The position numbers and the translations under genes were made by a program. A DNA stretch of 64,000 bases, taken from assembly GCA_963082975.1 (NCBI GenBank), contig OY720350.1, positions 705,001 to 769,000 of the forward strand, in the 5' to 3' direction. This document shows positions 1 to 64,000 of this stretch, piece by piece. This DNA is from Labia minor. Taxonomy: Eukaryota > Arthropoda > Insecta > Dermaptera > Spongiphoridae. The notes below the pieces were generated by a model, which was not told where the DNA came from, searched no databases, and saw only the letters and a program-made list of their open reading frames with translations. Within the stretch, counting starts at the first letter, position 1; every line of letters starts with the position of its first letter.

Positions 1-2389
1 AAATATTTTTAATGAAAACGGTCTATTTTGTAACATAATTTTACTAAATTGACCTCTTTACAATCTTAATGGTTATACACAAATATATTATATTAAATTG
101 TAAATTAATTTGGAACATTCTGCAACATTAATAACATTTGAAAAACAACTCACAATTATTTGCTGGAAAGATTATATATACGACTGATGTGACTTCATCA
201 TTTAATTTAGAAAAATATTAAATAAAAATTAAAAATAATTAATAGAGTAAAATTTATAAATACAAGTCCTTTTATTCTATCTACAGAACCAAAGTGGACT
301 ATATAGACCCCCAGGGGTCTATTTAGGGGGGATAACAGTAGGGGTCGAATGGGGGTCGTTAGGGACTAGAAGGAAAATAAAATTTTAATTTTTATTATAA
401 TTGACTTAATATTATTTTCTTAATAGAAAATAAAATAATAAACGTACTTATTTATTTAATATTTACTTATTCGGATGAAAATAAGTAACATAAAATATGT
501 AGCTGCTTTGCTTTACTGTTTCAAATTTATTAAATATTAAGGCTAATAGAAAGTTTTATTTTAATTACCTGAAAATATTACCTTTACCGCTGGTGGGGGT
601 CGATGATCTTAAAAAGTTTGGCTACCCCTGCACTACACACAACGGGACCCTCTGCAGACCTTCGAAGAGATGAACCGATGATTTGGTTGTAGTCCAGAGT
701 AGCGAGACTACGAATGGCGTGGAAGCATTTGAAAGAGGACTATGCCCTAAGTAAGAGGGGGGGGGGGGGGGGGCGGCTGGTTCCATTATACAATATTAAA
801 AAAAAAATGTACTAATATGTAATTTAAAAAAAAATTCTAATTTACCAATAAAGGCAATAATAATAATAATAATAATAATAATATCATTAAATACAATTTA
901 AATTCCAAATAATAATAAGGATTAAATGGAATTTGAATGGTTAAAATCTGTTATGACATTTTGTGGTAGTTCATATCTTCAAACTCGATCATAAGCCTTT
1001 TAATTATATAGATGGGATAAACAAGTAAGGGTAAGTTTAAAAAAAATATGTATAAGTAAGTATATATATATTTATTTATATCTTTTAATTACAACACATT
1101 TTATACACCCATTCTATTTAATATATGTATATACAAATACTACAATTATAATTGATAGGAGAGTAAAAAAACAAACAAAAAGAATCCAACACCAATTAAA
1201 TATAATTTTAGGAATTTTAAAAAAGAAATAACTTTTAATATTAAAATAAGATTTTAGGGGAAAAAAAAATATGTTTTCGCTTTTTTAACATATATATATA
1301 TAATAAAATAATATAATTAAAAAAAAATTGGACATTCAAATTTTATATATATATATATATATAAGTATATAAATTATATGTAGAGGTTAAATTTTGAATT
1401 TGTTTATTTTTTTCATAATAAAAATAAATAGAATTTCTATTATTTTTCAGAAAATGTATTTTATAATTACAATATTTTGGTATATGAACACTTTTTTATA
1501 TTTTTTTTCTAAACATCCAATTAATAATATTAATTAATTTCATTATATTTATATAAATTAAAAAAAAAAAAAAAACAAAAACTAAACAACCCAAAACAAA
1601 ATAATTAACTGCCCCAAGAAAATAACCAAACAATGTTATCTATTAAGAGTTTGAGGAAAGTTTTTTAAAATTTATTATAAAAACTTTTATTTTAACTGAA
1701 ATAAGTGCATATGAATATAAATTATTTAAATTTTCCGTTATTTGTGTTAATACTTGTTTTGTATTTTTAATACTTTGAAGAATAAATTATACATTTACTC
1801 TTCTAAACTTCTGATATTTTTATAATTAAAGTATAATCAATATATTATAATACCTAGTTTTTTTGTTATTTTAAAATTATTCTCTTTACATTTAAAATTA
1901 AAATATGATTAAGATTAATGCATCATTATCAGTTTTGTCTTTTGTTTTAATTTAAACCATTTAATAAAATTAAAAATATTATATTTGTATTTTCATATAT
2001 TTCTATTTATTTGTAAAAGTATAGACCATATTTTTTATGTATATATATAATTTAAATATGTCATTCAAATTATTTTCTATTAATTATTACTAAAATAAAC
2101 CTATAGCCACCAAATTAATTTCAATTTAAATATTTCTTACTCTTGTTTATAATTAAAATTTTTAAAATATATTTATTTATATGTATAGATATAATAAATA
2201 TATACATTTAGTGTATATAAACATGCAGATTAAAAGTGAAATTTAATGATAATATCGACATGACTGAATAATGATTTAGATTTAATATATATAAAACAAA
2301 AACTACATTTGTGAAAAGGGTGTGAATATCACTCTATACTAAATATTTTTTTTTTAATTCTGGAATGTTTAATTATATTATGTGGAAAT
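1..2389. other. AT-rich spacer downstream of V-ATPase E
   Basis: No gene is seen. The stretch is dominated by A/T runs and TA repeats. Two islands stand out: a G-rich block near 300-365 with repeated gggggtcg-type words, and 585-775, which holds a hAT-like end, a LINE tail relic and a run of 17 G (757-773). The 3' UTR of the V-ATPase gene, read leftwards from 2389, must end in here, but no polyadenylation site can be picked with confidence in such AT-rich sequence. Confidence 0.6.
640..755 (+). mobile_element. Decayed LINE C-terminal relic
   Basis: Plus-strand translation with frame changes gives RPSKR-TDDLVVV and RLRMAWKHLKEDYAL. This resembles the GRPxxRWxDD tail found after the reverse transcriptase in many arthropod LINEs. 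Only about 35 codons remain, with a stop at the conserved W. It is followed by 17 G. The match is by eye, so this is a tentative relic. Confidence 0.4.
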
Positions 2390-8702
<6,313 letters not shown>

Positions 8703-10550
8703 GGTTATTGATTAAGAGTATCTAAATATTAAAAAGAAAATTTAATTAATATATTAATATTCGAAATATAATAAATTGAATGAAAAGATGAATGTGAAGT
8801 ATAGTGGAGTGGAGAATCCTCTGTCGATCATATGATCCGTGAGGTGTACTACGTAAATCTTAAAAATACTTGAAAAAAATTAATGTTTATAAAAATTAAA
8901 ATTTTTAAATTATATAAATAATTTTGATTTATTTTAATGATAATTTAATTTTAAATGTATATTAATTAAACTTTAAATTTTTTTAAGGAAAAAAAACAAA
9001 CTCAAACTTGAATTGCGCATTTGATTAGATCAGGTTAATGTTAATATGGCTGAATTCTGTTTTCTCCATTGTTTGTTTCAAAAGAAAAGTTAAAGCGATA
9101 TTTTCCCTTAAATAGGTAATTTTTTCACAGTTTTCATTGTTTATTTTACTTAGATAATGATTTGTTATCTTGAAATTAAAGAAACTATGTTTTAATTGTC
9201 AATGAAAATGTACTCGAGTTGTTTTTTTAAATACAACCAAATCAAATTTTACTTTCTATTTATATTAAATTCTATATTATTTTCATTAATTATCAAATTT
9301 GATAGATACTTTGTGAATTTTTATATCATAATTCACTTATATAAAAGTTTTATAATGATCTCGAATGCTCTATTTGATAGTTTTTATTTACTATTTATAT
9401 TTTGCTGACCCATTATATTTTTCCATTTATTTTTATTCTAAATTACTTTTTGAATTATATATTATTTTTTTTTTTTAATTAAAAATTGCTCATTAAAAAA
9501 GTATATTTAAATTAGTTATACATTATATTCATATTTATTATTATAAAAATATTTATTTACAAATTTTTTAAATTAATATTTTATCATAGAATTAATTATT
9601 TTTTATATAAATATTTACATGTTTTTTTTCCATTTCTAACCTAATTTTAATTGATTTTCTTTTCTTTATGAAAATAGTTAAGAAAGAATATGTTTTGTAT
9701 AAATATATATAATAAAAGTTTAATTATTTTGACATAAATTTTCCGAAAATATTTTACTAATGAGTGACAAACTTAATTTAATATTCTAATAAATAAATAT
9801 TTATTTTAAATTAAATATTAGGTACAATGAACTTTCTCTCATTCCCTCTATATATATATATATATATTTATTTATTTTAATTATATAATTTAATGATATT
9901 AAATAATTCTTTTTACTATTTACACCATGTAAGAAAAATTAAATACAAAAGTTATTATAGACTTTATATGTATTTTAAAATATTGTATTTCTAATTTTGA
10001 AAATAAATAATTATTGGAGACCATAATTTATAGGAATATGTCAACATTATTTTACTGGCATAAACATACTAAATTTTAATTTTGATGAAGATTTTTAAAG
10101 CTATAGTTTCCACTAATTTTCATCATAAGATCTTTATATTATTTTTTGGAATACATATGAATTTTGTTATTCATTCTATTATATAATCAATTTCATTAGA
10201 AATTGTTCATATTTTTGTTCTTTATTAAAGTTTTCAAATCGTATATATATATATATATATATATATTTATTTATTTATTTATTATTTAATTTATTGTTTA
10301 TAACTAATGGCTGACAGGTAACATATTGTTTTGTTTTTAAGATTCATTTCTTTCAAATGATTTTCTTTTAATGAATATTCATAATCTTATACAATATATA
10401 AACTAAATATGTAACTTATTAGATTGTGTCAACATAATTTCCTCGATAAAATTCACCTAACACTCACTATACCTTTGCTTTTGAATAATTTCATAACTTT
10501 ATTTGGAAAATTAAAATTTATTATTATTTTTTTCATTAAGTGTTTTACAG
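8703..10550. promoter_or_regulatory. Shared upstream region of V-ATPase E and CNOT2
   Basis: The two genes are head to head, 1.85 kb between the start codon at 8702 and the exon with the CNOT2 start at 10551. The promoters of both must lie here unless there are distant 5' exons. The block 8790-9115 is less AT-rich than its surroundings, holds a perfect 12 bp palindrome GATCATATGATC (8826-8837), and ends in a possible donor (see next entry). The remainder, 9120-10550, is AT-rich with TA repeats at 9848-9867 and 10240-10265. Confidence 0.5.
9030..9115 (+). other. Possible CNOT2 5' UTR exon
   Basis: A less AT-rich patch ends at AAATAG followed by GTAATT (donor at 9116). The CNOT2 coding exon begins right after an acceptor at 10549-10550, so an upstream non-coding exon must exist; this is the nearest candidate. 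Transcript data would be needed to confirm it. Confidence 0.3.
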
Positions 10551-10810
10551 GCTATGGCCAACTTGAATTTTCAACAACCGCCACGGAGCATAGCAAATCA
10601 GAGTTTATCAAGAGGTGGATTTAGTAGCAGTTCATTGTCTGGTCATGTCACACCTACATCAGGGATGTTTCCCGGATCCACAAGTCTTGCGACATCCTTT
10701 ACACCACAACAACTGTCACCAAACAGAAATTTACCTCCACAAATGGGAACTCGAGGCCTTTTTGGCGGACAGAGAGCTTTCCCGGACAGAAGAACAATGC
10801 CAGGCATTGG
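10551..10810 (+). CDS. CNOT2: CNOT2 exon with start codon
   Basis: Acceptor TTACAG at 10545-10550; ATG at 10554 is only three bases into the exon, so the 5' UTR is mostly in an upstream exon. Encodes MANLNFQQ to TMPGIG and ends in phase 2 at the donor GTAATT. Confidence 0.92.
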
Positions 10811-13719
10811 GTAATTAATAAAATATTTATTTTAATATTAATATGAAAAAAATCTTATTTATTATTTCTGAGTCTGGATATTACTATTCCATTTGAAACT
10901 CTTTGCATAGGTTTCAATAATTATTGAGTATTAAATTTCCCAAGCTTCTAATAGCAAAAGTTATAATAATTCATTTCAATGAAACTTATTGTAATTATTA
11001 GGATTCGTCAATCAATCAATAGTATTATGGGCTAAAAGAATAAGTCTTTTCGGCAAAAAACATCTTACAGACTTAAAAAGAAAGCATATATTTAAAAAGT
11101 TTCCTGTTATAACTCACCAAGCCTAACTTAGGAACGTCAATACTTTTAAAAGAACTGATAGATGTATAACAATTTCGCTAAGTGTATTGTGTAAGGGTGA
11201 TTAAACGAAAAATGGTTATTGCGTATGGATATTTTTATATAAAAATGCAGTTAACCAAGGTATCGAGGGATCGGCTCTAGTTAATTAAGTTTGTTGTCAG
11301 ATCGTGTGATTTGAGTCTTTTTAATCTTCCTACTTGTCATTAAGTGCATGGAGTTGGCTGACTTTGGAATTGGAGTGGTTAATCAGTTTATCATTATAGC
11401 GAAGACTATATTTTTTGTTTTCTTGATCTAATTAATTTATCCTGAGGTCTCTATGGGGACACCATATCATCTATTCATTGTAAATATTATATTCGCCCAT
11501 TTGTCCACATTAAACTCAAAGATTCTCTTTATTTTACCATTCTTATTATAATGAGCTTTTTTAACCTAATCGTATTGAATTTGTTTGTTGCTCAGAGTGT
11601 CCAACTCAGTGGGGAATATGGGTTTTGGCATCCAGCAGGCAGCCGCTGTGGCTGCGGCGGGTCGTGCAGCTTATAGCAATCAACAGCAACAAGCGGCCCT
11701 CACTTCTTTCCATTCAGTGTTTGGGGGAAGTGGCGGTGATAATTCGACGCCTCCGCTTCTCGACCTATCGGAATTCCCCTCACTGACCAATCGAGGGACT
11801 GGAGGAGCAACAGGGGCAGGAGCCGGGGGTAGTTCATCTAGCGGGTCAACTGGCCAGAACGATACTCTTCCTCAACCAAGTCCCATGCCTGGAAAACAAC
11901 CCTATGGTGAGGAAATTAATTACCCTCATTTGGAAATTATTGAAAGAAATTCAATCCAAGGAAGAAAATGAAATTTTCATTAATATCAATTTTTTTTCTC
12001 AATTTTACTATAATTAAATTCACGGTTTTCTTATTCTTAAAAACATAAATTTAAGATTGCCCATTAAGTATTTTGGATTCAATTTTTATTCATTGATACA
12101 GTTGAAATTAATGGTAACCAAATGTCACCAACATTTGTCCTTATTTATATTTTAATTATTTTTGATCGATTTTCATTGAGTTTATCATCATACCATCTTA
12201 GTTTCAGAAGTTGCTTGAAAAAATTAGAAAAAGTAGAAAAAAAAAATACATTAGAAAATTAGAATGAAAATAACAGGCTTTTAATAATTTCAATATTTAA
12301 TTAATTTCTGGTACCAAATTTATACTTCGACATTGTTTATCTAGATGAGATTGTTTACTGCTGAGTTTGTTTCAACAGACAACCCATTTTCCATAAATGT
12401 TAAAAAAAACATTGTTTTTTTTCTATATTGTTTATTTTCTACTATAATAAATATTATTTGTTTTCCCTTAAGATATTTCACTGACATAATCACATTAAAA
12501 AACTTAAATATCTAATAGTAAATAGAAGTCCTGATTACTTGGAACTGATTTTGTAGTTGAAAATCAATCCATCTTTTGAACTTGATTTTTTTTAATGGTT
12601 TTAAAACAACATATATTTTCTATTTAAATTACTTAAATATAAATTAATTTACTTTTTTAAAAGTTTCTTTAGTATTATTTTTAAAATTTTCTTTTATTTT
12701 TATTTAATTTTCTTGGAAAATTTAAGAGTAAATTATATATTTATATATAAGATTTTAATACGCAATTCAATGTTAAAATATAACTCAAATTAATATTTTC
12801 CTGAAAAAAAAATTTAAAATTATTCTGAATCATCATGCGTTATAATAAGAATGGTATTTATGATACCTATATATACATATATTAAATTAAATGGGTATTT
12901 TTTTAACGATTAAAAATTTCTTTTCTCAATTTTTTTGACATCAATTCAATTTTAATTGATGATATATATTTATTTTAAAGATTGTATTTTTTTTTATTCA
13001 TCTTGATAAAAACTATCTAATAAAATTGGTTAAATTTATTTCTTGAATTATTTTTACAAAATTTTATAAAACTATTTTTTTTTCTAAATTTTGATTTATT
13101 TTCAGTGGGAATGGTGAAGCAACCTACAGCAGAACCTAGTGAGTTCACAATGAGCAGTGAAGATTTCCCAGCATTGCCCGGGACGCAGAATACAGACGGA
13201 CCTTCATCAGTGGTTGGGAGTGGCTCAGTTGTGGGTTCATCCTCGGGTGCTGTGGGCACCGTCGTATCCTCTGCTCCTTCCGTGGTTGGAAGTTCTGGTA
13301 CAACGATTGTAGGCGCACCAGGCTCTGGTGTGGCAGGTTCTGGAGCACCCGGTAGTTCAAATTCCACGGTGCCAGGAGGTGGAGGAGGGGTGGCAGGCCC
13401 AGGTGGCACTCTAGGTTCTTTAGGTGTTGGTTCTGCTAGTGGATTGGGTTCCACTTTAAATGAAAAGGGCACAGTGTCTTCAAGTGGACCTGGTGGGGTG
13501 GGTCCAGGCACGGGAATCCTTTCAGTATCCGGCTTGCCTGGTTCAGAACTTGCAGATATACAGCCATCGAATCGAGCGCCAGGAGCTGAAAAGTCGTTTA
13601 CCCTTCCTAAAAGAGGCATCCAAACATCACCAGATGGTATACACTACAACTCTTTATATAATATATTTCTATACGTAAAATGGATTAATTCATATTTCTC
13701 TTTTATTTTGAAAATAAAA

Positions 13720-13760
<41 letters not shown>

Positions 13761-16312
13761 TATATTATATCTAAATTAATTAAATTATATATAATAAAAG
13801 TGTAAATATTTGTTATTTTCATTTATTTTATTTTAATAGATAATTTTTATAATCTTATATTTAATTTTGAATATTAGCAATGAAGTAAATAAATTAAAAG
13901 ATATTATTTTATGTTTTATTAGTCTTTTTTTTAAACTTTTTCTTATTATTTTAATTTTCCTAGGTAAAGTGACAAACATTCCAAGTAGCATGGTTAAAGA
14001 CCAATTCGGGATGGTTGGCTTGCTTACATTCATTCGGGCAGCTGAGACTGACCCAAATCTGGTCTCACTGGCCCTTGGTCAAGATTTAACAGCTTTGGGT
14101 CTTAATCTCAATTCACCTGATAACCTCTATCCTAACTTTGGTGGTCCTTGGGCTGAAACGCCTTGTAGGCCTCAAGATATTGACTTTCATGTGCCGCCCG
14201 AATATCTTATTAATCAAACAATTAGGTAACTGTTATTTTATCAATTTTATAAAAACAACTTATAAGTGATTTTTATTTTAAATAGGCATATTATATAATT
14301 ACTAAATCAAAATTTCTATTAAATTATTTTTATATTTTCAGGGATAAATTAGCACCTGTAAAATTAAATCGATATAAAGATGATCTTCTCTTCTATATGT
14401 TTTATACAAATGTTGGTGATGTTCTTCAACTGGCTGCAGCAGTCGAATTGTAATTATAAATACCTATATTGTTGTTTTTTAAATAACATTCTCAATTATA
14501 TAAGCTCCAATTAAAGTAGAAGTAGCATTGATATAATTTTTGAAAATAGATTAACATAAGTACGTTGTAGTAATAAAGTTGATGGCTACTGGCATTTTAT
14601 CTTGACCATTAACACACAAATAAATAAATTATTGAATTATATTTAATGTTAACGGCTCTCTCTAAAATAAACTCTGGTACTACTTACTAATCTTTTATGT
14701 TAAAACAGTTATTTATTGTTTTTTTATATGTAGTAATTCATTGTATATAAATTCTAATTTAAACAAAATAGGTCAGATCGAATTAAGCAATTATGAATAA
14801 ATAAAAAAAAAATTAAAAAACTTATACAAATTGAACACTAAAAAATAAAAAAAAATAAAAGAATGATTCATGATTATAAATAATTTTTATTTCTTTTACT
14901 CGTACAGATTATATAATAAAATTTTCTATTTTTTAAGTGCATTTCCAATTTGTTTAAATAACTTTTTTAAATTCTTTTTTATTTAATTATTCTTTATTTT
15001 TTTCTTTTTCATTTAAATTTTTTGAATTGATTATTAAATAAATAATTAAAATTAAACTATGCTATATAATCCAGTGATATATTGGTAAAATAAGAAGTAA
15101 GGGAACGCATGCATAGTGGGAGCAAAAAAGTCCTATTTTCAGAAAACAATTTTTTTCCATATAAGTTTTTATTTTTTCTTATTCTTACTAAACAAAGTAT
15201 TAACGAACACAAAAAAAGAAATTCTAACTGTAGATTTAAGTGGGAGTTGTCGGGACATAAAAAATTACTGGAACGCATTCCTGTTCTGAAAAAAAGTAAA
15301 GGAACGTCGTTCCCCTCCCAATACACCACTGATATAATCATCCTCGTAAGGCAGTGATTTAGAAATAAATATGGACAATCCTAAAAAGCAACATAAATAA
15401 TTAAAATATAAAAAAAAATATATATATAAAACAAAGTTTATCTTGTTGACTAAAAAGTGTGGAAGAATAAAAAGAGATTAATTCATTAAAATCCTCTTTA
15501 TTGAAATAATTATGAATTCCTTTCAACAGATGGAATATTTCAAGAATTTTATATTTGTGAATATATTATAATTTTTTGTTACATCTTTTGCTAATAAATT
15601 TAGTTGCATATTTAATACTTTTATTAATGAACATGCTTACTTTTGATCAATGTTTAAATAATAAAATGATATAAATCTCGTAAAAATTTTCTATCTTATG
15701 TTGGTATCTCTATGTCTATGAGGAAAGGTCGAAATTAGGTCTAAAAGCTGCTGAGGAAGAAGATTTGCATTGACGATCTGAAATATAATAATCTTAGTAT
15801 TCGGTATTCTTTATTTATATCAAAATATAGTGCAATTTCAACAAAAAGTTTTTTAATTGATTTTAAACGTATTTTTATTTTTATATTACAGGCACCCCTC
15901 TCCCCCATTAGTCCGTTATATCGAGGTTTTACTATACATTGTTTTGTCGATCTACTAACTGCATTTTATTTTATAATCAACACACTAACATTCCATTTAA
16001 ATTTTTTTTATGATAATTTAAAAAAAAAAATCACAAATATTAAAAAACTTAAAATAACACAAAATATGATATGATTTTAGGTACAATAGGGAATGGCGGT
16101 ATCATATGGAGGAAAAAGTATGGATAACACAGGCACCAGGAATGGGAGCTGTTGAAAAAACATCGACATATGAACGAGGCACATATTTCTTTTTTGATGC
16201 GCAAACATGGCGTAAGGTGCCTAAGGAGTTTCATCTTGATTATAATAAATTAGAAGGCCGACCACAATTGCCACCATCATTTTTTCCGGCCGCTCAACCT
16301 CAGGTTGTCTAA
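10554..16312 (+). CDS. CNOT2: CCR4-NOT complex subunit 2
   Basis: Scaffold subunit of the CCR4-NOT deadenylase; with CNOT3 it forms the NOT module that docks on CNOT1 and recruits mRNA decay and repression partners. Six coding exons: 10554-10810, 11596-11906, 13106-13636, 13964-14225, 14342-14449, 16081-16312. They total 1701 nt and give 566 residues, close to the 540 of human CNOT2. The start MANLNFQQPPRSIAN follows the arthropod type rather than the vertebrate one. Residues 141-149 (LDLSEFPSL) and 208-215 (EDFPALPG) are the two short motifs of the N-terminal half. About 218-345 is a Gly/Ser/Val-rich linker. From GIQTSPDG (about 359) to the end is the NOT2/3/5 domain, with GLLTFIRAAETDP, LGLNLNSPDNLYP, CRPQDIDFHVP, EWRYHMEEKVWIT and YERGTYFFFD. 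All introns are GT-AG and no lesion is seen. Confidence 0.97.
11596..11906 (+). CDS. CNOT2: CNOT2 exon 2
   Basis: Acceptor CTCAG. Encodes VSNSVGNMGFGIQQ, an Ala run, a QQQQ tract, DLSEFPSLTNR and a Gly/Ser-rich end. Donor GTGAGG, phase 1. Confidence 0.95.
13106..13636 (+). CDS. CNOT2: CNOT2 exon 3 (Gly/Ser/Val-rich linker)
   Basis: Acceptor TTTTCAG at 13099-13105. Encodes VGMVKQPTAEPSEF, EDFPALPG, then a long low-complexity stretch rich in G, S, V, P and T, ending KRGIQTSPDG. This exon is clearly more GC-rich than the rest of the window. A long open frame on the opposite strand is a by-product of that composition. Confidence 0.95.
13964..14225 (+). CDS. CNOT2: CNOT2 exon 4
   Basis: Acceptor CCTAG at 13959-13963. 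Encodes KVTNIPSSMVKDQFGMVGLL through PEYLINQTIR, the first half of the NOT2/3/5 domain. Donor GTAACT, phase 2. Confidence 0.96.
14342..14449 (+). CDS. CNOT2: CNOT2 exon 5
   Basis: Acceptor TTTTCAG at 14335-14341. Encodes RDKLAPVKLNRYKDDLLFY to LAAAVEL. The donor is at GTAATT, so the apparent TAA after GAATTG is intronic. Phase 2. Confidence 0.95.
15072..15331. mobile_element. hAT MITE, 260 bp, in CNOT2 intron 5
   Basis: Ends are CAGTGATATATTGG at the left and the complement of CAGTGGTGTATTGG at the right. It is flanked by a perfect 8 bp direct repeat ATATAATC (15064-15071 and 15332-15339), the hAT target-duplication length. There is no transposase; an 82-codon open frame inside has no recognisable content. 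Confidence 0.9.
16081..16312 (+). CDS. CNOT2: CNOT2 exon 6 (C-terminus)
   Basis: Acceptor TTTTAG at 16075-16080. Encodes YNREWRYHMEEKVWIT, APGMGAVEKTSTYERGTYFF, KVPKEFHLDYNKLEGRP and the end AAQPQVV; stop TAA at 16310-16312. Confidence 0.96.
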
Positions 16313-16760
16313 ACTCACACCCTCATAACATACATTTTCATCTTGAATTCATCCTTCTTCCCTTCTCACAATTCCTGATCCTTCCTGTCCAACCGAAGAC
16401 CTACACTCATCTTGTCTATCTTGTATAAAATTCGGCAACTAACAAAAAGTGCCTCCTCACTCCTTGAAAAGTGAAACTACAAATCATCCACACCATTATT
16501 CGATTCTCATTTTGACAATGTCTGAGATCTACCTAACAATAGTAAATATATAAGAATTGATGAATTACTAAAACTTCCCTAATGTTAAAAAACTATCCAA
16601 ATTAGATCAAATCAGAAATGAATCAAAAGGATACTACTACCATCTATCTATCTATCTATCTATCTATCTATGTAAATTTGAACATAAACAAGTGATATAT
16701 GAATTAAGGACTGATGAATAATTAATAAATAGGAAATAAAAAATTTTTACATTAAATAAA
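16313..16760 (+). other. CNOT2: Probable CNOT2 3' UTR
   Basis: This stretch is less AT-rich than what follows and contains a (CTAT)n microsatellite at 16642-16671. AATAAA words at 16724 and 16735 are possible polyadenylation signals. Less AT-rich, pyrimidine-rich patches continue at 18350-18600, so a longer UTR is possible. Confidence 0.45.
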
Positions 16761-16966
16761 AATATAGCCACCAATTCTCACTAAATAGAAAACATCGTTT
16801 ATTTTTTGGAACATAAAGAAAAGATAAAAATAATTATAAAAAAAAAAAAAAAATGAAAAAAGACGTGTAAGGTCTTTCGGTTTGATTTTTTTTTCTCCTA
16901 TTATTTATTTATACTAATTTTTCTGGGTATTCAGATGAAAAAATTTTTAAAAAAATTATAAAATAA

Positions 16967-17007
<41 letters not shown>

Positions 17008-19860
17008 GAGAAAAAAAGAGTTACTAAAAAAATTCAACAAAACTTGTCTCAGAGCTATTGTGCTTTTGGGTTCACTTATTTTGCACATAATGTTTTTAAA
17101 AAAAAATAAATTATTTATATGTACATTTATATATATAAATATAATATATATATGTATATTTAACATGTTTATAAATACTTTTTTTTAATGAAATTTGTGA
17201 ATAAAATATTTTGTCAATATTTTAAGTAATAAATTAATTTAATTATATGATATTGTTTAATTAGTTCAACTCTTTCATTTTATTTGATTTTTTAATTAAT
17301 ATCACTAAGTATAATGTTTAAATATTTATTTATTATTATCAATTATGAAAAATACAAACAAATAGCGCTCAATTTGTAATTAAAATAGTAAATTATTTAT
17401 TATTTATCCATGGTTATTATATATTTATATATATAATAAAATATATTATATATATAAATATTAAATAATCATTTAATCATTTTTCTAAATGATTAAGTGA
17501 TAAATCTAGATTTGTCATTCAATTATATTTTTGTATTCAATCAATACATTTGTCTAAATTTATTATATATAAATATAAAATTTTATTTTTAAGTTTTTTG
17601 TAGATATAAATTATATATATATTATAGCTTTAACAATTTTTTTTTATTAAAAATAATATATATAAATATATATTATTTTTTACTTTTATAGATGCTTTTC
17701 TTTTAAATCGCCAAGAAATTAATGTCAAAAATATGAATTATTTAAAAAATTTTATCGAATTCAAGAATATTTATTTTTTTATAATGAAAAAAATAAAACA
17801 ACAATTGTGGTTCATATAACTTATAAAAATGTGATTTTTCTTTTATTTTGTTTATAAGACTCTGATATTTTTGTTTCTACTTATTTAGTTTTATTCTTAG
17901 TATTATAATATATAAAATCACAAATTTAAAATTGAAAAAGTTTTATATATTATATATATATATTAGTAAATATAAAAAAAAATATAAGATAGAAAAATGG
18001 CAATTTCATTTTGATATATCTCTATAAGTATATATAGATATATCAATAATAATACTTTATTTATTTATTTGGTTTATTTGAAATAAGCCATTAATTTCAT
18101 TCTTATAAGAAAAAAAAAATAAATTAATATTTATATATATAAATCAAAAAATATGTAAAAAAAAAAATTGAATGATATATTTTTTAATTTCTTATATTTT
18201 TAATTGCTTATATTATATAAATATATAATATATATATATAATTTTCATTCCACAGAACAAATATTATACATTTATTTACTTAATTAAATTACTTATTAAT
18301 TATATATATATATATATTTGTACAAAAATGAGATGTCATTATGTGTGAAATCTCAAGTGAAAACGAAATAACTTTCTTAAGCTGGAGACTCTAGTTTTCA
18401 TAAAGAAAAGAAGAAAAGAAATATTTTTTCATCAAATCCCATTCTTTTTCTTTTTCCTTAATCCTTACCCTCTCTCTTTGTTTCTGTTCTTTTTTTTTTT
18501 CATAAATCTCACCTTTCCCTCACATCATACACAATCTTTTTTTTTTAATCTCATTTCTCTCTCTCCTTTCCTCTCCTCTTTACGAATTATCTATATTGTT
18601 TTTAAAAATCTGTAGGTTACTTAAAAAGAAAAAAGAAAAAAAAACTATATATATATATATATAAAAATCACATCTAATGTAAAAAGAAAATACAAATTAT
18701 GGATTAAAAAAATATTATAAAAAGCTTTTTATTTTATCCAATATATCTTGTTCCTTAAATTATAAAGGAAATAATTCTTATTAATTTATCCCTGGTCTAA
18801 AATTGTTTTGTTTCATATTTGTTGAATTGCATTTTTGTCCTTTTTCATTACTTTTCATTTTCAATCAACAACCTATTCCCAAGTTTGATTTTTAATATTT
18901 AAATTGAAAATAAAAAAAAGTATTTTAAACTTGTGCACAGACTATCCGATGCATTTGGCATTAAAGCATCACTCAAAAGATACTCTTCTTTTTAGTCTAC
19001 AAAATGTTTTCCATTTTTCTTCTTCGATTCTTTTTGACTAAGCATGAATCCTAAGAGGATAATATGATGTACACTCTATCCCCTTTCATGACTCTTGTAA
19101 ATATTCCCACTCAAGTTTGTAATAACCTTTGATGAACATCTTAAACCCAAATTAAAGACTGATTAATTAGTCAATTTAAAAAAATATTTTACTTTTTAAG
19201 GATGAAATATATTTTTTTTTTTATTAAATTTCCTACATTTTATATATAAATTGCATTTGTTTTATAGGAAAATTTTTCGCATATTGAAAAAAACATTAAT
19301 TGGATTTGCTGGTTGATTCATTTTCTAGTTAGAGCTTTCATAGTGTGAGTTTATTTCCGAGGTGGATCTAAAAATCTATTCTCATTGGTCTCGGCCTGTG
19401 TGAGTTTGAATTATGGAGTTCAGTTTCACCGCTATCTATACTATGGAGACTTGGCCTTTCTCACTTTTTTGGTGCAGTGTTATTTCTTAGTTTTGTCAGT
19501 TGACCGTGGTTGTACTCTTCTGATCATAATTTCCATGAATTTTATTTAATTTTTCTTTCGAGAAATCGATTTTGAGTTTAATACTTTAATCACCATTTAA
19601 TCAACTCTCGTTATTGTCATAGACAAATTTAAATTTTCTCTCATTTCAGTTTACCCCCTCATTATCTTTACTCCCCTCCCATCTAGGACCCGCTCCCTTG
19701 CCCTCTCCTGTTAACGATCGGTCTAGCTAGGATTTGAACACCTTTCTTAATCCTTTTAACATTATCCGATTATCCTATTATTTTAAAACCTCTATTTATT
19801 TATTTTTTCGAATGTGTTTACTATTTTACTATCATAATTATTTATGTATATTTCTATTCT
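16761..19860. other. AT-rich spacer
   Basis: TA repeats (16968-17003 and others), A/T homopolymers and pyrimidine-rich patches (18420-18600). No protein gene, RNA gene or bounded mobile element could be supported here. Confidence 0.55.
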
Positions 19861-19864
19861 ATCC

Positions 19865-20050
19865 CTGTACTGGAACATCTAAGTGTGTTCGATTTTGGTT
19901 TCGTCGATTTAGTTCTGGTATTTTTGATATTATGATTTATGATGCACCTTACACAGGCAGGTCCGTCGTCGAAAATGTTGATAAAATCACAGAAATAATC
20001 CAAGTCAACCAGCATATTAATAGTTATAGCATCGCTCAGGACCCTAAATA
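19865..20050 (+). pseudogene. Mariner transposase N-terminal fragment
   Basis: Reads TSKCVRFWFRRFSSGIFDI, then DAPYTGRSVVENVDKITEII and INSYSIAQDPK, the paired helix-turn-helix DNA-binding region of a SETMAR-type mariner. A few residues are inserted in the linker. No catalytic domain follows: the sequence switches to unrelated AT-rich DNA after 20050. Confidence 0.75.
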
Positions 20051-20339
20051 ATACTCACTGGTGATTGTTTGGGCGGATTTCGGCCCGAAAATTTATTGTA
20101 TATATATATATTCAATGACGAGGAAAGATAAGTTTGACCATGAAAAAAAACGATTATGAGAAAACTGTTAACACTACCAAAATGACATTTCCCTGACATA
20201 AATTGTTTGTTTATATATTTAATATAGGTTTTATCTTTCAAAGAGACACCACGTAGGTTGTTGGTTAACTGAGTTAATATCACATACGGATGTAACATTT
20301 TCTTCAACATAAATGCTTCTACAATGGAAGTAATTAGAA

Positions 20340-20700
20340 TATTCGAAAGGAGCGAACTGGGCGAAGGACAAAGGAATGTCTCCTCTCCCTCTCCATGCCC
20401 TTGGTTTTGACTTCAGCGAGACTCCCGAGCGACTTCTTGTTCTTCCGTTCACCGCCTTGTCCGATACGCACGTGTTCCGATTCTCTCTCTACACTGACCT
20501 CGCCTTCCAATCCTCTACGATTTCTGATACACTCACCAACCTGACGCTTCGATCATTAGTCTATTTGTACATTTTTATTCGTTTAACATTCCCATCTTAT
20601 CCACTTCCTGTCCGATCTCTTTATTAATTGTCTTGTCTCCGTCTAACTGAATGTAATTACATTTCCCGTCCTATCCCCGTCCTTTCCGTATCATTATAAG
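20340..20700. other. GC-richer island of unknown nature
   Basis: About 300 bp with clearly higher GC than the surroundings, open in more than one frame on both strands (for example 20376-20627 plus). No recognised motif, splice pattern or terminal repeat. It could be an old transposon fragment or an exon of an unknown gene. Confidence 0.3.
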
Positions 20701-21515
20701 TATTTCACTCACTTCGTCTCTGGAATTGTAATATTTCCTTCTTTATTCCGTTGTCCGTGTTGAAATATTTAATATTCTTATTATTTGTTCATTTCATTGC
20801 CTGTTCAAAATTTTTGCATTTAGGGATTTTTACATGATTTCTTTCAAAATATTCTGCCACTACGGGCGGAGGAAAAGCTTTCGAAATCTTAAAGTAGTTT
20901 TTTATAAATAACTCCTTTATTATTAAGTTTAGGTAAAAATAAATATAAGGAAACTTTTAGTAAATTCGATTCCCTATAAATTTAATACGATAGTATGGTA
21001 ATTCTCATAAAAATCGGTATTTATTGAGAAAATCAATAAAATGTGCTTTGACACCTCTTTAAACTACCCTTACTTATGTTCCGATCTTGTCCAAAAACAA
21101 TCCAATCCCCGCCCATCATTCCCAAAAAAAAAACATCTAAATATCAAATTTCAAGACAATATCTCATTTTGTTTAGACGTAATCTCGGTAACGAGCCGGT
21201 TCAAAATTTTTTTTTTTTGCAGTTTTGGATTCAGAACCGTCTGAAAAGTGGAAATCTCGAAGAATCTCGGAGCAAAAATTGTCAAAATTTTCCGATCAAC
21301 GTATAAGCTATCCTTATTTCATGAGGAAAGCTAATATGATTTACTTATAGCTGGAAAAAAATATTTTCTTTCTAAAACTGTGAATACGAGTAAATAAAAT
21401 ACAAAATTAAATTTTTTGTCAGAGATTTTGTAAAATCAGTTTTTCATTTACAAAACTTTTTTAAATATTTAATATAAAAAAAAATCTTAATGAAAATTTG
21501 TCTTTGAGAGAGCCC

Positions 21516-21602
21516 GGGGGGGGGGGGGGGAACCCTGCCATAGGAAGGTGGAGCGGCTAGTCAAACCCCCCCCCCCCAGGATCAAATCCTGGTTGCGCCA
21601 CT
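21516..21602 (+). other. tRNA-like segment between G15 and C12 runs
   Basis: 15 G at 21516-21530 and 12 C at 21566-21577 flank the word GGTGGAGCGGCTAG, and the C run is followed by AGGATCAAATCCTGG-TTGCGCCA. The latter looks like a T arm (B-box-like GGATCAAATCC) plus acceptor end. No complete cloverleaf can be drawn, so it is at best a SINE or tRNA relic. Confidence 0.3.
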
Positions 21603-22189
21603 CGTTGAATATGAAGCAATTCATCTATAAACTTTGTCAGGCTTATAGAAAAGTTATTTTATTCTTTTTCGTCCATGAGAAAAACGTTATTTTATAATTT
21701 TTTTTTTCATATTTATATTATTTTATTCTTTTTAGTGCAATTTTAATTTGATAAATTTATTTAATATAACAAGAGAAATAGAAAAGATGAAGTTATACGA
21801 AAATTTGCAAATTGAATAAAACAAAAATAAAATATTAATCTTTTAAAATTGATTTTATGTATTTATGTTAAGTAAATGTTATTATTGAATAATAATTATT
21901 ATATTATATTTATAAATAAATAATTTTTATTAATATAAGATTTTATAAATGTACCAGCTGGTCAGAGCGCCTTCGGCGCTCTTCACAGCTGGACGGGGGC
22001 TCCGCCCCCTGTACCCCCGAGTGGTACATCGTATTTGGTTAAAAGTAGTAAAAGGTTTTCATCCATTTTGTTTCAATCATTATATTACATAAAACATTCA
22101 TTTCTTTTTGTGTTCTTATTTAAAATATATTTTAATTTAATCAGTAAATTAATTATATATATTATTATTGTATATGTTATATCTATCTA

Positions 22190-22612
22190 TTTATATAACT
22201 CAAAGATACTCGAAAGTTCTTGGCCACATTTCTCCAAATGTCCCTATCCTGAGCCCTTGTCCCATCTCTCTTACGTCCCTTCCTAAGCGTCCATGGTCTT
22301 GATTCCCTTTGATAATAATTTTGATGAGATAAGCCTCTTTACTGCATGATAACAGGCGTTTCCCGATTGATACCTCGATTTAAATTCTTCTCAAATATTA
22401 TTATCCTTCGTGATTACATTCAATTTTTCTACATATTCAAATTTTACATTTTGTATATTAAGATTTTGTATGTTAATACTGTTCCTCTTTGTCACTAAAT
22501 ATTTTTTCTTATCACTATTAATTTCAAACCTCCATTAATTTTTCCTCGCTATCTGTAATTGCAATTGCCGAATCTCTTATAATATTTAAGACGTCTGCTT
22601 AGCCTAACTTTT
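22190..22612 (-). pseudogene. LINE RT fragment inside Helitron F
   Basis: The minus strand matches the LINE piece of the other Helitron copies, from the decayed YADD-type box (LG-stop-ADVLNII near 22600) to the RAQDRDTW-type tail near 22230, with an internal deletion around 22290. It is broken by stops. Confidence 0.65.
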
Positions 22613-22629
22613 CAATTTTTTTGTTTAAT

Positions 22630-22768
22630 TGCATTTCGAGTGATTTTTTCCCAATTTGTGTAATCACATACTCACAACATGCAACATATAATTGGTCGTG
22701 GGAAAAACATGGGGATTGCAAATGAACTCCGCAGCACTTCAGTGTCTGGCCCTGAGCTTTGTTGATAC
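22630..22768 (-). pseudogene. Helitron Pif1-like helicase fragment
   Basis: On the minus strand, 22766-22671 reads INKAQGQTLKCCGV, then HLQSPCFSHDQLYVAC. This is the C-terminal motif block of the RepHel helicase (usually INKAQGQTL and HGQLYVACSRV); here the SRV is replaced by CEY. The frame breaks on both sides. It is direct evidence that this repeat lineage belongs to Helitrons and lies where the RepHel C-terminus should be, just inside the 3' terminal region. Confidence 0.88.
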
Positions 22769-22836
22769 TATGTTTGTTTCATTAGAACCTTTACCTCCAC
22801 AAAACATACCCACATTGCACTTTTATAATATATATA

Positions 22837-22990
22837 TACCGGGACCCTGAGCCTTGGCTCGGTACTTAAGTTAAAAAAATGATTCATTATTATTGGATTT
22901 GGCTGGTAATATTAATACCTGAGATCTTTAATTATTTATTACAATTATTAAATGTTACACATTTACATCAATCTGATTAAAATGAATGAA
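22837..22990. repeat. Hairpin repeat, copy 1
   Basis: Begins TACCGGGACCCTGAGCC, forms a stem with GGCTCGGTA, then TTAAGTTAAAAAAATGATTC and TTTGGCTGGTAATATTAATA. Three sister copies lie at 30310, 30553 and 30742. Class unknown. Confidence 0.75.
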
Positions 22991-23119
22991 CTTGTGCTCC
23001 TCAATAATACATAAATATATAATAAATATATATATTTTTTTTTCTATAGTGTTTTTTTGAAAAACTGTTTAGCGCCCCAAGTGGTTATAAGACAAACAAT
23101 TTTAGCTAGTATAATAAGA

Positions 23120-24019
23120 TTAATCCAAGTAATATCGTCTATTTCTATTCGACACTATTTTCACTCCTTATCGTAGCGGCCCAGTCGATGATGTTGTATG
23201 GATCGTTAATTAACCATTAACCATTCACCGAATTGCCATTCAAATAATAACATACAAACAGAAAAGTAGGCGTGGTGATATAAAATATATACCTGTGACA
23301 CCGAACTATCACTCGACGCTTTAACCAATTTATACAATTTATTTTTATATACTTTAAAAATTTTACAATTTTTAATTTAATCAGTAAATTAATTATATAT
23401 TATTATTATTATTTGTGTTTCCGGCATTTTGAAAATCGTATGATTCCTTTTTGATTTTTTTTTCATCAGCTTCGGGGTCACCACTTGTTAATTTTTAATT
23501 AATAACAACAAAGATAATTTATTTATTCTTACACTTTTTATTTAAGCCAAAGCTTTGTACATGTTAGTTTATAATAATGTTTACTAATACATCTCATTAA
23601 TCAACAATTAACAATCTAATTAATTATATCAAAAAATATAAACAACTTAATATTTATGATAAAAATAAAATTGCCTTAAAATCTAAAATTTACAATTATT
23701 ATAATTCATAATTATTTATTTTCTAATGAATTATTATTAATGTTATTATTTTATTAATTTAAAAATTAAATTATTTTTAATACACTGCTCAATGTCGCCA
23801 AATTCAAAATCAGTGTAATTGCACTACAGTTGTAATTGCATATATATATAATTGGCCTTTTTATAAAAATATATTAAGATCATATAAATTCGAATTTGTC
23901 ATCCAAAGAATATCTATATATATATTTGTTTTTATTTATAATACACGAAAACATTCAAAATTATATGAATAAATAATTTTAATTTTGATCTCATAATTGG
24001 ATTTTCATTTTCAAGTAAG
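23120..24019. other. AT-rich spacer with repeat debris
   Basis: The segment 23283-23325 (ACCTGTGACACCGAACTATC) resembles the second hairpin of the TACCGGG repeat. The rest shows no supported feature. Confidence 0.4.
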
Positions 24020-24330
24020 TAAGATGGCTCGAATAGAGATAGATAGATAGATATAACATTTACAATAATAATGTTACGGATTCGTTCTATAATAAATTGA
24101 TGATGTCATTTAATTCTCCTTGTATATATCGAATCGAATATAAAGATAAAAATCTTCAAAACGTTGTGTGAAACAATTTCAAATAATTTAAATGTATATC
24201 TATTAATGAAATTAAAAAATCAAATATATGAATATAATATAAATATAATATAATATAATATATTTTAAATAAGAACCCAAAAACAAATAAATGTTTTATC
24301 TAATATATACTAATTGAATATTTAGTATAT
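24020..24330 (+). mobile_element. Helitron 3'-region relic
   Basis: Words shared with the 3' part of the Helitron copies at 44720-44840: ATAGATAGATATAACAT, then TTTTAAATAAGAAC-CAAAAA and AATGTTTTATCTAATATA, in the same order on the plus strand. The terminal stem-loop and CTAG are missing. Confidence 0.5.
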
Positions 24331-24489
24331 AATATTTTATAATAATTACCGGAGTATAATAAATTGATAACGTCATTTAATTCTCCTATATATCGAATCG
24401 AATATAAAGATAAATCTTCTACTAAACATTGTGTAAAAAAAATCAAATATGAATATAATATAAATATTTTTAATTTTATTTTAAGAATA

Positions 24490-24735
24490 GATATGTATAT
24501 ATCTCACAGGCGGTGGTTGTGACGTCATCCATATATTATAAATTTAAATTAAGAAGAACTAATAAAGATGTAGTTTTCCAGAGATGTGATCAATAAAACT
24601 CAATTTTTCTTTATAAATACTATCTCTGGTGTGAATTTCAAAAAAATCGTTAGAGCGGTTTTTGAGAACAATGAAACAAACAAACAATTTTTACTCGTAT
24701 AAGAAGATAAGAAAGATAAGATAAGATAAGATATA
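24490..24735 (-). mobile_element. Helitron-like 5' segment
   Basis: Nearly the same as 31620-31828: GACGTCATCC..., GAGATGTGATCAATAAAACT, AATCGTTAGAGCGGTTTTTG. By analogy it is the 5' part of a minus-strand Helitron-like repeat. It ends in (GATAA)n at 24706-24735. Confidence 0.5.
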
Positions 24736-25672
24736 GGATATTGTATTAATATTGTCTTCATAAAAAAGGTTATTGTTTTGTTTCATTTCTCTCGGAGACA
24801 TATATAAAAAAAGGATCTTTTCTATATGTTATTCGAGGGGAAAAGTCCCCTACTTCATTGGCGCTACAACTGATTAATAAGAATTCATCATTAATGTTAA
24901 TGCTATAAACTATATATATATTTTTAATTACTTTCAAAATAAAAATCTATCCTGAAATCAACATTTGTGCTTCAGAATCCGCTGAAAAAAAATTAATCGG
25001 AGCAATACAAAAGGAGTTAGTTACTTGCAAATAGAATAAAACATAAAAATGATTATAATTAAGTAAATGTTATTATTGAAGTAATATTCTTAAAAATAAA
25101 ATATATTTATTATAATTATTATACTAACTAAAAATTTATCTTTTTATGTTATAAATTATTTTGAATTTCTTTCAAAATGAAAACCAACTCAATATTTATC
25201 CATCAGATGGAGTGAATGAAAATTCAAATATTAAATCAAATTATCAATAATTACATTAAAATTAATAAATTATAATTCAAATATATTTCTTGCATACCTT
25301 CTAGGGAACCATTGAAATATCTATAAAAATTTTCAAAATTCTATTTCAATATTAAGTTGATGAAAAATCGATTTCAATTTGTCAAAAGAGCGAACAGACA
25401 TAGGGACAGACACATGTCAAGTGAATTTGATAAAACGTTATAATATAATAATGAAATACAAAGAAACAGAATATAATTTTTAAAAGTTTATTTATAGGAT
25501 ATATAAATAATATTCTTTTTTTATCAACATCAATAGAATCCATATAAATAATATAAATTAATAATAAATGTATTAAATTCATTACTATTGCTATTTTATT
25601 TCCCTTAAAATATTAATATAGTATGATAATAGTATTATACTCGTATATATACTTAAATACATTATAGATAGA

Positions 25673-25985
25673 CTAGGTGCTTAGACCGCCTTCGACGCTC
25701 ATAACACATAGGCAGGGAACTCTGTCCCCTGTACCCCCGAAGTGATACATAGTATTTGAATAAAAGTCTGGATGTCAAAGGTTTTCATCCATTTTCTCAA
25801 ACAGTATATTTTATAAAACATTCTTTTTTTTTTTGTTAATTGTCTTATTTAAAATATATTTTAATTTAATCTATAAATTAATTATATATTATTATTGTAT
25901 CTATCTATCTATGTGCCTCAACGGATCAAGAAAGATCTTGGCCGAGGTAACCCAATTTCTCCAACATTTCCATGAATCATGCATT
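25673..25985 (-). mobile_element. Helitron 3' end relic
   Basis: Starts with the complement of CTAG at 25673 next to host A, then the decayed stem-loop (gaccgccttcgacgctc) and the family block ...GTACCCCCGAAGTGATACAT and TTTTCATCCATTTTCTC. The first part of the LINE tail follows to about 25985, where another LINE fragment takes over. Confidence 0.7.
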
Positions 25986-26113
25986 TTGTTAACCGAAAAA
26001 AATATTTTTAGCGTGATGATGTCTGTCAGACTGTGTTTCCGTATAGAGTTTTGTTTTTTTGAACAACCCCATAGTTGTAGTCCATGCGTCCACACTGGTC
26101 TTAGCACTTGCAT
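25985..26113 (-). pseudogene. Jockey-type LINE RT fragment
   Basis: The minus strand reads LRPVWTHGLQLWGCSKKQNS. This resembles the LRPxWTYGIQLWG block downstream of the RT domain in Jockey-type LINEs. Only about 35 codons remain, fused to the Helitron relic on its left. Confidence 0.6.
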
Positions 26114-26280
26114 GTAAATTAATTATTTCATTTAGACATGATCTGAGTATTTAATAGAAATTCCAATTTTATCACTTGATCTAATTTACCAAAAATATTT
26201 GGAATTTGTCTTATAAAATACAAAAGTTGAATATGGAAATTATTTTTTTAATTTATTTTTACCTAATAAAAAACAGATTT

Positions 26281-26304
26281 AAAAAAAATAAAAAATTTTC
26301 CTAT
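26281..26304 (-). terminator. Pol III terminator of tRNA-Trp
   Basis: On the minus strand the tRNA is followed after about 9 nt by a run of five T (26295-26291), then more T, the usual RNA polymerase III stop. Confidence 0.8.
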
Positions 26305-26376
26305 TGACCCCGACGTGATTTGAACACGCAACCTTCTGATCTGGAGTCAGACGCGCTACCGTTGCGCCACGGAGTC
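26305..26376 (-). tRNA. tRNA-Trp: tRNA-Trp (CCA)
   Basis: 72 nt on the minus strand. The acceptor stem GACTCCG pairs with CGGGGTC (one G-T pair); discriminator A. The D arm holds the A box TGGCGCAACGG. The anticodon stem TCTGA/TCAGA encloses loop CTCCAGA with anticodon CCA. The T arm contains GTTCAAATC. There is no intron and no mismatch in any stem, so it looks functional. It stands alone in repeat-rich spacer. Confidence 0.97.
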
Positions 26377-26399
26377 CTTATTAACTTTAAACTCTTATT

Positions 26400-28330
26400 A
26401 AATCCTTATCAACTAATCTTAATTAATTATTCTTTTAAGAATTTTAAAATTTGTATTATTGATTTATATTAATTGAAAAATAAATAATTAATTGATGGTA
26501 GTTTGAAGAATATTTTCAAAAAATTTCATTTTTATATGATTCTTACAATTAATATTCTAGTTTATTCGTTTGAAAATAAATTAGTTATGAAAATCTTTAA
26601 TAGATGGTGATTCATGTCTATATATGATTTATTAATTCTAATTATATCTCCAAAAGATGTTATATATGATAGATTTCAAATTTTTTCATATTTATGTAAT
26701 ATAACCATTTAATATAAAAATAATTCTTTATTTACATAATTTTTGTCACAATTGTTTAAACCATTAAGAGATGATAAATAATAGGGAAAAAATATTTTTT
26801 CCCTATAATTAATTATACATATATACATATTATTTGAAAATGATAATCGGTTTAATTACAGATATATGTATAATTTTATATATAAAGAAACCATTAAAAT
26901 AAATATTAATTATCTTATGAATATAGTTTATTTTTCAAATTTCAATCATTCATTAAATATTTATATTTAAGTTTAAAAGACTGCAAAATATATATTGATA
27001 TTTTAGACACCACTACTCCTCTCCTGTAGGTATACATAAAGTAATATAATATTATATGAATTTTTTGAAAACCTTCAATTTCTTTTTGTTTTCTTTAATT
27101 TTTTTTTATTTTATTCACAATATTAATGATATAATAATAATAATAATAGAATACAATAAATACTTCTGAAGACTCATTTTATTAGAATTTAATGGATGAT
27201 AATGAGGAAATCTCGAGAAAGAGAATATAAATTTGTAAAGTATTATAGTTTTTTTTCTTTTGAATAATATTGAGTGACCATAGAAACTTATTTATCCATG
27301 TATATCTAAACCACACATTCCTCCTCTTTTTTTCTACACTTAAGACAAAATGGCTTTCCCGATCAAGTTAAATCATTTATAAACTGACTCTCTTTTATAA
27401 AATTAATCATATCAGATTAATTAATCAAATTTTGTTAAAATATAAGAAAGCCAATAAATAAATTAGTTTAAAAAAAAATATTTAAAAATGTTTAATTTAA
27501 TTGATAGATAACGTCTTGCAGATGTTTATTAATTTCTAAATTTATTTTATATTTATTGAATGAAAATTTATATAATGATATAAACTTAAAAAGATATTGA
27601 CAAAGACAAATATCTTATATCTTATATATATCGAATAATATATTTATTAATTAATATTAATTATAAAAGTTGGATTATTGATTATGATTTGTTATTGTAT
27701 AAATGAAATTTGTATTAGAGAATATTTTATTTTACTATTTGCATTTTTTTCCTATTTAAAGCGTATAAATATACTTATTAATTACATTAATACTGTTGAA
27801 CAGTTGTGCATTTTGGTTAGCATCTTCAATCAATTTGAATTTCCGTAAGAAAAAGATAGAGAGGAAAAAGGGTCAATGACTTGATGACTTGTTTCTTCTT
27901 TTATAAACATCACCATATCATAATCAATCGTTTGTTAGTTTTTTTACAATATTGATGTTATTTATTTTTTATTTTACTTATTAAAATTATTATACAATTA
28001 CAAATAGACAAATATAATATCTTAATATATATTTACTAATATATAAATGAATTAATATAATTAAAACAAAACAAAAGAATAGAAAAACACTTTAAATATA
28101 ATAATTAAAACTTGCTAGTAACAATTCCATCTCTGAAAATGGCTTATATAATTTTTAATTTATGTATTAGATGATTTTTTAGATAAAAAATCAATATATA
28201 AATTAATAATGAATATCAATAGATATCAAAAAATTAAAACATAGCAGCATTATATTATGTTAGAATCAAGGTGCCATTGCAATTAATCTAATTTTGATGT
28301 TAACCTTAAGAAGATGATATGGGTATTTTA
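26400..28330. other. AT-rich spacer
   Basis: No gene, terminal repeat or RNA gene could be supported. A/T homopolymers, a short (TAA)n near 27130 and TA repeats only. Confidence 0.55.
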
Positions 28331-28340
28331 TATTGAAGGA

Positions 28341-28341
28341 T

Positions 28342-28378
<37 letters not shown>

Positions 28379-28379
28379 G
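28341..28379. repeat. (CA)n / (TA)n microsatellite
   Basis: CA dinucleotide run followed directly by TA repeats. Confidence 0.95.
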
Positions 28380-28699
28380 ATGTGTTCCCTGAACCAATAA
28401 AGGCAATATCATTTTATTTAGAATTTATATTTTTTTTAAAATTTGAGATGCAGGAGTTCCTCTCTCTCTTGTATTTTTTTTATGAAAATAAAAAAAAGCC
28501 TGATTATAAATTAACTAATACTTCAAATTAATTTGAAATGTAAATTTAACCCCCTTTGCACAAAATAATTTATTTTATATACATTTTTCTTTCTCCTCAT
28601 CTTGCTTTTTCATGTCCTCTTCTTCCTTCTCCTTCTCTCCCTCATTTTTTCCCTCACTCCCTCTCTTACAATCTCCGTCATTTTCTCCTACTCCTACTT

Positions 28700-28797
28700 T
28701 TTATTATATTTCTTCTTCTTCTTCTTCTTCTTCTTCTTCTATTTCTTCTTCATCATCACAGTCAGTCACTCGCCAAGATTCGACTCGGATCGACATT

Positions 28798-28831
<34 letters not shown>

Positions 28832-28832
28832 G
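28700..28832. repeat. (TTC)n and (AAC)n microsatellites
   Basis: (TTC)n at about 28709-28742 and (AAC)n at about 28798-28831. They create long Ser-, Phe-, Leu- or Asn-rich open frames that are not credible proteins. Confidence 0.95.
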
Positions 28833-28914
28833 AAGAGAACGAGAGAAAAATTTTACTAAACTAGAAGAATAACAAGACATCAATGGACAACGATACAACA
28901 TCTCTTTCATTCAG
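28756..28914 (+). promoter_or_regulatory. Possible core promoter and first exon
   Basis: A TCAGT word (arthropod initiator consensus) lies at about 28760, followed by a GGATCGAC-type word about 25-30 nt downstream, where a DPE would lie. Downstream is an ATG at 28883 (MDNDTTSLSFR) and a strong donor CAG/GTACCA at 28914/28915. If spliced to the acceptor at 56470-56471, this frame would run into the P450 start exon. This is inference; short words of this kind also arise by chance. Confidence 0.3.
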
Positions 28915-29729
28915 GTACCAAACAAAAACACTATTTTAATTTATTTTTAAATTAATTTAAAAATTAAAATTAATATAAAAAACCGGTAAAATATCTTATT
29001 CATTTCCATTACTATTAATTTAAATTATTTGAAAATGTCTAATTTAAATATTTATATAGAATATAAATTGTAAATAACATTTTGTGCTATTAGAAAAAGA
29101 TTGTACATAATATTATTGTATATAATAAGAATATAATATATATATATATAATAGACATTTGAAAATAATTTTTTATATAAAATTTCACTTTCTTAATATT
29201 TTGTGTTACTTATTAAAATAAATTATTTATTAATAATAATTTGTAATCTCTAAACTCAAATATATACGAAAGCTATCCTTTTCACTTCACTCTACATCTC
29301 ATTCATCTACACCCATTAAAAACTTACAGTAATATTGACATGAAAAAATTGGATTAAATTAAAAAAGATTTATTTTATTATTATTTTTCAAAAGTTTCCA
29401 ATAAATTAATCGATTATATTCTGTTGTAATTAATAATTATTAAATATATTTATTTATTTATTACAATATATATATATATACAACTAGCTGCTCCGAGCGC
29501 CTTCGGCGCTCTCCACACCTAGACAGGGGCTCCGCCCCCTGTACCCCCGAGTGGTACATAGTATTTTGTGGTTGAAAGTAGTAAAAGGTTTTCATCCATT
29601 TTGTTTCACTCAGTATATCACATAAAACATTCATTTCTTTTTGTGTTCTTATTTAAAATATATTTTAATTTAATCAGTAAATTAATTATATATTATTATT
29701 ATTGTTATATCTATCTATCTTTGTGACTC

Positions 29730-30125
29730 TAAGGAACTCGAAAGTTCTTGGTCACAGCAACCACATTTCTCCAAGTGTCCCTATCCTGAGCCCTTGTCCC
29801 ATCTCTCTTACGTCCCTTCCTACGCGTCATTGGACGTTTTCCAATAGGTCTCCGCACCGTTTTCCAATCCAATATCTTTTTCCACTCCCATTCTAGCCAC
29901 GTCCTCTGCCTATTGCAGCTTTTTCGCTCTTATAACCCTAACTATTTCTGAAGATGCATAGAGGTCATGCAATTCCTTGTTATGCAGTCTCCGCCATTCC
30001 CCGGTGTCCTCATCTTTCTTTGGCCAATAAATGCGGGGAAGAATCCTATTCTCAAATACTCTGAATCTACTCTCATCTCCCAGGGTTATAGACCATGCCT
30101 CCCACCCATATAATACAACAGAAAA
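29730..30125 (-). pseudogene. LINE RT C-terminal fragment in Helitron E
   Basis: The minus strand corresponds to YGWEAWSxTLGDESRFRVF, then RILPxIYWPKK and the WxNVVAVTKNF-like tail of the other copies, with stops and small indels. Confidence 0.75.
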
Positions 30126-30309
30126 ATAATTGTTTTATATATTTTAATTTTGATCCCCTTTGATAATAATTTCCCGATTGCAGTCTCGATTTAAATTCTT
30201 TGCAAATATTATTCGCTCTGATACTAATTATTTTGCATTATCACTATTAATTTCAAACCCCATCACTTTTCCTGCCTCGATTATTTTTTCATGCTACTTT
30301 AAATGTTAG

Positions 30310-30420
30310 TACCGGGACCCCGAGCCTCGGCTCGGTACTTAAGTTAAAAAAAATGATTCATTATTATTGGGTTTGGCTGGTAATATTAATACCTGGGATA
30401 CCGAGCTGTCGCTCGAAAAA
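30310..30420. repeat. Hairpin repeat, copy 2
   Basis: TACCGGGACCCCGAGCC-TC-GGCTCGGTA folds back on itself. About 75 bp further on a second small hairpin, CGAGC-TGTC-GCTCG, follows. Confidence 0.8.
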
Positions 30421-30552
30421 ATGTTTAGACATTATTATAGACATTTTCATTCTGTAAATTAAATAATTTTATTTCATTTAAATAAATATCTATTTTTAAA
30501 TAATTTTTCTCTCTACATTATTTATCTAATTCTGACAATATATTAAGATCAC

Positions 30553-30740
30553 ACCGGGACCCCGAGCCTCGGCTAGGTAATTAAGTTAAAAAAAAATAAT
30601 TCATTATTATATTGGGTTTGGCTGGTAATATTAATACTTGGGACACCGAGCTGATATACAATTCTTTAATTATTTATTACAATTATTAAATGTTGCATCA
30701 TTGCATGGAACTTGGGGTCCTCAATAATACATAAATATGT
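30553..30740. repeat. Hairpin repeat, copy 3
   Basis: Same unit as copy 2 with GGCTAGGTAATTAAG in place of GGCTCGGTACTTAAG; ends in ...TCAATAATACATAAATATGT just before copy 4. Confidence 0.8.
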
Positions 30741-30741
30741 A

Positions 30742-30905
30742 TACCGGGACCCCGAGCCTCGGCTCGGTACTTAAGTTAAAAAAAATGATTCATTATTATT
30801 GGATTTGGCTGGTAATATTAATACCTGGGACACCGAGCTCGCTCTACCCTTTAAAAAATATTGATATACAATTCTTTAATTATTTATTACAATTATTAAA
30901 TGTAT
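30742..30905. repeat. Hairpin repeat, copy 4
   Basis: The same TACCGGGACCCCGAGCC unit, in direct orientation right after copy 3, so these two form a short tandem. Confidence 0.8.
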
Positions 30906-31009
30906 TAAATAATATTTTATTGAAAAAATATTAAAAATTATAAAACTATCTAAAACTTAATTAATAAAAGAACAATGAATAAATAAATCACTAAAATAGA
31001 TAAAAAACA

Positions 31010-31085
31010 AAATGAACGCGGCGAGTTTCGATCCTTCGAACTCGGGGAGTAAAAACAATTGTTCTTACCGCTGGTCTATGATATA
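31010..31085 (-). other. tRNA-like segment
   Basis: The minus strand has an A-box-like TAGACCAGCGG and, about 35 nt downstream, a B-box-like GGATCGAAACT. The GAGTTCGAAGGATCGAAACTC stretch is nearly self-complementary. Acceptor pairing is poor, so this is a tRNA-derived relic or SINE head rather than a gene. Confidence 0.35.
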
Positions 31086-32099
31086 TTTTGATAATTAGAA
31101 AGATATTTTTACCATCTTTCAAAGACATTTATTTGTTTTGTTGTTTTTTTTTGAGAGAGATTAATAAATATATATATATTTTATTAAAAATAAATATTTT
31201 TAATTTTATTTCGAAATTAAATAATGAATTTTATTTTAAAATATTTTAAATATTTAAAAAAAAAGCGGGAGTAAAATTTCAATATGAATGTCATATGTCA
31301 TCGATAAATAATAAATAATATTAATAAATATTAAATTTAATAAAAGAACAATGAATAAATAAATATAAAATAGTAATTTATTAATTAATTTATTAAAAAA
31401 TAATAGATTAAAAAAAAAAAAAAAATTATTTCAAAACCATTTTTTATTTTGTTGTTATTTTTTTTTTGAGAGAGATTAATAAATATATATATATATTTTA
31501 TTAAAAATAAATATTTTTAATTTTATTTCGAAATTAAATAATAAATTTTAAAATATTTTAAATATAAAAAAAATATTAATACAAAATTAAAAAAAGGCGG
31601 GATTAAAATTTCAAAATGGATGCCATTTACGTCACCCATATATAATTTTCAATTAAGAAATTAATAATGAAGCTGTAAGTTTCAAGAGATGTGATCAATA
31701 AAACTCAATTTTTCTTTATAAATACTATATCTAGTGTAAATTTGAAAAAAATCGTTAGAGCGGTTTTTGAGAACCAATGGTTATATATACATAGAAATAT
31801 ATATACAATTTTAGCTAGCATAATAAGATAAGATTAATTTATTTAAAAAAAAACAAAGTAAACAAAATAAAAATAAAATATAAAGAGATTAGCATAACAC
31901 TAAACTACTATAAAAATAATATTAAAAAATATATATTAAAATCTTACGTGAAAATTCAATTATGAGATCAAATTTTCTTAATTAAAATGATTTACTCACA
32001 TAATCTTAAAAATTAATAGTATTAAATTATAGCCGTAATGTGAATGTTTTCAAAGTTTAAAAGGCCAATATAAGATCAATTGAGATATTGTAAATATCA

Positions 32100-32132
<33 letters not shown>

Positions 32133-32526
32133 TTAAATTAATAAAAATAATTTATAATTACAACTCAATAGTCGTTGATTTTGAGAACTCGACTTACACT
32201 CAAAGCTTGCTTTTATACCCTATAGTGGACGCTGGGGGTGGCACTTTGGGTTTTCCCAATAAGAGAAAGCAGATTCCCCTCCGAGCCCCTAGTAGGGATT
32301 AATTTAATTATTTATTATATTTTAAAGGAACAAATCGAAAAAATATTCAAATTTTATATATAGTTTTTTATATATGTTTATTTATGCAGAAAAAATTAAT
32401 TGACATAATTATTAATTTAATAAAATAAAATTTAATTTAATAAAATAAAATAATTTAATAAAATATTAAAATAATAAAAATTAATAAATTTGTAAAAAAA
32501 ATATATAATACTAAAAAAAAAAAAAA

Positions 32527-32605
32527 TGTGCCTTTGCGAGTTTCCAACTGAGGGTGCAAAGTCATAAGATGACGCGCTAGCTCGTTTAGCCAGGAACCAG
32601 TCTTG
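32527..32605 (-). other. tRNA-like segment
   Basis: Minus strand TGGCTAAACGAGCTAGCGCG resembles a tRNA D-arm/A-box. The arm GTCATCTTATGAC follows, then AGTTGGAAACTCGC. The B box is weak and the acceptor stem is not convincing. The opposite strand begins after an A run. Probably a tRNA-derived repeat. Confidence 0.3.
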
Positions 32606-32639
32606 TTTGCAAGTCTCTTTTATAAGGGTATATGTAGAA

Positions 32640-32866
32640 GTCAAATAATCGCCACGAGTGCCTCTATGATCTAGTATAGTAACTAAACTATTTTTAATTA
32701 ATTAGCACCCCCTGGACACACCTTAGCAATTAGCGGTTTAATAAAAGAAGTCTGACATGCCCTGAGATCTACTGAATATGCATAAAAAATTTCATAAGAA
32801 TCGGTCCAGCCGTTTCGGAGGAGTATCATTTCAAAGTTTTGTGACACGAGAATTTTATATATAAGA
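32640..32866 (-). mobile_element. Helitron 5' end of a second type
   Basis: Read on the minus strand from 32866: TCTTATATATAAAATTCTCG, TGTCACAAAACTTTG, then CTCCTCCGAAACGGCTGGAC and CGATTCTTATGAAATTTTTT. TC is followed by an AT-rich lead and a CCGATT-ATGAAATTT word, the pattern of many arthropod Helitron 5' ends; the host base is T at 32867. No matching 3' end was identified. Confidence 0.6.
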
Positions 32867-33085
32867 TATATTCCTAAATAATAGAAGAGAAAAAATATAA
32901 TGTTCCAATTTTTAATTAATTTAATTAATTTAAGTAATTAATCAATCATTCAGATATCAATAAATATGAAAAAATATTAAAACTATAACATTGTATTTAT
33001 AATAGATTTCGGTAAATTATTTATTATTTAAGTACATATAATAAATAAATAAAACAAAATTAAACTATCGAACTACTAGTTCATA

Positions 33086-33850
33086 CACTGTAGTATAACC
33101 TCCATTCAACTTCTATTTTCACCCAACTAGTTGTAATGCAAATTTGTGTGAAACAATGTTTATTTGTCTCCAATAATAACAATAAGTTCCATGTCATTGG
33201 ATCGTTTCCCATTTGGTTTCTCTATGTCATTATCCTTATCATCACACACATTCGATAGTCTCGTGGCTCGAATATCGATAAATACAATCTCCTCGATTTT
33301 ATTAAAACTCTTAATTAAATATGTTTGGTTTGCACAATGGAACTGATGTCATTCTATGAACAAGCATTTGAAAAGTCATAATACCAACAATTTTGTTCAT
33401 TTAATGAAACCGCGCTCTTGTAGGTCCATTGTCAATTATCCAAAGAAAAGAACACCAACGAATTGGACCTGAACTTAGTCCATTGCCGAGGAACAAAACC
33501 GTTTGTAAATCAATTGCTTAAGGTTGCTGGTCTTAAAAAAAAAACACATCATTTATGGGAATTTCATTCACACGAATCATTTGGATTGATATGATGTAGA
33601 AAATTCTTTGCTGAGATTTAATAAAATCAACTCATTTTTGAATATCAATTGAAAAGAAGGTTTTGCTTTTGCAAAATTTTAGGGGAGTTTTCTTATGGGT
33701 GGAAGAAGAATGAAATCATTGGAGAATCACGACTGTAGGTAGAAACTAGGTTTAGAAAATGAGCAAGTGAGAAGAGATCGGTTGGTCAAAGAAAAAAAAA
33801 ATGAGGGAGTTTGGTGAAAATAGAAGTTGAATGGAGGTTATACTATAGTG
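33086..33850. mobile_element. TA-flanked DNA transposon, 765 bp
   Basis: The 38 bp inverted ends start CACTGTAGTATAACCTCC at the left and CACTATAGTATAACCTCC (complement) at the right, with one mismatch. They are flanked by TA at 33084-33085 and 33851-33852. This fits the Tc1/mariner superfamily. The plus strand at about 33421-33530 reads VGPLSIIQRKEHQRIGPELS, possibly a remnant of a transposase DNA-binding domain. There is no intact transposase. Confidence 0.88.
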
Positions 33851-34579
33851 TAGTAACTAGTAAGTAGTAACACGAAAAGAGATAGATTGATAGATCAATT
33901 TCTCTTAAGGGTCACTAAATATGAGTAAAAGTCTCCTTAAAACAAACAAACAAATAAATAATTTATTATTTAATGTTTAATCTAAAACTTTTATAAACGT
34001 TCCAAATGTAAAGTTTTTGTTTGATAAAATCATATCGCGGTCTTTTATTATACACTATTATTCGTCAAATTTAATAAAACAAACAAAAACACTATATAAT
34101 ATAAATTGAATATTAATACATATTCTATTTCATTATATTATACGTATTATAACTTAATAAGCGTAATAATACAATATGGTAAGTATATAATTAATTTAGT
34201 GATTAAAGTATAAAACAAATAAGAAAATGATATAATAATATAAATTATTATTATGTTAAGTTTATTAGAAATCATTTTTTTATTATCATTTGATTCGGCT
34301 GAGATTCTTAATCTATTATCAAACAAAAGATCTTATCAATATCAAAATTCTGATTTAAGATATATGTTAATATGTTCATTTATTTATTCATTATTTTAAA
34401 TTACTGAACATTTTTATAGAAAAAAAAAAAATTAAAGAAATTTATTAATCAATAATCATTCAAATTGTTTATTTTGTTTTTCAAATTAAATAATGTTTTG
34501 CTTTACAGCCTAACATAATTTTTTCCTGATTAACATTTAATTATTGATTTCTCTCACTATATATATGTCTTCTCTAACA

Positions 34580-34609
<30 letters not shown>
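34580..34609. repeat. (CT)n microsatellite
   Basis: CT dinucleotide run followed by TA repeats. Confidence 0.95.
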
Positions 34610-34610
<1 letters not shown>

Positions 34611-35109
34611 CTATATATATATATATTAAAATTAAGTATATCTGATAATAATCTGACATTGTATTTTTATATATATAATACTTATAATTGAAGAAAAGTA
34701 AGGCATTTCACTAGTCAGCATTTTCATTTTCATTTTCATGTTTTCTATTTTTTTTTTTTTACTTTTTATTTTTACTTTTTGATAAATTTAATTGTTTTTT
34801 TTTTCTTTTTAAAGAATGCCAATACGGCAATTCTAAATGAAATCAAAGAGTAATTATTTAAAATAAATTAAGATATAAGTATAAGTAAATCATTTACTTT
34901 CATATAAGGATGAGAAAATTATTTAATTTATTAATGTAAATAAACCAGTCGTTGGATTTTGATTTTTCGAAATTAATTCAAGATCAATTGTGAAAAAGGA
35001 TAATAAAAATTAAATATAAATTAAAAATTGTAAATTGGAATTATGTTAAGTTAAATATTAGAATTTAATTATCTATAAAATATATTTCAAGAAAAATAAA
35101 TTTAAAAAA

Positions 35110-35370
35110 ATAAATCACAATAATAACTATTTTTTTAATTATTATAAAAATATTGTGATATAATTTCATCGAAATCGGTTCAACCAATTTTGAGTCTATA
35201 ACGTCAGAATTTCCAGCCAGCCAGTCATACAGACAGACAGACAAACATGAAAAATTCTAAAAATCACTTTTGGATTATTTTAGAGGTGATGATGAAACGC
35301 AAAGAAATTTTAAATTCTGAGCAATATGCAGACAAAAAGCTTTTTTTTATAATATATTTAAATACTAGTA
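35110..35370 (-). mobile_element. Older Helitron 5' segment relic
   Basis: Same word order as the 5' parts of copies C and D: TGTGATATAATTTCATCGAA-TCGGTTCA, CAGACAGACAGAC, TGAAAAATTCTAAAA, then AAATTCTGAGCAATATGCAG and ACAAAAAGC. Many substitutions mark it as older. The terminal TC is not recognisable. Confidence 0.7.
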
Positions 35371-36076
35371 CACCTATATACCTACGAGATGTATGTAGAT
35401 GATGCATTTACTAGTCAATGGTAGTAAATGGCCAGTTAATTCAAGTGATCAGAGAAATTATAATAATTTTATATTATTTTAACTTAAAAGAAAACACGGA
35501 ATTATGGTCCATTCGTTTATAGTATTCTAAAATAATAGATATATTTATGTATTTTCGTCAAAATTTGAATTTCGTGATTAGTATTATCCGAGAAATAATC
35601 ATTAATAATTTAATTCTTTAAAAATTTTGAGGTGAAAATTATTCGAAGGTTCCCCTACTCTCCCCTCCTGTAACTTGTTAATTAAATTAATAATTTAAGA
35701 GCCTACTTTTATTCTATATTTTATAAATAGATGAAAATTTTTTTAAACAAATGAATTTTTCAATTTATGATGTGTAAAAATTAATAAACCAAAATAGGGA
35801 AAAACTCGGTAAATAACTTGGATTGCTGAAACATGTACTCTTAATATTAATATTGATAAAATCACATTAGCATATTTATCTATCATAAGATGTAATAAAT
35901 TATAAGTATTATAAAACAACAAATTCTTTTTTATGTCTGATATCAATCTTTTTAATCTACATCTTAATTATATTGTAAATATGATTATCATCATACCAAA
36001 ACTACATTTAGATATATGTGTACCTACATGTATAAAAAAGAAAAAAAATAAATTATAAATTTCCCTGTTGGTTTAC

Positions 36077-36110
<34 letters not shown>

Positions 36111-36136
36111 TATATGTTTGTTTGTGAAAGTTTTTA

Positions 36137-36476
36137 TTATTATGAGAAATTATTTCCGGATTATTCCTAGTTACGTTCCATTGTTAGATTTGGGATTTGG
36201 GTTACACAGCTTGTCATCAGGAGCAGACGTGTGTCAGGGCTCAGAGCTCGAGGGTTAGCGTTTAGAGTTTCAGAACAGAGTAAATTCAAAATCATCCGCC
36301 CATTTAATCCAAAATTCCCACATCGGCTCTTGATCATACATATATATATATTAAGACCTAAAATTCCCAAAAAAAAATACCCTCCTAAATAAACTCTTTT
36401 CAAAATGGTGCCAAAAAGGACGCCGAAACGTCACAATGGAACGCGAGAGTAACCAGAAAATAATTTCTCATAATAT
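36137..36476. mobile_element. Inverted-repeat element, 340 bp
   Basis: Ends mirror each other: left ATTATGAGAAATTATTTCC then ACGTTCCATTG; right CAATGGAACG then AAATAATTTCTCATAAT. Between them are TCATCAGGAGCAGACG (minus CTGATGA) at 36214-36229 and GACGCCGAAACGTCAC at 36419-36434. The combination of CTGATGA and CGAAAC words recalls the hammerhead motifs of Penelope-like elements. An open frame across it on the minus strand (36167-36403) has no known domain. Confidence 0.65.
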
Positions 36477-36479
36477 TAT

Positions 36480-37820
36480 ATATATGATATATGATATATT
36501 TATATCTCATTCAATCTTTCATTTAGTTATCACACTTGTTTTTTTTTTCATATTATTTTTTTCTTTTTATCGAAGAATATAAAAAATATTAATGATAAAA
36601 AATAAAAAAAAAAAAAAAATCAAGTTCTAGTTCATGGTTTATTAGAAAAATAAATAAAATTATTCTTAGATTTAAAACTTGTTTAAATAATATATTAAAT
36701 TAAATTTAAATATTAAATCAAATTAATGAGGTAAACTGTAAATGCACAAAAAATAAACAAATAGTATTTAATATTATTTTATTTAGTTCTATTACTAAAT
36801 AATTATTCAATTTTGAGCGTGGGTGTAGGTACATTTCGATTAATTGTCAGTGTTTTGTTTTATCTACAAATGAATTGGTGAGGAAACTGCAACAACTGCA
36901 CATTAACAAATTTATATTTTATACCTTTCAAGTGGCATATTTGAAAAATTGAATGGCACACGCAGAGACAAAATTATTTTTTTAATAATCTTAACTTTTT
37001 TCAATCCACACTTAATTTATAATTTATGATATCAATTTTTGGAACTGAATATTTATTTATCTACATATCTACTTAGTATAGGTTAACTAAAATTAATCTA
37101 CATTACTTTTTACCAAATTGAACATGGAATTACTGAAATGTCAGGGCAGTGAGATCCATATTCATAATTAATCCCGGGGGATCTACTCTGACCTCTACTA
37201 TAACTTAATTTACATCCCCCCCCCCCCCCTAAATCAATCCATTCTACATTTCTTTCACATTTATACACTGTAAATCACAAAAGAAATAAATGTGGCCATT
37301 GCAATTTATTATTAAAATATAAACACCTAAATTATGTTATATTGTAGTAGGATATGTACAGGTTTAGTTGAAAATTTTTGAAAGCGATATCTTTAAACCA
37401 GTAGAAGAATCAAAATTAATACGCCAGTTTAATATTTAATCTTTCATAGGAACACACTGAAAATTTTATTTCCATCTGTCCATTCATTCTTTGTTTAAAA
37501 GCCTTTGGAAATGGACGTGTCAGAGTATTTTGCTTGTTTAAATGCAATTGTGGTATAATAGCTGTAAAATAATCATCTTATTGCAATCATTATCATTGAA
37601 ATGTAACTTAATTACGAGAAATGCTTAGATAGTCCCTTTACTATTGGACCCCACCCGCATTGCATGTCCTCATTATGGTACCTGTCCACTGCCTCCATCA
37701 GTTACGTTTTTTTTTTTTTTTAGAATTTCCTTTTAAAAAACTAATTTTAAATTATAAGCGGTCGATACATATTTTATTTGATGTTTATTTTATAAATCAT
37801 AGGCTTTTATTAATATATAT
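36480..37820. other. Spacer without recognised features
   Basis: AT-rich; a run of C at 37217-37229; no gene, terminal repeat or RNA gene supported. Confidence 0.5.
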
Positions 37821-38272
37821 CAGGGCTTCGAACCGGAACTGAACCGAAAACCGAAAAAAACCGGTATTTTTGCCGGAACGAAAACCGGAGCTGAACCGAA
37901 AAAAATAATATCGGTTTATTTCAGTTCAGTGTTCAATCCAGAGTTGCCAGAAGTGGTGTTTTTGGGCGTTTTGGCAACACCCAAGCCCGAATTTTTTTCA
38001 ATTAGTTATGTCTCGTACTGCATGGTGTCGCTAAAAACTTTGTTTCAAAAATTAGTGTCCTAGTCATACTCTCCCTTCGGTTGTGTTGGCAGCGTCTCGT
38101 AGTCGCAATACAGAATTTAATGTTTTCATCGTTTGTTTAATACTGATATTTTGATTTAATGATAGTATTAATTTTTTAAATTATTTATTCCATTTGTTAC
38201 AGGGTTATGTATTGATATAAAGAAAATGATTCATAAATATAAATAAAATTATTAAATAAATTTAAACAAATA

Positions 38273-38529
38273 TTGAATAACTTTGACCAAGTACGAAGAT
38301 TAGACAGTAAAAAACATATTTTAGAATTTTGGGAGGAAAATAAAAATACATATCCTCATTTTAACAAAATTGCAATGGTGGTTTTAGGAGCTACTCCAAC
38401 ACAAGTTGTTAGTGTTGAAAGAGCTTTCTCTGGTTTAAAGTTTATTTTACGAGACAATAGAAATAGTTTAAATACAAATATATTGGAAGATATTTTAATA
38501 ATTAGAGGTATAATTTTCATCTTTTATAA
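38273..38529 (+). pseudogene. hAT transposase C-terminal dimerisation domain
   Basis: Reads LDSKKHILEFWEENKNTYPH, then FNKIAMVVLGATPTQVVSVE and RAFSGLKFILRDNRNSLNTN, LEDILIIRG. This is the hAT dimerisation domain (the VERAFSG block). The N-terminal and catalytic parts are absent. The coding sequence is cut at 38530 by the Helitron pair; codons read beyond that point belong to the Helitron 5' end. Confidence 0.9.
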
Positions 38530-38641
38530 TCTATATATATAAAAAAAGGTTTTTGTCTGCACATTGCTCAGAATTTAAAAATTTTTGCATATCTTCGCGT
38601 TTCATGACCTCTAGAATCCAAAAGTGACTTTAGAATTTTTC

Positions 38642-38643
38642 AC

Positions 38644-38674
<31 letters not shown>

Positions 38675-38704
38675 GGTCTGTCTGTCTGTCGGTCTGTCTG
38701 TCCG
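38642..38704. repeat. (GTCT)n array in Helitron A
   Basis: Imperfect tetranucleotide array with GTCG variants, about 110 bp from the 5' end. It is present at the same place in every copy with this 5' end. Confidence 0.95.
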
Positions 38705-39080
38705 GAAAATTACTATTTTATAGACTCAGAATTGGCTGAACCGATTTCTTTGAAATTACATCACAATATTCTTATATACCCCTAGAGTAACATAGGCTAT
38801 AAATTTTATTTATATGTCAACAATAACCGCAGAAATTAATTTTTTAAAGTTTATATAATTCTCCGTGTTGTTCATTCAAGAGCAGCTCGCGGCTCACTGC
38901 CGGCCTAGCGGAATCATTTCAAACAATGAATTATCATAGCTATTCCCAATCAAAGAATTATTATAATATTTCCCTTTTTATTTTAAATTCTAATATACAA
39001 ATATCAATTCAATTAAATAATTTATTCTAAAAGTTCTCAATTTAATTAAAATATTTATTAGATCATATTTTTATCTTAAA

Positions 39081-41408
39081 CTAGCTGCTCAGAGCGCCTT
39101 CGGCGCTCTTCACACCTAGACGGGGGCTCCGCCCCCTGTACCCCCGGGTGGTACATAGTATTTGGTTGAAAGTAGTAAAAGGTTTTCATCCATTTTGTTT
39201 CAATCCGTATATTACATAAAACATTCATTTCTTTTTGTGTTCTTATTCAAAATCTATTTTAATTTAATCAGTAAATTAATTATATATATTATTATTATTG
39301 TATATGTTATATCTATCTATCTATGTGGCTCAAAGATACTCGAAAGTTCTTGGCCGCAACAACCACATTTCTCCAATTGTCCCTATCCTAAGCCCTTGTC
39401 CCATCTCTCTTACGTCCCTTCCTACGCGTCATTGGTTTTCCAAGCGGACGTTTTCCAATCGGTCTCCCCACCAATATCTTTTTCCTCTCCCATTCTAGCC
39501 ACGTGCCCTGCCTATCGCAGCTTTTTCCCTTTTATAACCCTAACTATTTCTGAAGATGCAGAGAGACCATGCAATTTCTTGTTATGCTGTCTCCCCCATT
39601 CCCCGGTGACCTCATCTTTCTTTGGCCAATAAATGCAGGGAAGAATCCTATTCTCAAATACTCTGAATCTACTCTCATCTCCCAGGGTCATAAACCATGC
39701 CTCCCACCCATATAATGCAACAGGCAAAATAATTTTTTTATATATTTCCTTTGATAATAATTTTGAAGAGATAAGCCTCTTTATTGCAAGATAACAAGTC
39801 GTTTCCCGATTGCAACCCCGATTTAAATTCTTCTCAAATATTATTATCCTTCGTGATTACATTCAATTTTTCTACATATTCAAATTCTACATTTTGTATC
39901 TTAAGATTTTGTATGTTAATACTCTTCCTCTTTGTTACTAAATATTTTTTCTTATCACTATTAATTTCAAACCTCCATTAATTTTTCCTCGCTATCTTCA
40001 ATTGCAATTTCCTAATCTCCTATTATATTTAAGTCGTCTGGGTAACCTAACATTTTACAATTGATTTCCGCATCTTATTCTTTCTTTACTACCTTCAAGA
40101 CAAATTTGAAGATCAAAATTTGAAAAAGTTTATGCTTATCTATATTGAATCATGTGTATGTTTTACTAAAGTCTACAAATAATTAGTGAACAGAAATATT
40201 GAATTCGCAGTTTTTTTCCTAATATCTGTCATAATGAAAATATCTTAATTAATGTTGATCGATTTGGCCTGAACCCGCAATGATATCTCCTAATATTTCC
40301 TCCGCCTATGGTTCTTAAGTATTGTATATGTTATAATAGTGAAATAGAGTATAATATTTCTTGATCATTACATTTTGATATTTTATTTTCATTGCTAGAT
40401 TATTATTGAATATTTTTAATTATAATGAAAATTGAGAAAATGCAAAAATAGAGACTTGAGACAATTTATAAAAATTAACGGTATAAAACTATAGATAAAT
40501 TACCAATATATACATTCATTAATAGTATTAATTTAAATTAATTGATTTATTTGTTTTTTTATTATTAAGTTCATTTATTAATTTTTTTAGATCATAGTTA
40601 TTTTCCTCCCTTAAAAGAAACTTATCTAATTCTGTGGTGCTAGGGGATTTGAAAATTATATTAGTCGCAATATGAAGATTTCGCTTACAGTTTTTCTGTC
40701 ATGTCCGACCTCCGTCCAACAGTTATTTCCCTCAAGTTTCTTGATTCTCTTAATCATGTGATCTATATATTTAATTTTTTTTTGATTCATTGTAATAAAA
40801 TTTAAACAAATAAAAATTTTCACTTTGTTAATTTATATAAATTTCAATTTACACTGATTGTGAGTGATACGCTTTGCCAATACTCTGAATAATTTGTGTA
40901 TAGAAATATTGAATGTTCTTAGCGAGATTTTTTAACCTTTCACTTTCATATAGAAAAGAAGAAATATTCAAATATATAGAAAGAATAAATAAAAATTAAG
41001 TTAATATAAATATGATCTAAATATTTTATTAAATTAATGAAAATGGGAACTTTTAGAATAAATGATTTAATTGAATTGATATTTAAATATTAGAATTTAA
41101 AATAAAAAGGGAAATATTATAATAATTCTTTTATTGGGAATCGCTATGATAATTCATTGTTTGAAATAATTCCGCTAGGCCGACAGTGAGCCGCGAGCTG
41201 CTCTTGAATGAACAACACGGAGAATTATCTAAACTTTAAAAAATTAATTTCTGCGGTTATTGATAATATATTAATAAAATTTATAGCCTATGTTACTCTA
41301 GAGGTATATAAGAATATTGTGATGTAATTTCAAAGAAATCGGTTCAGCCAATTCTGAGTCTATAAAATAGTAATTTTCCGGACAGACAGACCGACAGACA
41401 GACAGACC

Positions 41409-41452
<44 letters not shown>

Positions 41453-41565
41453 TGAAAAATTCTAAAGTCACTTTTGGATTCTAGAGGTCATGAAACGCGA
41501 AGATATGCAAAAATTTTTAAATTCTGAGCAATGTGCAGACAAAAACCTTTTTTTATATATATAGA
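39081..41565 (-). mobile_element. Helitron copy C nested in copy A
   Basis: Minus strand: 5' TC at 41565, 3' CTAG complement at 39081. The host bases are A 39080 and T 41566. The joined flanks TATCTTAAA + TTATTTTTTATTT occur uninterrupted in copy B near 45513-45528, an exact empty site with no duplication, as expected for Helitrons. Length is 2485 bp. It lacks the AT-rich filler that A and D carry. Confidence 0.95.
39300..40330 (-). pseudogene. LINE RT fragment in Helitron C
   Basis: Minus-strand homologue of the piece in copies A, B and D. A readable stretch at 39727-39512 is MPVALYGWEAWFMTLGDESR, FRVFENRILPCIYWPKKDEV and TGEWGRQHNKKLHGLSASSE. It is cut off by stops and carries the YxDD-type box near 40040. 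Confidence 0.85.
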
Positions 41566-42931
41566 TTATTTTTTATTTAATTGAATATTTCTTCTTTTCT
41601 ATAATATATATATAATAATATATAAATTTTATCATTGAATAATAAAAAAAAATATTATTTAACCTGAATTAAAATGACTGAATTATATTATCTTTGTTTT
41701 TTATTTTAATTTAATTACTCTATTATTAATTAACTATATATATATATATATATTATATAAAAATTAAAATATGATGATATAAAGTTGTTTTAAATTTTTG
41801 ACATTTTTAAATTGGGTATATTTTTTAAATTTATTAAAATGTCTTTTTTATTTATTATGTTTAAAAGATTCATTTTTATTATGTGATATTAATAAAAAAT
41901 AACGATGCTCTGTGCAAGTCGAATCATGTTGCACATAATTAAATAACAATTGCCAAACAAAGAATATAATATTTTTTTAAATTCTTATATTTAAATATCA
42001 TTTCAATTAAATAATTTATTCTAAAAGGTCTCATTTTAATTAATTTAATAAAATATTTAAATCACCATTCAATTTTTTATTAATAGGCTTCTTTTTTTAT
42101 TTTTAATTTTTAATAAATTCTCTTTTTTTGATATGATATTAATAAAAAATAATATTAAATTGTATATAAATATAAAAATTAGAATATTTGAATTTTTTTA
42201 AATTTTAACACATGTAATCAATCATATGCATTAAGAATTGAAAATTTTTAAAATCAACTTGCTATTAAATTCAGAAAAAAAATACTGATATATAGAATAT
42301 ATAGACTATTCGAATATAATTTAAAACTCTCTTTCTCTCCTTCTATTTTAAATTAAAAAAACGGAGTTTTAAGAAATTTAGATGCCATATGCAACATGGG
42401 TGGGTAAATGAATTGGGCTGGAAGAGGAGGCAATTTATAATTTTCTTCTAATTCAGATTTAGGACAAATCGTACAACATTATATCAAATCTCGCTAAGAA
42501 CATTCAATATTTTTGTACACAAATTATTCAGAGTATTGGCTAAGCGTATCACTCACAATCAGTTTATATTGAAATTTATATAAATTAACAAAGTAAAAAT
42601 TTTTATTTGTCTAAATTTTATTATAATGAATCAAAAAAAATTAAATATATAGATCACATGATTAAGAGAAGCAAAAAACTTGACAGAAAATAACTGTTGG
42701 ATGGAGGTCGGACATGACAGAAACTGTAAGCGAAATCTTCATATTGCGACGAATGATTTTCAAATCCCCTAGCACCACAGAATTTAAGTTTCTTTTAAGG
42801 AAAATAACTATGATCTAAAAAAATTAATAAATGAACTTAATAATAAAAAAACAAATAAATCAATTAATGAATGTATATATTGGTCATTTATCTATAGTTT
42901 TATACCGTTAATTTTTATAAATTGTCTCAAG

Positions 42932-43595
42932 CAGGGCCGCGACGTGGGTGCAAAGCGCCCGTGTGCAAATTTTTAAAAAGCGCCCCCTCTATCAATAGAA
43001 CAATAAAATCAAATAAAACATTTAATTTTGAAAACTGTGTTTATGAATACAGAGGAATTTATCTACATAATAATAGGAAATAACAAAATAATTAACTCAT
43101 TAACAATAGAAACAAGGTTAAATTTCTAGAACAATAAACATAAAAAAAAATTCAAAAATGAAAACATAATACAATATGAAATTCCATCACAAAACTATAC
43201 TATTCGGATTCTTCGAGCCTTTGAAGCTACAAAACCTTTAATAATATCATATATTTCTAAGTTATCCATGATTTCATTTTCTATTGCTATCATAGAAAGA
43301 TCTGTTAAGCGCTCCTGCGACAATGTCGAACGCAAATTCGTTTTTATAATTTTTAACTTAGAGAAGCTTCGTTCACCCGAAGCTACAGTTACGGGCAAGG
43401 TTAGAAAGATACGCAGTAAAACAAACAAATTTGGAAAATATATTTAAACGTGTCGTAGGATTCACGTACACAATTATATTGATTCATTTTTAAAACACTT
43501 AAAATAAAATAAAAAAAGAATGGTCAGTTTGGCGCCCCCTACACCAGGCGCCCGTGGGCAGCGCCCACCTTGCACACGTGCACGCCGCGGCCCTG
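42932..43595 (-). mobile_element. hAT element 2 nested in Helitron A
   Basis: 664 bp. Ends CAGGGCCGCGACGTG and complement CAGGGCCGCGGCGTG. A perfect 8 bp duplication GTCTCAAG lies at 42924-42931 and 43596-43603. Copy B holds the same site unoccupied (46513-46520), proving the insertion. Inside is only a short transposase end. Confidence 0.96.
43195..43428 (-). pseudogene. hAT dimerisation domain fragment in hAT 2
   Basis: Minus strand: LLRIFLTLPVTVASGERSFS, then KLKIIKTNLRSTLSQERLTD and LSMIAIENEIMDNL. This is the TTF/ZMYM-type hAT C-terminal dimerisation domain (the LPVTVASGERSFSKLK block). It is about 77 codons of a normally 600-plus residue transposase. Confidence 0.9.
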
Positions 43596-43759
43596 GTCTC
43601 AAGTCTCTATTTTTGCATTTTCTCAAGTTTCATTATAATTAAAAATATTCAATAATAATCTAGCAATGAAAATAAAATACCAAAATGTAATGATCAAGAA
43701 ATATTATACTCTATTTCACTATTATAACATATACAATACTTAAGAACCATAGGCGGAGG

Positions 43760-44735
43760 AAATATTAGGAGATATCATTGCGGGTTCAGGCCAAATCGAC
43801 CAACATTAATTAAGATATTTTCATTATGACAGATATTAGGAAAAAAACCGCGAATTCAATATTTCTATTCACTAATTATTTGTAGACATTAGTAAAACAT
43901 ACGCATGACTCAATAGATCCGGATAAACTTTTTCAAATTTTCAATCTTCAAATTTGTCTTGAAGGTAGTAAAGAAAGAATAAGATGCGGAAATCAATTGT
44001 AAAATATTAGGTTACCCAGACGACTTAAATATAATAGGAGATTCGGCAATTGCAATTACAGATAATTTAATGGAGGTTTGAAATTAATAGTGATAAGAAA
44101 AAATATTTAGTAACAAAGAGGAAGAGTATTAACATACAAAATCTTAAGATACAAAATGTAGAATTTGAATATGTAGAAAAATTGAATGTAAACACGAAGG
44201 ATAATAATATTTGAGAAGAATTTAAATCGGGGTTGCAATCGGGAAACGCCTGTTATCTGCAATAAAGAGGCTTATCTCTTGAAAATTATTATCAAAGGGA
44301 ATATATAAAAAGATTATTTTGCCTGTTGCATTATATGGGTGGCAGGCATGGTCTATGACCCTTGGAGATGAGAGTAGATTCAGAGTATTTGAGAATAGGA
44401 TTCTTCCCTGCATTTATTGGCCAAAGAAAGATGAGGTCACCGGGTATGGGGGAGACTACATAACAAGAAATTGCATGGCCTCTCTGCATCTTCAGAAATA
44501 GTTAGGGTTATAAAAGGGAAAAAGCTGCGATAGGCAGGGCACGTGGCTAGAATGGGAGAGGAAAAAGATATTGGTGGGAAGACCGATTGGAAAACGTCCG
44601 CTTGGAAAAAAACGCGTAGGAAGGGACGTAAGAGAGATGGAACAAGGGCTCAGGATAGGGACACTTGGAGAAATGTGGTTGTTGCCGCTAAGAACTTTCG
44701 AGTATCTTTGAGCCACATAGGTAGATAGATATAGC
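43760..44735 (+). pseudogene. LINE RT fragment in Helitron A
   Basis: In shifting frames: NREFNISIHQLFVDISK (RT region with a decayed KAYD), LEGSKER-RCGNQL, then LGYPDDLNIIGDS (the catalytic YxDD box, here YPDD). After it come KKYLVTKRKSINIQNLKIQN, the ALYGWQAWSMTLGDESRFRV block, and the tail WxxVARMGEEKDIGGKTDW. Palm sequence between the GNQL and YPDD blocks is missing. Same strand as the Helitron. Not functional. Confidence 0.88.
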
Positions 44736-45073
44736 ATATACAATAATAATATATAATTAATATAGTGATTAAATTAAAATATATTTTTTAAATAAGAACA
44801 CAAAAAGAAATGAATGTTTTATGTAATATACTGATTGAAACAAAATGGATGAAAACCTTTTACTACTTTCAACCACCAAATACTATGTAACACTCGGGGG
44901 TACAGGGGGCGGAGCCCCCGTCTAGGTGTGAAGAGCGCCGAAGGCGCTCTGAGCAGCTAGTCTATATATATAAAAAAAGGTTTTTGTCTGCACATTGCTC
45001 AGAATTTAAAAATTTTTGCATATCTTCGCGTTTCATGACCTCTAGAATCCAAAAGTGACTTTAGAATTTTTCA

Positions 45074-45077
<4 letters not shown>

Positions 45078-45113
<36 letters not shown>

Positions 45114-45143
45114 GGTCTGTCTGTCTGTCGGTCTGTCTGTCCG
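45078..45143. repeat. (GTCT)n array in Helitron B
   Basis: Same imperfect array as in A, with a slightly different repeat number. Confidence 0.95.
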
Positions 45144-46639
45144 GAAAATTACTATTTTATAGACTCAGAATTGGCTGAACCGATTTCTTTGAAATTACAT
45201 CACAATATTCTTATATACCTCTAGAGTAACATAGGCTATAAATTTTATTAATATCTTATCAATAACCGCAGAAATTAATTTTTTAAAGTTTATATAATTC
45301 TCCGTGTTGTTCATTCAAGAGCAGCTCGCGGCTCACTGTCGGCCTAGCGGAATCATTTCAAACAATGAATTATCATAGCTATTCCCAATCAAAGAATTAT
45401 TATAATATTTCCCTTTTTATTTTAAATTCTAATATACAAATATCAATTCAATTAAATAATTTATTCTAAAAGTTCTCAATTTAATTAAAATATTTATTAG
45501 ATCATATTTTTATCTTAAATTATTTTTTATTTAATTGAATATTTCTTCTTTTCTATAATATATATATAATAATATATAAATTTTATCATTGAATAATAAA
45601 AAAAAATATTATTTAACCTGAATTAAAATGACTGAATTATATTATCTTTGTTTTTTATTTTAATTTAATTACTCTATTATTAATTACTAAATATATATAT
45701 ATATTATATAAAAATTAAAATATGATGATATAAAGTTGTTTTAAATTTTTGACATTTTTAAATTGGGTATATTTTTTAAATTTATTAAAATGTCTTTTTT
45801 ATTTATTATGTTTAAAAGATTCATTTTTATTATGTGATATTAATAAAAAATAACGATGCTCTGTGCAAGTCGAATCATGTTGCACATAATTAAATAACAA
45901 TTGCCAAACAAAGAATATAATATTTTTTTAAATTCTTATATTTAAATATCATTTCAATTAAATAATTTATTCTAAAAGGTCTCATTTTAATGCAATTTAT
46001 AATTTTCTTATAATTCAGATTTAGGACAAATCGTACAACATTATATCAAATCTCGCTAAGAACATTCAATATTTTTGTACACAAATTATTCAGAGTATTG
46101 GCTAAGCGTATCACTCACAATCAGTTTATATTGAAATTTATATAAATTAACAAAGTAAAAATTTTTATTTGTTTAAATTTTATTATAATGAATCAAAAAA
46201 AATTAAATATATAGATCACATGATTAAGAGAAACAAAAAACTTAACAGAAAATAACTGTTGGATGGAGGTCGGACATGACAGAAACTGTAAGCGAAATCT
46301 TCATATTGCGACGAATGATTTTCAAATCCCCTGGCACCACAGAATTAGATAAGTTTCTTTTAAGGGAGGAAAATAACTATGATCTAAAAAAATTAATAAT
46401 TGAACTTAATAATAAAAAAAACAAATAAATCAATTAATTAAAATTAATACTATTAATGAATGTATATATTGGTCATTTATCTATAGTTTTATACCGTTAA
46501 TTTTTATAAATTGTCTCAAGTCTCTATTTTTGCATTTTCTCAATTTTCATTATAATTAAAAATATTCAATAATAATCTAGCAATGAAAATAAAATATCAA
46601 AATGTAATGATCAAGATATATTATACTATTATAACAGAG

Positions 46640-47650
46640 AAAATACTTAAGAACCATAGGCGGAGGAAATATTAGGAGATATCATTGCGGGTTCAGGCCA
46701 AATCGATCAACATTAATTAAGATATTTTCATTATGACAGATATTAGGGAAAAAAATCGCGAATTCAATATTTCTGTTCACTAATTATTTGTAGACTTTAG
46801 TAAAAGATACGCATGACTCAATATAGATCAGCATAAACTTTTTCAAATTTTGATCTTCAAATTTGTCTTGAAGGTAGTAAAGAAAGAGTAAGATGCGGAA
46901 ATCAATTGTAAAATATTAGGTTACTCAGACGACTTAAATATAATAGGAGATTCGGCAATTTCAATTACAGATAGCGAGGAAAATTTAATGGAGGTTTGAA
47001 ATTAATAGTGATAAGAAAAAATATTTAGTAACAAAGAGGAAGAGTATTAACATACAAAATCTTAAGATACAAAATGTAGAATTTGAATATGTAGAAAAAT
47101 TGAATGTAATCACGAAGGATAATAATATTTGAGAAGAATTTAAATCGGGGTTGCAATCGGGAAACGCCTGTTATTTGCAATAAAGAGGCTTATCTCTTCA
47201 AAATTATTATCAAAGGGAATATATAAAAAGATTATTTTGCCTGTTGCATTATATGGGTGGGAGGCATGGTCTATGACCCTTGGAGATGAGAGTAGATTCA
47301 GAGTATTTGAGAATAGGATTCTTCCCTGCATTTATTGGCCAAAGAAAGATGAGGTCACCGGGGAATGGGGGAGACAGCATAACAAGAAATTGCATGGTCT
47401 CTCTGCATCTTCAGAAATAGTTAGGGTTATAAAAGGGAAAAAGCTGCGATAGGCAGGGCACGTGGCTAGAATGGGAGAGGAAAGAGATATTGGTGGGAAG
47501 ACCGATTGGAAAACGTCCGCTTGGAAAACCAATGACGCGTAGGAAGGGACGTAAGAGAGATGGAACAAGGGCTCAGGATAGGGACACTTGGAGAAATGTG
47601 GTTGTTGCGGCTAAGAACTTTAGAGTATCTTTGAGCCACATAGGTAGATA
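46640..47650 (+). pseudogene. LINE RT fragment in Helitron B
   Basis: As in A, with the catalytic box as GYSDDLNIIGDS (46919 onwards) and the open stretch 47237-47452 reading MPVALYGWEAWSMTLGDESR, FRVFENRILPCIYWPKKDEV, TGEWGRQHNKKLHGLS. The next frame continues with GHVARMGEERDIGGKTDW. Confidence 0.88.
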
Positions 47651-48351
47651 GATATAACATATACAATAATAATATATATAATTAATATAGTGATTAAATT
47701 AAAATATATTTTTTAAATAAGAACACAAAAAGAAATGAATGTTTTATGTAATATACTGATTGAAACAAAATGGATGAAAACCTTTTAATACTTTCAACCA
47801 CCAAATACTATGTACAACTCGGGGGTACAGGGGGCGGAGCCCCCGTCTAGGTGTGAAGAGCGCCGAAGGCGCTCTGAGCAGCTAGTTATAGTTATAATTG
47901 TAAGTAAATATATCCAAGAATCCTGTATACTTTAACATTAAATATACGAATTTGTTTCGTTTGTTGAGTGTTTGTGAAACTAGAAGGATGTAAAAAAATA
48001 TTCATACTTATTTGTTCCGTTTAATAAATTATATTAACATCTTATATTATATACTTCTAATTATTATACCTTTAATTAATTATTATTATTTATATTATAT
48101 TGTATCAATTCATGTAGTATGATTTAGGGTGGTAGCAAGAAATATTTTTATATATTTATGGCAGACTCGGCATACCTCGACCTAAATTTCTAATACAAAT
48201 AAAAGGTCTTTAAAATTAATTAATCGGAACTGAACCGAAAACCGAAAAAAACGGTATTTTTGCCGGAACGAAAACCGGAACCGAACTGATATTTTTTTTT
48301 ATTGAACCGGAACGAAAACCGAAACGAAAAAAATAACGGTTCGAAGCCCTG

Positions 48352-51053
48352 ATATATATATATATATATATATATCAGTTTAAAATATTGTTAGATACTT
48401 TTAGTAAAAGCAAGTACTAAAAAAATAGTTAAATAAATGATTCCAATGATACCTGAATGTAGGTATGTAAGTTTTATATAATAATGTTGAACATTTACCT
48501 TAAAATTTATAATTTAAGATATTTTGTTGATGATAATTTTGTAAAACTCTGGCTTAGTCTCCAGCTCAACAGTTTATATTTATAAAAGATTTTATTCGAA
48601 AATATTAAATGAAAAAATAAAATTATTTTTCCAAAAAAAAAAAAAAAAAAAAAAAATAAAAATTTGTTTAAATTTTAATTCAAATAATCAATCGAATGTA
48701 AATTAAATTTGTTGCGGTAGGCGGATTCCCCGTGGTAGAAAGACTGAGAACATTTTAGCTAGAAACTTGGATGTTGGATGTTGGATGTGGGGAAACCAAT
48801 TGAGAAACGATCGCGATGGGCGGACGTGAGATCAAACATAATAATAATAGAAATAATTTTCAAGAATTTTGTGGATATTACATTAATGATATCCTAATAA
48901 GTTCTGAAAAAAATTTGCAGATTATCTGTGTCCTATAAAGAAAGTTGCATAACAATTTTAGCTTTTCGTTTCTTTACACTTTAACTAAGATTTTTGAAGC
49001 AAAAAGGTAACGTGGCGGCATTTTAGTTTTTTTTTTTCTGGATTGTGAAAACAAACAAAAATGTATAAAATAAAATAAAAATGAGAAAAATCATAACAAT
49101 TTTATTGTGGCACGTTAGTTACTCCATAAAGATTTTTTTATAACACTTATGGTACGCACATTGAAAAAAAAATCGCCATTCCTGTTTTAGAATATAGTAT
49201 ATATATAATATATATATTATATTAAATTGTGTCGATGGATTTCCATTGTTCTAGTGTCTAGCCTGTATACCTCCTATACACAATACTACTATTATTATTT
49301 TACAAATGCATTTTTCTTTAAGACCAACTTACTTCTTTATTGCAAATGGATTCCATTATTTATATCATATCAATTTTTACTACTACAGTAGATAAAATAA
49401 CATTAGATATAATAATAATCTAAAAAATATAGGATAGGTAGAAATTTTTTAGAAACTTTATTTATTATTTGTTCATAGAATAATTCTGAATATATTATAT
49501 TTTTATTTTAAAATCTAATCTAATAAACAGAAATAAATTATTTGAATGTTGTTTATTAAATATTTTAAAATTAATTATTCATATTGATGATAAGTGGCTT
49601 ATTTTTTTGATTGTCTATCAAAATTTTTGTTGGAAAGGTTATCAACAAAAATTATATATCATAGGGAAATGAACTTTGATTTTTTTTTTTTTTTTTTTTT
49701 TTTTTTATTTGATTTTTTTAATTTTTTTTTTTAAAAACAAGTTAGAGAGAAAGAAAAGAGACTGGAATGTTTCTTGTTGTTGGCCAAGAGGAAGAAGAAT
49801 TAATGAATAATCTATTCATGTTGTATGGAAAAAATTATTCTAATCGGATGAATGAATGAATGAATGGTGAAGAGAAGAAGAATGTCTTGTTTCTCGATAT
49901 TGATTATGCCACTAATCATTCATCCTTTAATATTTCTTGTGTGTTAATCAAAGATATAATAGCTATTTAATATAAATAAATAAATATCGATATATTTAAT
50001 TAAGTATATATTCGTATATAAAATATATTATATTCTTTATTGTAACACACACAGACACACACACATACACACACATTTTACATAAGAAAAGAAAAGAAAA
50101 GAAAATGAAATGAAAATTAATAGAAATAATTGGAAATTTTTTTTAAAAGATATTTTCAAAATTTCCAAAAAAAAAAACAAAACAAAAAAAATGTTACAAA
50201 TTAAAAAGATAAGATAATATTTAATAAATGTTTATTTGTACATCATGCTAAAAATACTTTTTTCTGTTAATACGTTAAAATGTTAAAATGCATGATGATT
50301 CGTGGAGCTAATATATAAAAATCTCCACATGTGAAATTTGGTGTGATTTCTATCGTCTATCAGTAAAAAATAAACTTTTTAATAAATTTATTTGTTTATG
50401 TTTAAATTTATATAAAATTTGCCTAAATTATTTTTTCTTTTTAATTTCAAAATTCAAAATTAATTAATTAATTAATTGTATATAATATAAACATCAGATG
50501 GCGTTCAATCTATTTTCTTTTTCGGACTTGGTTTCAAAAGCTTGCAGTGTTTGTCAAATAACGAATATTTACCAAATACCGAGCACCAAGTTTAGATGCC
50601 TGTATTGGAGTTGGCCTAATAACAAATATTCGTCGAATGTGCTCGCACCCGAATGTTTGTGCTCGGCATACGAGTGAGTATACTGGAGTATACCAAGCAC
50701 AGGGCAAGCAACCCATCCACACACATCCACGGTGTGTTTTACAAATGTTTTGCTCTAATATTTGGCAAAAACACCGCATGTCTGGAGCCGACTTTAGAAA
50801 CGAATACATTTCAAATAAACTTATAAACTAATAATAATTTTAAAATAATAATAATAATAATAATAATTTAAGATTACCTATATGATCCAAAATATTTTAT
50901 TAAATTAATTAAAATGAGAATTTATAGAATAAATTATTTAAATGAAATGATATTATATTGGAATATTAGAAACCTAAAATAAATAATTAAATATTAAAAT
51001 TAAAATATTAAAATATTAATTTGTATGAGGATTGCTAGAATTATTATATTATA
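48352..51053. other. Spacer with minor relics
   Basis: Around 48700-48850 (plus) RKTENILARNLDVG-type words suggest a LINE tail remnant. A run of A at 48633-48655 and T at 49682-49706; (CA)n at 50047-50075. At 50545-50780 are ends GCAGTGTTTGTCAAATA and complement GCGGTGTTTTTGCCAAATA, a possible small hAT-like element without a clear target duplication. No gene is seen. Confidence 0.4.
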
Positions 51054-51289
51054 CTAGCTGCTCAGAGCGCCTTCGGCGCTCTTCACACCTAGACGGGGGC
51101 TCCGCCCCCTGTACCCCCGAGTGGTACATAGTATTTGGTGGTTGAAAGTAGTAAAAGGTTTTCATCCATTTTGTTTCAATCAGTATATTACATAAAACAT
51201 TCATTTCTTTTTGTGTTCTTATTTAAAAAATCTATTTTAATTTAATCACTATATTAATTATATATATTATTATTGTATATGTTATATCT

Positions 51290-52300
51290 ATCTACCTATG
51301 TGGCTCAAAGATACTCGAAAGTTCTTAGCCGCAACAACCACATTTCTCCAAGTGTCCCTATCCTGAGCCCTTGTTCCATCTCTCTTACGTCCCTTCCTAC
51401 GCGTCATTGGTTTTCCAAGCGGACGTTTTCCAATCGGTCTCCCCACCAATATCCTTTTCCTCTCCCATTCTAGCCACGTGCCCTGCCTATCGCAGCTTTT
51501 TCCCTTTTATAACCCTAACTATTTCTGAAGATGCAGAGAGACCATGCAATTTCTTGTTCTGCAGTCTCTCCCATTCCCCGGTGACCTCATCTTTCTTTGG
51601 CCAATAAATGCAGGGAAGAATCCTATTCTCAAATACTCTGAATCTACTCTCATCTCCAAGGGTCATAGACCATGCCTCCCACCCATATAATGCAACAGGA
51701 AATTAATTTTTTTATATATTCCCTTTGATAATAATTTTGATGAGATAAGCCTCTTTATTGCAAGATAACAGGCGTCTCCCGATTGCAACCCCGATTTAAA
51801 TTCTTCTCAAATATTATTATCCTTCGTGATTACATTCAATTTTTCTACATATTCAAATTTTACATTTTGTATATTAAGATTTTGTATGTTAATACTCTTC
51901 CTCTTTGTTACTAAATATTTTTTCTTATCACTATTAATTTCAAACCTCCATTAATTTTTCCTCGCTGTTTGTAATTGCAATTGCCGAATCTCCTATTATA
52001 TTTAAGTCGTCTGGGTAACCTAATATTTTACAATTGATTTCCGCATCTTACTCTTTTTTTACTATCTTCAAGACAAATTTGAAGATCAAAATTTGAAAAA
52101 GTTTATCCGAATCTATTGAGTCATGCCTATGTTTTACTAAAGTCTACAAATAATTAGTGAACAGAAATATTGCATTAGCGGTTTTTTTCCTAATATCTGT
52201 CATAATGAAAATATCTTAATTAATGTTGTTCGATTTGGCCTGAACCAGCAATGAGATCTAATATTTCCTCCGCCTATGGTTCTTAAGTATTGTATATGAT
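51290..52300 (-). pseudogene. LINE RT fragment in Helitron D
   Basis: Minus-strand homologue of the fragment in A and B, from the ARMGEExDIGG tail (about 51460) to the YPDD box (about 52010) and the REFN region (about 52170). Stops and a few indels, e.g. around 51560. Confidence 0.87.
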
Positions 52301-54192
52301 ATAATAGTGAAATAGAGTATAATATTTCTTGATCATTACATTTTGGTTTTTTATTTTCATTGCTAGATTATTATTGAATATTTTTAATTATAATGAAACT
52401 TGAGAAAATGCAAAAATAGAGACTTGAGACAATTTATAAAAATTAACGGTATAAAACTATAGATAAATTACCAATATATACATTCATAAATAGTATTAAT
52501 TTAAATTAATTGATTTATTTGTTTTTTTATTATTAAGATCATTTATTAATTTTTTTAGATCATAGTTAATTTCCTCCCTTAAAAGAAACTTATCTAATTC
52601 TGTGGTGCTAGGGGATTTGAAAATTATTAGTCGCAATATGAAGATTTCGCTTACAGTTTCTGTCATGTCCGACCTCCATCCAACAGTTATTTTCTGTCAA
52701 GTTTTTTGCTTCTCTTAATCATGTGATCTATATATTTAATTTTTTTTGATTCATTATAATAAAATTTAAACAAATAAAAATTTTTACTTTGTTAATTTAT
52801 ATAAATTTCAATATAAACTGATTGTGAGTGATACGCTTAGCCAATACTCTGAATATTTTGTGTACAAAAATATTGAATGTTCTTAGCGAGATTTGATATA
52901 ATGTTGTACGATTTGTCCTAAATCTGAATTAGAAGAAAATTATAAATTGCCTCCTCTTCCAGCCCAATTCATTTACCCACCCATGTTGCATATGGCATCT
53001 AAATTTCTTAAAACTCCGTTTTTTTAATTTAAAATAGAAGGAGAGAAAGAGTTTTAAATTATATTCGAATAGTCTATATATTCTATATATCAGTATTTTT
53101 TTTCTGAATTTAATAGCAAGTTGATTTTAAAAATTTTCCATTCTTAATGCATATGATTGATTACATGTGTTAAAATTTAAAAAAATTCAAATATTCTAAT
53201 TTTTATATTTATATATACAATTTAATATTATTTTTTATTAATATCATATCAAAAAAAGAGAATTTATTAAAAATTAAAAATAAAAAAAGAAGCCTATTAA
53301 TAAAAAATTGAATGGTGATTTAAATATTTTATTAAATTAATTAAAATGAGACCTTTTAGAATAAATTATTTAATTGAAATGATATTTAAATATAAGAATT
53401 TAAAAAAATATTATATTCTTTGTTTGGCAATTGTTATTTAATTATGTGCAACATGATTCGACTTGCACAGAGCATCGTTATTTTTTATTAATATCACATA
53501 ATAAAAATGAATCTTTTAAACATAATAAATAAAAAAGACATTTTAATAAATTTAAAAAATATACCCAATTTAAAAATGTCAAAAATTTAAAACAACTTTA
53601 TATCATCATATTTTAATTTTTATATAATATATATATATATATATAGTTAATTAATAATAGAGTAATTAAATTAAAATAAAAAACAAAGATAATATAATTC
53701 AGTCATTTTAATTCAGGTTAAATAATATTTTTTTTTATTATTCAATGATAAAATTTATATATTATTATATATATATTATAGAAAAGAAGAAATATTCAAT
53801 TAAATAAAAAATAATTTAAGATAAAAATATGATCTAATAAATATTTTAATTAAATTGAGAACTTTTAGAATAAATTATTTAATTGAATTGATATTTGTAT
53901 ATTAGAATTTAAAATAAAAAGGGAAATATTATAATAATTCTTCGATTGGGAATCTCTATGATAATTCATTGTTTGAAATGATTCCGCTTGGCCGACAGTG
54001 AGCCGCGAGCTGCTCTTGAATGAACAACACGGAGAATTATATAAACTTTAAAAAATTAATTTCTGCGGTTATTGATAAGATATTAATAAAATTTATAGCC
54101 TATGTTACTCTAGAGGTATATAAGAATATTGTGATGTAATTTCAAAGAAATCGGTTCAGCCAATTCTGAGTCTATAAAATAGTAATTTTCCG

Positions 54193-54193
<1 letters not shown>

Positions 54194-54291
<98 letters not shown>

Positions 54292-54292
54292 G
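54194..54292. repeat. (GACA)n array in Helitron D, expanded
   Basis: About 24 almost perfect repeats, without the interrupting variants seen in A, B and C. The array lies at the same place, about 110 bp from the 5' end. Confidence 0.96.
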
Positions 54293-54411
54293 TGAAAAAT
54301 TCTAAAGTCACTTTTGGATTCTAGAGGTCATGAAACGCGAAGATATGCAAAAATTTTTAAATTCTGAGCAATGTGCAGACAAAAACCTTTTTTTATATAT
54401 ATAGAAGATTA

Positions 54412-54470
54412 TCAAACACACACACAAACACACACACACATATATGAATGGATGGATGGATGGAGAGAGT
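54412..54470. repeat. (CA)n and (GGAT)n microsatellites
   Basis: CACACAAACACACACACA followed by four GGAT repeats, directly outside the 5' end of copy D. Confidence 0.9.
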
Positions 54471-54569
54471 AATAAGCCATCGGAGATAAACAACACATTC
54501 AATATTATATAAAATTTTAAAAACTAATTTAAGGGTTAATTGTTTAGATATTAATAAAATTAATATTAT

Positions 54570-54775
54570 ATATTGAAATAATAGGTATTAATGAATCTTG
54601 TGTGATGTAATTTAATAATAATCATACATATAATAAAAATAAATAACAATAATAATAATAATAATAACAGACAGATATGTATATAAAAATTCTAAAATCA
54701 TATTTGAATTCTCCAGGTCATGAAATTCTATGAAATGTGCTGACAATATATAATATGTATAATGTTTATATATAA
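54570..54775 (-). mobile_element. Old Helitron 5' relic beside copy D
   Basis: Degenerate words in the order of the family 5' region: TGTGTGATGTAATTT, ACAGACAGATATG, AAAATTCTAAAATCATATTTG, AATTCTCCAGGTCATGAAA, AATGTGCTGACAATATATAA. It is much more diverged than D, so it predates it. Confidence 0.6.
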
Positions 54776-54779
54776 ATTA

Positions 54780-56369
54780 AAAGATACAATAGAATAATAA
54801 TGGTAACATTGAAATAGAAATAGAAGAAGAAAAAAATTAGTTTTTTTTAAAAATTAATTGATGATTTCTTTTTTTTTTTTTTATTGTATTTTCTAATTCT
54901 TATGGAAATTTTTCATTTAATTCATTTAATTCTATTAATTTTTTTTTAAATGTAAGCATTAATTTCTTTATTTCAATTCATTTGTTTTTAAGATTTAAAA
55001 AGACATGACATGAACCTTTCTTAGACACGTGCCAGCTGACAATTATAAAAAAAAATCAATTTTTTATAAATAAAATATATTTTTAATCTTTTATTATAAA
55101 ACTAATTAACTACATTGTATACTTGTCTTATATTAAATGTTAAGCGTATTATGTTTAATTTATTCATAATAAATTTTTAAACACGTTGAAATTATATTTT
55201 ACATTCCTTTCTACTTTATATTATGTAAATGAATTATTGATTTACCCTAATCACAATCATAATTGAGCTTTGAGCATCTATTGTATATAATATATACTAT
55301 AATAGTGTGTTATATATAACTTATAACCTAGTATTATACATATTATTAAAGAAATTTTATCCACATTTTCCAAAATACATTCAATGATTCCTCGAAAACT
55401 TGAATGCTTTTTTTCTTATAATTATATTTGTTACCTAAAAGAAATTAACCCCCCACCACAACACACCCACACTTTTTGATTTTTTAAAAATTCTCGATTG
55501 TGTTCCTAGCACAAATAACAGATATATATTATTTGGATAATTTGGTAGGCACCCTATATTGAGAGAGAAACCTAAATTTCACATGTAATATAGGATGGAC
55601 TTATGGATGTTTTTTTACGAGTTGAATAGTTATTAGGTTTTCTCCACATAATTGTATGGCACTTTGATCTCAAAAATCACCCAGAAAACCCGTCTTCTTC
55701 CCCATATCTTATATAAAATTATTAAATAGATCGTGTGTAGGCAAAATATTATGTAAATAATATTATAAACATTATAAATGTCAAGATATTTTCCAATTCG
55801 AATCTCAGTAGAAATCACAAGGAGGCCTGTGATGGATTCCTTATGGACAATCTAATGCAAATGTCTGCTAATTTTGACCCCCCTGATGTCCCGGATACAT
55901 GCCTTGATTTATCGCCAGATTGGACTACCACCCCCCTCCCCCCCACCTCTTCCCCCTTCATCTCTGCTGAACTTATCTGCTCATCAACTTAATATTTATT
56001 TTAGGGCTAATTACTGCCAATAAGGATACTATTTAGAAGTGGGGAGAAATTGAAAGGGTGAAAGGGCTTTGAAAGAATATGAGAAGACGATCAAAATTTT
56101 AACTTCTGCTTATTATGAAGATCTCGCCAAATGTTTTATGTCGAATTTGAATAATAAAAATTGAATGGAGACGACTCTGCTCTCATTCTCCCGCTTGAAG
56201 GTTATTAAAAACGTCCTGAGTTGAGGAATATCTTGCTAAATTAAATAAAAAAAAAAAAAAACTTATACTTTGCTTTGCAGTAAGAAAATGGAAATTTTTT
56301 CCAAAGACTTACATCCCTCTTCTAAAAACAACCAATTTTGGGTTCAAGTCTAGGCCAAATTCAATAAAC

Positions 56370-56426
<57 letters not shown>

Positions 56427-56440
56427 AATTAAAATTATTA
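54780..56440. other. Spacer upstream of the P450
   Basis: Mostly AT-rich. The segment 55805-56230 is less AT-rich; its plus strand reads EACDGFLMDNLMQMSANFD, PDVPDTCLDLSPDW, then frame breaks. It could be a LINE or other transposon relic but matches nothing I can name. (TA)n and (GA)n at 56374-56427. Confidence 0.4.
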
Positions 56441-56471
56441 TTTGTTTTTTGTTTTTTTTTTTTAATTTCAG

Positions 56472-56617
56472 AATGTTTCAATCCTTGCGTTTCGAATTTT
56501 TATTCTCATTGGATAAATTGGCATTTATTATACTTGTTTTATGTATCATACTAAATGAATCACGCCGTTGGTGTTTTTCTCGTTCATCACCAACTTCATC
56601 TTCATTCTTATCTTCAG
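56472..56617 (+). CDS. CYP314A1: P450 exon 1 in window (start and leader)
   Basis: Acceptor TTTCAG at 56466-56471, so an upstream exon exists. The ATG at 56473 (MFQSLRFEF) is the first in frame in this exon. If an upstream exon is coding, the protein could start earlier. Ends phase 1 at the donor GTATTA. Confidence 0.75.
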
Positions 56618-59600
56618 GTATTATATTTGTTTTTTATTTATAGATATAATAATAATAATATATATATATATCTTCTATATATTATTTATAATCGTAATTT
56701 AAAAATTCTATCTATTTTTTTTTTTCTATATCTTAAGTTTTTTCTTTTAAATTAATATTTTTTAAATGAAATATTTGATATATTTTTCTAATTTTGATGA
56801 CTGCCTAAATTTCAGGCGTCATTTAAGATGCGATAAAATAACAATATGTACATACTTATGTATATGTCGTAGACAGATGACAACTTTAGGAAAATAGCAT
56901 TTGCCTAGACTCTAAAGGCCATTTGGCTAAATCTTTGTTGGACAAATGCTTTCAAAGTGCAATCTCATTAAACAAGTATATTTTGTTCGTTGTATTTAAA
57001 TAAATATGCATAATGAAAAGTGATGTGCTAACGTAAGTAATTAAAATTCATGTTGAATCCATTTAATTTTAAGGATAGTTTATTATAAACCAAGTATATT
57101 TAACAATATAGTACCCAAAGAATTCGAGAATAAGTAATATTTTATCCCAATTATTTTGTTTATATCTTTTTACTATCTCCCCAGAGATTTTGATGTTTTT
57201 ATACGTTTAGAAGGCCCCTGAGTCATTTTCACTAAAGTTGAGAAAAATGTCTCTCTCTCTCTCTCTCTCTCTATCTCTGTGTGTGTGATTATGTATGTGT
57301 GCATGTAGACAAGATTACGCAAAAAACAATTTGAACTAGAATCATGAAATTTGGTATACGTGCATTATTCAAAATTCGTAGTTTTCTATCAACTTGTGAG
57401 AAATGTAGCACTTTCGGAAGAGGGTCATTCATTACCTACAACGTTTTCATTTTTTTCCCTCTAAACTGACCGTAAAAATAAAGAGATATGTTTGATAGTT
57501 TTTCACATGATTAAAAATTGTATAAAACTGCTATTGGTATAGAATTTCAGCTTGATTGAATCGCTGAAAGTACCGGAATTAATTTTTTAAAAGGTTGACT
57601 AACAATCACGCGCCAGCACGTGACGTGGTCCCATCAACAAAGAGCCAAACACGCGCTGGTTTATAAATAATATTTATTAATTTATAATTTAAATATATAA
57701 TTAAAAAAATTTAATTTAAATATAATAATATATGTTAATTAATCCAATTCAAATTTGCGAGATAGTCGAGTGGAGACACGCCAGATTTTTTTTAAAACTA
57801 TTTGTTTCGTTATTAAATTCTTTTTAATTGATTAAAAGATTTTTTGAAAATAAATAATATATTTGGGTACTTTTTCTGTTTCTTTCCTCCCACTTTTTTT
57901 TTCCCAGGTTTGCTACTTTTACTAACGGAATGCAAAGGCAGACGAATACACTGATCGTATGTCTCGTTCATTTGTCATCGGCCCAATCAATGTCCGACAT
58001 TTTCTGAGCTATTTTCCTAGCCAAGTTAAAGCTATTTGGCCAGACAAATGCTATTTTCCTAAAATTGCCATTTGCCTACGACATCTTTTCATTTAAATAT
58101 TTACGTATATATTTACCTTTTTATTGTTAATTCGGCGCTCTTCGCAACTGGGCAGGGGGCTTTGCCCCCTGTGCCCCCGAAGTAGTACATAGTATTTGGT
58201 TAAAAGTTTATATGTAAAAGATTTTCATCCATTTTGTTTTTGTGTTCTTATTTAAAATAATTTATTAATTAATGAATTAAAATAATTTTATCTGAAAAAT
58301 ATAATAATATGATAAGAAACACATATAATAAAATAAAATATATTCATTTAATATATTATACTCCTACCTATAATGTTTAGTCTAGGTATTTTCATATAGC
58401 CTTTTTCTAGACAAAAGATTTGAATTATCTATATATTTTAAAGTGTATCATCAAAAAAAATTTGTAACATATTGTAAAAAGACAAGAAAAACATTAATTT
58501 ATATATATATATATATAATTACGACCCTTGAATCACCTATTAGCTGTAAAAAAAATTAATTGTAATCCCTGTTATGGGGAGAAAAGATATTTTATATGTG
58601 TGATTGGCTAATAAAAAATACTTTTTAAACCTAACTGAACTTCTACCTAATAAACAAAGTAAAAATCATAAATGTAATTAGATATTATTAACATCTCTAC
58701 ATATCTAAATGTTTTCATTTTTTAGAAATGATTAATGGTCGTGAAATTAGTTTTAATTATAATTCTTATAAACCATTAAAAAAATAAAAATAAAATATAT
58801 TTAAGATGCTTTGTTATTATGGCTTTTTTTTTATTATGGCTCCCCTTTTTTAAAAATACCTTTCTTTTATATTCATTTGGCCTTCAAACTTTAATTGCAA
58901 AAAACAAAAAACAAAAAAACAATTTATTTGACCCACTACCTGTTCAGTTATCCTTTGTTTTTCTTTCTATATACTAATGAGGTTGTAAAATTCGAATATC
59001 TATTTTTCATGGCCTATTTTGGAAATCTATTTTTGGGGGGTGGGCTACGATAGTGGATCTCAAGCCTATTTACTTATATTATACACTATCTTATAATTCA
59101 ATTCAATTCAATTCAAAAAATAAAAATAAAAAGGTAAATTTTGGAATATTATGTATATATTTTTAATTAATTTCTTTATTAATTTTTTATATAATAATAA
59201 TAATAATTTAATCTTAATTTATTTTGTTTTTAATAACATTTTTAATTAAATTATCTATTTAAAAATTAATTTGTTATTTTATAAAGATAGGTACTAATAA
59301 TATTTTTACTAATAAATAAGGATAGTATCATTTATTAAAAATAATAGATAATAATAAAAAAAATTATAATTTTTCTTCGATTTTGAATATTTGTCATTTT
59401 TAATTTATTTATTTATTTTTTATGTAGTGATATAATAATTATGTAAAAAACAAATCTATCTTTTTAAATATTTATTTTAGAGTGTATTAAAACGGTGAAA
59501 GATATTCCTGGCCCATATGCCTTACCATTTTTTGGCACCCGATGGATTTATTGGCCAATATTTGGTAAATATAAAATGGATCGGATTCATGAATCTTATC

Positions 59601-62600
59601 AAGGTAATTGATTTTTATTTTATCATTATTATTATTATTATTATTAATATTATTATTAACATTTAGCAATCCTTAACATTTTTAATTGTCAGTAAACTTT
59701 ATTCATCTATCTCCAAATTTTTCTGATGATTGAGCTCAAAAGTATGTGGAGACCCACAACAAACTTTATTTTTTCCTTTATGGCATTAGAACTTTACTGA
59801 TAGTTCTAATATCTTGAAATTATCATTAAATTTTACTGGAGATGTTCTGGCTATGTGCCCATTCTTTCAACGACATCAACGACATCAACGACACGCGTTC
59901 TCAGGCGGATGATGCTATTTGGAACCCTGTTTCTTAGCAATATACCAAGCATGGATCTTTCCGGATCTTCTTAATTGATTTTTTCGTCAGAATCAGAGTC
60001 TCTGCGCCATATGTCATGACAGGTTCTTTAACCTTCCAAACGAAGACCAAGCCAATTTTATACACCAGGTTTGGTTAATTCACCCTAATCGAATTTCATG
60101 ACCAAGATATTTGTACATTAGAACCTGTACAACCTTCCTATTGTCCAGGGTGACCTTTTCTGATGGACGATGGAACAAGAGAATTCTCGAATGGAGGCCA
60201 AGAGAAAATGCTTTTTATAGCAGAGGTCGACCCCCAACAAGATGGTCCGATGACATTAAACAAATCACCATGAACTGGATACAACAAGCAGCGCAAGATA
60301 CTACGAAATAGAAAATTCTACAGGAGCAGTGGACTTGAAGAATGGCTTATTGATGATGATGATGATGATGATGATTCTTTCTATCAATATTACCATTGGA
60401 ACTATCTTTATTCTAGTCAATTTCCAAAGAGATTTTAGCTTCATCGCAAGATTTTGATATTTGCTGTATTTTTCCTTCTCGGTTTTATAGATGATGTGAG
60501 AGAGAGATCCTTAACTTTATTTATTGTTACTTTTCCCCCCTTTTTTTATTGATCAATCGAAGGTGAAGGAGATTGGAAACGATTAATTTATCTTTTATTA
60601 TGGGACAATCCTAGTACAGCACATGATAATCGAATTTTAAGTCTGTAGGAGGTGAGTATTTATAATAGGGTTCTGGGATAGAGAGTATGAAAAGGTTCCA
60701 CCTGAAAACTCCATTTTTCACCTTGATAAAATATGTCTCAGGGTCTATTGAGGAGTTTTGTAAAATTCCTAGATATTTATATATTTTTCCATATTTGCAT
60801 TCCCCATTATTGAATCTCCCGAGTGTTCAGGTTTTCCTTTTTTTTATATTAATTATTGCACATTTATCAAGTCCATGTTTTCCATGCATTCATAATATTT
60901 TCCATACAGTTTATAATTGACGGTGATATTTTATAAATTTTAAGAATTTCAATTAACCATTTGTGAGGTACAGACAGAGTCGAAGGCCTTACTTTATAAC
61001 ATGTATGGAGATTCCGTTTTCTTGTTTGTGTTTGCTTATTATTATTATTATCATTATTTTATCCGATTTATTACACTTACTCAGTACTACGTACTGGTAA
61101 AATTTCACCTACCCTTTTTTCTTTTCTTTTCTAAGGGTCATTATTATTATTATTATTATTATTATTGATATTATTATTGTAATTATTATTATTATTAATG
61201 TTGTTGTTATTATTATTATTATTATTATTGTTAGACATGTTTAAACGTTATGGACCGGTTGTCAAGGAAGAGATGTTATTTAATACGCCTGTAATCTCAA
61301 TAATGGATAGCACATCGATTGAATCTTTAATGAGAATTCCAAGTCGTTATCCATTACGGCCACCCACTGAAATTACAGTTTTTTATCGAAAATCACGTCC
61401 AGACAGATACACATCCCTAGGATTAGTTAACGAGTAAGTGAATTATGACATCTAAAAAAAAACATGTTCTTCTTTGTTAATTTATTAATTTTAATGATTT
61501 AATTAATTTATTTTTAAATCATTCTTATAGAGGAGCGATATTGATATAAATAATTTCATAAAAATAATTTTATTTAATTTAAAATAATAATTAAAAAAAG
61601 ATCAAACAAAATCTTATTATAAAAAAAATTGGGCGTATAATCTAAAATTTACTTAATATTAAATTCTTTCTGCGTGTCCATCAATATGTTAAACAATTCA
61701 CTTAACTAAAATTCTTGGTCACGGCAATTAAATTAAATAGCCTTCTATTGTTCCAATTTCAATTCTGTCACTTACAGTGGAACCTTGGGTTACGAAAAAC
61801 TCGTTTTGGTATAACAAACTTGATTCCTCTGTTTCGGTTTACCAGCAAAATTTGAGCTCTTTGGAAGGGAATTTTTTTCCACTGCGTTGCCTACACTGCG
61901 CATCATACGTTGTGCTTGCTTTAGATCAGCAACATTGTAAGTTGTTTAAAACTCATCCACACAGCGACATAGTGATGACAAGGTGTCACAAAAAGAACAC
62001 TCCACTGAGGCTGAGGTGGTTTTACAAAGAAACTTGCAGAAGATCGATGAGTTGAAGCATTTAGTACGCATTTATGAGTAAAACAATCAGCTAAATGAGT
62101 TTCGAGTTGCGAGGAGAAGAAAGAAGGTAAGAGGAATTAAAAGAAACGGAGGTCATTTGAAATTCCAGTACACAAACATGGATAAAACGAAATCAATTTG
62201 GAAAAGAAAACCATCCTGATGAAGGAGTAATTCATTTATTGGATTATGTTGCAATGGCTCATTACAACGCTTTGTTAAAAAGTTGTCCAATTCATTTTTT
62301 CAATTACTAATTTCTTTAAGAAAAAAATCTGATAAATGTGAACTAATATCATCGAGACAAGTTAAATTCGATCAATAAACAATTGTTTTAATATTATTAT
62401 ATATAATATGTAAATACCATGCAGAGCCAAGGGACTTCCCCCCCCCTCCCCCCACTCTATTTTACTAACACATTCAAAAAGTCTGTGTTAATTGCCTAAC
62501 CTTTACAGTTAATAATATAAAACTGTCTATCATTAAAAAAAAAATTCTATAAATAGTAATTTGATTTTTATGTGTTTTAAAAAAATGTTAATTGAATACT

Positions 62601-64000
62601 AGATTTCGTATTGTATATATTCTATTCAAAAATGATCATTAGGTATACGAAAAATATTGTTTTCAAATAACTATTTAATTAATTGCTGCAAACCACGATA
62701 AATTCATTTTAAACTGAAATTGTAAACACCGTTTGCAACGGGTTCGCCTAGTAATAATATAAAAACCATACGCCTCTTTTTCAACCATCAACTTATTTAA
62801 TTCATTACGATTTTGGTTTTGAATAGAAAATTTTAGATTAAAGATTTATTTTAATGAATTTTATAATAATTTTCAATAATCTAATCATTTTATCTAATAA
62901 TTTTTAGAAATAAAATATTAAATAACTCTACTATAATATTTTTAAAAGATATTTTTTTAAATGATTTTTGAAATTTAAGAATTTTTTTTTCGAATGTCAT
63001 TTAGAATTTTATAAATTGTCATAAAAGTTCAAATATTTTGTCTTGGAAACGATAGCAGAATATTTATTAAAATAATCTCCAATTAAGCTATTGATTTCAT
63101 TTGAAATCTCAACCTATGTAGTTGATTTTTAATAATAATTATTTTAATTGATATGCGAATCAAAATTAAATAATATAATTTAGTCATTTTAATTCAAATT
63201 TTAAAAATATTTTTTTTTGATACTTTATATATATATAATATATAATGTTGTTTGTAAATTAATTTATTTCAAATCGTCGGTCGGTTCTGTGCCTGGCCAC
63301 AGCTCATATTTTTTTAAAAACGATTGACAGTTTTATGGTTTTAAACCCGAGTTTCCACTGTATAATTCAATTCTTTAAATATATACCTTTACATTTCATT
63401 TATTAATATAAATAAATTATTAAATTATTTTTTTTTTTATAATTTTTTTTTTTTTTTTTTTTTTTGTTTTTTTTTAGACAAGGCGAACGATGGGCTCTTT
63501 TACGTTCCCGATTAACCTCCGAATTGACAAGTCAAAAAACAATTAACGCCTTTATACCAGAAATATGTCAAGTGAATGATGATTTCGTTTCAATAATTAG
63601 ATCATCCAGAGATATGAAAAATGGACAATTACCAAATTTAGAAGATTTAACCCATCGATTGGGTCTTGAAAGTAAATAAAAAAAAATAATATATTAAATT
63701 AATTAATATTATATAACCACAAACCGTGGGTCTTTTTGAGTTTATTGTGACTCAATTAAAAATTTAAAGTAATGAGGAAAAAAAAGGTAAAATTTTTTCC
63801 GAATTGGCTCTTAAACATTTTCGATTTTTCAATATGGCTCTAAGTATCACCAATTGTTCACCCCTGTTATTTAATATATTATTTATATAAAATCTAATCG
63901 TCACTCACTCACTCATTCCGTAACGCTCGGTCACATTCGGTGACATTTGGTCACCTGGCGCCTTTGTTCTTTCAATCGCTATTTCAAAAAAAACAACAAA
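56473..64000 (+). CDS. CYP314A1: Mitochondrial-clade P450, probable ecdysone 20-hydroxylase (partial)
   Basis: Likely Shade, which converts ecdysone to 20-hydroxyecdysone. Four exons are in the window: 56473-56617, 59481-59603, 61235-61433 and 63478-63671. They give about 220 residues, and the gene runs off the right edge. Residues about 16-27 are a hydrophobic leader (LAFIILVLCIIL) after a short N-terminus. Then come the proline-rich hinge DIPGPYALPFFGT (56-68), FKRYGPVVKEE (92-102), RYPLRPPTE, SRPDRYTSLGLVNEQG (143-158) and the helix C motif WxxxR (W161-R165), which contacts the heme. The RPDRY-LGLVNEQG-WALLRSRLTSELTS order is characteristic of CYP314A1. The oxygen-binding threonine, ExxR and heme-Cys motifs are beyond the window, so activity cannot be judged. 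Other mitochondrial CYPs (CYP302, CYP315) are less likely. Every intron carries mobile elements. Confidence 0.85.
56864..58084. mobile_element. TIR element in P450 intron 1
   Basis: Ends: left ATGTCGTAGACAGATGACAA, right complement ATGTCGTAGGCAAATGGCAA. The match continues through CTTTAGGAAAATAGCATTTG for about 45 bp with a few differences. 1221 bp. The interior holds the second copy of the dispersed repeat (57167-57665). No transposase or unambiguous target duplication. Confidence 0.75.
57167..57665. repeat. Dispersed repeat, copy 2
   Basis: Partner of 3310-3770. This copy has a (CT)n/(TG)n run at 57249-57292 where copy 1 has only GTCTGTGT. The shared tail is CACGCGCCAGCACGTGACGTGG. It lies inside the TIR element. 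Confidence 0.75.
58131..58260 (-). mobile_element. Helitron 3' end relic
   Basis: Starts in the loop of the family stem-loop (TTCGGCGCTC), then GGGCAGGGGGCTTTGCCCCC, TGTGCCCCCGAAGTAGTAC and TTTTCATCCATTTTG. The terminal CTAG side has been lost. P450 intron 1. Confidence 0.7.
59481..59603 (+). CDS. CYP314A1: P450 exon 2
   Basis: Acceptor TTTTAG. Encodes ECIKTVKDIPGPYALPFFG, TRWIYWPIFGKYKMDRIHES and YQ; donor GTAATT, phase 1. Includes the proline-rich hinge that follows the membrane or transit leader. Confidence 0.93.
59840..60375. mobile_element. LINE 3' end with inverted 5' part, P450 intron 2
   Basis: The minus strand from about 60155 to 59840 reads VTLDNRKVVQVLMYKYLGHE, then a YGA-region remnant (MTYGAETL), RVPN, RTRVVDVV and GHIARTS. 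The plus strand resumes at 60156 with SDGRWNKRILEWRPRENAF and RGRPPTRWSDDIKQITMNW, and ends in (GAT)n at 60353-60375, a LINE-type 3' tail. The two parts are adjacent pieces of one reading frame in opposite orientation: a 5' inversion. Confidence 0.85.
61130..61230. repeat. (ATT)n microsatellite
   Basis: Trinucleotide ATT run that ends at the acceptor of P450 exon 3; it replaces the usual polypyrimidine tract. Confidence 0.9.
61235..61433 (+). CDS. CYP314A1: P450 exon 3
   Basis: Acceptor TTAG at 61231-61234 in an unusual (ATT)n context. Encodes DMFKRYGPVVKEEMLFNTP through SRPDRYTSLGLVN and part of Glu156; donor GTAAGT, phase 2. Confidence 0.93.
61775..63360. mobile_element. TA-flanked pogo/Tigger-like element, P450 intron 3
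   Basis: Left end CAGTGGAACCTTGGGTTA and right complement CAGTGGAAACTCGGGTTT, 15 of 18 identical, with TA on both sides (61773-61774 and 63361-63362). 1586 bp. CAGTGGAACCTCGG-type ends are known for Tigger/pogo elements. The interior at 61777-62200 looks once-coding but has no recognisable intact domain. Confidence 0.75.
63478..63671 (+). CDS. CYP314A1: P450 exon 4
   Basis: Acceptor TTTTTAG after a very long T tract. Encodes QGERWALLRSRLTSELTSQK, then INAFIPEICQVNDDFVSIIR and LEDLTHRLGLE; donor at 63672 (GTAAAT), phase 1. The TAA just downstream is intronic. Confidence 0.92.
63672..64000. other. P450 intron 4, partial
   Basis: The intron continues past the window. 63900-63970 holds GGTCACATTCGGTGACATTTGGTCACC-like direct repeats; nothing else is seen. 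Confidence 0.5.

Follow-up and report, generated by a model that had tools for sequence, protein, structure and literature searches.

A nest of five mobile elements in Labia minor: a Helitron that landed already bearing a hAT element, most likely at the border of an older Helitron

When transposons lie nested within one another, can the order of their arrival be read from the nesting? The question is raised by a stretch of 64,000 nucleotides from the dermapteran Labia minor (the window; C9:705001-769000 of an assembly of 604 Mb in 71 contigs), in which two hAT elements and Helitrons A, B and C form a single nest of five mobile elements (Table 1). A preliminary description of this DNA had taken the order straight from the arrangement: hAT 1, followed by A and B as one arrival, and then C and hAT 2. 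Based on comparison with related copies across the genome, we consider it probable that the order was hAT 1, B, A with hAT 2 on board, and finally C, which makes four landings and not five.

Table 1. Elements and target duplications of the nest, with the neighbouring Helitron D (window coordinates)
Feature	Position	Strand	Basis
Left 8-bp target duplication of hAT 1 (ATATATAT)	37813..37820	.	sequence; within TA run
hAT 1	37821..48351	+	ends, Pfam, genome copies, empty-site copies L044, L045
Right 8-bp target duplication of hAT 1 (ATATATAT)	48352..48359	.	sequence
Helitron A, hAT 2-bearing subfamily, interrupted by C	38530..44960	+	5' TCTATATA, 3' CTAG; near relatives L015, L024
Helitron C, short subfamily with internal deletion	39081..41565	-	sequence; nearest relative; shared site
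Target duplication GTCTCAAG, left of hAT 2	42924..42931	.	sequence; same in 15/20 fetched loci
hAT 2, 664 bp, passenger of Helitron A subfamily	42932..43595	.	sequence, Pfam, genome joints
Target duplication GTCTCAAG, right of hAT 2	43596..43603	.	sequence; fetched loci
Helitron B, another subfamily, no hAT 2, probably older resident	44961..47885	+	sequence, comparisons
Helitron D, same family, outside nest	51054-54405	-	sequence

All borders named in the preliminary description proved exact when checked on the window sequence, and the class rules it had applied, 8-bp duplications for hAT elements and insertion between A and T without duplication for Helitrons, were confirmed. hAT 1 has the ends CAGGGCTTCGAA and is flanked by an 8-bp duplication of ATATATAT, which is weak evidence when taken alone because it lies within a TA run; hAT 2 is likewise flanked by 8 bp, GTCTCAAG. 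Both elements keep only a fragment of a transposase with the hAT dimerisation domain (Pfam Dimer_Tnp_hAT, PF05699), at 38243-38539 in hAT 1 (E 1.2e-11) and on the minus strand at 43198-43443 in hAT 2 (E 3.5e-11). Helitrons A, B, C and D all begin with TCTATATA and end with GCGCCGAAGGCGCTCTGAGCAGCTAG, showing the 5' TC and the 3' CTRR with a hairpin just upstream. The A-B pair (38530-47885) runs from TCTATATA to a hairpin followed by CTAG, with a host A before it and a host T after it, and its two units meet at 44960/44961 with zero bases between them, while C sits in reverse in A, between the A and T after base 551 of that element. Insertion between A and T without duplication is seen at the empty hAT 1 site, at the C site, which is uninterrupted in B and other copies, and in the flanks: in the window and the 20 loci fetched, T is the first base of every one of 30 distinct 3' flanks, and A is the last base in 23 of the 26 distinct 5' flanks, the rest having G (two, at head-to-tail joints) or T (one, at D). 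Since the ends match, the duplications and domains are present, and both further copies and empty sites exist in the genome, a chance origin is implausible and the nest is real.

Judged by frame length only, a Rep-helicase protein is absent: no open frame in the nest is longer than 157 amino acids from stop to stop, that one lying on the strand opposite to C, and the Helitrons of the nest therefore look non-autonomous. A part near the Helitron 3' end resembles what we take to be a scrap of a LINE reverse transcriptase, although two frames of this part remained below the Pfam cut-off. Elsewhere in the window, the same Helitron family has left older 3' fragments at 21954-22617, 25673-25964 and 29484-30213 (75-94% to D), a tRNA gene on the minus strand at 26305-26376 was the sole Rfam match (RF00005, 67.6 bits), and a pair of direct repeats of about 450 bp, 79.6% alike and unrelated to the nest, lies at 3447-3879 and 57304-57757. 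An open frame at 13105-13779 includes a stretch presumably akin to insect Rga/CNOT2; no Pfam family was found in this frame. A repeat scan of 35000-37820 gave no useful lead, and the Helitron 3' end had no match in viral contigs.

For comparison, 20 stretches of 10 kb were taken around the best matches to the first 551 bases of A, a choice that favours A-like copies (two of the stretches, L017 and L021, overlap), together with 24 further, shorter loci, of which 10 were taken at head-to-tail joints, 4 at the C site and a further 10 are L043-L052. hAT 1, split by the Helitrons, is a short non-autonomous hAT element with a length of about 1175 bp, and its left part is matched at 96-98% by 39 other places (among the best 40 of 1315 candidates, the 40th being the window itself). 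Two copies, L044 and L045, measure 1172 and 1178 bp, carry 8-bp duplications of their own (atcagtag and tttttaac) and read CATCTTTTATAATTATAGTT unbroken where the window has the Helitrons. The empty site is thus intact in both, and hAT 1 was therefore present before the Helitrons, as the preliminary description had it. At the hAT 1 site the Helitrons neither removed anything nor added anything else.

The position of hAT 2 in this order is different from the one suggested by its location. In 15 of the 20 fetched loci hAT 2 lies at one and the same Helitron base between the same two copies of GTCTCAAG, whole in 13 and internally deleted in two (L026, L028); the loci without it are L010, L011, L017, L021 and L023. 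The exact left joint between hAT 2 and Helitron occurs 98 times genome-wide and never in the reversed control, and 16 of these joints, the window and the 15 loci, were read in context. Since repeated independent hAT insertions at the same base with the same duplication are implausible, the Helitron carried hAT 2, and the copies at the Helitron site were multiplied by the Helitron, without hAT transposition, to about 98 places. On a tree of 26 copies the presence of hAT 2 requires one change, on the branch uniting all hAT 2 copies (support 63/88); L016 is odd in that it has hAT 2, lacks several bases typical of other carriers and falls outside their main clade. hAT 2 is thus older than the arrival of A, which landed already bearing it. 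The claim that hAT 2 inserted locally, after the pair, follows from physical nesting, and it is contradicted by the 15 loci and the 98 exact joints, so that the order first proposed, with both C and hAT 2 as local latecomers, retains next to no credibility. Because nesting alone misplaced hAT 2, the window by itself does not suffice for reading the order. As a separate observation, a B-type Helitron in L023 has an insert of about 630 bp (1890-2519) near the hAT 2 site, unmatched by hAT 2.

Did A and B, then, arrive together? A differs from L015, a copy whose 5' part is partially duplicated, at 5 of 3269 positions and from L024 at 5 of 3259, as against 49 of 2871 from B. In the comparison of 26 copies, private substitutions number 1 in 3269 positions for A, which bears out the recent activity already suspected at this spot, and 13 in 2896 for B. 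B is without some 380 bp that are present in D, a deletion that recurs in L021, L023 and L025. As A is near-identical to other hAT 2 carriers and B is distant with a deletion of its own, the two belong to different subfamilies and are non-sister copies. A rolling-circle dimer from one template would explain the perfect head-to-tail joint, and PMC5876387 and PMC2267711 discuss dimers of this type in bat and plants; however, the units of a dimer should be nearest each other, whereas A has hAT 2 and subfamily bases and B has neither, and their 49 differences stand against 5 between A and its nearest relative. For A-B the dimer reading is contradicted, and we regard it as extremely improbable.

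The same type of joint could be followed across the genome. The exact sequence CTAG/TCTATA occurs 44 times and is absent from the reversed control; the joints lie at 39 places, because five stretches hold two. With 2577 exact Helitron 3' ends in the genome, the chance expectation, calculated from the A^T frequency of the window and granting every 3' end a resident 5' border, is at most 0.04 joints, rising to 0.2 should insertions be confined to the best-scoring fifth of A^T sites. Seven pairs offered enough sequence for comparison (the window, L009, L017/L021, L034, L035, L037 and L038), and in six of them no variant is exclusive to both partners in a set of 23 rows. The exception is L035, where three variants are shared exclusively and the members are sisters (support 100/96); multimers or gene conversion therefore also occur, and the dimer reading stands for this pair. 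None of the 44 joints is flanked within 7 kb by the exact hAT 2 joint both upstream and downstream, which again argues against dimers. hAT 2 was found within this distance of six joints, upstream in five and downstream in one, one of the upstream cases (at -4680) being ambiguous in that it does not lie simply within the adjoining unit.

One clade (support 98/92) unites the upstream members of L034, L035, L037, L038 and L009 with the middle unit of L043 and the downstream member of L035, and the downstream partners of these upstream members are varied. The upstream 3' halves of L034, L035, L037 and L038 are 99.2-99.7% alike, as compared to 96.1-99.1% between each and its own partner. Across the seven pairs, the labels upstream and downstream showed no significant clustering on the tree (140 of 500 shuffles were as low).

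A second way for A and B to come together would be as a ready-made pair from a donor locus, by transposition reading past the 3' end of A, and composite Helitrons formed by self-insertion are indeed proposed in PMC5148889. Consistent with this, L025 (3501-9801) has the appearance of a read-through product, in which a hAT 2-bearing, A-type Helitron runs straight into a B-type fragment whose first base lies in mid-element, the whole being bordered by A and T. Furthermore, when the two sides of 13 joints were compared, the couples L033/L034 and L035/L038 proved at least 98.5% alike on either side, so some pairs may have travelled as a unit. Against a joint arrival of A and B, in the part of the other joints that was read, the downstream units of the arrays with hAT 2 upstream (L031, L050, L051 and the ambiguous L052) are no near-copies of B; two of them share its deletion, with 16 and 14 mismatches to B over about 1.5 kb. 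The arrival of the pair as a unit, as the preliminary description had it, is therefore unlikely, although it is the least improbable of the alternatives. Less likely still is that B was the later of the two, inserted in the G^T at the 3' border of A. This would give the same joint, and in L009 it is the downstream, hAT 2-bearing unit that has fewer private substitutions (3 vs. 13). It would, however, need a target other than A^T in a family whose flanks are as uniform as described above, and the private substitutions of the window pair (A 1, B 13) speak against B as the newcomer.

Cumulatively, these comparisons suggest that A most likely landed at the 5' border of B, rather than B at the 3' border of A or both together, and we read the joints in general as the result of insertion by new copies into the A^T of a resident's 5' border, with occasional dimers or conversion. 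Such use of the border was set against a target profile built from 25 of 28 distinct flanks, the three self-insertions having been dropped. The 5' border is a middling match to this preference, ranking 165th in A (top 20%), and its 44 uses are therefore not explained by ordinary target preference.

The age of C initially appeared to conflict with its place inside A. It differs by at least 3.5% from all 25 others in the first set and had 47 private substitutions, so that it seemed older than its host, because that set included no C-type relative. Once three units with its deletion, found at joints L029, L030 and L036, were added, its private substitutions dropped to 3, the other 44 being shared only with its own subfamily, and the view of C as an old element was abandoned. 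The nearest relative, the middle unit of an array at C1:50.46 Mb, differs from C at 13 of 2470 positions. C is thus a recent copy, which fits a late insertion in A, and A-type copies such as L012, L013, L020 and L022 run through its site uninterrupted; in placing C after A the preliminary description was right.

Genome-wide, this site is filled 11 times in the orientation of C and never in the opposite one. Eight of these cases were read at least partly (the window, L019, L023, L039, L040, L042 and two in L043), and their inner elements belong to several subfamilies. In L043 (C6:2210930-2218386), three Helitrons of the family are nested at 194-7457, each reversed at the same internal site of the next, such that the site is used twice, one copy inside another. 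Successive 5' ends on one strand were also seen in L017 (5365 and 6500) and L019 (6500 and 7074), comparable to the multi-5'-end elements of PMC5148889. On the target profile, the C site in the orientation of C falls in the top 0.45% of A^T sites (window 1-20000) and ranks 8th of 917 in A, as compared to 146th in the opposite orientation. Its high rank means that a plain preference for A/T-rich targets may explain the reuse, and as about 9 matches are expected by chance if only sites of this top class are used, the 11 uses were not accepted as proof of a special hot spot.

We propose that hAT 1 jumped first, into a TA run, and that B then inserted between an A and a T within it. The young Helitron A, already with hAT 2, would have entered the A^T that the host A makes with B's first base, T, a landing that yields the perfect head-to-tail joint. 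Last, C, of a third Helitron subfamily, entered A in reverse at the A^T after base 551, a site used by other Helitrons of the family as well. In this order hAT 1 precedes the Helitrons and C follows A, as first described; the local insertion of hAT 2 is replaced, and so, with less certainty, is the single arrival of A and B. More generally, insertion order taken from nesting alone can mislead because passengers travel inside other elements.

The joints also raise the possibility, which we put forward tentatively and think somewhat less probable than its opposite, that the family homes on itself: a resident 5' border would be a preferred landing point, recreating its target each time so that arrays grow 5'-ward, and the orientation-specific site after base 551 would be a second one, likewise recreated, as in L043. 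The border might attract new copies if the transposase nicking A^TC at the start of transposition can also join a new copy there.

Short non-autonomous hAT elements have 8-bp duplications, CAGGG ends and a remnant hAT dimerisation domain. These marks are shared by hAT 1 and hAT 2, although the hAT 2 copies described here were multiplied by a Helitron instead. In the accounts of such Helitron arrangements available to us, gathered by a search not aimed at this point alone, we found no hAT multiplied by a Helitron. Several features of the nest have counterparts. In maize head-to-tail Helitrons, CTAG is joined directly to TC, the partners are dissimilar and consecutive insertion was inferred (PMC2267711); a host A with the 5' T is named there as a canonical target, and stacking is one of two models for the pair. 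The maize case concerns one pair of unclear order, whereas here there are 44 exact joints, with seven pairs compared. The genome thus offers many cases for the question of dimer versus consecutive insertion, six of the seven pairs indicating separate copies, the seventh a dimer or conversion. FoHeli of Fusarium oxysporum includes self-insertion, nested and multi-5'-end Helitrons and a hAT inserted in a Helitron (PMC5148889); its authors found no evidence that the chimeric elements transposed, whereas here 98 places carry the hAT-Helitron joint, and 16 were read with their surroundings. A Helitron interrupted by another transposon is described from a baculovirus mutant (PMC4344730). The A^T target is that of Helraiser (PMC5876387) and Xuan-Feng (PMC13286980), and Helraiser further shares the 3' hairpin and the conservation of the terminal di- and tetranucleotides; as a point of difference, none of the copies in the nest has an open frame as long as a helicase would need. 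Helitrons that are nested, self-inserted or joined head to tail are already known, and the nest is ordinary in kind; its interest lies in the dissected stacking, the reused C site and a hAT carried to about 98 places.
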